Position numbers and translations under genes: made by a program
Source: Pseudomonas sp. MUP55
GTDB taxonomy: Bacteria > Pseudomonadota > Gammaproteobacteria > Pseudomonadales > Pseudomonadaceae
Direction of reading: 5' to 3'
Length of the DNA: 64,000 bases
Assembly (NCBI RefSeq): GCF_034043515.1
Contig: NZ_CP138214.1
Coordinates: 620,001 to 684,000, forward strand
In this document: positions 1-64,000 of the stretch, one piece after another
Layout: each line of letters begins with the position of its first letter
Position numbering within the stretch: position 1 is the first letter of the stretch
The notes under the pieces: generated by a model
Seen by the model: the letters and a program-made list of their open reading frames with translations, nothing else
What the model was told of the DNA's origin: nothing
Database searches by the model: none

Positions 1-1392
1 GCGCCGGACCCGAAATACTTCGATTCACCGAAATTCTCCATCAGCCGCCTCAAGCATGTGCTCAAGGCCAAGGCCGTGCTGTGCCCCGGCCTGCTGGTGA
101 GCTTTGAAGACAAAGGCACCGGCGAGAAGGTCGAGTGGCACTACGAGGACGGGCTGCGCTCCTACCTGGAAGATTCCGTCAGCGACTTCGAACGCCTGCC
201 CAATGAGCCGTTCTGCGGCAGCCTGGCCGGTAACAAGGAAGCCGTCGACTGGGCGCTGCTGTGGTTGCCCGAAGGCGGCGACAGCGTGCAGGAAAGCTAT
301 GTCAACCTGATCCCCACCGCCCAGGGCGGCACCCACGTCAATGGCTTGCGCCAGGGTCTGCTGGATGCCATGCGCGAATTCTGCGAATACCGCAGCCTGC
401 TGCCGCGCGGCGTGAAGCTGGCGCCGGAAGACGTGTGGGAGCGCATCGCGTTCGTGCTGTCGATGAAAATGCAGGAGCCGCAATTCTCCGGCCAGACCAA
501 GGAGCGCCTGTCCTCCCGCGAGGCGGCGGCGTTTGTCTCGGGCGTGGTCAAGGACGCTTTCAGCCTGTGGCTCAACGAACATCCGGAACTGGGCCTGGCC
601 CTAGCCGAATTGGCGATCAACAACGCCGGTCGTCGCCTCAAGGCCAGCAAGAAGGTCGAGCGCAAGCGCATCACCCAGGGCCCGGCATTGCCCGGCAAGC
701 TGGCCGACTGTGCCGGCCAGGACCCGATGCGTTCCGAGCTGTTCCTGGTGGAAGGTGATTCCGCCGGCGGTTCCGCCAAGCAAGCGCGGGACAAGGAGTT
801 CCAGGCGATCCTGCCGTTGCGCGGCAAGATTCTCAACACGTGGGAAGTCGACGGCAGCGAAGTCCTGGCCAGCCAGGAAGTGCACAACATCGCCGTGGCG
901 ATCGGCGTCGACCCGGGCGCGGCGGACATGAGCCAGTTGCGCTACGGCAAGATCTGCATCCTCGCCGACGCCGACTCCGACGGTCTGCACATCGCAACCC
1001 TGCTGTGCGCGCTGTTCGTGCAGCACTTTCGCCCACTGGTGGATGCCGGCCACGTCTACGTCGCCATGCCGCCGCTGTACCGTATCGACCTGGGCAAGGA
1101 GATTTTCTACGCCCTGGACGAGGCCGAGCGCGATGGCATTCTCGACCGCCTGGTGGCCGAGAAGAAGCGCGGCAAGCCGCAGGTCACGCGATTCAAGGGC
1201 CTGGGTGAAATGAACCCGCCGCAACTGCGCGAAACCACCATGGACCCGAACACCCGGCGCCTGGTGCAGTTGACCCTGGAAGACTTCGCCGGGACGTCGG
1301 AAATGATGGACATGCTGCTGGCGAAAAAGCGTGCGCCGGATCGCAAGGCCTGGCTCGAATCCAAAGGCAACCTGGCCGAGGTTCTGGGCTGA
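1..1392 (+). CDS. parE: DNA topoisomerase IV subunit B (5' end outside window)
   Basis: ParE is the ATPase/TOPRIM subunit of topoisomerase IV, which decatenates daughter chromosomes together with ParC. The window holds the last 463 codons; the reading frame is open from base 1, so roughly the first 165 residues, with most of the GHKL ATP-binding fold, lie upstream. The TOPRIM signature is clear: LVEGDSAGGSAKQARD near 745-795 and the metal-binding DADSDG near 967-984. The C-terminal KGLGEMNP segment near 1194-1220 is typical of type II topoisomerase B subunits. The stop codon overlaps the start of the next gene by one base. ParC is encoded shortly downstream, so the two subunits are co-located but split by a phytase-like gene, as in other Pseudomonas. 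Confidence 0.97.
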   Translation, partial: APDPKYFDSPKFSISRLKHVLKAKAVLCPGLLVSFEDKGTGEKVEWHYEDGLRSYLEDSVSDFERLPNEPFCGSLAGNKEAVDWALLWLPEGGDSVQESYVNLIPTAQGGTHVNGLRQGLLDAMREFCEYRSLLPRGVKLAPEDVWERIAFVLSMKMQEPQFSGQTKERLSSREAAAFVSGVVKDAFSLWLNEHPELGLALAELAINNAGRRLKASKKVERKRITQGPALPGKLADCAGQDPMRSELFLVEGDSAGGSAKQARDKEFQAILPLRGKILNTWEVDGSEVLASQEVHNIAVAIGVDPGAADMSQLRYGKICILADADSDGLHIATLLCALFVQHFRPLVDAGHVYVAMPPLYRIDLGKEIFYALDEAERDGILDRLVAEKKRGKPQVTRFKGLGEMNPPQLRETTMDPNTRRLVQLTLEDFAGTSEMMDMLLAKKRAPDRKAWLESKGNLAEVLG

Positions 1393-2387
1393 TGCGCACA
1401 GGCGTCGCCCTGGCGATCCTGATGTTATGCGGGTTGGCGGCCATCGATGTGGCCGCCGCGCCCGTGGCTGAGTTAAAGCTGGTGTCGGAGCATCCGGTAG
1501 ACGGCATGCGTGGCGGCAACCTGTCGGGCCTGGCGCTGTGTGGCAACGAGCTGTGGACGGTATCGGATCGCGATGATGACCAGATTTATCGTCTGGACAC
1601 CCGCGAGCCGGCCTGGAACGCCGAGGTGGTGAAGATCGACGTACCACCCGTGCCCGAATCGGGCCTGCCGTGGGGGTTGCGCTCGCGCACCAAGGCGGCC
1701 TCGTTCATTCGCGGTGGAGACCTGGATTTCGAAGGTATCAGCTGTGATGCCGCAGGTAACCGCTACATCGTCAGCGAAGCCCATGCGGCGGTGTTGCATG
1801 TGCCGGTAGAAGGCGCGCCCGAGTGGTTGAAGATAGCCCCTGGCATGGTGCGCGAAGCGCGGGCCAGCGGCCTGTTGCTGCACTTCAACGCGTTGTTCGA
1901 GGGCCTGGCAGTGAATCCGCAAGGCAACCAGCTCTGGCTGGCCGCCGAGCGTGAGCGCCGTGGCCTGGTCTCGATCAAACGTGGGCAAAGCGTGTGGGAT
2001 TGTGACGGCCCCTGCGTGTTGTTGAACGAGGCCGGGCTGGAAGTGCAGCCGGCGCAGTTCACCAACGCCAAGGCGGTGTCGAAGGATTTTGCCGATCTGG
2101 CGCTATTCGGCGACAAGCTGTTTACCCTGGAGCGCAACGCGTTTCAGATCTGCCGGCGCGATACGCTAACGGCCAAGGTTGAGCTGTGCTGGTCGTTTGC
2201 CGACGAAACCCTGACGCCGCAGCGGCGTTATCCCCAGCCCTACGGCCTGGCCGAAGCCCTGGTGGTGGACGCCGATGGCGCCTGGATTGGCATCGACAAT
2301 AATTTCGGCGCGCGTGCCGACGGTGAAAAGCGCCCGGTGGTCTATCGTTTTGCCGCCCCGGCCGGCGGCTGGAGTGCCCAGCCATGA
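1392..2387 (+). CDS. Secreted esterase-like/phytase-family protein
   Basis: This 331-residue protein starts with a cleavable signal peptide (hydrophobic LAILMLCGLAAI, likely cut after VAAA near residue 22), so it is probably periplasmic. The remainder looks like the 'esterase-like activity of phytase' family: NLSGLALCGNELWTVSDRD near residues 43-61, DLDFEGISCD near 112-121 and NALFEGLAVNP near 160-170 are repeated beta-propeller-type blade motifs. The substrate cannot be read from sequence. The ATG overlaps the parE stop (TGATG), and its own TGA overlaps a 25-codon ORF that leads into parC, suggesting one co-transcribed, translationally coupled unit. The family call rests on motif recognition; phosphatase or esterase activity is not shown. 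Confidence 0.75.
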   Translation: MRTGVALAILMLCGLAAIDVAAAPVAELKLVSEHPVDGMRGGNLSGLALCGNELWTVSDRDDDQIYRLDTREPAWNAEVVKIDVPPVPESGLPWGLRSRTKAASFIRGGDLDFEGISCDAAGNRYIVSEAHAAVLHVPVEGAPEWLKIAPGMVREARASGLLLHFNALFEGLAVNPQGNQLWLAAERERRGLVSIKRGQSVWDCDGPCVLLNEAGLEVQPAQFTNAKAVSKDFADLALFGDKLFTLERNAFQICRRDTLTAKVELCWSFADETLTPQRRYPQPYGLAEALVVDADGAWIGIDNNFGARADGEKRPVVYRFAAPAGGWSAQP

Positions 2388-2461
2388 GCCGCGACTTTTT
2401 TGAATTGCATCAGCGCGGCGGCAGTTCCGCTGCGCCTTACCCCATGATGAGGCCCGCATGA
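2384..2461 (+). CDS. 25-codon micro-ORF bridging the phytase-like gene and parC
   Basis: The ORF reads ATG-AGC-CGC-GAC and ends in TGA after 25 codons (starts [13 protein letters not shown], ends MMRPA). Its ATG overlaps the upstream stop (ATGA at 2384-2387) and its TGA overlaps the parC ATG (ATGA at 2458-2461). The whole gap between the two genes is therefore open and coupled at both ends. It may be a translational-coupling leader for parC or the remnant of a longer gene. I do not recognise the peptide. Confidence 0.35.
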
Positions 2462-4722
2462 GTGACATCCTCGCAGACAGCTTAGATGGCGTAGAACGCC
2501 GATCGCTGGCTGACTTCACCGAAAATGCCTACCTCAACTACTCCATGTACGTGATCATGGACCGTGCGCTGCCGCATATCGGCGACGGACTGAAGCCGGT
2601 ACAACGGCGCATCATCTACGCCATGAGTGAGTTGGGCCTGGACGCCGATTCCAAGCACAAGAAGTCGGCGCGTACCGTCGGCGACGTGCTCGGCAAATTC
2701 CACCCCCACGGCGATTCGGCCTGCTATGAAGCCATGGTGCTGATGGCCCAGCCGTTCAGCTACCGCTACACCCTGGTCGATGGCCAGGGTAACTGGGGTG
2801 CGCCGGATGATCCCAAGTCCTTCGCCGCTATGCGTTACACCGAGGCGCGCCTGTCGCGCTACTCGGAAGTATTGCTCAGCGAGCTGGGCCAGGGCACCGC
2901 GAACTGGGGGCCGAACTTTGACGGCACCCTCGACGAGCCCCTGGTGTTGCCGGCACGTTTGCCGAATATCCTGCTTAATGGCACCACCGGCATTGCGGTC
3001 GGCATGGCCACCGACGTACCGCCGCACAACCTGCGCGAAGTCGCCACCGCCTGCGTTCGTTTGCTCGATGAGCCAAAAGCCACGGTCGAGCAGCTGTGTG
3101 AGCATATCCAGGGCCCGGACTACCCGACCGAAGCGGAAATCATCACGCCGCGCGCCGACCTTCTGAAGATGTACGAAACCGGCAAGGGCTCGGTGCGCAT
3201 GCGCGCGGTGTACCACGTCGAAGACGGCGACATTATTGTGACCGCCTTGCCGCATCAGGTGTCCGGCGCCAAGGTGCTGGAGCAGATCGCTGCGTTGATG
3301 CAGTCCAAACCGTCGAAATTGCCGCAAGTCGCCGACTTGCGCGATGAGTCCGACCACGAGAACCCTTGCCGTATCGTGATCATCCCGACCAATAGCCGGG
3401 TTGACCATGAAGTGCTGATGCAACACTTGTTCGCCAGCACCGACCTTGAGTCCAGCTACCGGGTCAACGTGAACATCATCGGCCTGGACGGCAAACCGCA
3501 GCTCAAGAACCTGCGCAATCTGCTGGTGGAATGGCTGGAGTTCCGCGTGCAGACCGTGCGCCGTCGCCTGCAATTCCGCCTGGACAAGGTCGAGCGCCGC
3601 CTGCACCTGTTGGACGGCTTGTTGATTGCCTACCTGAACCTGGATGAAGTGATCCATATCATCCGTACCGCCGAGCACCCGAAGGCCGAGTTGATCGCGC
3701 GCTTCGAGCTGAGCGAGATCCAGGCCGACTACATTCTCGACACGCGCCTGCGCCAGTTGGCACGCCTTGAAGAAATGAAGCTGCGCGACGAGCAGGATGC
3801 ATTGCTCAAGGAACAAGCCAAGTTGCAGGCGCTGCTGGGCAGCGAAGCCAAGCTCAAGAAGCTGGTGCGCAGTGAACTGATCAAAGACGCCGAAACCTAC
3901 GGCGATGACCGCCGCTCGCCGATCGTCGAGCGCGCAGAAGCGAAAGCCCTGACAGAAACCGAGCTGTTGCCTAACGAGAAAATTACCGTCGTTCTGTCGG
4001 AAAAGGGTTGGGTTCGTTCCGCCAAGGGGCATGATATTGATGCCACCGGCCTGTCGTACAAGGCCGGTGATGGCTTCAAGACCGCGGCGGCGGGGCGTTC
4101 CAACCAATTTGCAGTGTTTATCGATTCGACGGGGCGCAGTTATTCGGTGCCGGCCCACACCCTGCCATCCGCGCGCGGGCAGGGCGAGCCGTTGACCGGA
4201 CGCCTCACCCCGCCACCGGGGGCGAATTTCGAGTGCGTGCTGCTGCCGGACGATGATTCGCTGTACGTCATCGCCTCCGACGCCGGTTACGGATTCGTGG
4301 TCAAGGGTGAAGACCTGCAGGCCAAGAACAAGGCGGGCAAGGCGTTGTTGAGCCTGCCGAACAACGCCAAGGTAATCCTGCCGCGACCCGTGGAAGATCG
4401 CGAGCACAACTGGCTGGCTTCGGTGACCACCGAAGGGCGGTTGCTGGTGTTCAAGATCAGCGACCTGCCGCAGTTGGGCAAGGGCAAGGGCAACAAGATC
4501 ATTGGTATTCCGGGAGAGCGGGTGGCCAGTCGCGAAGAGTACGTGACCGACATCGCCGTCATCCCGGAGGGGTCGACTCTGGTGCTCCAGGCGGGCAAGC
4601 GCACGTTGTCCTTGCGCCCTGACGACCTTGAACACTACAAGGGCGAGCGCGGTCGACGTGGTAACAAACTGCCTCGAGGCTTCCAGAGAGTGGATGCTTT
4701 GTTGGTAGAAACGCCTGCTTAA
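2458..4722 (+). CDS. parC: DNA topoisomerase IV subunit A
   Basis: ParC is the DNA-cleaving subunit of topoisomerase IV. At 754 residues it is full length (about 750 in the family). The catalytic tyrosine is Tyr127 in [11 protein letters not shown]. The quinolone-resistance region reads [10 protein letters not shown] with Ser87 and Glu91, the susceptible-type residues at the two commonly mutated positions. The breakage-reunion domain spans roughly residues 20-480. The C-terminal beta-pinwheel follows from about 490, with GxG-rich blade motifs such as [12 protein letters not shown]. The start overlaps the micro-ORF stop; no independent promoter is obvious. A hairpin at 4739-4764 follows the stop. 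Confidence 0.98.
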
Positions 4723-4738
4723 GGCGTACTAGAGGCCT

Positions 4739-4764
4739 CGATCTACGATTTAACGCGTAGATCG
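4739..4764 (+). terminator. Hairpin after parC
   Basis: Perfect 9-bp arms CGATCTACG / CGTAGATCG flank an 8-nt loop 17 bases after the parC stop. There is no clear T-run, so it is a possible terminator or mRNA 3'-end structure. A second, widely spaced inverted repeat (GGCGCTGGA ... TCCAGCGCC) spans about 4771-4820. Confidence 0.4.
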
Positions 4765-4895
4765 ACGCATTGGCGCTGGAGTCATGGCGCATATTCACGG
4801 ATGATATGGCCTTTCCAGCGCCGGCGTGGCCGAGCGTATTTAGGTTATTTTTAGTATTACATTGTGGTTCGCCTTGTGGCAGCCACCTGGATGGG

Positions 4896-5606
4896 ATGAT
4901 GACTGCTCCACGCCTTCCTCTATTTTTGATGCTCGCTGGCCTGTTAGGGCTGGCGGGTTGCAGCACACACCAGCCGGTGTCGCTGTACCAGCTGGACAGC
5001 GGAAGTCCGGCTCAGCCAGCACAAACCGCTGGCATGGCTGTTCTTCTGGGTCCGGTAGTCGTTGCCGACTACCTGCAACGCGAAACCCTGCTGCAACGTC
5101 AGAACGACGGCAGCCTGCAAGGTTCCACTGATGGTCGTTGGGCGGGAAGCCTCTCCTCCGATATCAATCAGTTGATGCTGCGTCAGGTGGCCGGCCACTT
5201 GGACAGCCAGCGTGTGGTCCTGGCGCCAGGGCCCTCCGGGTTTACCCCGGATGTGCAGGTATTGCTCACCATCACGCGGCTTGACTCCGGCAAGTCGCAA
5301 CCGGCGATCCTGGATGCGCAGTGGCGCCTGATCGACCGCCGCGGGCAGGTACGGGACAACCGAATCGTGCACCTGCAGGAAGAACATGCCGGCACCACGG
5401 CATCCCAGGTCCAGGCTCAGGGCGTGCTGTTGCAGCACTTGGCGCAACAGTTGGCGGTGGCGCTCAAGCCATTGGCCAACCAGCCGCCGATTGCCGAGGC
5501 CCCGCGCAAGCAGGCCCCGGCACAGGCTAAGCCAGCAGCCCCGGAAAAGCCCAAGATGCCGATGGCCACACCGATTCGCACGGATTTGGAAGTGTTCAGG
5601 TTCTGA
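4896..5606 (+). CDS. PqiC/YmbA-type outer-membrane lipoprotein
   Basis: The product is a 236-residue lipoprotein. The signal peptide ends in the lipobox LAGC, with lipidated Cys22 followed by Ser, which predicts sorting to the outer membrane. The body matches the ABC-type transport auxiliary lipoprotein (PqiC) family: SLYQLDSG near residues 29-36, a GPVVVADYLQRE segment and a QLMLRQVAGHL helix. These lipoproteins work with MCE/PqiB lipid-transport systems, but no pqiA or pqiB lies nearby. The C-terminal 50 residues are Pro/Ala/Lys-rich. An in-frame start 126 bases upstream would add an implausible extension before the signal peptide, so I chose ATG-ATG at 4896/4899. A strong terminator follows. 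Confidence 0.8.
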   Translation: MMTAPRLPLFLMLAGLLGLAGCSTHQPVSLYQLDSGSPAQPAQTAGMAVLLGPVVVADYLQRETLLQRQNDGSLQGSTDGRWAGSLSSDINQLMLRQVAGHLDSQRVVLAPGPSGFTPDVQVLLTITRLDSGKSQPAILDAQWRLIDRRGQVRDNRIVHLQEEHAGTTASQVQAQGVLLQHLAQQLAVALKPLANQPPIAEAPRKQAPAQAKPAAPEKPKMPMATPIRTDLEVFRF

Positions 5607-5623
5607 TCTGAACGGCAGACAAA

Positions 5624-5659
5624 CAAAAGGCCCGCTGAATCAGCGGGCCTTTTTGTTTG
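5624..5659 (+). terminator. Rho-independent terminator after the lipoprotein gene
   Basis: An AGGCCCGCTGA / TCAGCGGGCCT stem is followed by TTTTTG and preceded by an A-rich tract, so it could work in both directions. It sits 18 bases after the stop codon. Confidence 0.9.
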
Positions 5660-5688
5660 TCCAGACTCTGGTCCTGGCACTTGACCAA

Positions 5689-5776
5689 TGTGGGAGGGGG
5701 CTTGCCCCCGATGGCGGTGGTTCAGTGAGTGATGTGCTGACTGATACTCCGCTATCGGGAGCAAGCCCCCTCCCAC
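5689..5776. repeat. REPIN (convergent REP pair), copy 1 of a tandem
   Basis: Begins TGTGGGAGGGGGCTTGCCCC and ends with the inverted copy GGGAGCAAGCCCCCTCCCAC about 88 bases later. A nearly identical copy starts 136 bases downstream. Confidence 0.9.
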
Positions 5777-5824
5777 CGGGTTTCTGTGGTGTGCTTCAAG
5801 CTGCCGCACGGAGCGCAGACCAAA

Positions 5825-5913
5825 TGTGGGAGGGGGCTTGCCCCCGATGGCGGTGGTTCAGTGAGTGATGTGCTGACTGATACTCCGCTATCGGGGGCGA
5901 GCCCCCTCCCACA
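5825..5913. repeat. REPIN, copy 2 of a tandem
   Basis: Same 88-base architecture and internal spacer (GGTTCAGTGAGTGATGTGCT) as the copy at 5689. The shared flank GGTGTGCTTCA runs into the stop codon of the next minus-strand gene, so the duplicated unit includes some flanking DNA. Confidence 0.9.
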
Positions 5914-5930
5914 AGGTTTTGCGGTGTGCT

Positions 5931-7466
5931 TCAGGGCTTGCGCGTCTCATGCATCCGCGCCAACTGACGCTCTAGCATCGACGGGTACGGCTCCATCAAC
6001 CGCTCAACACAGCTGGCCCCTTCAGGGCTGGCAATCGGGCGGATACGGGCGCGCTGGCGGATCAGCGAATCTTCACTGATCTTGCGCTCCACCAGCAGCA
6101 GGTTGCGGCTGTGTTGCGACAAGGCCAGGGCGTCCTGGGCGATCTCGGTCAGCAGCAGGTCGATCTGGCTGATGCCGAACAGGTCATCGCCCACCGTCAG
6201 GCCAAGCTGCAGTTGCAGAGTGATGCCGCTGTCCGCCACTTCGATCTGCAGGGCATGGCCCAGGGCGCGCAGCAACTCGCCGCAGCAGATGGCGTTGGTC
6301 AAGTAGTCTTCGCCGCTGTCTTCGCTGTGGAACAGCATCAACGTGCTGCCGTCGTTCAGGGTGTGCAATTCGCTCTGGTAGAGCGAGGCGGCCTGGTCGA
6401 GGCAGTCGCGGTAGCGTTCCAGCAGTTCCGTCAAACGGGCGCGGGGCAGGCGGCGCAGTTGGTCCTGGGCACCCAGCTGCACGGCGAGTACGGCGCTGTA
6501 CTGCGGCTCGGTGCTTTTGGCCGGAAGCGGTTTCGGCGCTGCCGCAGGCGCGGCGTCGGCGGTGTCGCGCAGGTCGGCAAACGGGTCTTCGTCGTCCAGC
6601 TCGTCTTCTTCGGCCTTGATCACGTGCCGCGGCGCAGGCTTCAAACCCGCGACCGGAGCGCTGTCGTCAAAGCCTGGGTCACGCAGGTCACGAACCTCAA
6701 ACTCAGGCTCGTCGTTGTAGTCGGCGTCGTCGTACTCCGGCTCGGGCTCGGGTTGAACCTCAGGCACGGTCGGCTCCGGGGCGAAGCTGGCATGCAGCTG
6801 GCGCGCGAGGTCGCCGATTTCGTCCTGGCGGTCGGTGGCCGGGGTGTGTTCGTCGATATCGCGTAGCCAGATACGCAGCTGCATCAGCGGCGTGGAGATA
6901 TGCCGCCCGAGGCGCAGGCTCAACGCCAGGGCCAGGGCCAGCAGGATCGCGCTCAGGATGCCCATGCTTTGCAGGCTGATGGTCATCGGCTGTTGGAACT
7001 GTTGCATGTCCAGGCTGATGCGCAATTGGCCGGCTTTTACGTCCTGGAACGTGATATTGCTCTGATACAAACCTTCGGCTTCCCCCAGCAGGCCGTTTTT
7101 CGGGCGCTGCCCGGCTTCGGCCATGATCCGGTTGTCCACGCTATAAATAGCGGCGTGGGCCACCAACGGGTTCTTGGTCAGGTTGTTGAGCAGCACGTTG
7201 AGGCTGAGGATGTCGTTGGACACCAGCAACTCAGTCGCCGAGGTGGCGGTCTGGGTGGTCAAGCTCTCGCCCAGGGCGTCGGCTTGCTCGTGCATGGCCT
7301 GCTTGAATTGCAAACCCATCACGCAGGCGTAGATCACCAGGGCCAGAGCGACCAGGATGACGTTATGGCTGGCGATGCGTAATGCGATCGGTACACGGCG
7401 GTGGCGCAGTGCCCGGAAGATCAGCAGGAAGAAGTTATCGGTTTTTACTGGCGTGGGCCGGTTCAC
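5931..7466 (-). CDS. Smp/YtjB-family (AhpA-like) inner-membrane protein
   Basis: About 511 residues, two membrane segments (roughly residues 35-55 and 175-195) enclosing a ~120-residue periplasmic sensor-like domain. This layout and the divergent position next to serB match the Smp/YtjB family. After TM2 comes a HAMP-like stretch (LGRHISTPLMQLRIWL), then a highly acidic Pro/Glu/Asp linker (about residues 240-330). A cytoplasmic domain follows that resembles a degenerate cyclase or regulatory fold. I chose the GTG at 7466 (NRPTPVKTDNFF) because the longer ATG version adds 21 residues with no family look; a weak AG-rich stretch precedes it. Function unknown; stress or redox roles have been proposed for relatives. 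Confidence 0.75.
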   Translation of the reverse strand: MNRPTPVKTDNFFLLIFRALRHRRVPIALRIASHNVILVALALVIYACVMGLQFKQAMHEQADALGESLTTQTATSATELLVSNDILSLNVLLNNLTKNPLVAHAAIYSVDNRIMAEAGQRPKNGLLGEAEGLYQSNITFQDVKAGQLRISLDMQQFQQPMTISLQSMGILSAILLALALALSLRLGRHISTPLMQLRIWLRDIDEHTPATDRQDEIGDLARQLHASFAPEPTVPEVQPEPEPEYDDADYNDEPEFEVRDLRDPGFDDSAPVAGLKPAPRHVIKAEEDELDDEDPFADLRDTADAAPAAAPKPLPAKSTEPQYSAVLAVQLGAQDQLRRLPRARLTELLERYRDCLDQAASLYQSELHTLNDGSTLMLFHSEDSGEDYLTNAICCGELLRALGHALQIEVADSGITLQLQLGLTVGDDLFGISQIDLLLTEIAQDALALSQHSRNLLLVERKISEDSLIRQRARIRPIASPEGASCVERLMEPYPSMLERQLARMHETRKP

Positions 7467-7599
7467 TTGCGCTCGGCTCTTGGTCCGTGAAGTTGACGCG
7501 CAGTATAGCGACAGGCCCATGACCGGCAAAGCGCTGGCTGTGCCCGATGGTCACTGAAAGTGGGTAGAATGCGGTTTTTTTCCAGCCTGGGGGTGCGCT

Positions 7600-8814
7600 T
7601 TGCGCGAAATTGTCCTGATCAACATCACAGGTCTTGACCGACCGGGTCTCACCGCTGCCATTACCGGCGTTCTGGCCCAGGGTGGTGTGAACATTCTCGA
7701 CATCGGCCAGGCGGTGATCCACGACACGCTGTCGTTCGGCATCCTGGTGGAAATCCCCAGCACCGAGCAGGCGTCCTCGGTACTCAAGGACATCCTGTTT
7801 ACGGCCTACAAGCTGGATCAGCAGGTGCGCTTCACGCCGGTGTCCGAGGCCGATTACCAGCATTGGGTCGAAGGACAGGGCAAGAAACGCCATATCGTTA
7901 CGTTGCTTACCCGCAAGGTCACGGCCGAACAGCTGCAGCGCGTGAGCTCGATCACCGCGCATTACGGTTTGAACATCGACCATATCGACCGTCTGTCGGG
8001 TCGCATGCCGCTGGATACGCCAGCGGACAAAGGCAAGGGCTGTATCGAGTTCTCCGTGCGGGGTGAGCCGGCCGATGCGCAAGCGCTGCGCGCCGAGTTC
8101 CTCAGCGTGGCCCAGGAGCTGAATGTCGACATCGCCTTCCAGGAAGATTCGCTGTTCCGGCGCAACCGTCGCCTGGCGGTGTTCGACATGGACTCCACGC
8201 TGATCGAAGCCGAAGTCATCGACGAACTGGCCAAGGCCGCCGGTGTGGGCGAGCAGGTCTCGGAAATTACCGAGCGCGCGATGGCCGGTGAACTGGATTT
8301 TCGTGCCAGCTTCAAGGAGCGCCTGGCGCTGCTCAAAGGCCTGGATGTGAGCGTGCTCGACTCAATCGGCGCCTCCCTACGCCTGACCGAAGGCGCCGAA
8401 ACCCTGTTTGCCGAACTCAAGCGCCTGGGCTACAAGACCGCCATCCTGTCCGGCGGCTTCACCTACTTTGCCAAACAGTTGCAGGCCAAACTGGGCATTG
8501 ACTATGTGTTCGCCAACGAGCTGGAAGTGGCGGATGGCAAAGTGACCGGCGTGGCCGTGGAGCCGATTGTCGACGCACAGCGCAAGGCAGACCTGCTCAA
8601 GGAGTTGGCGCACAAGGAAGGCTTGCGTCTGGAACAGACCATCGCAGTCGGCGACGGCGCGAACGACTTGCCGATGCTGGCGATTGCGGGGTTGGGTGTG
8701 GCGTTCCGCGCCAAGCCATTGGTCAAGCAATCGGCCAAGCAGGCGATTTCGACCTTGGGGTTGGATGGGGTGCTGTATCTGCTGGGCTTGCGCGACCGCG
8801 ATGGTCAGCTTTAA
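7600..8814 (+). CDS. serB: Phosphoserine phosphatase
   Basis: SerB dephosphorylates phosphoserine, the last step of serine biosynthesis. It is 404 residues, longer than the E. coli enzyme, because two ACT-type regulatory domains occupy about residues 1-170 (LINITGLDRPGLTAAI at the start). The HAD phosphatase core follows: the nucleophile motif FDMDSTLIEAE near residue 195, GGFTYFAKQL near 286 and VGDGANDLPML near 350. Translation starts at TTG (7600), supported by the upstream purine-rich CTGGGGGTG and by the ACT domain beginning immediately. It is transcribed divergently from the Smp-like gene with about 130 bases between starts, and faces psd across a REPIN. Confidence 0.95.
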   Translation: MREIVLINITGLDRPGLTAAITGVLAQGGVNILDIGQAVIHDTLSFGILVEIPSTEQASSVLKDILFTAYKLDQQVRFTPVSEADYQHWVEGQGKKRHIVTLLTRKVTAEQLQRVSSITAHYGLNIDHIDRLSGRMPLDTPADKGKGCIEFSVRGEPADAQALRAEFLSVAQELNVDIAFQEDSLFRRNRRLAVFDMDSTLIEAEVIDELAKAAGVGEQVSEITERAMAGELDFRASFKERLALLKGLDVSVLDSIGASLRLTEGAETLFAELKRLGYKTAILSGGFTYFAKQLQAKLGIDYVFANELEVADGKVTGVAVEPIVDAQRKADLLKELAHKEGLRLEQTIAVGDGANDLPMLAIAGLGVAFRAKPLVKQSAKQAISTLGLDGVLYLLGLRDRDGQL

Positions 8815-8837
8815 CTGACTCAATGCGGTAAAAAAAA

Positions 8838-8926
8838 TGTGGGAGGGGGCTTGCCCCCGATAGCGGTGGGTCAGTGAGCGATGTGCTGACTGATACTCCG
8901 CCATCGGGGGCAAGCCCCCTCCCACA
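8838..8926. repeat. REPIN between convergent serB and psd
   Basis: Convergent REP pair: TGTGGGAGGGGGCTTGCCCC ... GGGGGCAAGCCCCCTCCCAC. It fills the gap between two convergent genes and may act as a bidirectional transcript end. Confidence 0.9.
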
Positions 8927-8944
8927 TTGGTTTTGCGTCCGGCT

Positions 8945-9805
8945 TCAGGCTTTAGGTGAACCGATGCCCTGGCCCATTTGCACCGGCGTACCCGCCGCCA
9001 GCTCTTGCGCCCACTGCACCTGATCCGGTCCGAACAGCACGATGGCGGTTGAGCCCAGCTTGAAGCGACCCAACTCAGCGCCTTTCTCCAAGTGGATCGG
9101 TGCGCGGGCAGCTTCGTCATAGCGGAAGGTTTTCAGCTCGCGCTTGGGGGGCGTAACCAGCCCGGCCCACACCGTCTCAATCGACGCCACGATCATCGCG
9201 CCCACCAACACCACGGCCATCGGGCCGCGTTCGGTGTCGAACAGGCAGACCACCCGCTCGTTACGCGCAAACAACTCCGGTACGTTTTCGGCGGTGGTCT
9301 GGTTCACCGAGAAAATCCGCCCCGGCACATAGACCATCTCGCGCAAGGTACCGGCCAGCGGCATATGCACGCGGTGATAGTCCTTGGGCGACAGATAGAT
9401 GGTGGCGAAGTCGCCGCCCATGAACGGCGCCGCCAGCGCTGCGTCGCCGCCCAGCAGTTCCAATACGCTGAAACTGTGGCCCTTGGCCTGGAATACACGG
9501 CCGTGTTCGATCGGGCCAAGCTGGCTGACCGCGCCATCGGCCGGGCTCAGTACGGCGCCCGGGGTTTGATCCAGTGGGCGCGCACCGTCTTTCAGCGCAC
9601 GGGTGAAGAAGGCGTTGAAGTGCTCGTAGGCAGTCACGTCTTCCACCAGTGCCTGGGACATGTCCACTTGGTAACGCTTGGCGAACCAACGGGTGAAGGC
9701 GTTCTTGAACCAGTGCACGCGGCACTCGGCGATGCAGCCGGCCAAGCGCGACAGCAGGTGGTGCGGCAGCAGGTACTGACTGAGGATAAACAACTGCTTT
9801 TTCAT
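8945..9805 (-). CDS. psd: Phosphatidylserine decarboxylase proenzyme
   Basis: Psd converts phosphatidylserine to phosphatidylethanolamine at the inner membrane. The 286-residue proenzyme carries the self-cleavage motif LGST (in [12 protein letters not shown] near residue 250), whose serine becomes the pyruvoyl cofactor. The conserved DYHRVHMPL and SPADG motifs are also present. I chose ATG at 9805 because AAGGAC lies 6 bases upstream; the longer ORF would add 24 unrelated residues. rhdA lies immediately upstream on the same strand, 16 bases away, so the two are probably co-transcribed. Compared with P. aeruginosa, no large regulatory gene separates serB from psd here. Confidence 0.97.
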
Positions 9806-9821
9806 TAAGTGTCCTTGAACT

Positions 9822-10637
9822 TCAAATCTCGACGGGGGTGTCGGGGTGGTTGCCCCATTCGCCCCAGGAACCGGCATAACCTTTGACGCGTGGATAACCG
9901 AGCGCCTTGGCCACCAGGTAGGTGAAGCCAGAGCGGTGGTGGGTCTGGCAGTGGGTGATGATTTCTTTATCGCGGGTCAGCCCGAGGTCTTCGAGCACCT
10001 GCGGCATGTCGCGGCGGATGCGCAGGCTGCGCGCCTTGTCCATACCGGCGGTCCATTCGAAGTTCACCGCGCCGGGGATGTGCCCCCCTTTGGCCGCGAG
10101 CACTTTTTCGCCGGAATATTCCAGCGGGCCGCGGGCGTCCCAGATACCCAGGTCGGCCGCGCCGAGCCGGCTTTGCAGGTATTCGCGGGTGGCGGTGGGA
10201 CCGTCGTGCAGCGTAAGGCTCACCGGCCCGCCAACAGGCGCGGGTACATCGGTGGAAACCGGGTGGTTTTCCTCCAGCCACGCCAGAAGGCCGCCGTCGA
10301 GGTAGTGATACTTCTGGTGGCCGATGACATCGAGCAACCAGATAAAGCGCCCGGCCCAGCCGCCGCCTTCGTCGTCATAGACCACATAGGTGGCGTCGGG
10401 GGTGTGGCCCAGCTCGCCGAACAGCTTTTCCAGGTAGGCCTTGTGCGGCAGCAGGCCTGGCGCGGGCGGCTGGCCCAATTGGGTGCGCTTGGGGTCAACG
10501 AAATGCGCGCCGGGGATGTGTCCTTCGGCGTAGCGGGCGGCACTGGTGAGGTCCACCACAATCAGGTGTTCGGCATTCAGGCGACCTTGCAGGTCGCTGC
10601 ATTCGATCACCAGCGGCAAGCCAGAGAAGTCAGGCAT
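9822..10637 (-). CDS. rhdA: Thiosulfate sulfurtransferase (two-domain rhodanese)
   Basis: A 271-residue tandem rhodanese: an inactive N-terminal domain (about 1-135) and a catalytic C-terminal domain. The active-site loop is CQTHHR, with the persulfide-forming cysteine at residue 230. This loop and position match the rhodanese RhdA of Azotobacter vinelandii rather than the usual CRxGx[R/T] loop, hence the symbol. It transfers sulfane sulfur from thiosulfate or similar donors. AGGAG sits just before the ATG at 10637. It is upstream of psd on the same strand. Confidence 0.93.
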
Positions 10638-10694
10638 GTGAGGTCTCCTGGGCACAAATGTTGGCGATAAAGGAGGGCGATTGTAGCGCAAGCA

Positions 10695-12230
10695 TCAGGC
10701 GCTGCGGTTGGTAAAGCTGTGCAGGGCTTTTTCGATGCATTGCGCGGTTTTGCCGAAGGCTTGCACGGTGGTTTCCGAGAACGGCCCGCCGCCCTGGTCC
10801 GCCACCATCAGCATCACCACCCGGCCATTGCAGCTCAGCGAGCGCAGCAACAGGTGTTCGCCGGTAAACAGGCGGCGCAGGATCGGCGGCAGCAGAGCCG
10901 AGAACTGCGCATGGTTGTCCGGTCCGAGACGCACCTGCGCGGATTTTTCCAGCAGGCGTTGCAGCAGCGTGCTGTTGACGACGTCCAGGCTCAGGTTGGC
11001 AGCGTCCCTGGGCAGGCCATCGGCCTGATGCACACGCAAGGTACTCAAGGCGCGATCCGCCATGAACAGCAATACGCGTTGCATGCCGCTGGCGACCAGG
11101 GCTTCCTTGGCGCAAGTGGTCAGGTGCATCGCATTGGCAAAGCGGCTCGGTTCGACCAGCAGCTCGGTGCAGCGGTTGCGCCACACCGCCAGGGCTTCGG
11201 CAGTGGGAGGCGGCGCGGGCAGCAAGCCACGGTGGACTTTTTGCACATGCCACGGCCAGATCAGCGACAAGGCCGGGTGCCAGAGGTCGGGCATCAAGGT
11301 GCTGCGCGCGCTGGTCACCGCTTGCTGGTGAACCTGCTGCTGCACATCACCCAGTGGCTCCTGCAGGTAAAGCGCCGTGAGGTATTGCCAGCGCTCGGTG
11401 TGCGGGCAGGTCCAGGACTCTTGCGCCGACATCGCCAGGCCGTTGGCCAATAGCACGGTGTTGGCCGGCTGGTTCAGCCAGCGGCGCAGGTTGGGCTCGG
11501 CGTCGAGCAATTGCTGGTGGCGCAGGGGGTCGTCCTCGCGGGCGATACGCAATGCCTTGACCAGCAGGCGCTGCTCGCCCAGCAGCAGGTTATAACCCTG
11601 GGACACCCAGATCGGCAGGTGCCAGGCTGCGGTCAGGCCGAGGCACAGGTCCAGCAGGCGCACGCCGAACAGTTGCTGCTCGACCTGGCGCGCCGACTCG
11701 CCCTTATGGATCACCCGCAGCTCCCATTCTTCCAGAAGCTTGGGATAGGCGACGGCCATCGGCCACAACGGTGACAGAAACAGCAGGCTGCCCCAATGAA
11801 TGTCCTGCCACAAGCGCGCCAGGCGGCTGCCGAACAAGCCGTTGGCTTGCTGCGAGGCATGCTGGCTGACCAGCAGCAGTTGGCGCAGCGCCACGGGAAT
11901 TTCAGCGGCCGGCACCGAAGGCAGGCGCGCCAGCAGCTCCTCGGCGCGTTTGAGGCCGAGGCGGTTGAGCGCCACTTCGAGGTTTTCCGCAGGTTCCGCG
12001 AGGCTGCCGTGAGTCTGGCTGTTGGCCTCGCGCATTACGCTGAGCACCAGGGCCGGGCTGTTTTGCATCAGCTCGGCAATGTCCCTCAGTGAGCTGCGAC
12101 TGTCGCGAATGGCTTTGCACACGCGCTCATGGCTGGCCCGGGGGACCGGCAGCAGTACATCGTCCAGGCGCTTGATCCAGGCGGCAAGGGTGGTGGGTTT
12201 TGCAGTTGGGACTGTCGTTTCATTAGCCAT
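10695..12230 (-). CDS. HDOD-domain protein
   Basis: A 511-residue cytoplasmic protein. The N-terminal half resembles an HDOD domain (LDDVLLPVPRASHERVCKAI followed by SLRDIAELMQNSPALVLSVM near residues 20-65). HDOD proteins lack HD-hydrolase metal residues and usually serve as signalling scaffolds. The C-terminal half (about 400-511) could be a GAF-like region (VLLFMADRALSTLRV ... RVVMLMVADQGGGPFS). It is divergent from motAB, with their sigma-28 promoter between, so a motility or signalling link is possible but unproven. The ATG at 12230 was chosen over a GTG at 12263 because the protein alignment-like start MANETT is cleaner; neither has a strong Shine-Dalgarno. Confidence 0.75.
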   Translation of the reverse strand: MANETTVPTAKPTTLAAWIKRLDDVLLPVPRASHERVCKAIRDSRSSLRDIAELMQNSPALVLSVMREANSQTHGSLAEPAENLEVALNRLGLKRAEELLARLPSVPAAEIPVALRQLLLVSQHASQQANGLFGSRLARLWQDIHWGSLLFLSPLWPMAVAYPKLLEEWELRVIHKGESARQVEQQLFGVRLLDLCLGLTAAWHLPIWVSQGYNLLLGEQRLLVKALRIAREDDPLRHQQLLDAEPNLRRWLNQPANTVLLANGLAMSAQESWTCPHTERWQYLTALYLQEPLGDVQQQVHQQAVTSARSTLMPDLWHPALSLIWPWHVQKVHRGLLPAPPPTAEALAVWRNRCTELLVEPSRFANAMHLTTCAKEALVASGMQRVLLFMADRALSTLRVHQADGLPRDAANLSLDVVNSTLLQRLLEKSAQVRLGPDNHAQFSALLPPILRRLFTGEHLLLRSLSCNGRVVMLMVADQGGGPFSETTVQAFGKTAQCIEKALHSFTNRSA

Positions 12231-12302
12231 GATTGGGGCGCGATCATCACGTGGGTTCAACACACCCGGAACGGGCTCAATTGGCTTTTCGCCTTAACGG
12301 GC

Positions 12303-12329
12303 TATAGTCTGGCGCAGTTTTGCCGATAA
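12303..12329 (+). promoter_or_regulatory. Sigma-28 (FliA) promoter of motAB
   Basis: The -10 element GCCGATAA (12322-12329) is a perfect match to the FliA consensus. The -35 element TATAGTCT (12303-12310) matches TAAAGTTT at 6 of 8 positions, with exactly 11 bases between. It lies about 70 bases before motA. Confidence 0.88.
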
Positions 12330-12397
12330 GTAGAACAAGAGTTTTTCAGCAGCACCCACTATGTCCATGAACCCGACGGCGCAAGTACAGATCCCCT

Positions 12398-13249
12398 ATG
12401 GCTAAAATTATCGGCATCATTGTCGTCCTCGCAAGTGTGCTCGGTGGGTATGTCCTGTCCCACGGTAAAATTGCCGCGCTGATTCAGCCTTTTGAAGTGA
12501 TGATCATTGGCGGCGCCGCCTTTGGTGCCTTCCTGCAGGCCAACCCCGGCTACATGACCATGCACGTGATCAAGAAGTCGCTGGGCATGTTCAGCTCGCG
12601 CTTCTCCCACACCTTCTATCTGGAAGTGCTGGGGCTGGTCTACGAGATCCTCAACAAGAGCCGCCGCGAAGGCATGATGGCCATTGAAGGCGATATCGAA
12701 GACGCCGCCGCCAGCCCGATTTTCGCCAAGTACCCGGCCGTGCTCAAAGACGAGCGCATGACCGCGTATATCTGCGATTACCTGCGCATCATGTCCTCCG
12801 GCAACATGGCGCCCCATGAACTCGAAGGCCTGTTCGACATGGAGCTGTTCAGCCTCAAGGAAGAGCTGGAGCATCCGTCCCACGCCGTGACCGGCATCGC
12901 CGACGGCATGCCCGGTTTCGGTATTGTCGCGGCGGTACTGGGTATCGTGGTGACCATGGCCTCCCTCGGCGAGGGCGACCAAGCGGCTATCGGTATGCAC
13001 GTCGGCGCGGCGTTGGTGGGTACCTTCTTCGGTATTCTGGCGGCGTACGGTTTCTTCGGCCCGCTGGCGACGTCGCTGGCCCACGATGCCAAGGAAGAGA
13101 TCAACCTCTACGAAGCGATCAAGGCGTGCCTGGTGGCATCGGCATCCGGCATGCCGCCATCGCTGGCGGTCGAGTTCGGGCGCAAAGTGCTGTACCCGAA
13201 ACATCGCCCAAGCTTCTCCGAGCTGGAGCAAGCGGTTCGCGGTCGCTAA
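12398..13249 (+). CDS. motA: Flagellar motor stator protein MotA
   Basis: MotA forms the proton-driven stator with MotB around the flagellar rotor. The 283-residue protein has four membrane segments: two at the N terminus (IIGIIVVLASVLGGYVL and FEVMIIGGAAFGAFL) and two after the cytoplasmic loop (GFGIVAAVLGIVVTMASLG and VGTFFGILAAYGFFGPLA). The loop contains the conserved charged region of the family (EELEHPSHAV). It stands 3 bases upstream of motB. A sigma-28 promoter precedes it, so expression should follow late flagellar genes. Pseudomonas carries two stator systems; the rsgA/orn context identifies this as the MotAB, not the MotCD, set. Confidence 0.97.
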   Translation: MAKIIGIIVVLASVLGGYVLSHGKIAALIQPFEVMIIGGAAFGAFLQANPGYMTMHVIKKSLGMFSSRFSHTFYLEVLGLVYEILNKSRREGMMAIEGDIEDAAASPIFAKYPAVLKDERMTAYICDYLRIMSSGNMAPHELEGLFDMELFSLKEELEHPSHAVTGIADGMPGFGIVAAVLGIVVTMASLGEGDQAAIGMHVGAALVGTFFGILAAYGFFGPLATSLAHDAKEEINLYEAIKACLVASASGMPPSLAVEFGRKVLYPKHRPSFSELEQAVRGR

Positions 13250-13252
13250 GCC

Positions 13253-14266
13253 ATGGAAAACAATCAGCCAATCATCATCAAGCGCGTCAAGCGCTTCGCT
13301 GCGGGGCACCATGGCGGCGCCTGGAAAATCGCCTTCGCCGACTTCGCGACGGCGATGATGGCGTTCTTCCTGGTGCTGTGGCTGATGTCCACCGCTACCC
13401 CGGAACAGAAGATCGCCATTGCGGGCTACTTCAAGGACCCGATTGGTTTTTCGGAAAGTGGTACGCCCTTCGTGATCGACCTGGGCGGATCGCCGCAGTT
13501 GGCGCCCGAGCGCACCATCAACCCGGAAGTGCAGACCGAATCGCCCCAGGAGAAAATCCCGATCGAGCGCGATACGGTCGAAACCATGGCCGAGCAGGTC
13601 GAGAAAGAGCGCTTGGAGCTGTTGTTGCAAGAACTGCAGACCAAGGTCGAAGAAAACCCGCAACTGCTCAAGTTCAAGGATCAGATTTCCTTCGAGATTA
13701 CCCCGGAAGGCTTGCGTATCCAGATCACTGACGCCGCCAACCGGCCGATGTTCGATTCCGGCAGCGCACGCTTGAAGCCGTATTTCGAAGATATCCTGCT
13801 GGCCATGGCTGACACCATCAAGGCGGTGCCGAACAAGATCAGCATCAGCGGCCACACCGATGCCAAGCCTTATGCGGGGCAGGGCGACTTCGGCAACTGG
13901 GAACTCTCGGCCAACCGTGCCAACGCCGCCCGCCGTGCGCTGGTGGCTGGCAGCTACCCGGACCCGCAAGTGGCGCGGGTGGTAGGTTTTGCTTCATCGC
14001 AGCTGTTCGATCCCAAAGAGCCGTTCAACCCGATCAACCGTCGCATCGATATCGTCGTGCTGACCAAAAAGGCCCAGCGTGCGATTGAAGGCGACCAGCC
14101 GCCACCGCCGGCCCAGGGCGAAGGCGCCCCCGGTGAAGTGCCGGCGGACCCGAATGCGCTGCCGCCAGGGCAGGAGCCGCTGCCGGCCCATGAACTGCGG
14201 CAGAAGCTGAACCTGTTTGATGACGGTGGTGTGAAAGAGCCGACGGCGCCTGCGCCGGGGTCCTGA
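13253..14266 (+). CDS. motB: Flagellar motor stator protein MotB
   Basis: MotB anchors the stator to peptidoglycan. Its single membrane helix (about residues 27-47) carries the essential proton-binding aspartate, Asp30 in FADFATAMMAFF. After a plug/linker region comes an OmpA-like peptidoglycan-binding domain (ISISGHTDAKPYAGQGDFGNWELSANRA in outline; about residues 150-275). The C-terminal tail of about 50 residues is Pro/Ala-rich. At 337 residues it is normal length. It follows motA by 3 bases and ends at a long perfect hairpin. Confidence 0.97.
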   Translation: MENNQPIIIKRVKRFAAGHHGGAWKIAFADFATAMMAFFLVLWLMSTATPEQKIAIAGYFKDPIGFSESGTPFVIDLGGSPQLAPERTINPEVQTESPQEKIPIERDTVETMAEQVEKERLELLLQELQTKVEENPQLLKFKDQISFEITPEGLRIQITDAANRPMFDSGSARLKPYFEDILLAMADTIKAVPNKISISGHTDAKPYAGQGDFGNWELSANRANAARRALVAGSYPDPQVARVVGFASSQLFDPKEPFNPINRRIDIVVLTKKAQRAIEGDQPPPPAQGEGAPGEVPADPNALPPGQEPLPAHELRQKLNLFDDGGVKEPTAPAPGS

Positions 14267-14317
14267 ACGCCAGATACAAGAAGGCCGCGATAATCGCGGC
14301 CTTCTTGTATCTGGCGT
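14267..14317. terminator. Bidirectional terminator, 25-bp perfect arms
   Basis: A perfect inverted repeat with 25-base arms around one central base begins directly after the motB stop. The core AAGAAGGCCGCGA / TCGCGGCCTTCTT gives A- and T-flanks in both directions. It is suited to ending motAB and convergent transcripts. Confidence 0.92.
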
Positions 14318-14322
14318 CTCAT

Positions 14323-14422
14323 TGTAGGAGCGAGCTTGCTCGCGAAAAACGTCAACGATAACGCGTGTATTCAGGATGCCCGCGTTGCGCTTGGTGGCTT
14401 CGCGAGCAAGCTCGCTCCTACA
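14323..14422. repeat. REPIN of a second family (TGTAGGAGCGAGCTTGCTCG)
   Basis: Inverted pair TGTAGGAGCGAGCTTGCTCG ... CGAGCAAGCTCGCTCCTACA around a ~60-base spacer. The stem differs from the GTGGGAGGGGG family seen elsewhere in the window. Confidence 0.88.
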
Positions 14423-14433
14423 GAGTTGGCGGC

Positions 14434-15465
14434 CTAGTAACTGCTCTCAGGCAAACTCGCAATAATCGACCGATAACTGTTCATCCGCTGCTGCTGCACG
14501 CGACCATCCTCCAGGGCCTTGAGCAAGGCACAGCCCGGCTCGCGGTCGTGTTTGCAGTCGCGGAAGCGGCAGGTGCCGATCAGGTCGTTGAACTCGATAA
14601 AGCCTGCTTCCACATCGCTGCGACTGACATGCCCGAGGCCGAATTCACGGATACCCGGGGAGTCGATCAGCTCACCGCCACCGGGGAAGTGGAACAGCCG
14701 TGCGGTGGTGGTGGTGTGCGTGCCCTGGCCGGACAGCTCCGACAGCGGGCCGACGCGGGTGTCGACTTCCGGCAGCAGGCTGTTGACCAGCGACGACTTG
14801 CCCACGCCGGACTGGCCGACAAACACGCTGATACGCCCGTCCAGCTGCTGTTGCAGCTGTTCCATGCCGTTGCCGTGATGGGCCGAGACTTCCAGCACCG
14901 GGTAACCCAGGGTGCGGTAGACCGCCAGCAGCGCGTTGAGCGCCGGAGCGTTTTGCTCGTCGATCAAGTCGAACTTGTTCAGCAGCAGCAGTGGGCGGAT
15001 GCCGGCATGCTCGGCGGCGACCAGGTAGCGGTCGATCAGGTTGGCGTGGGGCTCGGGCAGCGGCGCGAACACGATCACGATCATGTCGACGTTGGCCGCC
15101 ACCGGCTTGAGCTGGCCGCGGCTGTCGGGGCGGCGCAGTTCGGTGCTGCGTGGCAACTGGGCGACGATCACGCCGATGCCCTGGTTGCCGGCACGCCATA
15201 CCACCTTGTCGCCGGTCACCAGCGCAGGCAGGTTGGCGCGCAAATGGCAGCGGGAGACTTGGCCGGCGAGGTCGCCTTCCAGCGCCTCGACCTCGACCTG
15301 CACGCCGAAGTGCGCGATCACCAGGCCCGTTTGTTCAGGCCCCAGGTCGCCGCCTTCAAGCGCTTCCACGGCGGAGGATTCACGTTTGGCGGCGCGTGCT
15401 GCGCGCTCGCCTTGAATCTTTTCGATGCGCCAGTTTTGGCGACGATTGAGCTGGCGTTTGGCCAT
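14434..15465 (-). CDS. rsgA: Small-subunit ribosome biogenesis GTPase RsgA
   Basis: RsgA is a circularly permuted GTPase that checks late 30S maturation. Motif order shows the permutation: G4 NKFD near residue 166 comes before the G1 P-loop GQSGVGKSS near 220 and G3 DSPG near 270. The C-terminal zinc-binding segment [14 protein letters not shown] is intact. An N-terminal OB fold covers about residues 40-115. The chosen ATG (15465) gives the standard [10 protein letters not shown] start and 343 residues; an upstream start would add only eight. It is divergent from orn, an arrangement conserved in Pseudomonas and enterics. Confidence 0.97.
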
Positions 15466-15573
15466 TGGTGTTCCGTGTCGATAATGCAAAAGTTGGGTGA
15501 AACGGTCGCGAGTCTAGCACGGCGCCGCCTGCTAAACTGCCCGGCTAAGCCAAGGTGCCAAGAGAATCAAGCC

Positions 15574-16116
15574 ATGCAAAACCCACAGAACCTGATTTGG
15601 ATCGATCTGGAAATGACCGGTCTGAATCCTGACACCGACGTCATCATTGAGATGGCGACGATTGTCACCGACAGCAACCTCAACACGTTGGCTGAAGGTC
15701 CGGTCATCGCCATCCACCACAGCGATGCCGTGCTGGCCACCATGGACGAGTGGAATACCCGCACCCACGGTAACTCGGGCCTGACCCAGCGTGTACGCGA
15801 CAGCCGCATCAGCATGGCCGAAGCCGAAGCCGAAACCATCGCCTTCCTGCAAAAATGGGTGCCCAAGGGCAAGTCACCGATCTGCGGCAACAGCATCTGC
15901 CAGGACCGTCGCTTCCTTTATACGCACATGAAGGGGTTGGAAAGCTATTTCCACTACCGCAACCTGGACGTGTCCACCTTGAAAGAGCTGGCTGCGCGCT
16001 GGGCGCCGGAGGTCAAGGACAGCTTCCATAAAGGCAGTACGCACCTGGCACTGGATGATATTCGCGAGTCGATTGCCGAGCTGCAGCATTACCGCAAGCA
16101 TTTCATCAAGGCTTGA
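15574..16116 (+). CDS. orn: Oligoribonuclease
   Basis: Orn is a 3'-5' exonuclease that degrades very short RNAs and, in Pseudomonas, pGpG from c-di-GMP turnover. The 180-residue protein has the DEDDh set: DLEMTGL near residue 11, the Asp in [14 protein letters not shown] region near 110, and HLALDDI near 157. The ATG at 15574 gives the canonical [17 protein letters not shown] start. It is transcribed divergently from rsgA. A mixed REP pair follows. Confidence 0.98.
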
Positions 16117-16137
16117 TGATGTAGCGCCTGGGCTGGC

Positions 16138-16223
16138 GCTTTCGCGGGCAAGCCCACTCCCACACTTGCCCGCGTTGTCATGACGAAGGCAGTACAAATG
16201 TGGGAGGGGGCTTGCCCCCGATG
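16138..16223. repeat. Divergent REP pair with mismatched halves
   Basis: The left half (GCGGGCAAGCCCACTCCCAC, ~16144-16163) is a hybrid of two REP sequence types. The right half (16199-16223) is a standard TGTGGGAGGGGGCTTGCCCC copy. The GTGGGA ends face each other, the opposite geometry from most REPINs here. Confidence 0.75.
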
Positions 16224-16311
16224 GCCAACGACTCGGTTTATCGTCTTGCGCCCCCTTTTGGTGCCATCACCAAATGATTAGACTGCCGGCCTCCCTGCAA
16301 GGATCGCCATC

Positions 16312-16926
16312 ATGCTGCTGATGCTCTACCTCATCGCCATCACCGCCGAAGCCATGACGGGCGCCTTGTCCGCCGGTCGGCGTGGCATGGACTGGTTTGG
16401 CGTGGTGCTGATCGCCTGCGTGACGGCGCTGGGTGGCGGGTCGGTGCGCGACATGCTGCTGGGGCATTACCCGCTGACCTGGGTCAAGCACCCCGAATAC
16501 CTGGTGCTGACCTCCATCGCCGCACTGGTGACCATCTTCATTGCACCGCTGATGCGCCGCCTGCGTTCGCTGTTCCTGGCGCTGGATGCCGTGGGGTTGG
16601 TGGCGTTCACCTTGATCGGCTGCATGACCGCCCTGGAAATGGGGCATGGCATGTTGGTTGCGTCGGTCAGTGGCGTGATCACCGGCGTATTCGGCGGCAT
16701 CCTGCGGGATATCTTCTGTAACGACATCCCGCTGATCTTCCGGCGTGAGCTGTATGCCAGCGTGTCGTTCCTCGCTGCCTGGTTCTACTTGCTGTGCCTG
16801 TACCTGGAATTGCCCAGCGAACAGGCGATTCTGCTGACCTTGTTCAGCGGCTTTCTATTACGCTTGCTGGCGATCCGGTTTCATTGGGAAATGCCCAAGT
16901 TCGTCTACAACGACGACGTCCACTAG
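16312..16926 (+). CDS. TRIC-type cation channel family protein (YicG/UPF0126)
   Basis: A 204-residue membrane protein with about seven hydrophobic helices. Two repeated glycine-rich motifs mark the bacterial TRIC family: TALGGGSVRDMLLG near residues 38-51 and TGVFGGILRDIFCN near 123-136. These form the pore region in characterised relatives, which conduct monovalent cations; the physiological role in Pseudomonas is unclear. AAGGA precedes the ATG. Its stop overlaps the queG stop on the other strand by 4 bases (CTAG). Confidence 0.85.
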   Translation: MLLMLYLIAITAEAMTGALSAGRRGMDWFGVVLIACVTALGGGSVRDMLLGHYPLTWVKHPEYLVLTSIAALVTIFIAPLMRRLRSLFLALDAVGLVAFTLIGCMTALEMGHGMLVASVSGVITGVFGGILRDIFCNDIPLIFRRELYASVSFLAAWFYLLCLYLELPSEQAILLTLFSGFLLRLLAIRFHWEMPKFVYNDDVH

Positions 16927-17987
16927 CGAGCGGCGTGCTGGTTCAGCGCCCATTCCACATGCTCGCGCACCAGTTCCGACGGGTAGTCGCGCCGCGCTTT
17001 CAAGGCTTGCAGCACCGGAATGCTCGACGGGGCGTTACCCAAGCCCACCGCCAGGTTGCGCAGCCAGCGCTCGTATCCGGCGCGGCGCAAGGGTGAGCCT
17101 TCGGTGCTGCTGAGGAATTTATCCTCGTCCCACATAAACAGTTCAGCCAGTTCTGCGTTATCCAGATTGTGCCGTGGCTTGAAATCGCTTTCGCTGCTGG
17201 GCCGGGCGAAACGATTCCATGGGCAAACGATCTGACAGTCATCGCAGCCAAATACCCGATTGCCGATCAACGGGCGCAGGTCCTCGGGGATGGCGCTCTT
17301 GAGTTCGATGGTCAGGTAGGAAATACAGCGTCGGGCATCCAGCACGTAAGGGCCGACGAATGCGTTGGTAGGGCAGATGTCCAGGCACGCGGTACAGCGG
17401 CCGCAATGTTCGGTGGCATGGGGTGGGTCTACCGGCAACGGCAAATCGACAAACAGCTCGCTCAGGAAGAAGTAGCTGCCGGCCTTGCGATTGAGCACCA
17501 GGGTGTTTTTGCCGATCCAGCCGAGGCCAGCCTGCTCGGCGATGGCTTTTTCCAGCACCGGTGCGCTGTCGACAAAGGCACGAAAGCCAAAGGGCCCGAT
17601 CTGCGCCTGGATACGGTCGGCCAGTTGCTGCACGCGCTTGCGAATCAGCTTGTGATAGTCACGGCCCAGGGCGTAGCGCGAGACATAGGCTTTTTCCGGC
17701 TCGGCCAGCCGTTGCGCCATTTGAGTATCACCGGGCAGGTAATCCATGCGCAGTGACACCACCCGCAAGGTACCTGGTACCAGTTCGTCGGGGTGGGAGC
17801 GCTTGCTGCCATGGGCGCCCATGTAGTCCATCTCGCCGTGATAGCCCGCGTCGAGCCAGCGTTGCAGGTGCTGTTCATGCTCGGCCAGGTCCAGGCCGCT
17901 GATGCCGACTTGTTGGAAGCCCAGCTCGCGGCCCCAGTCTTTGATCGATTGGGCGAGGGCGGGCAGATCGGAGGTAATAGCGGGCAT
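16923..17987 (-). CDS. queG: Epoxyqueuosine reductase
   Basis: QueG performs the last step of queuosine tRNA modification, reducing epoxyqueuosine using cobalamin and two [4Fe-4S] clusters. The 354-residue protein carries both cluster motifs: CGRCTACLDICPTNAF near residues 190-205 and CDDCQIVCPWN near 239-249. The N-terminal region has the SRYALGRDYHK and QAGLGWIGKNT motifs, and a HEAT-like C-terminal part follows. The ATG at 17987 (MPAITSDLPALAQ) is the family start; the open frame continues upstream only as antisense of nnrD. It is divergent from nnrD with about 60 bases between. Confidence 0.95.
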   Translation of the reverse strand: MPAITSDLPALAQSIKDWGRELGFQQVGISGLDLAEHEQHLQRWLDAGYHGEMDYMGAHGSKRSHPDELVPGTLRVVSLRMDYLPGDTQMAQRLAEPEKAYVSRYALGRDYHKLIRKRVQQLADRIQAQIGPFGFRAFVDSAPVLEKAIAEQAGLGWIGKNTLVLNRKAGSYFFLSELFVDLPLPVDPPHATEHCGRCTACLDICPTNAFVGPYVLDARRCISYLTIELKSAIPEDLRPLIGNRVFGCDDCQIVCPWNRFARPSSESDFKPRHNLDNAELAELFMWDEDKFLSSTEGSPLRRAGYERWLRNLAVGLGNAPSSIPVLQALKARRDYPSELVREHVEWALNQHAAR

Positions 17988-18050
17988 GAGACACGGGAAA
18001 CCACAGGTTAGATGCGTATAATTCTGCCAGACATCGGAGCTTGAAGACGC

Positions 18051-18911
18051 ATGCCTCAGACAAAACACGAAATAACCGACGTTCAGCTTCTTTTGCCAGG
18101 CCACTTGCCGCAACTGGCTGCACGTTCTGTAGACGCCCATAAAGGCCAGTTTGGCCATCTGTTGGTGATCGGCGGCGACCGCGGCTTTGGCGGCGCAGCG
18201 TTGCTCAGTAGCGAAAGTGCGTTGCGCAGCGGCGCCGGCATGGTGTCCCTGGCGACCCGTGCCGAGCACGTGCCGGCCGCGTTGGCCCGTTTGCCGGAAG
18301 TCATGACCGTGGGCGTAAGTTCGGCCAACCAGTTGATGGGGTTGCTGGAGAAAATCTCGGTGATCGTTATCGGCCCCGGCCTGGGCGCAGCGTCCTGGGG
18401 TAAAAGCCTGTTGTCCGTGGCGGCTAATGCCCGGCTGCCGCAAGTCTGGGACGCCGATGCGCTCAATCAGCTGGCGGCTGGCGGCGTGAGTCTGCCGGCC
18501 CATTGTGTGATCACACCGCATCCGGGCGAAGCTGCGCGCTTGCTGGGGATTTCCACCGCCGACGTTCAGGCCGACCGCCTTGAGGCGGTGCGTGCGTTGA
18601 GTCGTCAATTCAACGCAGTGGCTGTGCTCAAGGGTGCTGGCAGTTTGATTGCTAGCCCGGACGGTCGCGTTTCCCGTTGTGACCAAGGCCATCCCGCCAT
18701 GGCCACGGCCGGTCTCGGTGACGTCCTCGCCGGCCTGGTGGGCGCCTTGTTGGCCCAAGGCATGCCGGCTTATGAGTCAAGTTGCCTGGCCGTGTGGTTG
18801 CATGCCACGGCGGGGGATCGCCAGGGCACATTCGGACGCGGGCTTGCCGCGAGCGACCTGATACCTGCCATTCGTCAATTGCTGGAGGAACACTCGCCGT
18901 GCCTGAAGTAA
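18051..18911 (+). CDS. nnrD: ADP-dependent NAD(P)H-hydrate dehydratase
   Basis: NnrD repairs hydrated NADH/NADPH by dehydration coupled to ADP hydrolysis. The 286-residue protein corresponds only to the C-terminal half of the fused YjeF/Nnr enzyme of E. coli: GHLLVIGGDRGFGGAALL near residues 35-52, VIGPGLG near 106-112, TPHPGEAARLL near 156-166 and GLGDVLAGLVGALLAQG near 221-237. The N-terminal epimerase domain is absent and not encoded elsewhere in this window. A -10-like TATAAT lies at 18017-18022, giving a short leader. The gene overlaps tsaE by 13 bases. Confidence 0.92.
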   Translation: MPQTKHEITDVQLLLPGHLPQLAARSVDAHKGQFGHLLVIGGDRGFGGAALLSSESALRSGAGMVSLATRAEHVPAALARLPEVMTVGVSSANQLMGLLEKISVIVIGPGLGAASWGKSLLSVAANARLPQVWDADALNQLAAGGVSLPAHCVITPHPGEAARLLGISTADVQADRLEAVRALSRQFNAVAVLKGAGSLIASPDGRVSRCDQGHPAMATAGLGDVLAGLVGALLAQGMPAYESSCLAVWLHATAGDRQGTFGRGLAASDLIPAIRQLLEEHSPCLK

Positions 18912-19369
18912 CTCTTTTCCTGGCTGATGAAGACGCGATGGTCGCGCTCGGTCACGCTATTGCGCGGGTGACCGGCGGGGCGGGGCTGATCTTCCTCGAA
19001 GGTGACCTGGGCGCGGGCAAGACCACGCTGTCCCGGGGCATCATTCGCGGTTTGGGCCATACCGGTGCGGTGAAAAGCCCGACGTTCACCCTGGTCGAAC
19101 CCTACGAGATCGGTGACGTGCGCGCCTTCCACTTCGACCTCTATCGCCTGGTCGATCCTGAAGAGCTGGAGTTCATGGGCATCCGTGATTACTTCGACGA
19201 AGACGCGTTGTGCCTGATCGAGTGGCCAAATAAAGGCACAGGCTTTTTGCCAAAGCCTGACATGACCATTACCATTACGCCGCATGAGCACGGACGTCAG
19301 CTGAAGTTGTTGCCCCAGAGCCCGCGCGCTGAGTCGTGGTGTACCGCTCTGGCATTGGAATTCAAATAA
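18899..19369 (+). CDS. tsaE: tRNA threonylcarbamoyladenosine biosynthesis ATPase TsaE
   Basis: TsaE is the P-loop ATPase partner of TsaB/TsaD in forming t6A37 of ANN-decoding tRNAs. The 156-residue protein has Walker A GDLGAGKTTLSRG near residue 38 and the family motifs VKSPTFTLVEPY and FHFDLYRL. I chose the GTG at 18899 (PEVTLFLADED), preceded by GGAGGAA, over an upstream ATG buried in nnrD. It starts inside nnrD, indicating translational coupling, and amiB follows 15 bases after its stop. Confidence 0.94.
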   Translation: MPEVTLFLADEDAMVALGHAIARVTGGAGLIFLEGDLGAGKTTLSRGIIRGLGHTGAVKSPTFTLVEPYEIGDVRAFHFDLYRLVDPEELEFMGIRDYFDEDALCLIEWPNKGTGFLPKPDMTITITPHEHGRQLKLLPQSPRAESWCTALALEFK

Positions 19370-19384
19370 TTGGTGGGGTTAGGT

Positions 19385-20806
19385 ATGCGCTTTCGCGCGT
19401 TGGTTGCTGTCGTGGGGGTGTTGCTTGCGGCAATGACTGTCAATGCTCTGGCTGCTTCACAGGTGAAGAGTGTTCGCCTGTGGCGAGCGCCGGATAACAC
19501 GCGACTGGTGTTCGACCTGTCGGGTCCGGTCCAGCACAGTGTCTTTACCCTTACGGCGCCTGATCGCCTGGTGATCGATATCAACGGTGCGACCCTGGCC
19601 GCGCCCTTGAAAGTCTCCACCGCCAACACCCCGATTACGATGATGCGCTCGGCCCAGCGCACGCCAACCGATTTGCGCGTGGTCATCGACCTGAAAAAGG
19701 CGGTCACCCCCAAAAGCTTCTCTCTGGCGCCGAACGCTCAATATGGCAACCGCCTGGTGGTCGACCTGTTCGACAACCCCGCCGATGCCGCACCGCCGCC
19801 TGCGCCGACGCCCAGCGTGGCGACGGTGCCTGCGGTGCCGGTCAACCCCTCGCAGCCGCAGGTCAAGCTGCCACCGCCGCCGCCCGCTCCGGCAGGCAAG
19901 CGCGACATTATCGTGGTGATCGACGCTGGCCACGGTGGCGAAGACCCGGGCGCTTCCGGGTCGCGCGGTCAGCATGAAAAAGACGTGGTGCTGGCCATCG
20001 CTCGCGAGCTGCAGCGTCAGGTCAACGGCATGAAAGGTTATCGCGCCGAGCTGACCCGTACCGGCGACTACTTCATCCCGTTGCGCGGGCGCACCGAAAT
20101 CGCCCGCAAGAAAGGCGCGGACCTGTTCGTATCGATCCACGCCGACGCCGCCCCTTCCTCCGCAGCGTTCGGTGCATCGGTGTTTGCCTTGTCCGATCGT
20201 GGCGCCACGTCCGAGACCGCGCGTTGGCTGGCCGACAGCGAAAACCGTTCCGACTTGATCGGCGGGGCCGGCAACGTCTCCCTCGATGACAAGGACAAAA
20301 TGCTCGCCGGCGTACTGCTCGACCTGTCGATGACTGCCTCGCTGACGTCCAGCCTGAACGTCGGCCAGAAAGTCCTGAGTAACATTGGCCGGGTTACGTC
20401 GCTGCACAAGCAGCGCGTGGAACAAGCCGGGTTCATGGTGTTGAAGTCGCCGGACATCCCGTCGATCCTGGTCGAGACCGGGTTCATCTCCAACGCCAAC
20501 GAGGCCTCGAAGCTGGCCAGTGCCAGCCACCAGCAGGCCTTGGCGCGCTCGATCAGTGCCGGCGTGCGCCAGTTCTTCCAGCAGAACCCGCCACCGGGCA
20601 CTTACATCGCCTGGTTGCGTGACTCCGGCAAGATTGCCCAGGGCCCGCGCGACCACCGCGTGCAGCCCGGTGACACCGTCGCCATGCTGGCCGTACGTTT
20701 TCAGGTCACCCCCGCCGCCTTGCGCAGCGCCAATAACCTGAAAACCGACGAATTGAAAATCGGCCAGGTGTTGACCATCCCTGGCACCGAATTGGCGGCG
20801 CAGTAA
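19385..20806 (+). CDS. amiB: N-acetylmuramoyl-L-alanine amidase
   Basis: This periplasmic hydrolase splits septal peptidoglycan during daughter-cell separation. Order of parts in 473 residues: signal peptide (to about residue 25, ending ALAAS), AMIN domain (about 28-135) for septal targeting, a Pro-rich linker (about 138-175), the zinc-dependent Amidase_3 domain starting [15 protein letters not shown] near residue 177 and including [11 protein letters not shown] near 358, and a C-terminal LysM ([13 protein letters not shown] near residue 425). The ATG at 19385 follows an in-frame TTG that would add five residues. The stop overlaps mutL. Confidence 0.95.
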
Positions 20807-22719
20807 TGAGCGAATCTGTCTTGAACACCGGCTCGCGTATCGAACTGCTCAGCCCGCGTCTGGCGAACCAGATCGCCGCGGGCGAGGTGGTCGAGCGCCC
20901 GGCGTCGGTGATCAAGGAGCTGCTGGAAAACAGCATCGACTCCGGCGCCAAGCGCATTGACGTCGACGTGGAGCAGGGCGGCGTCAAGCTGCTGCGGGTG
21001 CGTGACGATGGCAGCGGCATCTCTTCAGATGACCTGCCGCTGGCCCTGGCCCGTCACGCCACCAGCAAGATCCGCGACCTGGAAGACCTGGAACGGGTGA
21101 TGAGCCTGGGCTTTCGCGGTGAGGCCCTGGCTTCCATCAGCTCCGTGGCCCGCCTGACCCTGACGTCCCGCACGCGTGGTGCCGAACAGGCCTGGCAAGT
21201 GGAAACCGAAGGTCGCGACATGGCGCCCCGGGTCCAGCCGGCGGCCCATCCGGTGGGCACCTCGGTGGAGGTGCGCGACCTGTTCTTCAACACCCCGGCG
21301 CGACGCAAATTCCTCAAGGCCGAGAAAACCGAATTCGATCACCTGCAAGAAGTGATCAAGCGCCTGGCCCTGGCGCGTTTCGATGTGGCGTTTCATCTGC
21401 GCCACAACGGCAAGACCATCCTCAGCCTGCACGAAGCCAATGACGACGCTGCGCGCGCTCGACGAGTGGCGGCGGTGTGCGGTGGCGGGTTTCTGGAGCA
21501 GGCGCTGCCGATAGAAATCGAACGCAACGGCTTGCGCCTGTGGGGGTGGGTCGGTTTGCCGACCTTCTCGCGCAGCCAGGCCGACTTGCAGTACTTCTTC
21601 GTGAACGGCCGTGCGGTGCGCGACAAGCTGGTGGCCCACGCGGTGCGCCAGGCGTATCGCGACGTGTTGTTCAACGGCCGGCACCCGACGTTTGTGCTGT
21701 TTTTCGAGGTCGACCCTTCGGTGGTCGACGTCAACGTGCACCCGACCAAGCACGAAGTACGCTTCCGTGACGGGCGCATGGTGCATGACTTCCTCTACGG
21801 CACCTTGCACCGCGCCCTGGGCGACGTGCGTCCGGATGATCAGTTGTCTGCGCCCATCGTAACCGCAGTGGTTCGCCCAAGCGGCCCGGAGGCCGGTGAG
21901 TTCGGCCCCCAGGGCGAAATGAGTCTCGCCGGTAACCTGTTGCAATCATCGCAACCGCAGCCAAGTTACACGGCGCCCAACGCGGGAGCCGGTGCGGGTT
22001 ATCAGTATCAATACACCCCGCGGCCGCAATCGACCGTGCCGGCGGCTGAGGCGCAGGCAGCCTACCGGGAGTTCTTCGCGCCGCTGCCGGGGGCTGAGCC
22101 GAGCACGGTTGCCCTGCCCGAGGGCGGCGGTGATATTCCGCCGCTGGGTTACGCGCTGGCGCAACTCAAAGGCATCTACATTCTTGCGGAAAACGCCCAT
22201 GGCCTGGTGCTGGTGGACATGCACGCCGCCCACGAGCGGATCATGTACGAGCGCCTGAAGATTGCCATGGCCAGCGAGGGGCTCAGTGGCCAGCCATTGC
22301 TGGTGCCCGAATCCCTGGCAGTCAGTCAGCGTGAAGCCGATTGTGCCGAGGAACATCACGGCGTGTTCCAGAAGCTGGGTTTTGAACTGCAACGCCTGGG
22401 CCCGGAAACCCTGGCGATCCGCCAGATTCCCGCGCTGCTCAAGCAGGCAGAAGCCAACCGGCTGGTGGCCGACGTGCTGGCGGACCTGATGGAATACGGC
22501 ACCAGCGACCGCATCCAGGCGCATATCAACGAATTGCTCGGCACCATGGCCTGTCACGGCGCCATCCGCGCCAACCGTCGACTGGCCCTGCCGGAAATGA
22601 ACGGCCTGCTGCGCGACATGGAAAACACCGAGCGCAGCGGCCAATGCAACCATGGCCGACCGACCTGGACCCAGATGGGCCTGGATGATCTGGACAAACT
22701 GTTTCTGCGCGGTCGCTGA
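20806..22719 (+). CDS. mutL: DNA mismatch repair protein MutL
   Basis: MutL couples MutS recognition to strand incision. The 637-residue protein has the GHKL ATPase motifs [21 protein letters not shown] and [10 protein letters not shown] within the first 110 residues. A low-complexity Pro/Gln/Ala linker spans about 370-430. The C-terminal domain carries [12 protein letters not shown], the metal-binding DxHA-x2-E-x4-E motif of endonuclease-type MutL, so like other Pseudomonas MutL it should nick DNA itself (no MutH needed). The start overlaps the amiB stop (TAATG), and the stop overlaps the miaA start. Confidence 0.97.
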
Positions 22720-23690
22720 TGAGTGCCTTGCCCCCCGCGATTTTCCTGATGGGCCCGACGGCCGCCGGAAAGACCGACCTGGCCATCGAGCTGACCAAGG
22801 TGTTGCCGTGCGAGCTGATCAGTGTCGACTCTGCCCTGGTTTACCGGGACATGGACATCGGCACGGCCAAGCCTTCGAAAGAGGTGCTGGCGCAGCATCC
22901 ACACCGTCTGATCGACATCATCGGCCCGGCCCAGAGCTATTCGGCGGCAGATTTCCGTACCGACGCCCTGGCCGCCATGGCCGAAATCACCGCGCGGGGC
23001 AACATCCCGTTGCTGGTCGGCGGCACGATGCTCTATTACAAGGCTTTGCAGGAGGGCCTGGCGGATATGCCGCCCGCTGACGCCCAGGTGCGCGCCGAGC
23101 TTGAAGAGCAAGCGGCACGCCTTGGCTGGCAAGCCTTGCACGACCAGCTGGCGGCAGTAGATCCGGTGTCCGCGGCGCGCATCCACCCCAATGACCCCCA
23201 GCGCCTTACCCGCGCGCTGGAAGTCTGGCGCGTCAGCGGCCAGACCATGACTGAACACAGGCTGAAACAAACTGCGCAAAGTGCTGATGCAGGCGCATCT
23301 GGTCAGTCACAATTGCCCTATACTGTGGCGAACCTGGCCATTGCTCCGGCAAATCGCCAGGTGCTGCATGAACGAATTGCACAAAGATTCACAAATATGT
23401 TGGAACAGGGGTTTGTGGAGGAGGTCGTAGCTCTGCGTTCCAGAGGTGATCTGCACCCAGGGTTGCCTTCGATACGCGCTGTAGGCTACCGCCAAGTCTG
23501 GGATCATCTGGATGGCAAGCTGACGTCAGCCGACATGCAGGAGCGCGGCATCATTGCCACGCGCCAATTGGCGAAGCGCCAGTTCACCTGGCTGCGCAGC
23601 TGGAGCGATTTGCACTGGTTGGACAGCCTGGACAGCGACAATCTGTCACGCGCCTTGAAATACTTGGGAACGGTCTCCATATTGAGCTGA
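22719..23690 (+). CDS. miaA: tRNA dimethylallyltransferase
   Basis: MiaA adds the dimethylallyl group to A37 of UNN-reading tRNAs. The 323-residue protein has the P-loop [11 protein letters not shown] near residue 12, the substrate motif [18 protein letters not shown] near 36-53 and [17 protein letters not shown] HPHRLIDI, and the C-terminal [10 protein letters not shown] motif near 252. Base composition is lower in GC around 23240-23420. The start overlaps mutL (TGATG). hfq follows after 95 bases, in the order also found in E. coli. Confidence 0.97.
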
Positions 23691-23785
23691 GTCCTTGCAA
23701 TTGCCGTCTATCCTTGGGGGTGTGACGGCCATGAGCTATTTATTTTTCCGATTTTTTATTATTGATCCTTAAAGGAGTGCGGCAC

Positions 23786-24046
23786 ATGTCAAAAGGGCAT
23801 TCGCTACAAGACCCTTACTTGAATACCTTACGTAAAGAGAAAGTGGGGGTTTCCATCTATCTGGTCAACGGTATCAAGTTGCAAGGTACGATCGAGTCGT
23901 TCGACCAGTTCGTAATTCTGTTGAAAAACACCGTCAGCCAGATGGTTTACAAACACGCTATCTCGACCGTCGTCCCTGTTCGTCCAATCCGTCTGCCTAG
24001 CGCAGCCGGTGATGAAGCAGCTGACGCTGAGCCAGGTAACGCCTGA
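23786..24046 (+). CDS. hfq: RNA chaperone Hfq
   Basis: Hfq is the hexameric Sm-like chaperone for small RNAs and, in Pseudomonas, for Crc-mediated catabolite repression. At 86 residues it is usual for the genus. Sm1 ([21 protein letters not shown]) and Sm2 ([10 protein letters not shown]) are intact, with the proximal-face Gln8/Phe42-type residues visible ([14 protein letters not shown]). AAAGGAG lies 7 bases before the ATG at 23786. The 95-base AT-rich gap upstream probably holds an hfq promoter. hflX starts 12 bases after the stop. Confidence 0.99.
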
Positions 24047-24058
24047 TAGGAGTCTCCT

Positions 24059-25360
24059 TTGTTCTTTGAGCGCCACGGTGGTGGTGAGCGAGTAATCCTC
24101 GTTCACTTGGATGGACAGGACCCTGAGGCGCGCGAAGATCCGCAGGAGTTTCAGGAGTTGGCGAATTCGGCCGGCGCCGAGACCGTTGCGTTTTTTAACG
24201 TGCCGCGTCATCGGCCAACCGCCAAATACCTGATTGGCAGCGGCAAGGTCGAGGAACTGCGCGACCTGGTCCACGCCGAAGAAGCCGATCTGGTGATCTT
24301 CAATCACACCCTCACGCCCAGTCAGGAACGTAACCTCGAACGCGTCTTCGAGTGTCGCGTGATCGACCGCACCGGCCTGATTCTCGATATCTTCGCTCAA
24401 CGCGCGCGTACCCATGAAGGCAAGCTCCAGGTCGAACTGGCCCAGCTTGACCACATGAGCACCCGGCTGGTCCGCGGCTGGACTCACCTTGAGCGCCAGG
24501 GCGGCGGCATCGGCATGCGTGGTCCGGGTGAAACCCAGCTGGAAACCGACCGGCGTCTGCTGCGGGTTCGCCTGCGCCAGATCAAGGGCCGCCTGGAGAA
24601 AGTCCGCAGCCAGCGCGAGCAATCGCGCCGTGGCCGTTCGCGCGCGGATATCCCCACCGTGTCCCTGGTGGGCTACACCAACGCCGGCAAATCCACACTC
24701 TTCAACAACGTGACGAAATCGGACGTGTACGCGGCAGACCAACTGTTCGCCACGCTCGACCCAACCCTGCGCCGTCTGGACATCGACGACCTGGGGCCGA
24801 TCGTTCTGGCCGATACCGTGGGTTTCATCCGGCATTTGCCGCACAAGCTGGTCGAGGCATTTCGGTCTACGCTCGAAGAGTCGAGCAATTCCGACCTGCT
24901 GTTGCACGTGATCGATGCGGCTGAACCGGATCGCATGCTGCAGATCGAGCAGGTGATGGTGGTGCTGGGCGAGATCGGTGCGCAAGACTTGCCGATCCTC
25001 GAGGTCTATAACAAACTCGATTTGCTTGAAGGCGTTGAGCCGCAAATCCAGCGCGACGAGAACGGCAAGCCCCAGCGGGTCTGGCTGTCGGCGCGTGATG
25101 GCAGTGGCCTGGAGCTGCTTGAGCAAGCCATTGCCGAATTGCTCGGCAGTGATTTGTTCGTCGGCACCTTGCGCTTGCCGCAGCGTTTTGCTCGACTGCG
25201 TGCACAGTTTTTCGAGCTGGGCGCGGTACAGAAAGAAGAACACGACGAAGAAGGTGTCAGCTTGCTGGCCGTTCGATTGCCGCGTTCGGAGCTCAATCGA
25301 CTGGTCAGTCGCGAGGGTGTGGTACCGGCGGAGTTCATCGAGCAACACACTTTGCAATAA
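24059..25360 (+). CDS. hflX: Ribosome-associated GTPase HflX
   Basis: HflX binds the 50S subunit and splits stalled or heat-damaged 70S ribosomes. The 433-residue protein has an N-terminal HflX domain (about 1-190, with GGIGMRGPGETQLE) and a GTPase domain: G1 GYTNAGKSTLFN near residue 204, G3 DTVGF near 250 and G4 NKLD near 322. It begins at TTG (24059), supported by TAGGAG 6 bases upstream; the next residues FFERHGGGERV are the usual Pseudomonas start. It is part of the miaA-hfq-hflX-hflK-hflC block. Confidence 0.96.
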   Translation: MFFERHGGGERVILVHLDGQDPEAREDPQEFQELANSAGAETVAFFNVPRHRPTAKYLIGSGKVEELRDLVHAEEADLVIFNHTLTPSQERNLERVFECRVIDRTGLILDIFAQRARTHEGKLQVELAQLDHMSTRLVRGWTHLERQGGGIGMRGPGETQLETDRRLLRVRLRQIKGRLEKVRSQREQSRRGRSRADIPTVSLVGYTNAGKSTLFNNVTKSDVYAADQLFATLDPTLRRLDIDDLGPIVLADTVGFIRHLPHKLVEAFRSTLEESSNSDLLLHVIDAAEPDRMLQIEQVMVVLGEIGAQDLPILEVYNKLDLLEGVEPQIQRDENGKPQRVWLSARDGSGLELLEQAIAELLGSDLFVGTLRLPQRFARLRAQFFELGAVQKEEHDEEGVSLLAVRLPRSELNRLVSREGVVPAEFIEQHTLQ

Positions 25361-25456
25361 AAGCCTGAGAAAGCGGTTGTGCCGCAGTAGCAGGCATTCT
25401 GTAGCATTGGTCGGCGCGCCGTGGGTGCGTCTTTGCTTTATCAGATGGAGAGCGCT

Positions 25457-26632
25457 ATGGCTTGGAATGAGCCGGGTGGCAACTCGAATAATCAGGATCC
25501 TTGGGGTGGTAAGCGCCGCAATAATGGCGACCGCAAGGGGCCGCCGGATCTCGACGAGGCCTTCCGAAAGCTGCAGGAAAGCCTGAATGGGTTGTTCGGT
25601 GGTGGAAAAAAACGCGGTGGTGACGAAGGTGGTCGCACGAGCAAGGGCGGTGGCTATGGCCTGCTGGGCCTGGGTCTTGTCGTGCTCGCGGCTGTCTGGC
25701 TGTACAGCGCGGTCTATGTGGTGGACGAGCAGGAGCAAGCCGTGGTGCTGCGCTTCGGCAAGTACTACGAGACAGTCGGGCCGGGCCTGAACATCTACTT
25801 CCCGCCGATCGACAAGAAGTACATGGAGAACGTCACGCGTGAGCGTGCCTACACCAAGCAGGGCCAGATGCTGACCGAAGACGAAAACATCGTCGAAGTG
25901 CCGCTGACCGTGCAGTACAAGATCAGCAACCTGCAGGACTTCGTGCTTAACGTCGATCAGCCGGAAATCAGCCTGCAACACGCAACCGAAAGTGCCTTGC
26001 GCCACGTGGTGGGTTCTACCGCCATGGACCAGGTACTGACCGAAGGGCGTGAATTGATGGCCAGCGAAATCAAGGAGCGCCTGCAACGCTTCCTCGATAC
26101 CTATCGCACCGGTATTACCGTCACTCAGGTCAACGTACAGAGCGCTGCTGCACCGCGTGAAGTGCAGGAAGCCTTTGACGACGTGATCCGTGCCCGTGAA
26201 GACGAGCAGCGTTCGCGCAACCAGGCTGAAACCTACGCCAACGGCGTGGTGCCGGAAGCCCGTGGTCAGGCCCAGCGCATCCTTGAAGATGCCAACGGTT
26301 ACCGCGACGAAGTGGTCTCCCGCGCCAAGGGTGAAGCAGACCGCTTTACCAAACTGGTTGCCGAGTACCGCAAGGCCCCTGAGGTGACCCGTGAGCGTCT
26401 GTACCTGGACACCATGCAGGAAGTCTTCAGCAACACCAGCAAGGTTCTCGTGACCGGCAGCAAGGGTGGGCAGAACAATCTGCTGTACCTGCCGCTGGAC
26501 AAGATGATCGAAGGTGGTCGTAGTGGCACCAGCGCGCCGTCCACCGGTTCGAATGCCGCTGCCAACGAAGCGAGCGCCCGTGCGGCCGCTGACTTGCTGC
26601 AACAGCAAACACGTACCAGGGAGAGTCGTTGA
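25457..26632 (+). CDS. hflK: FtsH-associated SPFH protein HflK
   Basis: HflK and HflC form a membrane cage around the FtsH protease. The 391-residue HflK has a Gly/Asn-rich cytoplasmic N terminus (WNEPGGNSNNQDPWGG), one membrane anchor (about residues 65-85, LLGLGLVVLAAVWLYSAVYV), then the band-7/SPFH domain (VDEQEQAVVLRFGKY onward) and a long coiled coil rich in Arg/Glu/Ala (about 240-310). GGAG lies before the ATG at 25457. Its TGA overlaps the hflC ATG by one base. Confidence 0.97.
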   Translation: MAWNEPGGNSNNQDPWGGKRRNNGDRKGPPDLDEAFRKLQESLNGLFGGGKKRGGDEGGRTSKGGGYGLLGLGLVVLAAVWLYSAVYVVDEQEQAVVLRFGKYYETVGPGLNIYFPPIDKKYMENVTRERAYTKQGQMLTEDENIVEVPLTVQYKISNLQDFVLNVDQPEISLQHATESALRHVVGSTAMDQVLTEGRELMASEIKERLQRFLDTYRTGITVTQVNVQSAAAPREVQEAFDDVIRAREDEQRSRNQAETYANGVVPEARGQAQRILEDANGYRDEVVSRAKGEADRFTKLVAEYRKAPEVTRERLYLDTMQEVFSNTSKVLVTGSKGGQNNLLYLPLDKMIEGGRSGTSAPSTGSNAAANEASARAAADLLQQQTRTRESR

Positions 26633-27498
26633 TGAGCAATAAATCGCTGACCGCCCTGATTGTGGGCGTCGTCGTGGTCATCGCTGCCTGGAACTGCTTC
26701 TACATCGTCGCTCAGACCGAGCGTGCGGTGCTGCTGCAATTCGGTCGCGTGGTCCAGGCGGATGTCCAGCCGGGCCTGCATGTGAAAGTCCCCTACGTCA
26801 ACCAGGTGCGCAAGTTCGACGCCCGCCTGATGACGCTGGATGCACCGACACAACGCTTCCTGACCCTGGAAAAGAAAGCCGTGATGGTTGACGCCTACGC
26901 CAAGTGGCGCGTCAAGGATGCCGAGCGCTTCTACACCGCGACTTCCGGCCTCAAGCAGATTGCCGACGAGCGTTTGTCGCGCCGTCTGGAATCGGGCCTG
27001 CGTGACCAGTTTGGTAAGCGCACCCTGCACGAGGTGGTATCCGGTGAACGTGACGCGCTGATGGCTGACATCACCCGCTCGCTGAACACCATGGCCGAGA
27101 AAGAGCTGGGTATCGAAGTGGTCGATGTCCGGGTCAAGGCCATTGACCTGCCCAAGGAAGTGAACCGCAGCGTGTTCGAGCGCATGAGCACCGAGCGTGA
27201 GCGTGAGGCCCGTGAGCACCGCGCCAAGGGTAACGAGCTGGCTGAAGGGATCCGTGCGGATGCCGATCGTCAGCGCCGTGTACTGTTGGCTGAAGCCTAC
27301 CGCGAGTCTGAAGAGGCCCGTGGTGATGGTGATGCTCAAGCGGCGGCGATCTACGCCAAGGCTTACGGCCAGGATCAGGAGTTCTACGCGTTCTACCGTA
27401 GCCTGCGTGCCTACCGTGAAAGCTTCGCGAACAAGACCGACGTCCTGGTGCTGGACCCAAGCAGCGACTTCTTCCGCTACCTGGAAAAGTCCAAGTAA
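26632..27498 (+). CDS. hflC: FtsH-associated SPFH protein HflC
   Basis: Partner of HflK in the periplasmic-facing HflKC complex. The 288-residue protein has an N-terminal anchor (about residues 5-25, LTALIVGVVVVIAAWNCFYI), the SPFH domain beginning TERAVLLQFGRVV, and a coiled-coil region EREREAREHRAKGNELAEGIRA near residues 187-208. It follows hflK with a one-base overlap. No hflD-like or DUF2065 gene follows: a terminator lies 90 bases downstream. Confidence 0.97.
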   Translation: MSNKSLTALIVGVVVVIAAWNCFYIVAQTERAVLLQFGRVVQADVQPGLHVKVPYVNQVRKFDARLMTLDAPTQRFLTLEKKAVMVDAYAKWRVKDAERFYTATSGLKQIADERLSRRLESGLRDQFGKRTLHEVVSGERDALMADITRSLNTMAEKELGIEVVDVRVKAIDLPKEVNRSVFERMSTEREREAREHRAKGNELAEGIRADADRQRRVLLAEAYRESEEARGDGDAQAAAIYAKAYGQDQEFYAFYRSLRAYRESFANKTDVLVLDPSSDFFRYLEKSK

Positions 27499-27587
27499 CA
27501 GGCCTGAGACTGTGTAGGAACTACTCCGTCGGGCGGCTAAAATGCCTGGCGGGGTGATCCTTTCAGAAAACGGGTGTATGATGCGGC

Positions 27588-27611
27588 AGCCGGGAAATTC
27601 CCGGCTTTTTT
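27588..27611 (+). terminator. Terminator ending the hfq-hflC operon
   Basis: Nine-bp arms AGCCGGGAA / TTCCCGGCT around one base, followed by TTTTTT. It is 90 bases after the hflC stop. The remaining 27612-27790 holds no convincing gene and leads into hisZ. Confidence 0.9.
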
Positions 27612-27790
27612 GCGTCTGCGTGTTCGATTCGGCAGGCGTGACAGTTTTTCGAGGAAAGTGCCCGACGAGGCCGGTTAGAGGTCGTTCGTCACGTCGCTCT
27701 TGCGCGTGGTTTATGCAGGCGGCATGTATTTTCTGCTTCACTCAAGGCTCGGCCGAGGGCTGGCCGCCCGGATCATAGGGGAATGGCGTA

Positions 27791-28978
27791 ATGGCAACGG
27801 TAGACCGCTGGCTGCTGCCAGATGGCATCGAAGAAGTACTGCCACCAGAGGCTGCGCGCATCGAAGTTGCGCGTCGCCAGGTGTTGGATCTGTTCCAGAG
27901 CTGGGGTTACGAGTTTGTCGTGACCCCCCATATCGAGTACCTGGAATCCCTGCTGACCGGCGCGGGCCAGGACCTGGATCTGCGCACCTTCAAGGTCATC
28001 GACCCGCAATCGGGCCGGCAGATGGGGTTCCGTGCCGACATCACGCCGCAGGTGGCGCGCATCGATGCGCACACCCTGCGCCGCGAAGGCCCAAGCCGCC
28101 TGTGCTACGCCGGCAGCGTGCTGCATGCCCAGCCGCGGGCCTTGTCTTCTTCCCGTAGCCCGATCCAGTTGGGCGCCGAGTTGTATGGCGATGCGAGCCC
28201 GAGCAGCGACGTCGAAGTGATCAGCCTGATGCTGGCCATGTTGCAGTTGGCTGACGTGCCAGACGTACACATGGACCTTGGTCACGTCGGTATCTACCGT
28301 GGCCTGGCCCGTGCGGCCGGCTTGTCCGGTGAGGTCGAGCAACAGCTGTTCGACGCCCTGCAACGCAAGGCCATCGATGAAGTCATCGCCCTGACCGCCG
28401 GCGTGCCGGCTGAATTGGCCGACATGCTGCGTGCGCTGGTCAACCTGTGCGGTGGCCGTGAAGTGCTGGCGGCCGCACGTGAACGCCTGGCCAACGCGCC
28501 GGCGCCGGTGTTGGCTGCGCTGGACGATGTGCTGGCGATTGCCGAGCAGCTGTCGGCGCGTTTCCCGCAGTTGCCGCTGTATTTTGACCTGGGCGAGTTG
28601 CGCGGCTACCACTACCACACCGGTGTGGTGTTCGCGGTGTTTGTACCGGGTGTTGGCCAGGCCATCGCCCAGGGCGGTCGCTACGACGATATCGGCGCCG
28701 ACTTCGGTCGCGCCCGCCCGGCGACGGGCTTTTCCACCGATTTGAAAACCCTGGTGACCCTGGGGCGTGCTGAGGTCGAGCTGCCGTCTGGTGGCATCTG
28801 GATGCCCGACAGTACGGACGCGGCACTCTGGCAGCAGGTTTGCCAGTTGCGCAGTGAGGGTCAGCGTGTCGTCCAGGCCTTGCCTGGGCAGCCATTGGCC
28901 GCCGCCCGTGAAGCGGACTGCGACCGGCAATTGATTCAGCAGAACGGGCTTTGGCAAGTATCGCCACTGGCTTCTTGA
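27791..28978 (+). CDS. hisZ: ATP phosphoribosyltransferase regulatory subunit
   Basis: HisZ is the histidyl-tRNA-synthetase-like regulatory partner required by short-form HisG in the first step of histidine biosynthesis. The 395-residue protein has class II synthetase motifs (motif 2-like [13 protein letters not shown] near residues 78-90; [12 protein letters not shown] near 295-306) but lacks the anticodon-binding domain of HisS, as expected. hisG is not in the window. purA starts 54 bases downstream, the same pairing as in other Pseudomonas. Confidence 0.95.
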
Positions 28979-30322
<1,344 letters not shown>

Positions 30323-30342
30323 TAAGCTGTTGATGTAAAAAG

Positions 30343-30368
30343 CAAAGGGCTCCTTCGGGAGCCCTTTG
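30343..30368 (+). terminator. Terminator after purA
   Basis: Stem CAAAGGGCTC / GAGCCCTTTG with a short loop (CTTCGG region), 20 bases after the purA stop. Confidence 0.88.
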
Positions 30369-30461
30369 TCGTTTCTGCCGGGCAAACGGCACGACCCTTG
30401 CTGTATTTCCATCTTTCGAGGTGCTATCAAATTAATGGCACCCGTGGTGGAGGGATTTCCA

Positions 30462-32396
30462 GTGTCTGCCGTTCTCTCGTTGTTACAAAGCCGTCTGTTG
30501 CGGCCGGTGTTCGTTACCCTCGGTATCGCTCTTTTGGTGCAAGTGCTGGTGGCTGTCGCGCTGACGCGGAGCACGGTCACCGCCCTGGAGGCCGATTTGG
30601 GCAATCGCTTGGGCGTCGACAGTCAGAAGCTGTCCGGCGAATTGGCCCAGGCCGGCAAGGAAGTCACGTCCAGCCTGGACAGCTTATCCACCAGCACCCG
30701 TCAGCGTCTGACCGCCGGGCTTTCCACGCGTCTTCAGGAAGAGCAGAAGCAGTTGCGTGCGACCCTGGAGAAAGACCTGCAGGACTCTGCCAATGACATG
30801 GCGCAGTTGCTGGCGTCGGTGGCACCGCGTGCCATGTGGGACAGCGACGTGCCGACGTTGTCCGAATTTGCCCGGCGTGCCCAGCGCAATCCCAACGTGT
30901 TGTTCGTGGTCTATGACGACGCGGCGGGTGAGCACCTGACCCGTTACTTGAACCGTGAAAACCCGATCAACCAGGCCTTGTTGGCAAAAGGCGCGGGGGA
31001 GCGGGCTCTGGATAAGGTACTTGACGCGGCCAAGGCTGATCCTTCGGTGTATTACGTCGAAGCATCGATCAGCCCCAACGGCGTGGAGATCGGCAAGGTC
31101 CGCATGGGGGTTTCCACCGCTTCGGTTGAAGCTGACCTGCAGGCGTTGGATAAGCGTTTTGCCGCATTGATCGCCAATAGCGATCAATTGGTCGGTGACA
31201 GTCTCAAGGGCGCCGCGGCTGACAGCGCTGCGGCCATGGGCGCCAGGCTGCAATCGGCGCAAGCCACCGCCACCCAGATGACGGTCAATACCAGCGGGGC
31301 TGTACAGGAGGCCGCGGGCACCCTGCGTTGGCGCATCGGCATGGGGCTGGCGCTGGTCGGCCTGGGTGTACTGCTGCTGATCACCATCGTGCTGGGCCGT
31401 CGTGTGGTCAACCGCCTGAAACTGCTGATTGCCGCCATGGACGATCTGGCCGCCGGCGACGGCGACCTTACCAAGCGCGTGCAAATCAACAGCAAGGACG
31501 AAATCGGCGACATGGCTTCGGCGGTCAATCGCTTTGTGGATAAATTGCAGCCCATCGTGCGCGAGGCCGGAGACGTCGCCCAGCGCACGGGTGTGGAAAT
31601 CGGCGCGATGACCTTGCGCAATGCCGGTGCCGATGCAGCGGCCGGCTTGCAGCGTGATGAGGTGGCAGAGAGTCTGCGTGCGCTGTCGCAAATGGCCGAC
31701 GAGGCCCAGGCCGAAAGCCATGCCATGCAGGCGGCGCTGCAACAGGTCGTCGACATTCGCCAGGCGACGGATGAAAACTCACGCACCTCGGCCGAAGTCG
31801 GCAGTTTGATCGAGGCGCTGGCCGGGCAAGTGCAGGCGGGGTCCCAGGTTATCGAGCGCCTGGCCCAACAGAGCGAGCAGATTGAAGTGGTGCTGACGGT
31901 GATCCACGGCATCGCCGAGCAAACCAACCTGCTCGCCCTGAACGCGGCCATCGAAGCGGCGCGTGCGGGTGAAACAGGGCGCGGGTTTGCGGTGGTGGCG
32001 GACGAGGTTCGTGCGCTGGCCAGTAAAACCCAAAGCTCCACCGGTGACATCCAGGCACATATCGTGGCGTTGCAGCAGGGCGCGCGTGAGGCGGTGGAAA
32101 CCATTGGCAAGGCCGGACGCCAGGCCAGTGAAGGGCTGCTGGTGCTGCGCGACAGCGTGCGCCTGCAACAGACGGTGCAGGCGTCGGTGGAGCAGGTGCA
32201 CGCGGCGATCGGCCTGGCGACCCGCGCGGCCGAACATCAGGCTCAGGGCGCGCATGCCGTGCGTGGGCGGGTCGAGGTGATCCATGCGCAGGCCGAGCGT
32301 GCGGCGCAGGCGGTGGTGGAAACCACGGCCAGTGGCAAGGTGCTGGATGGGTTGGCGGCGCAGTTGAAGGCGAGCCTGGGGCAGTTTCGGGCTTAG
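30462..32396 (+). CDS. Methyl-accepting chemotaxis protein
   Basis: A transmembrane chemoreceptor of about 644 residues. TM1 (about residues 12-32) leads to a ~250-residue periplasmic domain rich in alpha-helix. TM2 ([19 protein letters not shown], near residue 295) leads to a HAMP domain. The cytoplasmic signalling hairpin has the conserved tip [23 protein letters not shown] sequence near residue 490 followed by [15 protein letters not shown]. There is no C-terminal CheR-tether pentapeptide. The ligand is not predictable. I chose GTG at 30462 because GGAGGG lies 7 bases upstream; an ATG at 30435 with no Shine-Dalgarno would add nine residues. Confidence 0.93.
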
Positions 32397-32415
32397 GGTT
32401 GTCTGTGCCGGCCTC

Positions 32416-32485
32416 ATCGGGGGCAATCCCCCTCCCACATTTGAATGTGTGCACAAATCAAGTGTGGGAGGGGCTTGCCCCCGAT
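32416..32485. repeat. Divergent REP pair
   Basis: ATCGGGGGCAATCCCCCTCCCACA on the left faces TGTGGGAGGGGCTTGCCCCC on the right across a ~22-base spacer. It separates the convergent chemoreceptor and ABC permease genes. Confidence 0.85.
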
Positions 32486-32492
32486 AGCGATC

Positions 32493-34046
32493 TCAGCGGC
32501 TCAGGTACATCCGAGTTGTTAACAGATAAACCGGCAACCCCGACACCAGAATCAACAACGCCGCATAAGGCGCCGCCGCCGCAAACTCCACATTCGAGGT
32601 ATGCGCCCACACGGCGGTGGCCAAGGTGTTGAGCCCGGTCGGGCTGAGCAGCAAGGTCGCCGTCAATTCTTTCATCGCATCCAGAAACACCAGGGCGAAC
32701 GCGGCGCCCAGTGCGGGGAAGATAATTGGCAATGTCACCCGGCAAAACGCACTGAAGGATGATGCGCCGAGCGTGCGTGCCGCTTCTTCCAGCTGGGGCG
32801 CGGCCTTGTTCAGCGCGGTGCGAATCGGCGCCTGGGCCAGTGGCAGAAACAACAGCGCATAGGCGATCAGCAACAGTGCCGAGGTCTGATACAGCGCCGG
32901 CACATAATGCAGGGCGAAATACACCAGGGTCAGGGCGATCACCAGGCCGGGCAGGGCGTGCAGCAGGTAGGGCAGGCGCTCAGCCCAGATCGCCAGTTGG
33001 CCTTTATAACGCACCACCAGCAAGCCGACCGGCACGGCCAGCACCAGGCACAACGCTGCGCCACCCAGGGAAAGCGCCAGGGACGACAACAACGCTTCGC
33101 TGATCTGGGCTACCGGAAATGCCGCCGACGAACCCACGGCCAGCCAGTAACCGAGCATCCCCAGCGGAATGCCGCTGCCGATGATCGCCAGCACCAGGCA
33201 ATACAGCTGCCCAAGCGGCGCCCACTTGCCCAGTTTCACCTGTTCGGCATGCCGCGCCGCGCCCTGGCCGATGCGCACATGGCGGCCTTTGCCGCGCATG
33301 CGCAGCTCCAGCCACAACAAAGTCAGGCACATCGCCAGCAGTACCGCCGAGAGCATCGCCGCATTGGCGTTGCTGAATTCCAGCTCGAATTGCTGATAGA
33401 TCGCGGTGGTAAAGGTCTGTAGGCCAATAATCGACAGAGCGCCGAACTCCACCAGCATGTGCAAGGCAATCAGCAGCGCGCCAGCCACCAAGGAGGGCCA
33501 CAGCAGCGGCAAGGTAACGCGCCGGAACACGCCCCAGCGATTCAGCCCCAGGGTGCGCGCCGATTCTTCCAGGGCGGGATCGAGATTGCGCAGCGTCGCG
33601 GCCACCGGCAGGAATACCAGCGGGTATTTGGACAGCGACATCACCAGGATCGCGCCGCCGAGGCCTTCGAAGTTGGCACTCAGCGACACCCAGGTGAAGC
33701 TGCTGACAAATGCCGGCACCGCAAACGGCAGGCACAGGATCACCCCCCAAAGGCGGCGCCTAGGCAGGTTGCTGCGCTCCAGCAGCCAGGCGAGGGACAG
33801 GCCGACCACGCCGCACACCACCGTCACGCCGACCATCAGCGCCAGGGTGTTACGCAGTAGCCCGAACACATAAGGCCGCCACAGCAGATGCACTGCCTGC
33901 GCCCAGCCGGCTTGCCAGGCCTTGAGCCCGACATAGGCCAGCGGCAACAGGCTCAGGCCAACCAGCAACAGCACCGGCAACAGCAGCCAGATGGAGGGGC
34001 GTTTGCGCCGGGGACGAAAACCTGCGGCGCTGAGCGATGGGGTCAT
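32493..34046 (-). CDS. Fe(III)-type ABC transporter permease (fused two-domain)
   Basis: A 517-residue inner-membrane permease made of two similar halves, about six helices each. Each half has an EAA-type coupling loop: EESARTLGLNRWGVFRRVTLP near residues 165-185 and EEAARTLGASSFSAFCRVTLP near 415-435. This internally duplicated form is typical of FbpB/HitB/SfuB ferric-iron permeases. The start overlaps the stop of the upstream binding-protein gene (ATGA-type, 34046). No ATPase gene follows in the window; in several Pseudomonas the matching ATPase is unlinked or shared. Ferric iron is the likely substrate, but other anion-complexed metals remain possible. Confidence 0.88.
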   Translation of the reverse strand: MTPSLSAAGFRPRRKRPSIWLLLPVLLLVGLSLLPLAYVGLKAWQAGWAQAVHLLWRPYVFGLLRNTLALMVGVTVVCGVVGLSLAWLLERSNLPRRRLWGVILCLPFAVPAFVSSFTWVSLSANFEGLGGAILVMSLSKYPLVFLPVAATLRNLDPALEESARTLGLNRWGVFRRVTLPLLWPSLVAGALLIALHMLVEFGALSIIGLQTFTTAIYQQFELEFSNANAAMLSAVLLAMCLTLLWLELRMRGKGRHVRIGQGAARHAEQVKLGKWAPLGQLYCLVLAIIGSGIPLGMLGYWLAVGSSAAFPVAQISEALLSSLALSLGGAALCLVLAVPVGLLVVRYKGQLAIWAERLPYLLHALPGLVIALTLVYFALHYVPALYQTSALLLIAYALLFLPLAQAPIRTALNKAAPQLEEAARTLGASSFSAFCRVTLPIIFPALGAAFALVFLDAMKELTATLLLSPTGLNTLATAVWAHTSNVEFAAAAPYAALLILVSGLPVYLLTTRMYLSR

Positions 34047-35071
34047 CAGTTCAGGCCAACGTCACGTTCCAGGTCCAGGGCCTCTTCTGCGTTGCCAAGG
34101 TCCGCGGGGGTGACTTTCGGCGGCTGCAGTTCGCTGAAAGGCTTGAGGCCACGATTGGACTGCATGCCTTTGCGCAGCGGGTATTCAGCCGAGGTGTTGG
34201 TGATCACGCGCTGGCCTTCTTCGCTGGCCATGAACGCCAACAGTTGCTGGGCTTCCTTGGGGTGCTTGCTGGATTTCAGCGCCGCAGCGGAAGACACCGT
34301 GATCAGGCCGCCGGCATCGCCGTCGGTGAAATAGTGCAGTTGGGAGTCGAGGTTGGTTTTCTCTTTCTTCAGGGCAAACCAGTAATAGTTGTTCACCAGT
34401 ACAGTGGCCACTTCGCCGTTTTCCACGGCTTTGAGCGCAACCATGTTGTTGCTGTACACCTTGCCGAATGCGCGCAGGCCGGTCAGCCATTCTTCTGCGG
34501 CTTCACGCCCGTGCAGCTTGATGATCGCCACCGCTTGTTCCTGGAACGCGCCGCTGGTGGGGACGAAGCCAACCTTGCCTTGCCACTCGGGGCCGGCGAA
34601 ATCCAGTACCGATTTGGGCAGGTCTTTTTCAGCAATCAGTTTGGGGTTGAAGGCGACGACGCGGGTGCGTGCGGTCACGCCCATCCAGTCGCCGTTACTG
34701 CCCACGTAATCCTTGGGCAGCACGTCGAGGGTGCTGGCATCGATTTTGGCCAGCAGGCCTTGCTCACCCAGTTTGTTCAGGGGCGGCGACTCTTCGGTGT
34801 AGATCACGTCGGCGGGGGAGCGGTCGCCTTCTTCGACGATTTGGCTGGCCAGCTGGTTGCTGCTGCCTTTGCGCACATTGACGTGAATGCCGGTCTTGGC
34901 TTCAAAGGTTTTGGCGAGTTCATCGCCGACTTCCTTGTGCTGGCCGTTGTAGAGGGTCAGGGAGACCTTGTCAGCGCAATAGGCAGCGGGCGAGAGCAGG
35001 GTCAGGCCGAGCAGAGTGATGGTCAGGCCGCGCAGAAGGGATGTCTTGAGACGGGTATCGCGGATCATCAT
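34046..35071 (-). CDS. Fe(III)-type ABC transporter periplasmic binding protein
   Basis: A 341-residue secreted binding protein. The signal peptide runs to about residue 32 (LLSPAAYCADK). The mature protein matches the FbpA/HitA ferric-binding family: SLTLYNGQHKEVGDELAKTFE near the start, DVIYTEESPPL near 88-98 and VLVNNYYWFAL near 225-235, where the paired tyrosines fit the Fe-coordinating Tyr-Tyr of the family. The ATG-ATG start is preceded by GAGG. A 9-bp-arm inverted repeat lies 16 bases upstream of the ATG and may be its operator. The permease gene follows with a one-base overlap. Confidence 0.9.
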   Translation of the reverse strand: MMIRDTRLKTSLLRGLTITLLGLTLLSPAAYCADKVSLTLYNGQHKEVGDELAKTFEAKTGIHVNVRKGSSNQLASQIVEEGDRSPADVIYTEESPPLNKLGEQGLLAKIDASTLDVLPKDYVGSNGDWMGVTARTRVVAFNPKLIAEKDLPKSVLDFAGPEWQGKVGFVPTSGAFQEQAVAIIKLHGREAAEEWLTGLRAFGKVYSNNMVALKAVENGEVATVLVNNYYWFALKKEKTNLDSQLHYFTDGDAGGLITVSSAAALKSSKHPKEAQQLLAFMASEEGQRVITNTSAEYPLRKGMQSNRGLKPFSELQPPKVTPADLGNAEEALDLERDVGLN

Positions 35072-35086
35072 CCGGGGTTTTCCTCA

Positions 35087-35111
35087 CTTGTAAGATACAA
35101 ATTCTTACAAG
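35087..35111 (-). promoter_or_regulatory. Inverted repeat upstream of the iron-type ABC genes
   Basis: CTTGTAAGA / TCTTACAAG arms (9 bp) around a 7-base centre, 16-40 bases before the binding-protein ATG. It is operator-like in position, or a leader stem. It does not match a Fur box well. Confidence 0.4.
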
Positions 35112-35178
35112 GATAAACGATAAAACTTCTCATGTGCGGATGAGCAGGCGCCACTGCCAAGTTTTAAACCCCAGAAAC

Positions 35179-35202
35179 GAAAAAACCCGCTTTCGCGGGT
35201 TT
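35179..35202 (-). terminator. Terminator of tRNA-Leu copy A
   Basis: On the minus strand AACCCGCGAAAGCGGGTT is followed by TTTT, directly after the tRNA 3' CCA end. Confidence 0.9.
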
Positions 35203-35212
35203 GATCTGAATT

Positions 35213-35299
35213 TGGTGCCCAGGAGAAGACTCGAACTTCCACGACCTTGCGATCACCAGCACCTGAAGCTGGCGTGTCTACCAATTTCACCACCTGGGC
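35213..35299 (-). tRNA. tRNA-Leu (anticodon CAG), copy A
   Basis: An 87-nt tRNA on the minus strand. The acceptor stem GCCCAGG pairs with CCTGGGC, followed by A and an encoded CCA. The anticodon arm is CCAGC-TTCAGGT-GCTGG with anticodon CAG, reading CUG. A long variable arm (GATCGCAAGGTC region) and TTCGAGT T-loop fit a class II leucine tRNA. It has its own promoter and terminator and is identical to the copy 240 bases away. Confidence 0.97.
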
Positions 35300-35334
35300 A
35301 TTATCAAGCAACGTTGCCGCTGTTGATGGGTCGA

Positions 35335-35363
35335 ACTATACGGTGGGCTTTTTGATCTGTAAA
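35335..35363 (-). promoter_or_regulatory. Sigma-70 promoter of tRNA-Leu copy A
   Basis: On the minus strand, -35 TTTACA and -10 TATAGT are separated by exactly 17 bases, ending 36 bases before the tRNA 5' end. Confidence 0.88.
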
Positions 35364-35418
35364 CCCCTGATTCAAAAAAATAAATCAAGTTTTACGTTAG
35401 AAATCAAAGGCCTGAAAC

Positions 35419-35442
35419 GAAAAAACCCGCTTTCGCGGGTTT
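35419..35442 (-). terminator. Terminator of tRNA-Leu copy B
   Basis: Identical hairpin and T-run to copy A; it lies between the two tRNA genes, so each is a separate transcription unit. Confidence 0.9.
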
Positions 35443-35452
35443 GATCTGAATT

Positions 35453-35539
35453 TGGTGCCCAGGAGAAGACTCGAACTTCCACGACCTTGCGATCACCAGC
35501 ACCTGAAGCTGGCGTGTCTACCAATTTCACCACCTGGGC
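35453..35539 (-). tRNA. tRNA-Leu (anticodon CAG), copy B
   Basis: Same 87-nt class II leucine tRNA as copy A, including the encoded CCA. Identity between the copies covers the tRNA and its terminator (35174-35300 versus 35414-35540), while the promoter region differs outside the -35/-10 elements. Confidence 0.97.
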
Positions 35540-35573
35540 AGCATCAACAACGTTGCCGTCGTCGATGGCGCGC

Positions 35574-35602
35574 ACTATACGGAGGCCTTTTTCAGCTGTA
35601 AA
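35574..35602 (-). promoter_or_regulatory. Sigma-70 promoter of tRNA-Leu copy B
   Basis: Minus-strand TTTACA-17 bases-TATAGT followed by a GC-rich discriminator (GCGCGCC), typical of stringently controlled stable-RNA promoters. Confidence 0.88.
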
Positions 35603-35763
35603 CCCCAGGTATGAAAAAAAACTGGAAAATCTCACCATTGGTCGTGCAAGGTGCGCTCAGGGGGCTACAAAAGGCTTTTAAACACTTGTTGATGCCTGAA
35701 ATTTCCCGTTTCAATACGCGTATGCCAAACTAACCCGCATATAGACAAGGTGAAAACTCTCTA

Positions 35764-38397
35764 ATGGCCGATTGGCAGTCCCTCGATCCCGAGGCCGCTC
35801 GTGAAGCGGAAAAATATGAAAACCCTATTCCTAGCCGCGAACTGATCCTGGCGCACCTCGCCGATCGTGGTTCGCCTGCTAGCCGCGAGCAGCTGGTTGA
35901 AGAGTTCGGTCTGACCACCGAAGACCAGATCGAAGCCCTGCGCCGCCGTCTGCGTGCGATGGAGCGCGATGCTCAACTGATCTACACCCGCCGTGGCACT
36001 TACGCGCCGGTCGACAAGCTCGACCTGATCCTCGGCCGCATTGCCGGTCACCGGGATGGCTTCGGCTTCCTGATTCCGGATGACGGCAGCGACGACTTGT
36101 TCATGAGCCCGGCGCAAATGCGCCTGGTGTTCGACGGCGACCGCGCACTGGCGCGTGTTTCCGGTCTGGACCGTCGTGGTCGCCGTGAAGGCGTGATCGT
36201 CGAAGTGGTGTCCCGTGCCCACGAGTCCATCGTCGGTCGTTACTTCGAAGAAGGCGGCATTGGCTTCGTTGTGCCGGATAACCCGAAGGTCCAGCAGGAA
36301 GTGCTGATCACCCCGGGCCGCAATGGCGCCGCCAAGGTCGGCCAGTTCGTCGAGGTGAAAATCACCCACTGGCCAACGGCGCGTTTCCAGCCCCAGGGCG
36401 ATATCGTTGAAGTGGTCGGCAACTACATGGCACCGGGCATGGAAATCGACGTTGCGCTGCGCACCTACGATATTCCTCACGTCTGGCCCGAGGCTGTGCT
36501 CAAGGAAGCCGCCAAGCTCAAGCCGGAAGTTGAAGACAAAGACAAAGAGAAGCGCATCGACCTGCGCCATCTGCCGTTCGTCACCATCGACGGCGAAGAT
36601 GCCCGCGACTTTGACGATGCGGTCTACTGCGAAGCCAAGCCTGGCAAACTGCGCCTGTTCTCCGGCGGCTGGAAATTGTTCGTCGCGATTGCCGACGTGT
36701 CCAGCTACGTGAAGATCGGTTCGGCCCTGGATAACGAAGCCCAGGTGCGCGGCAACTCCGTGTACTTCCCTGAGCGCGTGATCCCGATGCTGCCCGAGCA
36801 GCTGTCCAACGGCCTGTGCTCCCTGAACCCGAAAGTCGACCGTTTGGCCATGGTGTGCGAGATGACCATCTCGAAAACCGGCGAAATGACCGACTACCAG
36901 TTCTACGAAGCGGTGATCCACTCCCAGGCGCGTCTGACCTACAACAAGGTCAGCACCATTCTAGAAACGCCGAAGACCAGCGAAGCCAAGGCGCTGCGTA
37001 CCGAGTACGCCGGCGTGGTCCCGCACCTCAAGCAGCTGTACTCGCTGTACAAGGTATTGCTGGGCGCCCGTCATACCCGTGGCGCGATCGATTTTGAAAC
37101 GCAGGAAACCCGGATTGTCTTCGGCTCCGAGCGCAAGATCGCCGCGATCACCCCGACAACGCGTAACGATGCGCACAAGCTGATCGAGGAATGCATGCTG
37201 GCGGCCAACGTGGCCACTGCTGAGTTCCTGAAAAAGCACGAGATTCCTGCGCTGTACCGGGTGCACGACGGCCCGCCGCCGGAGCGTCTGGAGAAACTGC
37301 GCGCGTTCCTCGGTGAGCTCGGCCTGTCCCTGCACAAAGGCAAGGACGGCCCAACGCCGAAGGATTACCAGGCCTTGCTGGCCAGCATCAAGGACCGTCC
37401 GGATTACCACGTGATCCAGACCGTCATGCTGCGCTCGCTGAGCCAGGCGGTGTACAGCGCCGATAACCAGGGCCACTTCGGCCTCAATTACGAAGCGTAT
37501 ACCCACTTCACCTCGCCGATCCGTCGTTACCCGGACTTGCTCACGCACCGCGCGATCCGCAGCGTGATCCATTCCAAGCAGAACACCCCGCACGTCAAGC
37601 GCGCCGGTGCCATGACCATTCCGAAGGCGCGGATCTATCCGTACGACGAAGCGGCCCTGGAGCAGTTGGGCGAACAGTGTTCCATGAGCGAGCGCCGCGC
37701 CGATGAAGCCACCCGTGACGTGGTCAATTGGCTCAAGTGCGAGTTCATGAAGGACCGCGTGGGCGAGTCGTTCCCTGGTGTGATCACCGCCGTGACCGGC
37801 TTCGGCCTGTTCGTCGAGCTGACCGACATCTACGTCGAGGGCCTGGTGCACGTCACCGCCTTGCCGGGCGACTACTACCACTTCGATCCTGTGCATCACC
37901 GCCTGGCGGGCGAGCGCACCGGGCGCAGTTTCCGTCTGGGTGACACCGTGGAAGTGCAGGTCATGCGCGTCGATCTCGACGAACGCAAGATCGACTTCGG
38001 CATGCCCGACAAGCCCGCTGAGCCGGTTGGCCGTAAAAAGCGTGGTGCTGAAACTCCAGCTCCAGCGAGCAAAGGCAAAGGGTCTGCAGCGAAAGCGACG
38101 GCCGTCGAGGCTGCGCCAGCCAAGGCCGGTCGTCGTTCCTCTGCCAAGGAAAAGGCTCCTGAGGCCTATCGCCCCAGCGATGCGGCGGCGAAGAATGCCG
38201 AGTTGCGCAAGAGCCGCGAGTTGAAGCAGCAGTTGCTCAACGAAGCCAAAAGCGGCGGTAAAGCGGCGTCTGGGGGAAAGTCCCAAGGGGCGGAAAAACC
38301 GTCGAGCAAACCAAGTAAACACCGTAAAGGCCCGCCGAAAGCGGGTTCGGCTCCCGCGAAAAGCGGCGGGTCGCGCAAACCTAAGGCCAAGTCATGA
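35764..38397 (+). CDS. rnr: Ribonuclease R
   Basis: RNase R is a processive 3'-5' exoribonuclease for structured RNA. In 877 residues: an N-terminal helix-turn-helix (about 20-85), cold-shock domains (about 85-240), the RNB catalytic domain with the metal-binding DGEDARDFDDAVY near residues 275-288, an S1 domain (GVITAVTGFGLFVELTDIYVEG, near 670), and a Lys/Ala/Ser-rich basic tail from about 760. The ATG at 35764 is preceded by AAGGTG. Its TGA overlaps the rlmB ATG (ATGA), so the two are coupled. Confidence 0.97.
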   Translation: MADWQSLDPEAAREAEKYENPIPSRELILAHLADRGSPASREQLVEEFGLTTEDQIEALRRRLRAMERDAQLIYTRRGTYAPVDKLDLILGRIAGHRDGFGFLIPDDGSDDLFMSPAQMRLVFDGDRALARVSGLDRRGRREGVIVEVVSRAHESIVGRYFEEGGIGFVVPDNPKVQQEVLITPGRNGAAKVGQFVEVKITHWPTARFQPQGDIVEVVGNYMAPGMEIDVALRTYDIPHVWPEAVLKEAAKLKPEVEDKDKEKRIDLRHLPFVTIDGEDARDFDDAVYCEAKPGKLRLFSGGWKLFVAIADVSSYVKIGSALDNEAQVRGNSVYFPERVIPMLPEQLSNGLCSLNPKVDRLAMVCEMTISKTGEMTDYQFYEAVIHSQARLTYNKVSTILETPKTSEAKALRTEYAGVVPHLKQLYSLYKVLLGARHTRGAIDFETQETRIVFGSERKIAAITPTTRNDAHKLIEECMLAANVATAEFLKKHEIPALYRVHDGPPPERLEKLRAFLGELGLSLHKGKDGPTPKDYQALLASIKDRPDYHVIQTVMLRSLSQAVYSADNQGHFGLNYEAYTHFTSPIRRYPDLLTHRAIRSVIHSKQNTPHVKRAGAMTIPKARIYPYDEAALEQLGEQCSMSERRADEATRDVVNWLKCEFMKDRVGESFPGVITAVTGFGLFVELTDIYVEGLVHVTALPGDYYHFDPVHHRLAGERTGRSFRLGDTVEVQVMRVDLDERKIDFGMPDKPAEPVGRKKRGAETPAPASKGKGSAAKATAVEAAPAKAGRRSSAKEKAPEAYRPSDAAAKNAELRKSRELKQQLLNEAKSGGKAASGGKSQGAEKPSSKPSKHRKGPPKAGSAPAKSGGSRKPKAKS

Positions 38398-39155
38398 GTC
38401 TGGAAAAAATCTACGGCGTGCACGCCGTAGAAGCACTGCTGCGTCACCATCCCAAGCGCGTCAAGCAGGTTTGGCTGGCGGAAGGTCGCAGCGAGCCACG
38501 CGTGCAGGCGCTGGTCGAACTGGCCAACCAGAACAAGGTTGCCATCGGCCAGGCTGAGCGCCGTGAAATGGACGTGTGGGTAGAAGGCGTTCACCAAGGC
38601 GTGGTTGCCGATGTCAGCCCGAGCCAGGTGTGGGGCGAAGCGATGCTCGACGAGCTGCTCGACCGTACCGAAGGCGCGCCGTTGCTGCTGGTGCTGGACG
38701 GAGTGACCGACCCGCACAACCTGGGCGCCTGCCTGCGTTCGGCGGATGCTGCCGGTGCGCTGGCGGTGATCGTGCCTAAAGACAAGTCGGCAACCCTTAC
38801 ACCTGTGGTGCGTAAAGTCGCCTGCGGTGCGGCGGAAGTGATTCCGCTGGTGGCCGTGACCAACCTGGCGCGTACCCTGGAAAAGCTTCAGCAACGTGGC
38901 CTGTGGATCGTCGGCACGGCGGGGGAGGCCGAAGTCAGTATCTATGACCAGGACCTCACCGGTCCGACCATTCTGATCATGGGCGCCGAAGGCAAGGGCA
39001 TGCGTCGCTTGACCCGTGAGCATTGCGATTACCTGGTGCACCTGCCCATGGCCGGTAGCGTCAGCAGCCTGAACGTTTCGGTGGCGACAGGCGTGTGCCT
39101 GTTCGAAGCCCAGCGCCAGCGCGGTGCGAAGGCCAAGGCCAAGCCCAAGAAGTAA
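38394..39155 (+). CDS. rlmB: 23S rRNA Gm2251 2'-O-methyltransferase
   Basis: RlmB is a SpoU-family SAM-dependent methyltransferase with a trefoil knot. The 253-residue protein has an N-terminal substrate-binding domain (about 1-80) and the three SpoU motifs: DPHNLGACLRSADAAG near residue 106, LIMGAEGKGMRRL near 196, and LPMAGSVSSLNVSVATGVCLFE near 217-238. It overlaps rnr by 4 bases, the usual rnr-rlmB pair. A REPIN follows the stop. Confidence 0.95.
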   Translation: MSLEKIYGVHAVEALLRHHPKRVKQVWLAEGRSEPRVQALVELANQNKVAIGQAERREMDVWVEGVHQGVVADVSPSQVWGEAMLDELLDRTEGAPLLLVLDGVTDPHNLGACLRSADAAGALAVIVPKDKSATLTPVVRKVACGAAEVIPLVAVTNLARTLEKLQQRGLWIVGTAGEAEVSIYDQDLTGPTILIMGAEGKGMRRLTREHCDYLVHLPMAGSVSSLNVSVATGVCLFEAQRQRGAKAKAKPKK

Positions 39156-39176
39156 TCAGGTTGATGCAGGTCAAAA

Positions 39177-39265
39177 TGTGGGAGGGGGCTTGCCCCCGAT
39201 AGCGGTGTTTCAGTTGCAGATGTTGTGACTGACCCACCGCAATCGGGGGCAAGCCCCCTCCCACA
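39177..39265. repeat. REPIN between rlmB and the rpsF operon
   Basis: Convergent pair TGTGGGAGGGGGCTTGCCCC ... GGGGGCAAGCCCCCTCCCAC, 21 bases after the rlmB stop. Confidence 0.9.
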
Positions 39266-39312
39266 TTGTTTATGTGGTGTTTGGGAGATTGTTCAAATAA
39301 TCACCAATTACC

Positions 39313-39341
39313 TTGCGCCTGTTCTCCCCCTTCTCTACAAT
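39313..39341 (+). promoter_or_regulatory. Promoter of the rpsF operon
   Basis: TTGCGC (39313-39318) and TACAAT (39336-39341) are separated by exactly 17 bases. They are followed by a structured leader of about 110 bases and rpsF. Confidence 0.75.
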
Positions 39342-39348
39342 TGCGCCC

Positions 39349-39461
39349 CTTGCCTTCCTGGCAGGCACTGATGTGCCTCCCCTGCGGCAAGGTCCATAAG
39401 TGTCATTCACTCCTTGTCTGACCGTTTTTGAGCGGCAGGCTACAACCCGTAAGGAGCATTC
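39349..39461 (+). promoter_or_regulatory. Structured 5' leader of rpsF (candidate S6:S18 autoregulatory element)
   Basis: The leader contains an outer CCTTGCC / GGCAAGG pairing enclosing an AGGCAC-TGAT-GTGCCT hairpin, and a GACCG ... CGGC segment nearer the start codon. Many bacteria control rpsF-rpsR by binding of the S6:S18 complex to an mRNA leader carrying CCG; position and structure fit, but the exact motif is not proven here. Confidence 0.45.
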
Positions 39462-39884
39462 ATGCGTCATTACGAAATCATCTTTTTGGTCCACCCGGAT
39501 CAAAGCGAGCAAGTCGGCGGCATGGTTGAGCGTTACACCAAGCTGATCGAAGAAGACGGCGGCAAAATCCACCGTCTGGAAGATTGGGGCCGTCGTCAAC
39601 TGGCCTACGCAATCAACAATGTTCACAAGGCTCACTACGTGATGCTGAACGTTGAGTGCACTGGCAAGGCCCTGGCCGAGCTGGAAGACAACTTCCGCTA
39701 CAACGATGCAGTGATCCGTAACCTGGTCATCCGTCGCGAAGAAGCCGTTACCGGCCAATCCGAGATGCTCAAGGCTGAAGAAAACCGCAGTGAGCGCCGT
39801 GAGCGTCGCGACCGTCCTGAGCACGAAGGCGCTGATAGCGCTGATAGTGATGACAGCGACAACAGCGATAACGCTGACGAGTAA
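39462..39884 (+). CDS. rpsF: 30S ribosomal protein S6
   Basis: S6 binds the central domain of 16S rRNA as a pair with S18. The 140-residue protein begins [18 protein letters not shown] and has the usual [16 protein letters not shown] core. The C-terminal ~40 residues are an acidic Ser/Asp-rich tail after a basic [10 protein letters not shown] stretch, a known feature of gamma-proteobacterial S6, where RimK adds further glutamates. GTAAGGAG precedes the start. It is first in an operon with rpsR, a DUF2232 gene and rplI. Confidence 0.98.
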
Positions 39885-39912
39885 TCCACGGACCTTTTAA
39901 GGAGCCTATCAA

Positions 39913-40143
39913 ATGGCACGTTTCTTCCGTCGTCGTAAATTCTGCCGCTTCACCGCTGAAGACGTGAAAGAGATCGATTACAAAGATCTCAACACTCTGA
40001 AAGCCTACGTATCCGAGACCGGCAAAATCGTTCCAAGCCGTATCACCGGTACCAAAGCACGTTATCAGCGTCAGCTGGCCACCGCTATCAAGCGCGCCCG
40101 CTTCCTGGCCCTGCTGGCCTACACCGACAGCCACGGCCGCTGA
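39913..40143 (+). CDS. rpsR: 30S ribosomal protein S18
   Basis: A 76-residue, highly basic protein starting [13 protein letters not shown], with the conserved [17 protein letters not shown] and [13 protein letters not shown] segments. It partners S6 on the 30S platform. It starts 28 bases after rpsF with AAGGAG upstream. Confidence 0.98.
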
Positions 40144-40179
40144 GACCGGGCAGTCGACAAGTAGTAAGGGATTGAATGC

Positions 40180-41073
40180 ATGCGCGCCTTAGCTGAGTTC
40201 ATCATGCGCGGTCGCGTGCAGGCCACTCTGGTAGTGGCTGGATGTGCAGCATTGCCGTTGTTGTATTGGTTGGGCGCTGCCGCTGGATGCCTTGTGCTCC
40301 TGCGGCGTGGATTGCAGGATGCCTTTGGTGTCCTGTCCCTGGGACTGCTGGCCGCCTTGATCTGGTGGCTGCAACTGGGTGAACCCAAGGTGCTTCTGGT
40401 GCTGTTGGGGTCATCGAGCCTTGCGTTGGTTTTGCGCGCAAGTGAGTCCTGGGTCCGCACGCTGCTGGTCAGCGTGGCGTTGGGGTTGGTGTTTTCGGTG
40501 TTGATTGACGCGGCTTTCCGCCCGCAGATCGAGGCGCTGGCGCAAGAGATCGTCAAGGTCCTGCCGCTGGCTCTCGGGGAACTCTACCAGCAGCTTTCGG
40601 TAGATGAGCGAGCGCGTCTTGCAGCACTGATTGCACCGGCCCTGATCGGCCTGATGGCGGTAATGTTGCAGATCGTCAGTTTGCTGAGCCTGATGCTTGG
40701 GCGATATTGGCAGGCGTTGTTGTACAACCCGGGTGGTTTTGGTCGCGAATTTCGCAGTATCAGAATCCCCGTGGGCCCGGCAATGTTGCTGCTGGCACTC
40801 ATGGTTATCGGACCGAACCTCGGTTCACAGATGGCCCTGATGATGCTGTTTTGCAGCGTACCGCTGGTGTTTTCCGGACTGGCCCTGATTCACGGGCTGG
40901 TTGCGCAGAAGCGCCTGGCCAAGTTCTGGCTGGTGGGGATGTACGTGACCATGCTGGTGTTCATGCAACTGATCTATCCGTTACTCGTGGTTTTGGCCAT
41001 TGTCGACGGCCTGATTGATTTTCGCGGACGTCTGGCGTCGAAAGATGCCGATAGCGCGAACGGTGAAGGTTAA
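40180..41073 (+). CDS. DUF2232-family membrane protein
   Basis: A 297-residue protein with about eight hydrophobic helices and few charged residues outside the loop at about 115-145. It is regularly found between rpsR and rplI in Pseudomonas and belongs to the DUF2232 (YybS-like) group by context and appearance. Function unknown. The location in a ribosomal-protein operon suggests co-expression with translation genes. The ATG follows AAGGGATTGA, and rplI starts 18 bases after the stop. Confidence 0.78.
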   Translation: MRALAEFIMRGRVQATLVVAGCAALPLLYWLGAAAGCLVLLRRGLQDAFGVLSLGLLAALIWWLQLGEPKVLLVLLGSSSLALVLRASESWVRTLLVSVALGLVFSVLIDAAFRPQIEALAQEIVKVLPLALGELYQQLSVDERARLAALIAPALIGLMAVMLQIVSLLSLMLGRYWQALLYNPGGFGREFRSIRIPVGPAMLLLALMVIGPNLGSQMALMMLFCSVPLVFSGLALIHGLVAQKRLAKFWLVGMYVTMLVFMQLIYPLLVVLAIVDGLIDFRGRLASKDADSANGEG

Positions 41074-41091
41074 AAGTTAGAGGATTTTCAC

Positions 41092-41538
41092 ATGCAACTG
41101 ATCCTTCTGGAAAAAGTCGCCAACCTGGGCAACCTGGGCGACAAAGTGAACGTTAAGGCCGGCTACGGTCGTAACTACCTGCTGCCTTACGGCAAAGCCA
41201 CCGCTGCAACCGCTGCCAACCTGGCTGCGTTTGAAGAGCGTCGCGCTGAGCTGGAAAAAGCCGCAGCAGACAAAAAAGCTTCGGCCGAAACTCGCGCTGC
41301 CCAACTGGCTGAGCTGGAAGTGACTATCACTGCCACCGCCGGTGACGAAGGCAAGCTGTTCGGTTCGATCGGCACCCACGACATCGCTGATGCACTGACC
41401 GCCTCCGGCGTTGAAGTGCAGAAGAGCGAAGTTCGTCTGCCGAACGGCACCATCCGCAACGTAGGCGAATTCGACGTAGCCGTGCACCTGCACGCCGAAG
41501 TTGAAGCCACCGTACGCGTTGTCGTGGTAGCAGCTTAA
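41092..41538 (+). CDS. rplI: 50S ribosomal protein L9
   Basis: L9 is the elongated protein at the base of the L1 stalk that limits frameshifting. The 148-residue protein has the N-domain [19 protein letters not shown] with [16 protein letters not shown], a central helix (about 42-75) and a C-terminal domain ([14 protein letters not shown]). AGAGGA precedes the ATG. A terminator follows the stop by about 47 bases. Confidence 0.98.
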
Positions 41539-41584
41539 GCCGCACCTAACTGACTGGCACCTCGCGTGTCAGCCGGTTAACATC

Positions 41585-41618
41585 GGGCACGATCCTGTTT
41601 ACAGGTCGTGCCTTTTGT
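41585..41618 (+). terminator. Terminator after rplI
   Basis: GGGCACGA / TCGTGCCT arms around CCTGTTTACAGG, which itself can pair, followed by TTTTGTTTTT. Confidence 0.85.
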
Positions 41619-41648
41619 TTTTCTACACACCCCTAATTCCAAGTGGCC

Positions 41649-43046
41649 ATGAACGAAATCTCCGCTCCTGAGCAATACGATCTGCAAACCGCTGCCCTGA
41701 AGGTGCCGCCGCATTCCATCGAGGCCGAACAGGCCGTGCTCGGTGGCTTGATGCTGGACAACAACGCCTGGGAACGCGTGCTGGATCAAGTCTCGGACGG
41801 CGACTTCTATCGTCATGACCACCGCCTGATCTTCCGCGCCATCGCCAAGCTGGCCGACCAGAACTCACCGATCGACGTGGTGACCCTGGCCGAGCAACTG
41901 GACAAGGAAGGCCAGACCTCCCAAGTAGGCGGTCTGGGGTACCTCGGCGAACTGGCGAAAAACACGCCGTCCGTCGCCAACATCAAGGCCTATGCGCAGA
42001 TCGTCCGCGAGCGCGCCACCTTGCGCCAGTTGATCGGCATCAGCACCGAAATCGCCGACAGCGCCTTCAACCCCGAAGGCCGGACCGCCGCCGAGATCCT
42101 GGACGAGGCCGAGCGCCAGATCTTCCAGATCGCCGAAGCACGGCCCAAGACCGGTGGCCCGGTCAGCGTCAACGACCTGCTGACCAAAGCCATCGACCGC
42201 ATCGACACCTTGTTCAACACCGATGCCGCGATTACCGGTATTTCCACCGGTTACACCGACCTCGACGAGAAGACCAGCGGCCTGCAGCCGTCCGACTTGA
42301 TCATCGTCGCCGGCCGTCCGTCGATGGGTAAGACCACCTTCGCGATGAACCTGGTGGAAAACGCGGTACTGCGCAGTGACAAGGCAGTGCTGGTGTACTC
42401 CCTCGAGATGCCAGGCGAATCGCTGATCATGCGTATGCTCTCGTCCCTTGGCCGCATCGACCAGACCAAAGTGCGTTCCGGCCAGCTCGAGGACGACGAT
42501 TGGCCGCGCCTGACCTCGGCGGTCAATCTGCTCAACGACCGCAAGCTGTTCATCGATGACACGGCCGGTATCAGCCCGTCGGAGATGCGCGCACGTACCC
42601 GTCGCCTGGTGCGTGAACACGGCGACATCGCGCTGATCATGATCGACTACCTGCAGCTGATGCAGATCCCGGGTTCCAGCGGCGACAACCGCACCAACGA
42701 AATTTCCGAAATCTCCCGGTCCCTCAAGGCCCTGGCCAAGGAATTCAACTGCCCGGTGGTGGCGCTGTCCCAGCTCAACCGTTCCCTGGAACAACGTCCC
42801 AACAAACGCCCGGTGAACTCCGACTTGCGTGAATCCGGAGCGATCGAGCAGGACGCCGACGTCATCATGTTCGTGTACCGCGACGAGGTGTATCACCCCG
42901 AGACGGAACACAAAGGCATTGCCGAGATCATCATCGGCAAGCAGCGGAACGGCCCCATCGGCTTTATCCGCCTGGCGTTCATCGGTAAATACACCCGTTT
43001 CGAAAACCTCGCGCCGGGCAGCTACAACTTCGACGACGACGAATAA
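41649..43046 (+). CDS. dnaB: Replicative DNA helicase
   Basis: DnaB is the hexameric helicase that unwinds DNA 5'-3' at the replication fork. The 465-residue protein has the N-terminal DnaB domain (about 20-125), a linker, and the RecA-like ATPase domain with Walker A GRPSMGKTTF near residue 224, Walker B IMIDYLQLM near 331 and the arginine-finger region. No intein is present. The ATG at 41649 was preferred to a GTG two codons upstream. The Shine-Dalgarno is weak. An inverted repeat at 43057-43083 follows. Confidence 0.98.
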   Translation: MNEISAPEQYDLQTAALKVPPHSIEAEQAVLGGLMLDNNAWERVLDQVSDGDFYRHDHRLIFRAIAKLADQNSPIDVVTLAEQLDKEGQTSQVGGLGYLGELAKNTPSVANIKAYAQIVRERATLRQLIGISTEIADSAFNPEGRTAAEILDEAERQIFQIAEARPKTGGPVSVNDLLTKAIDRIDTLFNTDAAITGISTGYTDLDEKTSGLQPSDLIIVAGRPSMGKTTFAMNLVENAVLRSDKAVLVYSLEMPGESLIMRMLSSLGRIDQTKVRSGQLEDDDWPRLTSAVNLLNDRKLFIDDTAGISPSEMRARTRRLVREHGDIALIMIDYLQLMQIPGSSGDNRTNEISEISRSLKALAKEFNCPVVALSQLNRSLEQRPNKRPVNSDLRESGAIEQDADVIMFVYRDEVYHPETEHKGIAEIIIGKQRNGPIGFIRLAFIGKYTRFENLAPGSYNFDDDE

Positions 43047-43056
43047 CGCTTCTGCT

Positions 43057-43083
43057 CAATTCCGACCATTACCGTCGGAATTG
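43057..43083 (+). terminator. Hairpin after dnaB
   Basis: Ten-bp arms CAATTCCGAC / GTCGGAATTG with a 7-base loop, 11 bases after the stop, followed by a short AT-rich stretch. An extended -10 (TGCTATATT) for the next gene lies just downstream. Confidence 0.65.
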
Positions 43084-43142
43084 GTCAAAATTTGTGCTAT
43101 ATTCCGCGCCCGCGATTTTTCATCTCAACACCGGTCACCGTC

Positions 43143-45446
<2,304 letters not shown>

Positions 45447-45464
45447 TCGCAGCCTGAACATGCC

Positions 45465-45490
45465 AAACGCCAGCCTCGTGCTGGCGTTTT
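45465..45490 (+). terminator. Terminator after the radical SAM gene
   Basis: AAACGCCAGC / GCTGGCGTTT stem with a 5-base loop and a TTTT end, 20 bases after the stop. Confidence 0.9.
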
Positions 45491-45543
45491 GCTTTCTGGC
45501 CGGTGGTGAGCCTGTTTGGTAAGGTGGCGGCCATTGAAGCGCT

Positions 45544-45615
45544 ATCGGGGGCAAGCCCCCTCCCACATTTAGACTGTGTCTACATTCAAAGTGTGGGAGG
45601 GGGCTTGCCCCCGAT
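45544..45615. repeat. Divergent REP pair
   Basis: ATCGGGGGCAAGCCCCCTCC ... GGGAGGGGGCTTGCCCCCGA with the GTGGGA ends facing inward across ~25 bases. It lies just upstream of the interrupted gene at 45656. Confidence 0.88.
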
Positions 45616-45655
45616 GACGTCAGTCCAGTTTCCACCTCTTCAAGGAAGAACACCC

Positions 45656-46588
45656 ATGGGCAACCCCCTGGCCGGTATCGGCATGGACTCCAACCGCTCC
45701 CAATTCATGGCGCGCCAGCGCATTTAGAGCCAGATCAACCTGCCGCGCCTGTTTGCCGCCATCGATGCCGATCCAGGTATTGTCGGTGCTGGCGTGGTGT
45801 ATATCGATGCCGACTTTAATGTCGTCACACTGCGCGAATTCAAGCCCATCTGCAGCATCAAGCCCAAGCGCGTTATTCTGCGTGAGGCGCAGAAGTACAT
45901 TTCGCCAGCCCAGTTTGTGGAGCAGGTAAAGACTGATCCCCGTGAAGGACGTCTTAGAAAGGAAGCGTTTGACATGGGGCTTTCCTGTGGCGCAGCTGTG
46001 ATCGGTTGGATCGTGGTGTTCAGCGGAAGTGTCGCCGTACCGTTTACGGCTGGCGCCAGTGCGTTTGTGGTCGGCATAGGTGTCACGGCGGCGTTGGCCA
46101 GCAGTGCTCAATGTGGGTTTGGCGTGGCGCGTACCTATAACGAAGTGCTTGAACCCGATGCCAACGACCGCATGGACGACGCGCAATGGTATGGCGCTGT
46201 TTCACCCATCCTGGATGCGGCTTCGTTGCTGGGTATTGGTACGGGGGCGTTCACCACGTTCAGGCTGCTTAAAGCCAAAAAGGCCGCTGCATTGGGCAAG
46301 AGTTGGTATGAGTTACTCAAGGGATTGAGTCGTCAGGAGCGCAAGAAGTTAACCAAGGAACTGCTAAGTCTCAAAGACCCAAGCCTGACTCCGAAGATAC
46401 TGAAGTTACAGCAGCGCGCCGGCAAACTGACCAAGAGCTACAGTTCCACGCAAATTCGGCATGCCACGCTGACCCAGCTCAAGGATGCCTTGGGCGGTAT
46501 GCTGGGTATCTGGGGCAGCCATCGAGCCGGTAACGTGGGTACGGCCGAGACGATCGCCATTGGCCTGTATGAGGACCTGACGGAATGA
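45656..46588 (+). pseudogene. Unknown 310-codon gene with an in-frame amber codon at codon 24
   Basis: An ATG at 45656, with a good AAGGAAG 6-12 bases upstream, reads MGNPLAGIGMDSNRSQFMARQRI and then hits TAG at 45725-45727. The same frame continues open for 286 codons (SQINLPRLFAAIDADPGIVG ...) to 46588, so a single substitution has probably interrupted a 310-residue protein. The 24-residue N-terminal piece carries the only clear ribosome site; internal restarts at GTG 45794 or ATG 45974 are weak. The protein has a hydrophobic glycine/alanine-rich hairpin (about residues 107-155), then DDAQWYGAVSPILDAASLLGIG and a Lys-rich helical C terminus. TTA and ATA codons are unusually common, unlike neighbours. 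The downstream gene overlaps its stop (ATGA). Family unknown; a toxin-like role is only a guess. Confidence 0.7.
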
Positions 46589-47034
46589 AGGGCTTTCCCG
46601 ACACGCGCAGTTTTCTCGCCCGGTACTTCCCCGTTTTCATGGGCACCATTTTCATGGCGATTTTCTCGGGTTCTGCGGCGGTTTCCACCGCTGGCGTTAC
46701 CTACTTACGTGGGGTCGATCCTGCGCTCAAGTCCGGCTCTTCAGGGGCTGCGATCCTTGTGCTGGTAACGGTACTGGTGTTTGGCAATCTGATGATCGCG
46801 CGTGGGTATCTCTGGGCGACCAAACTAGTGGCGGGATACCTCGCATGTTGCCTGCTGTTCGTTTTGCCCATGATTCTATACGGTATCAATCCGCTGGTTT
46901 ACGCCTCGGCGGTGCTGTTCCCGCTGCTGGGGTTATTGCTGCTCAACAGCAAGCGCCATCGCGAGATGCGCCACAAGCTTCTCGAAATACGCCGACTTCG
47001 CCAAGCGCTGCACGCCCGGTACAAAGCCCGGTGA
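46585..47034 (+). CDS. Small integral membrane protein, partner of the interrupted gene
   Basis: A 149-residue protein with about four hydrophobic helices (about residues 15-40, 52-70, 78-100 and 106-122) and a basic C-terminal tail (SKRHREMRHKLLEIRRLRQALHARYKAR in part). The ATG overlaps the upstream stop (ATGA at 46585-46588), so it depends on translation of the interrupted gene or its restart. I do not recognise the family. Membrane immunity proteins for pore-forming toxins can look like this, but nothing here proves it. Confidence 0.65.
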   Translation: MKGFPDTRSFLARYFPVFMGTIFMAIFSGSAAVSTAGVTYLRGVDPALKSGSSGAAILVLVTVLVFGNLMIARGYLWATKLVAGYLACCLLFVLPMILYGINPLVYASAVLFPLLGLLLLNSKRHREMRHKLLEIRRLRQALHARYKAR

Positions 47035-47167
47035 TGGGTAGATTCACCACCTCATCTGGCCCCTTCGCCACAAATATGTGCAACCCTCGCACCATAACCG
47101 CCGCTACAGCGTCGTTTTGGTGCTGTACTGCACCGGGCTCCACGATAAAGCGCAATGACTGCCGCTC

Positions 47168-47182
47168 TGGCATAAGTCTTGC
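47168..47182 (+). promoter_or_regulatory. Sigma-54-type promoter before the amidoligase cluster
   Basis: TGGCAT-5 bases-TTGC: GG (47169-47170) and GC (47181-47182) are separated by exactly 10 bases, as required by sigma-54. The start codon follows 39 bases later. GGTGC / GCACC half-sites about 50 bases upstream could bind an enhancer protein but do not form a standard NtrC site. Confidence 0.6.
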
Positions 47183-47220
47183 GCGCGTTGTGCCCATGCC
47201 CTGGCTCGCAGGAGGCCGCC

Positions 47221-50200
47221 GTGTCGATTCATGTCGCGTTGCACCACGTTACGCATTACCGCTACGACCGGGCTGTTGAACTCGGCCCGCAGATCGTGCG
47301 GTTGCGCCCGGCGGCCCATAGCCGTACGCGGATATTGTCCTATGCGCTGAAGGTGTTGCCCGAGCAGCATTTCATCAACTGGCAGCAGGACCCCCAGGGC
47401 AATTACCTGGCGCGTCTGGTATTTCCGGAAAAAACCGGCGAGCTGCGCATCGAGGTCGATCTGGTCGCCGAGATGGCGGTCTTCAACCCCTTCGACTTTT
47501 TCCTCGAGCCCTACGCCGAAAACATCCCTTTCAGCTACGCCGCCGATGAACAGCGCGAGCTGGCGCCGTACCTGGAAACCTTGCCGCTGACGCCGACGTT
47601 TGCCGCCTACCTGGCCGGTATCGACCGTACGCCGTTGCCGGCCGTAGATTTTCTGGTCGGCCTCAACCAGCGCCTGGCTGCCGATATCGGCTACCTGATC
47701 CGCATGGAACCGGGCGTGCAAACCCCGGAATTCACCCTGGAAAACGCCTGCGGCTCGTGCCGCGATTCGGCCTGGCTGTTGGTGCAGCTGCTGCGCAACC
47801 TGGGTTTGGCCGCGCGGTTTGTGTCCGGCTACCTGATCCAGCTCACCGCCGACGTCAAAGCCCTCGACGGCCCCTCCGGCACCGAAGTGGACTTCACCGA
47901 CCTGCACGCCTGGTGCGAAGTGTATTTGCCGGGCGCCGGATGGATCGGTCTGGATGCCACCTCCGGGCTGTTCGCCGGTGAAGGGCATATCCCGTTGGCC
48001 TGCAGCCCCGATCCTTCCTCCGCCGCACCGATCAGTGGGCTGGTGGAACCTTGCGAGTGCGAATTCACCCACGAAATGTCGGTAGAGCGGATTTGGGAAG
48101 CCCCACGGGTGACCAAGCCCTACACCGAGGAGCAGTGGCTGGCGATCCAGGCCCTGGGGCGGCAGATCGATGGTGACCTGCACAGGGATGATGTGCGCCT
48201 GACCATGGGCGGTGAGCCGACCTTTGTCTCAATCGACGACCCCGACGGCGCCGAATGGAACACCGCCGCCCTCGGCCCGGACAAGCGGCGCCTGTCCGCC
48301 GAGCTGTTCCAGCGCATGCGCAACCACTACGCCCCCAAGGGCCTGGTGCACTTCGGTCAGGGCAAGTGGTACCCCGGCGAACAACTGCCGCGCTGGTCGC
48401 TCAACTGCTACTGGCGCCGCGACGGCGTGCCGATCTGGCACAACAGCGCACTGATCGCCGATGAGCAAGAGGACTACGGCGCTGACGGCGCGCTGGCCGG
48501 GCGCTTCCTGGCCAGCATTGCCGAACGCCTGAAGCTGCCGGCACGTTTTGTGTTCCCGGCCTACGAAGACAATTTCTACTACCTGTGGCGCGAAGGTGCG
48601 CTGCCGCAAAACGTCACCGCCCAGGACCCGCGCCTTGGCGACGATCTGGAGCGCGAACGTCTGCGCAAGGTCTTCGGCCAGGGCCTGGATAAAGTCATCG
48701 GCCAGGTGCTGCCGCTGGCGCGCACGGCCGCCAATGACCGTTGGCAGAGTGGTCGCTGGTACCTGCGCGACAATCACTGCCGCCTGGTGCCGGGCGATTC
48801 GCCGCTGGGTTACCGGCTGCCGCTGGCCTCGCAGCCATGGGTGACGGCGGCGGAATATCCGTTCGTGCACCCCACCGATCCGAACCAGGACCAGCCGCAG
48901 CTGCCGAGTACCGATCAACTGCAAAGCCATGGCGAGCCTGCGGCGAGCGAAGAGCGTGCGCCGAAGCTGGATGAATCCGCCGACTGGCTGACCCGCACCG
49001 CGCTGTGTGCCGAAGCGCGGGAAGGGCGCCTCTATCTGTTCATGCCGCCGCTGGAACGCGTCGAAGACTATCTCGAGTTGGTGACGGCCATTGAGGCGAC
49101 CGCTGAAGAACTGCATTGCCCGGTATTGCTGGAGGGCTATGAGCCGCCGGCCGATACGCGCCTGAGCAACTTTCGTATCACGCCTGACCCTGGCGTGATC
49201 GAGGTCAACGTGCAGCCATCCGCCACCTGGGACGAGTTGGTGGAGCGCACCGAGTTTCTCTACGAAGAGGCGCGGCAAACTCGCCTGACCACGGAAAAAT
49301 TCATGATCGACGGTCGCCACACCGGCACCGGCGGCGGTAACCACTTCGTGCTGGGCGGCGCCACACCCAAGGACTCGCCGTTCCTGCGCCGGCCCGACCT
49401 GCTGCGCAGCCTGATCAGCTACTGGCACAACCACCCATCGCTGTCCTATCTGTTTTCCGGGCTGTTTATTGGCCCGACGTCCCAGGCGCCCCGGGTGGAT
49501 GAAGCGCGCAACGATGCGCTGTACGAACTGGAAATCGCCTTCGCGCAAATGCCCGCGCCGGGTGAAGAATGCCCGCCCTGGCTGGTCGACCGTTTGCTGC
49601 GCAACCTGCTGATCGACGTGACCGGCAACACCCACCGCGCCGAGTTCTGCATCGACAAGCTCTATTCCCCCGACGGCGCCACCGGCCGTCTGGGCCTGCT
49701 GGAATTGCGCGCGTTTGAAATGCCGCCCCATGCACGCATGAGCCTCACCCAGCAGTTGCTGTTGCGGGCGCTGGTCGCGCGTTTCTGGCGTGAACCCTAC
49801 GCGCCACCGAAGCTGGCGCGCTGGGGGACCGAACTGCACGACCGCTTCCTGCTGCCGCACTTTATCCAGCAGGATTTCGCGGATGTGATCGTCGAACTCA
49901 ACGCCGCCGGTTATCCGCTGCGCGCCGAGTGGTTTGCCGCGCACCTGGAGTTCCGTTTCCCCAAGGTCGGCGACTATGCCGTCAGCGGCATCGAACTGGA
50001 GCTGCGCCAGGCTTTGGAACCCTGGCATGTGCTGGGCGAAGAGGGCACGGCGGGCGGCACGGTGCGCTATGTGGATTCGTCCCTGGAGCGTCTGCAAGTG
50101 AAGGTGAGCGGCTTGCCACCGCAGCGCTATCTGCTGACCTGCAACGGCATCCCGGTGCCGCTGCAGCCGACCGGCCGGGTCGGCGAGTTCGTTGCCGGCG

Positions 50201-50511
50201 TGCGTTACCGTGCCTGGCAACCGTCCAACTGCCTGCAACCGACCATCGGCGTGCATGCGCCGCTGGTGTTCGACCTGCTGGACACCTGGATGCAACGCTC
50301 GCTGGGCGGCTGCCAATACCACGTGGCCCATCCGGGCGGGCGCAATTACGACAGTTTGCCGGTCAATGCCAATGAAGCCGAGAGCCGGCGGATGGCGCGG
50401 TTTTTCCGCTTGGGGCATAGTCCAGGCAAGCTCGACGTGCCAACCGTCGTTATCAACGATGAGTTACCGATGACCCTCGACCTGCGGCGTTTCCCCAATA
50501 AAAATGACTGA
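47221..50511 (+). CDS. Transglutaminase-DUF2126 fusion (amidoligase-type)
   Basis: A 1,096-residue cytoplasmic protein. The N-terminal part is a bacterial transglutaminase-like module: beta-rich N-domain (about 1-90, HVALHHVTHYRYDRAVELGP) and a papain-like core with triad Cys180 (ACGSCRDSAW), His229 (DLHAWCEVY) and Asp245 (GLDATSG). The remaining ~800 residues are DUF2126, which comparative studies assign to COOH-NH2 ligase-like enzymes. Motifs include LTMGGEPTFVSIDD near 330 and TGTGGGNHFVLGG near 700. The GTG start (47221) is preceded by AGGAGG. First gene of a three-gene cluster with an ATP-grasp/alpha-E and a second transglutaminase. Predicted to build, cut or transfer peptide-like amides; substrate unknown. 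Confidence 0.88.
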   Translation: MSIHVALHHVTHYRYDRAVELGPQIVRLRPAAHSRTRILSYALKVLPEQHFINWQQDPQGNYLARLVFPEKTGELRIEVDLVAEMAVFNPFDFFLEPYAENIPFSYAADEQRELAPYLETLPLTPTFAAYLAGIDRTPLPAVDFLVGLNQRLAADIGYLIRMEPGVQTPEFTLENACGSCRDSAWLLVQLLRNLGLAARFVSGYLIQLTADVKALDGPSGTEVDFTDLHAWCEVYLPGAGWIGLDATSGLFAGEGHIPLACSPDPSSAAPISGLVEPCECEFTHEMSVERIWEAPRVTKPYTEEQWLAIQALGRQIDGDLHRDDVRLTMGGEPTFVSIDDPDGAEWNTAALGPDKRRLSAELFQRMRNHYAPKGLVHFGQGKWYPGEQLPRWSLNCYWRRDGVPIWHNSALIADEQEDYGADGALAGRFLASIAERLKLPARFVFPAYEDNFYYLWREGALPQNVTAQDPRLGDDLERERLRKVFGQGLDKVIGQVLPLARTAANDRWQSGRWYLRDNHCRLVPGDSPLGYRLPLASQPWVTAAEYPFVHPTDPNQDQPQLPSTDQLQSHGEPAASEERAPKLDESADWLTRTALCAEAREGRLYLFMPPLERVEDYLELVTAIEATAEELHCPVLLEGYEPPADTRLSNFRITPDPGVIEVNVQPSATWDELVERTEFLYEEARQTRLTTEKFMIDGRHTGTGGGNHFVLGGATPKDSPFLRRPDLLRSLISYWHNHPSLSYLFSGLFIGPTSQAPRVDEARNDALYELEIAFAQMPAPGEECPPWLVDRLLRNLLIDVTGNTHRAEFCIDKLYSPDGATGRLGLLELRAFEMPPHARMSLTQQLLLRALVARFWREPYAPPKLARWGTELHDRFLLPHFIQQDFADVIVELNAAGYPLRAEWFAAHLEFRFPKVGDYAVSGIELELRQALEPWHVLGEEGTAGGTVRYVDSSLERLQVKVSGLPPQRYLLTCNGIPVPLQPTGRVGEFVAGVRYRAWQPSNCLQPTIGVHAPLVFDLLDTWMQRSLGGCQYHVAHPGGRNYDSLPVNANEAESRRMARFFRLGHSPGKLDVPTVVINDELPMTLDLRRFPNKND

Positions 50512-50522
50512 ATGCGATCAAA

Positions 50523-50612
50523 TGTGGGAGGGGGCTTGCTCCCGATGACGGAGTATCAGCCGATACATGAGTTAACTGATCCGCCGCCATCGGGAGCAAG
50601 CTCCCTCCCACA
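50523..50612. repeat. REPIN inside the amidoligase cluster
   Basis: Convergent pair with slightly diverged stems (GGCTTGCTCCCGA; CGGGAGCAAGCTCCCTCCCAC). It separates the first and second genes of the cluster, where it may tune read-through. Confidence 0.88.
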
Positions 50613-50670
50613 GCGGATTTGCAGTGTTTGTTGAGTTAACCTGACTTCCCTTGCCTCTGCCGAGCGTTCC

Positions 50671-53157
50671 ATGTCCGATTTGCTCGACCGCTATCCGCTG
50701 ACTGCGGGCACCTATCACGAACTGCTGGATGACAGCGGCGCGGTACGGGCCCATTGGCAGCGCTTGCTCGACCACCTGCAACGCAGCACGCCGGCCCAAT
50801 TGGCCCAGCGCCAGGCGTTGTTGACGCGACAGATCCAGGAAAACGGCGTGACGTATAACGTCTACGCCGACCCCAAGGGCGCCGATCGTCCCTGGGAACT
50901 GGACCTGTTGCCCCATGTGCTGGCGGCCGATGAGTGGCAGCACCTGGCGGCCGGCATTGCCCAGCGCGCGCGTCTGCTCAATGCGGTCCTGGCCGACCTC
51001 TATGGCCCGCAGCGCCTGATCAAGGAAGGCCTGCTGCCGGCCGAGCTGGTATTCGGGCATAACAACTTTTTGTGGCCGTGCCAGGGTATCCAGCCGCCGG
51101 ACGGTGCCTTTCTGCACCTGTACGCCGTGGACCTGGCGCGCACGCCGGATGGTCGCTGGTGGGTGACGGCCGACCGCACCCAGGCACCGTCGGGCGCAGG
51201 CTACGCCCTGGAAAACCGTACCATCGTGTCCCGCGCCTTCCCGGATCTGTACCGTGACCTGCAGGTGCAGCACCTCACTGGTTTCTTCCGCACCCTCCAG
51301 GAAACCCTGGCCCGCCAGGCCCCCGGCGATGACCAGACCCCTCTGATCGTGCTGCTCACGCCGGGGCGCTTCAACGAAAGCTATTTCGAGCATCTGTACC
51401 TCGCCCGCCAGCTCGGTTACCCGCTGGTGGAAGGCGGCGACCTCACCGTGCGCGACAGCACCGTATTCTTGAAAACCCTCAGCGGTCTGCGCCGTGTACA
51501 CGCCATCATGCGTCGCCTGGACGACGACTTCTGCGACCCCCTGGAGCTGCGCACCGACTCAGCCCTCGGCGTGCCCGGCCTGCTCGATGCCGTGCGCCAA
51601 GGCAATGTGCTGGTGGCCAATGCCCTGGGCAGCGGTGTGCTGGAATCGCCGGGGCTGCTGGGTTTTCTGCCGAAGATCAACGAGTTCCTGTTTGGTGAGG
51701 CACTGATCCTGCCGTCCATCGCCACCTGGTGGTGCGGTGAGGCCCCGGTGCTGGCCGAGGCGCTGGAGAAGCTGCCGGAGCTGCTGATCAAACCGGCGTT
51801 CCCCTCGCAAAGTTTCGCCCCGGTATTCGGTCGCGACCTGAACCCCGAACAACGCGAGGCCCTGGCCGAACGCATGCGCGCGCGGCCCTACGCCTACGTC
51901 GCACAGGAACTGGCGCAACTGTCCCAGGCGCCGGTGTGGCACACCGTGGATGATCACTTGCAACACCGCGCCATCGGCATGCGCGTGTACGCCGTGGCCA
52001 GTGACGAGGGCTACCGGGTACTGCCCGGCGGCCTGACCCGCGTGGCCGCCGAAGCCGATGCCGAAGTGGTGTCGATGCAGCGGGGTGGCGCGAGCAAGGA
52101 CACCTGGGTACTCGGCGAAGGGGCGCCCGGTAGCGAGCAGTGGCGGGCCCAGCGCACGATTGGGGCGCACGATCTGGTGCGCCGCGATCCCTATCTGCCG
52201 TCACGGGTGGTGGAAAACCTGTTCTGGTTTGGCCGTTATTGCGAGCGCTGCGATGACAGCGCGCGCTGGCTGCGCATCGTGCTGGCGCGCTATGTCGACG
52301 GCGACGATCCGCTGGCCTTGCAGGCGGCCGTGGAACTGGGCGAGAGCCTGCGGCTGTTGCCGGATGAAGGGCCACTCCCCGAGCGCTTGCTCGCCGCGTT
52401 GCTCGGCGATGACTGGCCCTCGAGCCTGCGCGCCAATTTGCAGCGCTTGCAGTGGGCGGCGTCCCAGGTGCGCGGCAAGTTGTCCCGGGAAAACTGGCAG
52501 GCTCTGGTGGAATTGCAGCGCGAAGCCATGGAGCTGGAGCGCGACACCCCGGACTTCGGCGAGTTGCTGGATTTCCTCAACCGCCTGGTGATGTCCCTGG
52601 CGGCGCTGTCGGGGTTTGCCCTGGACGACATGACCCGCGATGAAGGCTGGCGCTTCTTGATGATGGGCCGGCGCATCGAGCGCCTGCAGTTTCTCAGCAG
52701 CAGCCTTGCCGCGTTCCTGCGCGGTGTGGCGGTGGTCGATCAGGCCGGACTGGAATGGCTGCTGGAGCTGGGCAACAGCAGCATCACCTACCGCTCGCGT
52801 TACCTGGCGGTGCCGCAACTGATTCCGGTGCTCGACCTGTTGTTGCTCGACGAGCAGAACCCCCATGCGGTGCTGTTCCAGCTCAAACTGGTGAGCCGCA
52901 CCCTGCGGCGCTTGAACGATGATTTCGGCGTGCCGCGGGAAACCGGCCTGGGGCCGTTGGTGGTGCGGTTGGCGCGCTTCGACCTGGGTTGCCTGGAGAA
53001 CCCGCTGTTTGGCGAATCCAGCGTGCGTGCCGCACTGGACGGCCTGGCCGACCTGCTGCAGGCGGTCGCCGACGAGAGCGGGCAAGTGTCGGATCGCCTG
53101 GCCTTGCGCCACTTTGCCCATGTGGATGATGTCAGCCAGCAAACGGTGTCGCTGTGA
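50671..53157 (+). CDS. Circularly permuted ATP-grasp fused to alpha-E domain
   Basis: An 828-residue fusion. Residues ~1-480 form a circularly permuted type 2 ATP-grasp (DUF404/407): NGVTYNVYADPKGADRPWELDLLPHVL near 52-78, FLRR-type RRLDDDFCDPLELR near 275-288 and the LIKPAFPSQSFAPVFGRDL region near 372-390. Residues ~510-820 form the alpha-helical alpha-E domain (ENLFWFGRYCERCDDSARWLR near 514-534). The two domains are separate genes in many bacteria. ATP-grasp ligases join a carboxylate to an amine, so this is the ligase of the cluster. It overlaps the next gene by one base. Confidence 0.9.
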   Translation: MSDLLDRYPLTAGTYHELLDDSGAVRAHWQRLLDHLQRSTPAQLAQRQALLTRQIQENGVTYNVYADPKGADRPWELDLLPHVLAADEWQHLAAGIAQRARLLNAVLADLYGPQRLIKEGLLPAELVFGHNNFLWPCQGIQPPDGAFLHLYAVDLARTPDGRWWVTADRTQAPSGAGYALENRTIVSRAFPDLYRDLQVQHLTGFFRTLQETLARQAPGDDQTPLIVLLTPGRFNESYFEHLYLARQLGYPLVEGGDLTVRDSTVFLKTLSGLRRVHAIMRRLDDDFCDPLELRTDSALGVPGLLDAVRQGNVLVANALGSGVLESPGLLGFLPKINEFLFGEALILPSIATWWCGEAPVLAEALEKLPELLIKPAFPSQSFAPVFGRDLNPEQREALAERMRARPYAYVAQELAQLSQAPVWHTVDDHLQHRAIGMRVYAVASDEGYRVLPGGLTRVAAEADAEVVSMQRGGASKDTWVLGEGAPGSEQWRAQRTIGAHDLVRRDPYLPSRVVENLFWFGRYCERCDDSARWLRIVLARYVDGDDPLALQAAVELGESLRLLPDEGPLPERLLAALLGDDWPSSLRANLQRLQWAASQVRGKLSRENWQALVELQREAMELERDTPDFGELLDFLNRLVMSLAALSGFALDDMTRDEGWRFLMMGRRIERLQFLSSSLAAFLRGVAVVDQAGLEWLLELGNSSITYRSRYLAVPQLIPVLDLLLLDEQNPHAVLFQLKLVSRTLRRLNDDFGVPRETGLGPLVVRLARFDLGCLENPLFGESSVRAALDGLADLLQAVADESGQVSDRLALRHFAHVDDVSQQTVSL

Positions 53158-54047
53158 TGAGTGCGCGCTATCAGATTTTCCATGACACCCATTATCACTA
53201 TGACAGCCCGGTGTCCCTGGCCCAGCAGCTGGCGCATCTATGGCCACGGCCCTGTGCGTGGCAACGCTGTACCTGGCAAACCCTGGACATCAGCCCGCAG
53301 CCCTCTTCACGCCGCGATGAGCTGGACGTGTTCGGCAACCCGATCACGCGCCTGGCGTTCGAGCGGCCCCATGATGAATTGCTGGTCAATGCCGGGCTGA
53401 CCGTTGAAGTGCTGGCGCGACCCGCATTGGACTTGCGCCAGTCACCGCCGTGGGACCGCACCCGCGACAGCCTCACCTACAGCAGCCAGCCGCTGTCGCT
53501 TGAAGTGATCGAAGCCTGCCGCTATCGCTTCGAATCGCCTTACGTGCATTTGAAAAAAATCTTCGTCGAGTTCTCCGAAAGCTGCTTCCCGCCTGGCGAG
53601 CCCTTATTGCTGGGCGTGCAGGCGCTGATGCACAAGATTTTCAGCGAGTTCACCTTCGATGGCGAAGCCACGCAGGTCGCCACGCCGCTGGTGGAAGTGC
53701 TGGAGCGCCGGCGCGGCGTGTGCCAGGACTTCGCCCACCTGATGCTCGCCTGCCTGCGTTCGCGGGGCCTGGCGGCGCGCTATATCAGCGGCTACCTGTT
53801 GACCCAGCCACCGCCCGGCCAGCCACGGTTGATCGGCGCCGACGCGTCGCATGCGTGGGTTTCGGTGTTTTGCCCGGTGGCGGGCTGGGTGGATTTCGAT
53901 CCGACGAATAACGTGCAGCCGGCGCTGGAGCACATCACCCTGGCCTGGGGCCGGGATTTTTCCGATGTGTCGCCGTTGCGAGGGGTGATTCTGGGAGGGG
54001 GGAACCATGACCCGGAAGTGCGGGTGACGGTGATGCCGCTGGAATAA
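53157..54047 (+). CDS. Transglutaminase-like cysteine protease family protein
   Basis: A 296-residue cytoplasmic protein with the bacterial transglutaminase N-domain (about 5-85) and papain-like core: Cys189 in RRGVCQDFAHL, His232 in ASHAWVSVF and Asp248 in DFDPTNN. All three catalytic residues are present, so it should be active as a peptidase or amide transferase. The ATG overlaps the ATP-grasp stop (TGATG); an in-frame GTG one codon earlier is less likely. It is the third gene of the cluster. Related clusters elsewhere also carry a proteasome-like Anbu peptidase; none is present between here and the window end. Confidence 0.9.
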   Translation: MSARYQIFHDTHYHYDSPVSLAQQLAHLWPRPCAWQRCTWQTLDISPQPSSRRDELDVFGNPITRLAFERPHDELLVNAGLTVEVLARPALDLRQSPPWDRTRDSLTYSSQPLSLEVIEACRYRFESPYVHLKKIFVEFSESCFPPGEPLLLGVQALMHKIFSEFTFDGEATQVATPLVEVLERRRGVCQDFAHLMLACLRSRGLAARYISGYLLTQPPPGQPRLIGADASHAWVSVFCPVAGWVDFDPTNNVQPALEHITLAWGRDFSDVSPLRGVILGGGNHDPEVRVTVMPLE

Positions 54048-54050
54048 CGG

Positions 54051-54161
54051 GATCGTTCCCACGCTCTGCGCGGGAACGCCTGCTGTGACGCTCGGAGTCT
54101 ACCGTGTGCCGGGACGCGGAGCGTCCGAGGCTGCATTCCCACGCGGCGCGTGGGAACGATC
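54051..54161. repeat. REPIN of a third family (GATCGTTCCCACGC)
   Basis: Perfect 14-base arms GATCGTTCCCACGC / GCGTGGGAACGATC about 80 bases apart, with further internal inverted pieces (ACGCTC... GAGCGT). It sits between convergent genes and reaches the stop codon of the minus-strand gene. Confidence 0.82.
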
Positions 54162-54342
54162 AGTCAGCTGGGTCTTTTGGTGTTTCAGTCTCGTCGCTGG
54201 TTTCTTCAGCGTCGACGTCCGCGTTCAGCCCACTGGCTTCTTCATCCGCAGCGGCTTTCTTGCGTTGCAGCTTTTCCTCTTTCTTCTGTTCCTTGGCCAA
54301 GTCTCTCTGACGTTTGGCGAAGGAGTAATTAGGTTTGGCCAT
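54160..54342 (-). CDS. Small conserved Lys/Glu-rich protein
   Basis: A 60-residue highly charged protein: basic N-terminal half (MAKPNYSFAKRQRDLAKEQKKEEKLQRKK) and acidic C-terminal half (DVDAEETSDETETPKD). AGAGGAT precedes the ATG on the minus strand. Short proteins with this start are common in Pseudomonas, but I know no function. The sequence predicts a mostly helical or disordered chain. Confidence 0.75.
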   Translation of the reverse strand: MAKPNYSFAKRQRDLAKEQKKEEKLQRKKAAADEEASGLNADVDAEETSDETETPKDPAD

Positions 54343-54430
54343 GGGCGATCCTCTAGGGTCGAAGGTGAGGGTGGGCGGCGCGCGGCTGCCTTGGGTCGCT
54401 ATGGTAGCAGCTTAGCAGCGCGGTTGGCCT

Positions 54431-54487
54431 TCACTTACCGTTGGCGTAAGCGGCCAGCAGGCCGTTGAACAATTGATTGAGGTGCAT
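54431..54487 (-). CDS. Possible 18-residue peptide ORF
   Basis: ATG-CAC-CTC-AAT ... AAG-TGA encodes MHLNQLFNGLLAAYANGK with GGAG 9 bases upstream. It may be a genuine small peptide, a leader, or chance. It lies in the 330-base gap between the charged protein gene and azurin; otherwise that gap holds only the azurin control region and a TTGTATACAA palindrome at 54578-54587. Confidence 0.25.
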   Translation of the reverse strand: MHLNQLFNGLLAAYANGK

Positions 54488-54591
54488 GGCGGGGGCTCCA
54501 ATGAATGATGGGCCGATCATATTCAGTTGCCATGCGATTGGCTGGTAGATTGTGTTGATGAGTCTGATAGCCTAAAGTTGTATACAATCTG

Positions 54592-54605
54592 TTGATGCAG
54601 ATCAT
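54592..54605 (+). promoter_or_regulatory. Anr/FNR-type box upstream of azurin
   Basis: TTGATGCAGATCAT matches TTGAT-N4-ATCAA at 9 of 10 fixed positions, 70 bases before the azurin start codon. Azurin genes in Pseudomonas are known to respond to Anr. Confidence 0.7.
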
Positions 54606-54675
54606 AAGAACTCAAGCCTGATTGAGGCACCCTTCGTCGCAATACGCGTTATTCAACCCTGCCTTGGAGATTCAC

Positions 54676-55122
54676 ATGTTCGCCAAACTCGTTGCTGTTT
54701 CCCTGCTGACTCTGGCTAGCGGCCAGTTGCTTGCTGCAGAGTGCAAGGTCACTGTCGACTCCACCGACCAGATGTCGTTCAACACCAAAGAAATCACCAT
54801 CGACAAGAGCTGCAAGCAGTTCACCGTCGAGCTGACCCATTCCGGCAACCTGCCGAAAAACGTCATGGGCCATAACTGGGTGCTGACCAGCGCCGCCAAC
54901 ATGCAGCCGGTGGCTACCGACGGCATGGCCGCCGGTATTGACAAGGAATACCTCAAGGCGGGCGACGACCGCATCATCGCTCACACCAAAATCATTGGTG
55001 CCGGCGAGAAAGATTCGGTGACTTTCGATGTGTCCAAGCTGACTGCGGGTACGGACTACGCGTTTTTCTGCTCGTTCCCGGGCCACATTTCGATGATGAA
55101 AGGCACTGTGGTCGTTAAATAA
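54676..55122 (+). CDS. azu: Azurin
   Basis: Azurin is a periplasmic type 1 copper protein that carries electrons, for example in denitrification and to cytochrome peroxidase. The 148-residue precursor has a signal peptide ending LLAA, and the mature chain starts AECKVTVD. Copper ligands are visible: His in GHNWVLT and Cys-His-Met in [12 protein letters not shown]. Length (128 mature) is normal. An Anr box upstream suggests low-oxygen induction. GGAG lies 9 bases before the ATG. Confidence 0.97.
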
Positions 55123-55137
55123 GACCGCGTTATCGTT

Positions 55138-55159
55138 CATCGGGGGCTTGCCCCCGATG
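55138..55159. repeat. Single REP hairpin after azurin
   Basis: CATCGGGGG-CTTG-CCCCCGATG: a perfect 9-bp stem with a 4-base loop, 15 bases after the azurin stop. It probably protects or ends the azu mRNA. Confidence 0.8.
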
Positions 55160-55196
55160 GCATTCCAACACTCAACGCAACACTATCTGACCCACC

Positions 55197-56024
55197 TCAA
55201 GGCGCAAACGGCATGACCCGCTTGTGCTCCGTCTTGCGATAGGTCTCGCAGATAATCCTGAACGCTTCCTCACGCACGGGTTCACCGTGCAGGAACGCAT
55301 CGATCTCGGCATAGGTCACGCCATGTGACGCTTCGTCCGGCTTGCCCGGCGACAGGTCTTCCAGGTCGGCGGTCGGGACTTTTTCCACCAGCGACTCCGG
55401 CGCGCCGAAATGCCGCGCAATCGCACGCACCTGGTTTTTTACCAGCCCGCTCAGCGGTGCCAGGTCGCAGGCACCATCGCCAAACTTGGTGAAAAAGCCC
55501 ATCACCGCTTCCGCCGCATGGTCGGTTCCGATCACCAGCCCACCGGCTGCGCCCGCGATGGTGTACTGCGCGACCATGCGCATGCGCGCCTTGGTGTTGC
55601 CCAGTACGAAGTCGCGGGAGGCCGCCGGCTTGCCCTCGAAGGCCGCCACTTCATTGGCCAGGGCTTTGACCGCCGGGCCGATGTTGACGGTGTGACGCTC
55701 GTCCGGCTCGATGAAGTCCACCGACGCCTGGGCTTCGTGTTCATCGAACTGGGTTTCGTAGGGCAGGCGCACGGCGATAAAGCGATAGGCTTCATCGCCA
55801 CTGCTGGCGCGCAGTTCCTGCACCGCGCGCTGGGCCAAAAGGCCTGCGGTGAGGGAGTCGACACCGCCGCTGATGCCCAGTACCAGCGACTTGAGCCCGG
55901 AATTGCGCAGGCAGTTCTGGATAAAGGCCACGCGCCTGGCGACTTCTGCTTCAAGCGCGGCCTGGTCTTTGAACGGCGCTTGCACCTTGAGCTGCTGCGC
56001 AATCTCACGCTGTACGGCTTGCAT
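55197..56024 (-). CDS. nadE: NH3-dependent NAD+ synthetase
   Basis: NadE amidates nicotinate adenine dinucleotide to NAD+. The 275-residue enzyme has the PP-loop ATP motif [12 protein letters not shown] near residues 47-58 and the family [18 protein letters not shown] C-terminal motif ([10 protein letters not shown] near 229). There is no glutaminase domain, so it uses ammonia. AAGGAG overlaps the stop of pncB just upstream; the 3-base gap means the two NAD-salvage genes are co-translated. Confidence 0.96.
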
Positions 56025-56027
56025 GAT

Positions 56028-57242
56028 TCACTCCTTGCTGGATAGGGCAGGTACTTTGAAAACGTGACGCAAATAGGCGACGAAATTCGGGTCGGTGCAG
56101 TGGGTCTTGCCCGCTTCGTCGGAGATCTTGGCGACGGGCTGGCCATTGCAGGCGGTCATTTTAAGCACGATGCTCATCGGTTCCACCCCTGGAATATCAC
56201 AGGTCAGGTTGGTGCCGATGCCAAAGCTCACATTGATGCGGCCACGCAGCGCGCGGAAAATCTCCAGGGCCTTGGGCAGCGTCAGGCTGTCGGAGAACAC
56301 CAGGGTCTTGCTCATCGGTTCGATGCCCAGCTTGTGGTAATGGGCGATGGCTTTTTCCGCCCACTGCACCGGGTCGCCGGAGTCGTGGCGCAGGCCATCG
56401 AACAGCTTGGCGAAGTACAGATCGAAGTCGCCGAGGAACGCATCGGTGGTGATGCAGTCGGTCAAGGCGATGCCCAGCAGGCCACGGTACTCGCGTACCC
56501 AGCAATCGAGGGCGGCGATCTGGCTGTCGATCAGGCGCGGGCCGAGTTGCTGGTGGGCCATGATCCATTCATGGGCCATGGTGCCCAGCGGCTTCATGTC
56601 GAATTCGCGGGCCAGGTGCACGTTGCTGGTGCCGACAAAACGCCCGGGGAAGTCGTGCTTGAGCACGCTGACCACTTCTTCCTGCACCCGGTACGAGAAG
56701 CGCCGCCGCGTGCCGAAGTCGGCCACTTGCAGCTCCGACAGTTCGTCGCTGCTGGCATTGGCCGTCAGCCAGTCGAACTTGCGGTACAGCTGTTCGCGGG
56801 CCTGTTCCAGGATCACGGTCTGGTAGCGGTAGCGGTTGCGCACTTCGCTGACGATGGCCAGCATCGGCACTTCAAACAGGATCACGTGCAGCCACGGGCC
56901 GCGCAGGCGGATGAACAGCTCGCCATTTTCGATACCGGTTTGCACATAGCGCAGGTTGAAGCGGAACAGTCCCAGAAAACGCAGGAAGTCCGGCTTCATG
57001 AAGCTGATGCGTTCCAGAAAACCCAATTGATCCGGGCTCAGGCTCAACTCGGCGAGACGCTCGATCTGGTAGCGGATCTCTGCCAGATAAGGGCGCAGGT
57101 CTTCGCTGTTACGGCAACGAAACTCCCATTCAACTTCCACGTTCGGGTAGTTGTGCAGCACCGCCTGCATCATGGTCAGCTTGTAGAAGTCGGTGTCGAG
57201 CAGGTTCTGCACGATGCGATCGGCAAACACACTCTCGCTCAT
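56028..57242 (-). CDS. pncB: Nicotinate phosphoribosyltransferase
   Basis: PncB makes nicotinate mononucleotide from nicotinate and PRPP, the entry step of NAD salvage that feeds nadE just downstream. The 404-residue enzyme starts [22 protein letters not shown], with the conserved [23 protein letters not shown] segment, the autophosphorylated-His region [13 protein letters not shown] near 215, and [13 protein letters not shown] near 308. The ATG at 57242 was chosen over a start 48 bases upstream that adds a basic stretch. Confidence 0.96.
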
Positions 57243-57366
57243 AACGGGAATCTCCAGACGGCTCGGCGATGGGCGCCGGCCTTTACGCACGATTGAAGTA
57301 GGGGGCTAGTGGCGCATAGACCCGGGTCGGTTTGCCAGTGATTTTTTTGCCAAGGCCACTGGCGCC

Positions 57367-57434
57367 ATCGGGGGCAAGCCCCCTCCCACAGGTTGGAATG
57401 CATTCCAACCTGTGGGAGGGGGCTTGCCCCCGAT
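57367..57434. repeat. 68-bp perfect palindromic REP pair
   Basis: Two 34-base arms meet with no spacer: ATCGGGGGCAAGCCCCCTCC...GGTTGGAATG mirrored exactly. It lies between the 5' end of pncB and the 3' end of the LysR gene, both on the minus strand. Confidence 0.93.
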
Positions 57435-57450
57435 AGCGGTATTCCAGGCA

Positions 57451-58341
57451 CTAAACGACTTGCTCCATCATCCACTTCACAAATTCGCGCACCTTCGGCA
57501 CTTCCGCCGCGTGCTCCGGATAAGCCAGGTAATAGGCATCCTGGCTCGGCATCGCATGCTGCCAGGGAATCACCAGCTTGCCGTCGGCCAGTTCCTCTTC
57601 CACCAGAAACCTGGGCAGCAGCGCCACGCCGCAGCCGACCTGCGCCGCGCGGATGCACATATAAAAGGTGTCAAAGCGCGGCCCATGGTAACTGTGCTCG
57701 GTGTGCAAACCCTGGCTGGCGAACCAGTCATGCCAGCCCTGGGGGCGCGAAGCGTTTTGCAGCAGCACCAGCTCGCTCAGTTGGGTGGGGTCGGTGAACG
57801 GCGCGGCCGGCAGGCTCTCTGGCGAACATACCGGTACAAGCTCTTCGCTGAACAACTTCAGGCTCTCGGTGCCGGGGCGCGAGCCCTGGCCGAAATAGAA
57901 CGCCAGGTCGGCCTTGCCTTGCAGCAGTTCATCCGGTTCCTGCTCGTTGCACAGGTCCAGATGGATCTGCGGGTGGCGCAGACGCCAGCCCTTGAGGCGT
58001 GGCACCAGCCAGCGTGCGCCGAAGGTGTAGGGCGTGGACACGCGCAGTACTTCGGTTTCGCCGCCGTAGGAGCGCAGGTAATGGGTGGACATCTCCACTT
58101 GAGTGAGGATCTTGCGCACTTCCACCAGGTACAAATCGCCCGCCGGGGTCATCTGCAAGCGGCGCCGCACTCGGCGAAACAGCAGGTGTTGCAGCAATTC
58201 TTCCAACTGCGCCACCTGTTTGCTCACCGCGCTTTGCGTGAGGTTCAGCTCCTCGGCGGCGCGGGTGAAGCTCAGGTGGCGGGTGGCGGCTTCGAAACAC
58301 TGCAGCGCAGTGATCGAGGGCAAATGTCTTTTGTTCAGCAC
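57451..58341 (-). CDS. LysR-family regulator (likely of amaBA)
   Basis: A 296-residue LysR-type regulator. The N-terminal winged HTH (about 5-65) reads ALQCFEAATRHLSFTRAAEELNLTQSAVSKQVAQLEELL in outline; the C-terminal effector domain covers about 92-290 and looks closest to the GcvA group. It is divergent from amaB with 156 bases between the starts, the classic LysR layout. In P. putida a LysR gene also sits beside the amaAB genes, so it probably activates pipecolate/D-lysine catabolism. Confidence 0.9.
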   Translation of the reverse strand: MLNKRHLPSITALQCFEAATRHLSFTRAAEELNLTQSAVSKQVAQLEELLQHLLFRRVRRRLQMTPAGDLYLVEVRKILTQVEMSTHYLRSYGGETEVLRVSTPYTFGARWLVPRLKGWRLRHPQIHLDLCNEQEPDELLQGKADLAFYFGQGSRPGTESLKLFSEELVPVCSPESLPAAPFTDPTQLSELVLLQNASRPQGWHDWFASQGLHTEHSYHGPRFDTFYMCIRAAQVGCGVALLPRFLVEEELADGKLVIPWQHAMPSQDAYYLAYPEHAAEVPKVREFVKWMMEQVV

Positions 58342-58497
58342 GGCCTGCCTCTTTTTTTATTCTTTGCATGAATAAACGGAATGATATCTCGCCTAATCGT
58401 CGTTTGTTGGCAAGTCTTGGGCCAGCTACAAATAAGGCCTGGATCGTCGTGCCGGGCGCGGCGCACATTTTTCTGCTTGTGATTGAAGGAGTGACCC

Positions 58498-59988
58498 ATG
58501 GTTGCCGCATTGCTTGACCGTCTCGGGGTAGACCCGGCGCTGTACCAGGCGGGCACACAGCCCGTGCATTCGCCGATCGATGGCAGCCGCATCGGCAGCG
58601 TGCACTGGGAAGGCGCCGCCGAGGTGGAGCAGCAGGTCAGTCGTGCCGAGCATGCATTCGAAGCCTGGCGCAAAGTGCCGGCCCCGCGTCGCGGCGAGCT
58701 GGTGCGCCAGTTCGGCGATGTGTTGCGCCAGTACAAGGCCGACCTGGGCGAGCTGGTCTCCTGGGAAGCCGGCAAGATCACCCAGGAAGGCCTTGGCGAA
58801 GTACAGGAAATGATCGACATCTGCGACTTCGCCGTCGGCTTGTCGCGCCAGCTCTACGGCTTGACCATCGCTTCCGAGCGCCCCGGTCACCATATGCGTG
58901 AAACCTGGCACCCGCTGGGTGTGGTCGGCGTGATCAGCGCGTTCAACTTCCCGGTCGCCGTGTGGGCGTGGAACACCACGCTGGCGCTGGTGTGCGGCAA
59001 CGCGGTGATCTGGAAACCCTCGGAAAAGACCCCGCTCACCGCACTGGCCTGCCAGGCGTTGTTCGAGCGCGTGTTGAAGAATTTCAAGGACGCACCGCAG
59101 TACCTCAGCCAATTGATTATCGGCGGCCGCGACGCCGGCGCCGCGCTGGTGGATGACCCGCGCGTGGCGCTGATCAGCGCCACCGGCAGCACCCGCATGG
59201 GTCGCGAAGTGGCGCCGAAAGTCGCCGCACGCTTTGCCCGCAGCATCCTCGAACTGGGCGGCAACAACGCGATGATACTCGGCTCAAGCGCCGACCTGGA
59301 CATGGCCGTGCGCGCCATTCTGTTCAGTGCGGTCGGCACCGCCGGCCAGCGTTGCACCACCCTGCGCCGACTGATCGCCCACGAATCGGTCAAGGCCGAA
59401 ATCGTCACCCGCCTCAAGGCCGCCTACGCCAAGGTGCGCATCGGCCACCCGCTGGAAGGCAACCTGATCGGCCCGCTGATCGACAAGCATGGCTTCGACA
59501 ACATGCAGGATGCCCTGGAGCAAGCATTGAGCGAAGGCGGCAAGGTGTTCGGCGGCAAGCGCCAGCTGGAAGACCAGTTCCCCAACGCTTACTACGTGTC
59601 GCCGGCGATTGTGGAAATGCCCGAGCAGAGCGACGTGGTGTGCACCGAAACCTTCGCGCCGATTCTGTATGTGATCGGCTACACCGACTTCGCCGAAGCC
59701 CTGCGCCTGAACAACGCAGTGCCACAAGGCTTGTCGTCGTGCATTTTCACCACTGACGTGCGCGAAGCCGAGCAGTTCATGTCGGCGGTGGGCAGCGACT
59801 GCGGCATTGCCAACGTCAACATCGGCCCGAGTGGGGCGGAAATTGGCGGTGCGTTTGGCGGCGAGAAAGAGACCGGCGGCGGGCGTGAGTCAGGCTCGGA
59901 TGCATGGCGCGGGTATATGCGTCGCCAGACCAATACCGTGAACTACTCGCTGGAATTGCCATTGGCCCAAGGCATCACCTTCGACTGA
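58498..59988 (+). CDS. amaB: Piperidine-6-carboxylate (alpha-aminoadipate semialdehyde) dehydrogenase
   Basis: A 496-residue ALDH7-family aldehyde dehydrogenase. The catalytic Cys lies in AGQRCTTLRR near residue 286 and the general-base Glu in LELGGNNAM near 264. The family feature NPWGXVG-like HPLGVVGVISAFNFPVAVWAWN is near 139-160. In pipecolate/D-lysine breakdown it oxidises the piperideine-6-carboxylate or open semialdehyde to aminoadipate. Assignment to amaB relies on the neighbouring amaA-like oxidase and LysR gene. AAGGAG precedes the ATG. Confidence 0.9.
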   Translation: MVAALLDRLGVDPALYQAGTQPVHSPIDGSRIGSVHWEGAAEVEQQVSRAEHAFEAWRKVPAPRRGELVRQFGDVLRQYKADLGELVSWEAGKITQEGLGEVQEMIDICDFAVGLSRQLYGLTIASERPGHHMRETWHPLGVVGVISAFNFPVAVWAWNTTLALVCGNAVIWKPSEKTPLTALACQALFERVLKNFKDAPQYLSQLIIGGRDAGAALVDDPRVALISATGSTRMGREVAPKVAARFARSILELGGNNAMILGSSADLDMAVRAILFSAVGTAGQRCTTLRRLIAHESVKAEIVTRLKAAYAKVRIGHPLEGNLIGPLIDKHGFDNMQDALEQALSEGGKVFGGKRQLEDQFPNAYYVSPAIVEMPEQSDVVCTETFAPILYVIGYTDFAEALRLNNAVPQGLSSCIFTTDVREAEQFMSAVGSDCGIANVNIGPSGAEIGGAFGGEKETGGGRESGSDAWRGYMRRQTNTVNYSLELPLAQGITFD

Positions 59989-60012
59989 AGCCTCAAGTCG
60001 ACGTGAAGGCAA

Positions 60013-60101
60013 TGTGGGAGGGGGCTTGCCCCCGATAGCGGTGGGTCAGCTGTGCATGGGTTGGCTGACACGCCGCCATCGGGGGCAAGCCCCCTCCCAC
60101 A
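60013..60101. repeat. REPIN between amaB and amaA
   Basis: Convergent pair TGTGGGAGGGGGCTTGCCCC ... GGGGGCAAGCCCCCTCCCAC between two co-directional genes, where it may set relative expression. Confidence 0.9.
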
Positions 60102-60163
60102 GTTGATTGGGTTTGCACGTCAAAATAATTGTTGTTTGTTAGGTTTCATCCCGGAGTCTGGCA

Positions 60164-61447
60164 ATGGCACTACGTGAAACATGTTTGTGGGAACACCTCA
60201 CCCCCAGCCGTCCGGATCGCGCCGCACTTAAGGGCGAGATCAAGGCGGATGTGTGCGTGATCGGCGCCGGTATCACCGGTTTGTCGGCAGCCATTCACTT
60301 GCTCGAGCAGGGCAAAAGCGTCGTCGTGCTGGAGGCCCATCGCACCGGGCACGGCGGTTCGGGGCGCAACGTCGGGCTGGTCAACGCTGGCCTGTGGATC
60401 CCGCCGGACGAGATCGAAGCCGGTTTCGGCGAAGCGGTGGGCAGTCAGCTCAATCGCATGCTCGGCGCCGCCCCGGCGCTGGTCTTCAGCCTGATCGACA
60501 AATACAACATCGACTGCCAATTACGCCGCGAGGGCACCTTGCACATGGCGCACAACGCCCGCGGCGAGGCGGATTTGCGCAGTCGTGAAGAACAGTGGAA
60601 GCGCCGGGGCGCGCCGGTCGAGTTGCTGACCGGGCAAGCGTGCGAACACGCCACCGGCACCAGCAAAATTGCCGCCGCGTTGCTGGACCGACGCGCCGGC
60701 ACCTTGAACCCCATGGCCTACACCAGCGGTCTGGCGAATGCGGCCGTCGGATTGGGCGGGCAGTTATTCGACCATTCCCCCGTCACCCAGCTTGAGCGCC
60801 AGGGCGCCGACTGGCTGGTGCAGACCGCCCAGGGCGCGGTGCGCGCCGCGCAGGTGGTGATCGCCTCCAATGCCTACACCGAAGGCGAATGGACCGAGCT
60901 GCGTCGTAACTTCTTCCCCGGTTATTACTACCAGGTCGCGTCGGCGCCGCTCACCGATGACGCCGCCGCGCGCATCCTGCCCGGCGGCCAGGGCTCATGG
61001 GACACGCGCCAGGTGCTGAGCAGCATTCGCCGGGACGCCGAGGGCCGCCTGTTGCTCGGCAGCCTGGGCAATGGCAACCAGAAACCGGCCTGGTTCCTCA
61101 AGGCGTGGGCCGATCGGGTGCAGCAGCACTACTTCCCGTACCTCAAATCGGTGCAGTGGGAATACACCTGGACCGGCTGCATCGCCTTTACGCCCGATCA
61201 CCTGATGCGCTTGTTCGAGCCGGCGCCCGGGCTGGTGTCGGTCACCGGTTATAACGGACGCGGGGTCACCACCGGCAGCGTGGTCGGCAAGGCATTTGCC
61301 GACTATCTGTGTCACCAGAATCCCCAGGCGCTGCCGATCCCCTTTGCACCGATGCAGCCACTGGCGGGGGCCGGCTTGCGCAGTTGCCTGTATGAAGCAG
61401 GCTTTTCGCTGTATCACGCGGGCCAATGCCTGCGGATCGTGATCTGA
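60164..61447 (+). CDS. amaA: FAD-dependent L-pipecolate oxidase
   Basis: A 427-residue DAO-type flavoprotein oxidase. The FAD dinucleotide motif VCVIGAGITGLSAAIHLLEQGKSVVVLE covers about residues 30-57, and a C-terminal NGRGVTTGSVVGKAFADYL segment near 365-383 closes the FAD site. It should oxidise L-pipecolate to piperideine-6-carboxylate, the substrate of amaB just upstream. The amaB-amaA order with a LysR neighbour matches P. putida. Other amine or amino-acid oxidase activities cannot be ruled out by sequence alone. A weak hairpin (61468-61490) follows. Confidence 0.88.
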   Translation: MALRETCLWEHLTPSRPDRAALKGEIKADVCVIGAGITGLSAAIHLLEQGKSVVVLEAHRTGHGGSGRNVGLVNAGLWIPPDEIEAGFGEAVGSQLNRMLGAAPALVFSLIDKYNIDCQLRREGTLHMAHNARGEADLRSREEQWKRRGAPVELLTGQACEHATGTSKIAAALLDRRAGTLNPMAYTSGLANAAVGLGGQLFDHSPVTQLERQGADWLVQTAQGAVRAAQVVIASNAYTEGEWTELRRNFFPGYYYQVASAPLTDDAAARILPGGQGSWDTRQVLSSIRRDAEGRLLLGSLGNGNQKPAWFLKAWADRVQQHYFPYLKSVQWEYTWTGCIAFTPDHLMRLFEPAPGLVSVTGYNGRGVTTGSVVGKAFADYLCHQNPQALPIPFAPMQPLAGAGLRSCLYEAGFSLYHAGQCLRIVI

Positions 61448-61467
61448 TCCGCGAAATAGCGCGCAGA

Positions 61468-61490
61468 AGCCGGCATTTTCTTAGCCGGCT
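61468..61490 (+). terminator. Hairpin after amaA
   Basis: AGCCGGC / GCCGGCT arms with a 9-base AT-rich loop, 20 bases after the stop; no T-run. The rest of the 370-base gap to the next gene is non-coding and leads to a sigma-54 promoter. Confidence 0.55.
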
Positions 61491-61736
61491 AACCATCTGT
61501 ATTGGTGCAAGTCGTAGCAATCGCGCACTGTAAATGTGCAGTTCCGTTACGCCCAGGGTTACAGGTGGTGGAGCTGTCGTTTATCGCTGCGGTTGCAGGT
61601 GCCACCGCTCAAGGTTGTACTTTTTTGGCTGATTGGTTGCACCTATCGGGGCTAGACGGTTGCACGTACTGGCAAAAGGACCCGAAACGCCTGCAATAAC
61701 AATGACACCGTGTCTTTTTGAAGAATAAAAACGTAA

Positions 61737-61752
61737 TGGCACGCGGCTTGCT
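61737..61752 (+). promoter_or_regulatory. Sigma-54 promoter of the amino-acid ABC operon
   Basis: TGGCACG-CGGC-TTGCT is a full -24/-12 match, with GG and GC exactly 10 bases apart. It lies 70 bases before the binding-protein start. The ~240-base region upstream has several TTGCACC/GGTGCA-like half-sites where an enhancer-binding protein could act. Confidence 0.88.
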
Positions 61753-61821
61753 CTGAGCTTTCGGTGAAAGGTTTGAATGCAAGTTGTCGTGCCAAAAATC
61801 AAAAATATCGGAGCACCACTC

Positions 61822-62958
61822 ATGTCCCAGACGTTTTACAAGAAAGGTTTTCTGGCCCTCGCCGTTGCAGCGGCGCTGGGTGTTTCTACGTTTGTTCAAG
61901 CTGATGTGAAAATCGGTGTGGCAGGCCCTATGACGGGCGCCAACGCCGCTTTCGGTGAGCAGTACATGAAGGGTGCCCAGGCGGCAGCCGATGAGGTCAA
62001 CAAGGCGGGTGGCATCAACGGCGAGAAGATCGTATTGGTGGCCGGCGATGACGCCTGCGAGCCAAAACAGGCAGTGGCGGTGGCTAACCGTCTGGCCGAC
62101 CAGGACAAAGTGATCGGCGTGGTCGGGCACTTCTGCTCGTCCAACACCATCCCCGCCTCCGAGGTGTATGACGAAGCAGGCATCATCGCAATCACCCCAG
62201 GCTCTACCAACCCACAGGTGACCGAGCGCGGCCTGGGCGCCATGTTCCGCATGTGCGGGCGTGACGACCAGCAAGGCATCGTTGCCGGCGACTACATCGT
62301 CGACGTGCTCAAGGGCAAGAAAATCGCGGTCATCAACGACAAGGACACCTACGGCAAAGGCCTGGCCGACGCCACCGCGGCTCAGCTGACCAAGCGCGGC
62401 GTGAAGCCGGTGCTCGAAGAAGGCCTGACCCGTGGCGAGAAAGACTTCAGCGCCCTGGTCACCAAGATCCGCTCCCTGGGCGCCGACGTCGTGTACTTCG
62501 GTGGCCTGCATCCTGAAGCCGGCCCGCTGGTTCGCCAGATCCGTGAAGCCGGCCTGAAAGACGTCAAGTTCATGTCCGATGACGGCGTGGTCACCGACGA
62601 ACTGGTAGCGACCGCCGGTGGCGCGCAGTACGTGGACGGCGTGTACATGACCTTCGGCGCCGACCCGCGCCTGCTGCCGGACAGCAAGGCTGTGGTGGAG
62701 CAATTCCGCAAAAACGGCACCGAGCCGGAAGGCTACACCCTGTACGCCTACGCCTCGATTCAGGCCCTGGCCGCCGGCTTCAACGGTGCCAAGTCCAACA
62801 AGGGCGAGGATGCTGCCAAGTGGTTGAAGGCCAACCCGGTCCAGACCGTCATGGGCAAGAAAGAGTGGGACACCAAGGGCGACCTGAAAATCTCCGACTA
62901 CGTGGTGTACCAGTGGGACAAAGACGGCAAATACCACCAGCTGGAAAAGCAGAAGTAA
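61822..62958 (+). CDS. Branched-chain-type amino-acid ABC transporter binding protein
   Basis: A 378-residue periplasmic type I binding protein (LivK/BraC class). Signal peptide cleaves after FVQA near residue 26. The mature chain shows KIGVAGPMTGANAAFGEQY, DDACEPKQAVAVANRL near residues 75-90 and VVYFGGLHPEAGPL near 225-238. It is a paralogue of the classic BraC rather than BraC itself by its N-terminal sequence, so the ligand may not be leucine/isoleucine/valine. The gene lies just downstream of amaBA, and its promoter is sigma-54 type. ATG at 61822 chosen; the frame opens 45 bases earlier without a signal-like start. Confidence 0.92.
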   Translation: MSQTFYKKGFLALAVAAALGVSTFVQADVKIGVAGPMTGANAAFGEQYMKGAQAAADEVNKAGGINGEKIVLVAGDDACEPKQAVAVANRLADQDKVIGVVGHFCSSNTIPASEVYDEAGIIAITPGSTNPQVTERGLGAMFRMCGRDDQQGIVAGDYIVDVLKGKKIAVINDKDTYGKGLADATAAQLTKRGVKPVLEEGLTRGEKDFSALVTKIRSLGADVVYFGGLHPEAGPLVRQIREAGLKDVKFMSDDGVVTDELVATAGGAQYVDGVYMTFGADPRLLPDSKAVVEQFRKNGTEPEGYTLYAYASIQALAAGFNGAKSNKGEDAAKWLKANPVQTVMGKKEWDTKGDLKISDYVVYQWDKDGKYHQLEKQK

Positions 62959-62969
62959 GCCTTACAGTT

Positions 62970-63005
62970 CCCTTGTGGGAGGGGGCTTGCCCCCTCCCAC
63001 AAGGG
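62970..63005 (+). repeat. Collapsed REP hairpin between binding protein and permease
   Basis: Perfect 16-bp stem CCCTTGTGGGAGGGGG / CCCCCTCCCACAAGGG with a CTTG loop, 11 bases after the binding-protein stop. There is no T-run, so it more likely stabilises the binding-protein mRNA or attenuates than fully terminates. Confidence 0.85.
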
Positions 63006-63092
63006 GACAGGGTTGTGTTCAAAGTCTGTCTTTTCCTCCAGAAGCGCCGCACACCCACCGGTGTGCAGGTGCTCACCGCGTGAGATTGCGTT

Positions 63093-64000
63093 ATGGATGG
63101 TATTTTCCTGCAGCAACTGGTCAATGGCCTGACCCTCGGGTCGGTCTACGGCCTGATCGCCATCGGCTATACAATGGTCTATGGCATCATTGGCATGATC
63201 AACTTCGCCCACGGCGAGGTTTATATGATTTCCGCTTACCTCGCGGCGATCAGTCTGGCACTGCTGGCTTACTTCGGCATCGAATCCTTCCCGCTGCTCA
63301 TTCTCGGCACCCTGATCTTCACCGTGGTCGTCACCGGCGTGTACGGTTGGGTCATCGAGCGTGTCGCCTACAAGCCGCTGCGTAACTCCACTCGACTGGC
63401 TCCGCTGATCAGCGCCATCGGCATTTCGCTGATTCTGCAGAACTACGCGCAGATCGCCCAGGGCGCCAAGCAACAAGGCATTCCCACCCTGCTGGCCGGC
63501 GCCTGGCGCGTCGATATCGGCACCGGGTTCGTGCAACTGACCTACACCAAAGTGTTCATCCTCGTGGCGGCCTTCGCCGGCATGGCGTTGCTCACCTACA
63601 TCATCAAATACACCAAGCTTGGCCGCATGTGCCGGGCCACCCAGCAAGACCGCAAGATGGCCTCGATCCTGGGCATCAACACCGACCGCGTGATCTCCTA
63701 CGTATTCGTCATCGGCGCCGCCATGGCCGCGCTGGCCGGCGTGCTGATCACCCTCAATTACGGCACCTTCGACTTCTATGCCGGCTTCATCATCGGCATC
63801 AAGGCATTTACCGCAGCGGTACTCGGCGGCATCGGCTCCCTGCCTGGGGCGATGCTGGGCGGGATCATCCTGGGTATCTCCGAGTCGCTGTTTTCGGGGT
63901 TGATCAACTCCGACTACAAAGACGTGTTCAGTTTCTCCCTGCTGGTGGTGATTCTGATTTTCCGTCCCCAGGGCCTGCTTGGTCGCCCACTCGTGGCGAA
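63093..64000 (+). CDS. Branched-chain-type amino-acid ABC permease LivH/BraD type (3' end outside window)
   Basis: The first inner-membrane permease of the operon. 302 codons are present and homologues are about 305 residues, so only the last few are missing. Typical features: LVNGLTLGSVYGLIAIGYTMVYGIIGMINFAHGEVYM at the start, about eight helices, the GRMCRATQQDRKMASILGIN coupling loop near residues 180-200, and GGIGSLPGAMLGGIILGISE near the end. It should pair with a LivM-type permease and LivG/LivF ATPases beyond the window. The gap of 134 bases from the binding-protein gene contains the REP hairpin. Confidence 0.94.
   Translation, partial: MDGIFLQQLVNGLTLGSVYGLIAIGYTMVYGIIGMINFAHGEVYMISAYLAAISLALLAYFGIESFPLLILGTLIFTVVVTGVYGWVIERVAYKPLRNSTRLAPLISAIGISLILQNYAQIAQGAKQQGIPTLLAGAWRVDIGTGFVQLTYTKVFILVAAFAGMALLTYIIKYTKLGRMCRATQQDRKMASILGINTDRVISYVFVIGAAMAALAGVLITLNYGTFDFYAGFIIGIKAFTAAVLGGIGSLPGAMLGGIILGISESLFSGLINSDYKDVFSFSLLVVILIFRPQGLLGRPLVA

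Follow-up and report, generated by a model that had tools for sequence, protein, structure and literature searches.

The three-gene cluster analysed here is best read, with about an even chance of being right, as a nitrogen-limitation-linked accessory arm of an ATP-grasp/alpha-E/transglutaminase amidoligase system, in which the middle gene, B, is a maintained pseudo-ligase. The cluster lies in a 64-kb stretch of Pseudomonas DNA, referred to as the window. To judge from its active site, the ATP-grasp of B seems no longer to have the catalytic residues, and intact copies at other places in the genome may be needed in its stead.

Organization of the cluster

All three genes are on the plus strand. 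Gene A (47221..50511; 1096 aa) encodes a transglutaminase-like part (about residues 1-275) followed by DUF2126 (276-1089), as found by Pfam. Gene B (50671..53157; 828 aa) encodes a degenerate circularly permuted ATP-grasp (81-459) fused to alpha-E (509-815), assigned by Pfam and active-site comparison. Gene C (53157..54047), a stand-alone transglutaminase-like protein by Pfam, has an alternative start at GTG 53154, and B and C overlap or abut at 53154-53157. The 159-nt gap between A and B holds a REP/BIME-like inverted repeat read from the sequence (50525..50613, strand not assigned). The 16-mer TGGGAGGGGGCTTGCT of this repeat recurs at window position 5760 and at position 2572 of L005, one of two further alpha-E loci of the genome.

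The coordinates and order of the genes given in an earlier sequence-only reading were correct, and its domain assignments were borne out by Pfam. Its view that the three genes form one system also stands. The order A-B-C was seen at 15 of 20 loci, which were hand-picked for diversity out of 71 genomes and do not give a random-sample rate, and in 64 of 65 genomes the fused B had DUF2126 no more than 10 kb away. Among the 20 chosen loci, gene A is without adjoining B and C at L128, L129 and L131, and is divergent from B-C at L135.

The mechanical open reading frame of gene A begins at TTG 47179. The proposed start GTG 47221 is favoured over it by the preceding Shine-Dalgarno block and by the start codon kept there, GTG or ATG in 80/80 Pseudomonas loci. 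Every base of the ribosome-binding site region, GCAGGAGGCCG (47208..47218, plus strand), is present in at least 80 of 81 upstream sequences.

Transglutaminase-like domains and DUF2126

Gene A matches Bact_transglu_N (91.5 bits) and Transglut_core (57 bits), and gene C matches the same families at 92.6 and 70.6 bits and resembles PDB entries 3isr and 6g49. The Cys-His-Asp triads in both proteins, described earlier as intact, proved to be so. In A, C180/H229/D245 is invariant in 21/21 diverse proteins. The triad of C (C189/H232/D248 from ATG 53157, C190/H233/D249 from GTG 53154) is invariant in 24/24 aligned transglutaminase-like proteins, comprising 18 of C type and 6 from stand-alone operons. 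Gene A has a dN/dS of 0.045.

The DUF2126 domain (PF09899; 48046..50487, plus strand), which Pfam describes as a putative amidoligase, was matched over profile positions 1-826 of 826 at 1357 bits, above the curated cut-off. Motifs around GGEPTF, GQGKWYPGE, PDPGVIEVN, GRHTGTGGGNH and GNTHRAEFCIDK are largely invariant across the 21 proteins. DUF2126 may be a glutamine-synthetase-like ligase. Comparison by hhalign with the glutamine-synthetase-type proteins of this genome, a poor set of two proper members and one wrong one, gave no significance, and an AlphaFold model had a pLDDT of 51, structural comparison being uninformative for the DUF2126 part.

The degenerate ATP-grasp of gene B

Gene B matches CP_ATPgrasp_2 (523 bits), CP_ATPgrasp_1 (373 bits) and Alpha-E (PF04168; 216 bits). 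Residues A167-D168-R169 of B (codons 51169..51177, plus strand) occupy the place of an E-D-N motif in the stand-alone relatives, which we take to be the Mg-binding E-x-N of the metal/ATP site of ATP-grasp enzymes. E-D-N pairs with E-L-N of glutathionylspermidine-synthetase-type proteins in three profile alignments, none of them significant (probabilities below 1%), and in one of these another segment scored higher. The motif is present in 12/12 stand-alone proteins, the number that this comparison covers out of the 71 genomes. Among 18 fused proteins, E is kept in one (L124, with E-D-H) and N in none; R replaces N in 16, and ADR was found in 78/78 Pseudomonas B orthologues. The glycine-rich loop G-G-Y-G reads Q-S-F-A in window B. 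In the fused proteins its first G and its Y are each kept in 0/18, the second G in 4/18 and the last G in 1/18; the loop lysine is kept in six, window B among them. At the positions that match R425, G440, R443 and D463 in the stand-alone protein, window B and 16 or 17 of the 18 retain the residue. By its E-x-N and Gly-loop positions, gene B is thus not predicted to be a competent circularly permuted ATP-grasp ligase.

The alpha-E domain has kept most of its charged residues. Ten of its charged columns are invariant in 13 stand-alone proteins; at eight of these, between 14 and 18 of the 18 fused proteins still have the residue, and the other two are mostly lost. Among those kept are E525 and R671 (18 each) and E670 and R532 (17 each), and window B carries D528 for E and Q594, S677 and H732 for R. 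Gene B has a dN/dS of 0.044, which denotes purifying selection. Fused grasp domains are about twice as diverged as stand-alone ones (28/28 pairs from 8 genomes, the pairs not being independent). In a grasp-domain tree no stand-alone member falls inside the group formed by the 18 fused sequences, whose printed support of 0.32 is unreliable after rerooting. The structural model of B had a pLDDT of 40, below useful quality.

The earlier ligase-plus-hydrolase scheme, with B as the ATP-grasp ligase, is not supported in the form given, as E-x-N and the Gly loop are lost in the aligned fused proteins. That scheme had been made to depend on catalytic residues being kept in close relatives; they are lost in B but not in A and C, where the triads are invariant.

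Stand-alone ATP-grasp/alpha-E pairs

Two stand-alone ATP-grasp/alpha-E pairs, L004 and L005, are present elsewhere in this genome. Since B lacks E-x-N and the Gly loop, any ATP-dependent ligation would therefore come from DUF2126 or from these pairs. According to the excerpt of PMC6376114, the stand-alone ATP-grasp of one Anbu operon liberates phosphate from ATP. In 249 sampled Pseudomonadota genomes, alpha-E is present in 132 and DUF2126 in 71. All 71 DUF2126 genomes have alpha-E (71/71) and a stand-alone ATP-grasp (71/71), while fused B occurs in 65/71 and is missing from six; stand-alone and fused ATP-grasps were separated in this count by identity and open-frame length.

Promoter region and nitrogen-linked expression

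A sigma-54 type -24/-12 element with GG-N10-GC spacing, TGGCATAAGTCTTGCGC (47168..47184, plus strand), was found by upstream alignment before gene A. Its first 15 bases are identical in 81/81 upstream sequences, at -52 to -55, and neighbouring bases vary. The element is a 17-nt run with each base in at least 80/81, the longest such run upstream. With a scan matrix hand-built from the sigma-54 consensus, it scored p=0.0075 against random 250-mers. A similar consensus, GGcacg-N4-ttGC, is quoted in the excerpt of PMC5491218. Gene A thus has, as predicted for sigma-54 regulated genes, a putative -24/-12 element at promoter distance. Sites resembling it lie upstream of L004 (p=0.0010) and L005 (p=0.0062); the scan found no promoter at 15/21 gene-A loci and 8/12 stand-alone loci.

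Alignment of the 81 upstream sequences also revealed a conserved block, TTTTGGTGCTGTACTGC (47115..47131, minus strand), a candidate activator site. Its minus strand contains GCACCAAAA, an NtrC-type half-site at 47115-47123, and the other half is degenerate; GTGCT at 47120-47124 is present in at least 80/81 sequences. In contrast to this single half-site, L004 has a perfect GCACC-N5-GGTGC dyad upstream. A dyad alone is not proof of NtrC control, because perfect dyads occur at 42 genome positions (9 for the reversed pattern) and the one position inspected had no obvious nitrogen gene. Sigma-54 would use the element before gene A in the favoured explanation, with NtrC as a candidate activator.

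Expression data for relatives in other species, as given in the excerpts of the cited papers, point to nitrogen. In Burkholderia cenocepacia, I35_5080-83 (DUF404/407, DUF403, transglutaminase-like and large transglutaminase-like) are shared sigma-54 and NtrC targets, with fold changes of -6.0 to -9.4 in the ntrC mutant (PMC5491218). In P. putida wild type, nitrogen limitation raised PP_2686-2688 by 11 to 15-fold, and PP_2685 (Anbu) was not induced (1.12) (PMC7801951). PP2685-2687 rose 6.6 to 11.1-fold under nitrogen limitation in another study (PMC3325844), and on nitrate versus ammonium the log2 fold change was 4.4 for PP_2685 and 4.0 for PP_2688 (PMC8050072). RpoN sites are predicted at an Anbu-type COG (PMC12316311) and at a Bradyrhizobium CP_ATPgrasp gene (PMC13207237). 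In a P. putida rpoN mutant, PP_2686-2688 were still induced as in wild type, 14 to 20-fold (PMC7801951). This RpoN-independent induction speaks against sigma-54 control of that P. putida relative, although the urt genes too remained induced in the mutant. PP_2685, not induced in wild type, also counts against the nitrogen-linked pseudo-ligase explanation, and our confidence in that explanation was lowered from a little better than even to even.

Absence of Anbu

The cluster had been described as lacking a nearby Anbu peptidase, and tblastn found none in the 64-kb window. The genome-wide search that had been proposed was also negative. An Anbu protein query, which matches 7/59 genomes of the genus, found none in this genome, and the sole PF00227 match in the whole 5.95-Mb single-contig genome is a 181-aa gene of HslV size, read as HslV with the adjoining open reading frame as HslU. 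Anbu was present at 2 of the 20 chosen loci. PF00227 is weakly sensitive to it: the clear Anbu of L128 scored 22.4 bits, exactly the cut-off, and that of L131, 77% identical to it, gave no match at E 0.001. The PF00227 genome counts (at least two matches in 57/249 genomes; 24/71 DUF2126 genomes versus 31/61 with alpha-E only) are therefore a rough proxy and not evidence.

Discussion

In the favoured explanation, the stand-alone ATP-grasp/alpha-E pairs (L004, L005), and possibly DUF2126, would activate a carboxylate with ATP and ligate an amide. B would ligate no more and would serve as a partner through alpha-E and its remodelled grasp, either in substrate or product binding or as an allosteric or scaffold subunit. 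Hydrolysis or transfer of the amide bond would fall to the two transglutaminase-like domains. The system would probably serve to make or salvage an amide-linked amino compound (a small peptide, an amine conjugate or a protein tag) at nitrogen shortage. The chemistry and product are here deduced, and among the matches listed in literature available without subscription, none gives a characterised substrate or product for this amidoligase system. A wider proposal, which we hold tentatively and at less than an even chance, is that the fused ATP-grasp/alpha-E is a family-wide pseudo-ligase acting in trans with the stand-alone active enzyme. The whole would be a two-tier machine (active ligase, dead-ligase regulator or receptor, and DUF2126) switched on by nitrogen starvation, with no need for Anbu.

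The sequence-only reading had B as an active ATP-grasp ligase building an amide-linked modification or peptide, which the transglutaminase-like domains remove. The full-length CP_ATPgrasp match and the retained R425, G440, R443 and D463 positions agree with it. Iyer 2009 reportedly predicted a role for these domains in making or modifying peptides, and the excerpt of PMC3597751 cites that work for this prediction. The missing E-x-N and Gly-loop residues of the aligned fused proteins, however, make an active B unlikely. That B has switched chemistry, its conserved D-R-T-Q-A-P-S-G segment having become an active or ligand site of a new kind that binds, say, a different nucleotide or the amide product, we consider rather improbable. 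The recurrent R for N, the ADR of all Pseudomonas orthologues found and the strong purifying selection fit a new site, but the twofold divergence of the fused grasp domains suits relaxed constraint equally and the model of B is not of useful quality.

Protein tagging in the ubiquitin/Pup sense, in which Anbu or some other protease would work on the proteins so marked, is more doubtful again. Anbu does occur in related operons, at the two loci mentioned, but this genome is without it, the query used finds it in few genomes of the genus, and a non-systematic look at the surroundings of the cluster turned up no recognisable tag gene. A chance adjacency of genes that work in separate pathways was already disfavoured and is very improbable: the A-B gap with its REP-like repeat and the four loci with A apart from B-C would suit it, but the A-B-C order at most chosen loci and the proximity of fused B to DUF2126 argue the other way. 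The pseudo-ligase explanation names a probable real ligase, its degenerate partner and a likely time of action, nitrogen limitation, and so turns the open question into a direct experiment. Published interaction and activity searches in Anbu operons, in the excerpts available, leave out the fused paralogue and DUF2126. With alpha-E as its marker, the system is widespread in Pseudomonadota.

Comparison with known systems

The Anbu operon (Anbu, transglutaminase-like, alpha-E and ATP-grasp; for example P. putida PP_2685-2688), for which the excerpts report induction by nitrogen limitation, has domains in common with the cluster. Unlike it, the cluster is without Anbu, has DUF2126 added and has its ATP-grasp degenerate and fused to alpha-E, and the genome holds the separate stand-alone pairs. 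The solved structure 3n6x, a putative glutathionylspermidine synthase, belongs to the ATP-grasp family of B (E 2.8e-134 with the fused-B profile, 2e-236 with the stand-alone profile); it retains E-D-N and S-G-G-Y-G-M, whereas window B has neither. B. cenocepacia I35_5080-83, NtrC and sigma-54 dependent according to the excerpt, resembles the cluster in its ATP-grasp, alpha-E, transglutaminase-like and large transglutaminase-like genes, but the ATP-grasp and alpha-E are listed there as separate genes. P. aeruginosa Rlo (RloA retropepsin, RloB inactive transglutaminase, RloC ATP-grasp), as excerpted, likewise combines an ATP-grasp and a transglutaminase with one dead member. There the dead member is RloB, a membrane protein, whereas the cluster has intact transglutaminase triads and a degenerate ATP-grasp. 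RimK/RimB, in the excerpt of PMC12239564, pairs an ATP-grasp ligase with a peptidase counterpart, a theme like that of the cluster, although Pfam finds neither a RimK-type ligase nor a retropepsin-type protease domain in A, B or C.

Gene content and conservation of the cluster

Genes A, B and C are one system. The genome is a 5.95-Mb single contig, of which the window covers positions 620001-684000. Gene A (window 47221-50511) encodes a transglutaminase-like region followed by DUF2126. The product of gene B (50671-53157) is a circularly permuted ATP-grasp fused to an alpha-E domain, and that of gene C (53157-54047) a second transglutaminase-like protein. The three-gene cluster and its domain calls, proposed earlier by the sequence-only reading, were borne out for all three genes. 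The Cys-His-Asp triads named in that reading were unchanged in all 21 aligned relatives of gene A and in 24/24 aligned C and similar proteins. Among the matches listed for gene A, that of Pseudomonas sp. W4I3 was the closest (99% identity). When compared with 80 Pseudomonas loci, the three genes proved to be conserved and under purifying selection, with median dN/dS values of 0.045 for A (n=80), 0.044 for B (n=78) and 0.084 for C (n=76). Gene A was detected at all 80 of these loci, B at 78 and C at 77.

DUF2126 was detected in 71 and alpha-E in 132 of 249 Pseudomonadota genomes. Each of the 71 DUF2126 genomes also has alpha-E, and each has a stand-alone ATP-grasp protein. The top match in each genome shares 51-100% identity with the protein of L005, one of two other loci of the window genome with stand-alone ATP-grasp/alpha-E pairs. 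Fused B is present in 65/71; it lies less than 10 kb from DUF2126 in 64 of these 65 genomes, and less than 1.5 kb away on the same strand in 47. The stand-alone ATP-grasp gene is no more than 10 kb away from DUF2126 in 39/71 genomes and is visible at 11 of 20 hand-picked loci. The order A-B-C is seen at 15 of these 20 loci; at L134 it is B-C-A, at L135 A is divergent from B-C, and at L128, L129 and L131 gene A has no adjoining B and C. The genome of L129 (G191) carries its fused B on a different contig. At L118, from the same class as the window genome, the gene directly upstream of gene A (12160-13728, minus strand) encodes a PHB depolymerase C-terminal domain.

In the window genome both stand-alone loci are far from A-B-C. 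L004 contains ATP-grasp, alpha-E and transglutaminase-like genes, and L005 ATP-grasp and alpha-E only. The L005 pair, the second of its kind (7242-9604, minus strand), has no adjoining transglutaminase-like or Anbu gene and is next to a DEAD_2/Helicase_C_2 helicase gene.

The sequence-only reading had seen no Anbu gene near the cluster, and a check of the rest of the genome likewise found none. Anbu lies near DUF2126 at 2/20 hand-picked loci, L128 and L131, whose genomes are without fused B, and occurs in 7 of 59 genomes of the window's genus. Thus, Anbu is optional for the DUF2126 cluster. At L128 (6358-7955) and L131 (11269-12048) DUF2126 is accompanied by Anbu and a stand-alone ATP-grasp/alpha-E operon, a version of the system without the putative pseudo-ligase.

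Just upstream of the cluster, the ORF at 45794-46588 (plus strand) matches NCBIfam NF053808 (Ssp4 family T6SS effector) with 315.5 bits against a cut-off of 300. It overlaps by 4 nt an ORF of 149 aa (46585-47034, plus strand) that has no Pfam match, and the two are a candidate effector/immunity pair. Palindromic repeats flank B and C on either side: a unit between A and B (50525-50613), which we take to be of the REP/BIME type, and, on the far side of C, an inverted repeat of the GGGAACG type (54047-54165).

Gene B resembles a pseudo-ligase

The ATP-grasp domains of 12 stand-alone and 18 fused proteins were aligned. The E-D-N motif (E158 and N160 in the L005 protein) is unchanged in all 12 stand-alone proteins; among the fused proteins its E is retained in 1/18 and its N in none of the 18. 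One glycine of the Gly loop remains in 4/18 fused proteins and another in 1/18. Of the 128 columns that never vary among the stand-alone proteins, 34 are retained in 90% or more of the fused ones. The solved relative 3n6x has both the E-D-N and the Gly-loop motifs. E-x-N is the metal-ligand motif of ATP-grasp enzymes; profile alignments for the equivalence of these residues gave no significant match. In the alpha-E domain of the fused proteins, 8 of 10 invariant charged columns are retained in 14 to 18 of 18 proteins and two are lost.

The fused ATP-grasp domains have diverged about twice as much as the stand-alone ones (28/28 pairs, 8 genomes), and A-D-R replaces E-D-N in all 78 Pseudomonas orthologues found. 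The constancy of A-D-R despite this divergence indicates that B is maintained, seemingly not as an ordinary ATP-grasp enzyme. From its sequence, gene B looks like a pseudo-ligase.

A sigma-54-type element upstream of gene A

The upstream sequences of the 80 loci and the window, all 81 distinct, were compared. TGGCATAAGTCTTGC is present in 81/81, its first base at -52 to -55 relative to the start codon. The longest upstream run with each base in at least 80 of the 81 sequences is TGGCATAAGTCTTGCGC; in the eight bases preceding it the window base is matched in only 32-85% of sequences. A second conserved upstream block of gene A holds one NtrC-type half-site. Sigma-54-like sites also lie upstream of both remaining alpha-E loci of the genome, L004 and L005, and a perfect NtrC-type dyad is found at L004.

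Scanning with a matrix built by hand gave sites at p<0.01 at 6/21 gene-A loci and 4/12 stand-alone loci, all belonging to the window's own class; the remaining 15/21 and 8/12, some of them from that same class, gave no site at this threshold. Gene A is not first in its group at some loci, so a sigma-54 site is not expected there. Elsewhere in the window, the exact sigma-54 consensus TGGCACGCGGCTTGCT (61737-61752, plus strand) ends 24 nt before the ORF 61777-62958, a periplasmic binding protein gene (Peripla_BP_6) that adjoins a DAO-type oxidoreductase gene.

Nitrogen control in relatives

Several published reports bear on nitrogen control. In B. cenocepacia, I35_5080-83 are among the common targets of sigma-54 and NtrC, and loss of ntrC changed their expression by -6.0 to -9.4-fold (PMC5491218). 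In P. putida, nitrogen limitation raised PP_2686-2688 11 to 15-fold in the wild type (PMC7801951), PP2685-2687 were up 6.6 to 11.1-fold in another study (PMC3325844), and log2 values on nitrate were 4.4 for PP_2685 and 4.0 for PP_2688 (PMC8050072). Sigma-54 control has been predicted for an Anbu-type COG (PMC12316311) and for a Bradyrhizobium CP_ATPgrasp gene (PMC13207237), and in marine metagenomes urea metabolism domains correlate with DUF403/404/407 and Bact_transglu_N (PMC3597751). Against sigma-54, however, stands the equal induction of PP_2686-2688 in an rpoN mutant (14 to 20-fold), and PP_2685 was not induced in the wild type (1.12) in the same study (PMC7801951). According to its Table 2, the urt genes and PP_2686-2688 alike keep their induction in that mutant, contrary to expectation for NtrC targets. 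Taken together, these data sets repeatedly report nitrogen induction of relatives, while sigma-54 dependence is contradicted in one. By analogy with these relatives, the window cluster itself would be expected to respond to nitrogen.

Proposed mechanism and comparison with known systems

A-B-C would most likely be turned on by nitrogen limitation via sigma-54, possibly with NtrC. An amide bond would then be formed at the cost of ATP by the stand-alone ATP-grasp/alpha-E pair, perhaps also by DUF2126; B may serve in binding and steering, and the transglutaminase-like domains may cleave or transfer the bond. Substrate and product are throughout what we infer. Iyer et al. (2009) reportedly predicted that such gene content represents a peptide-synthesis or tagging system. 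The release of phosphate by a stand-alone ATP-grasp (PMC6376114) is the sole enzyme activity reported for the system in the literature examined. A sigma-54 or NtrC link is already in print for relatives. As far as literature searches show, three points are new: the conserved sigma-54-type element at the three-gene cluster, the loss of the ATP-grasp motifs in the fused protein, and the co-occurrence of the fused protein with its stand-alone counterpart in all DUF2126 genomes examined.
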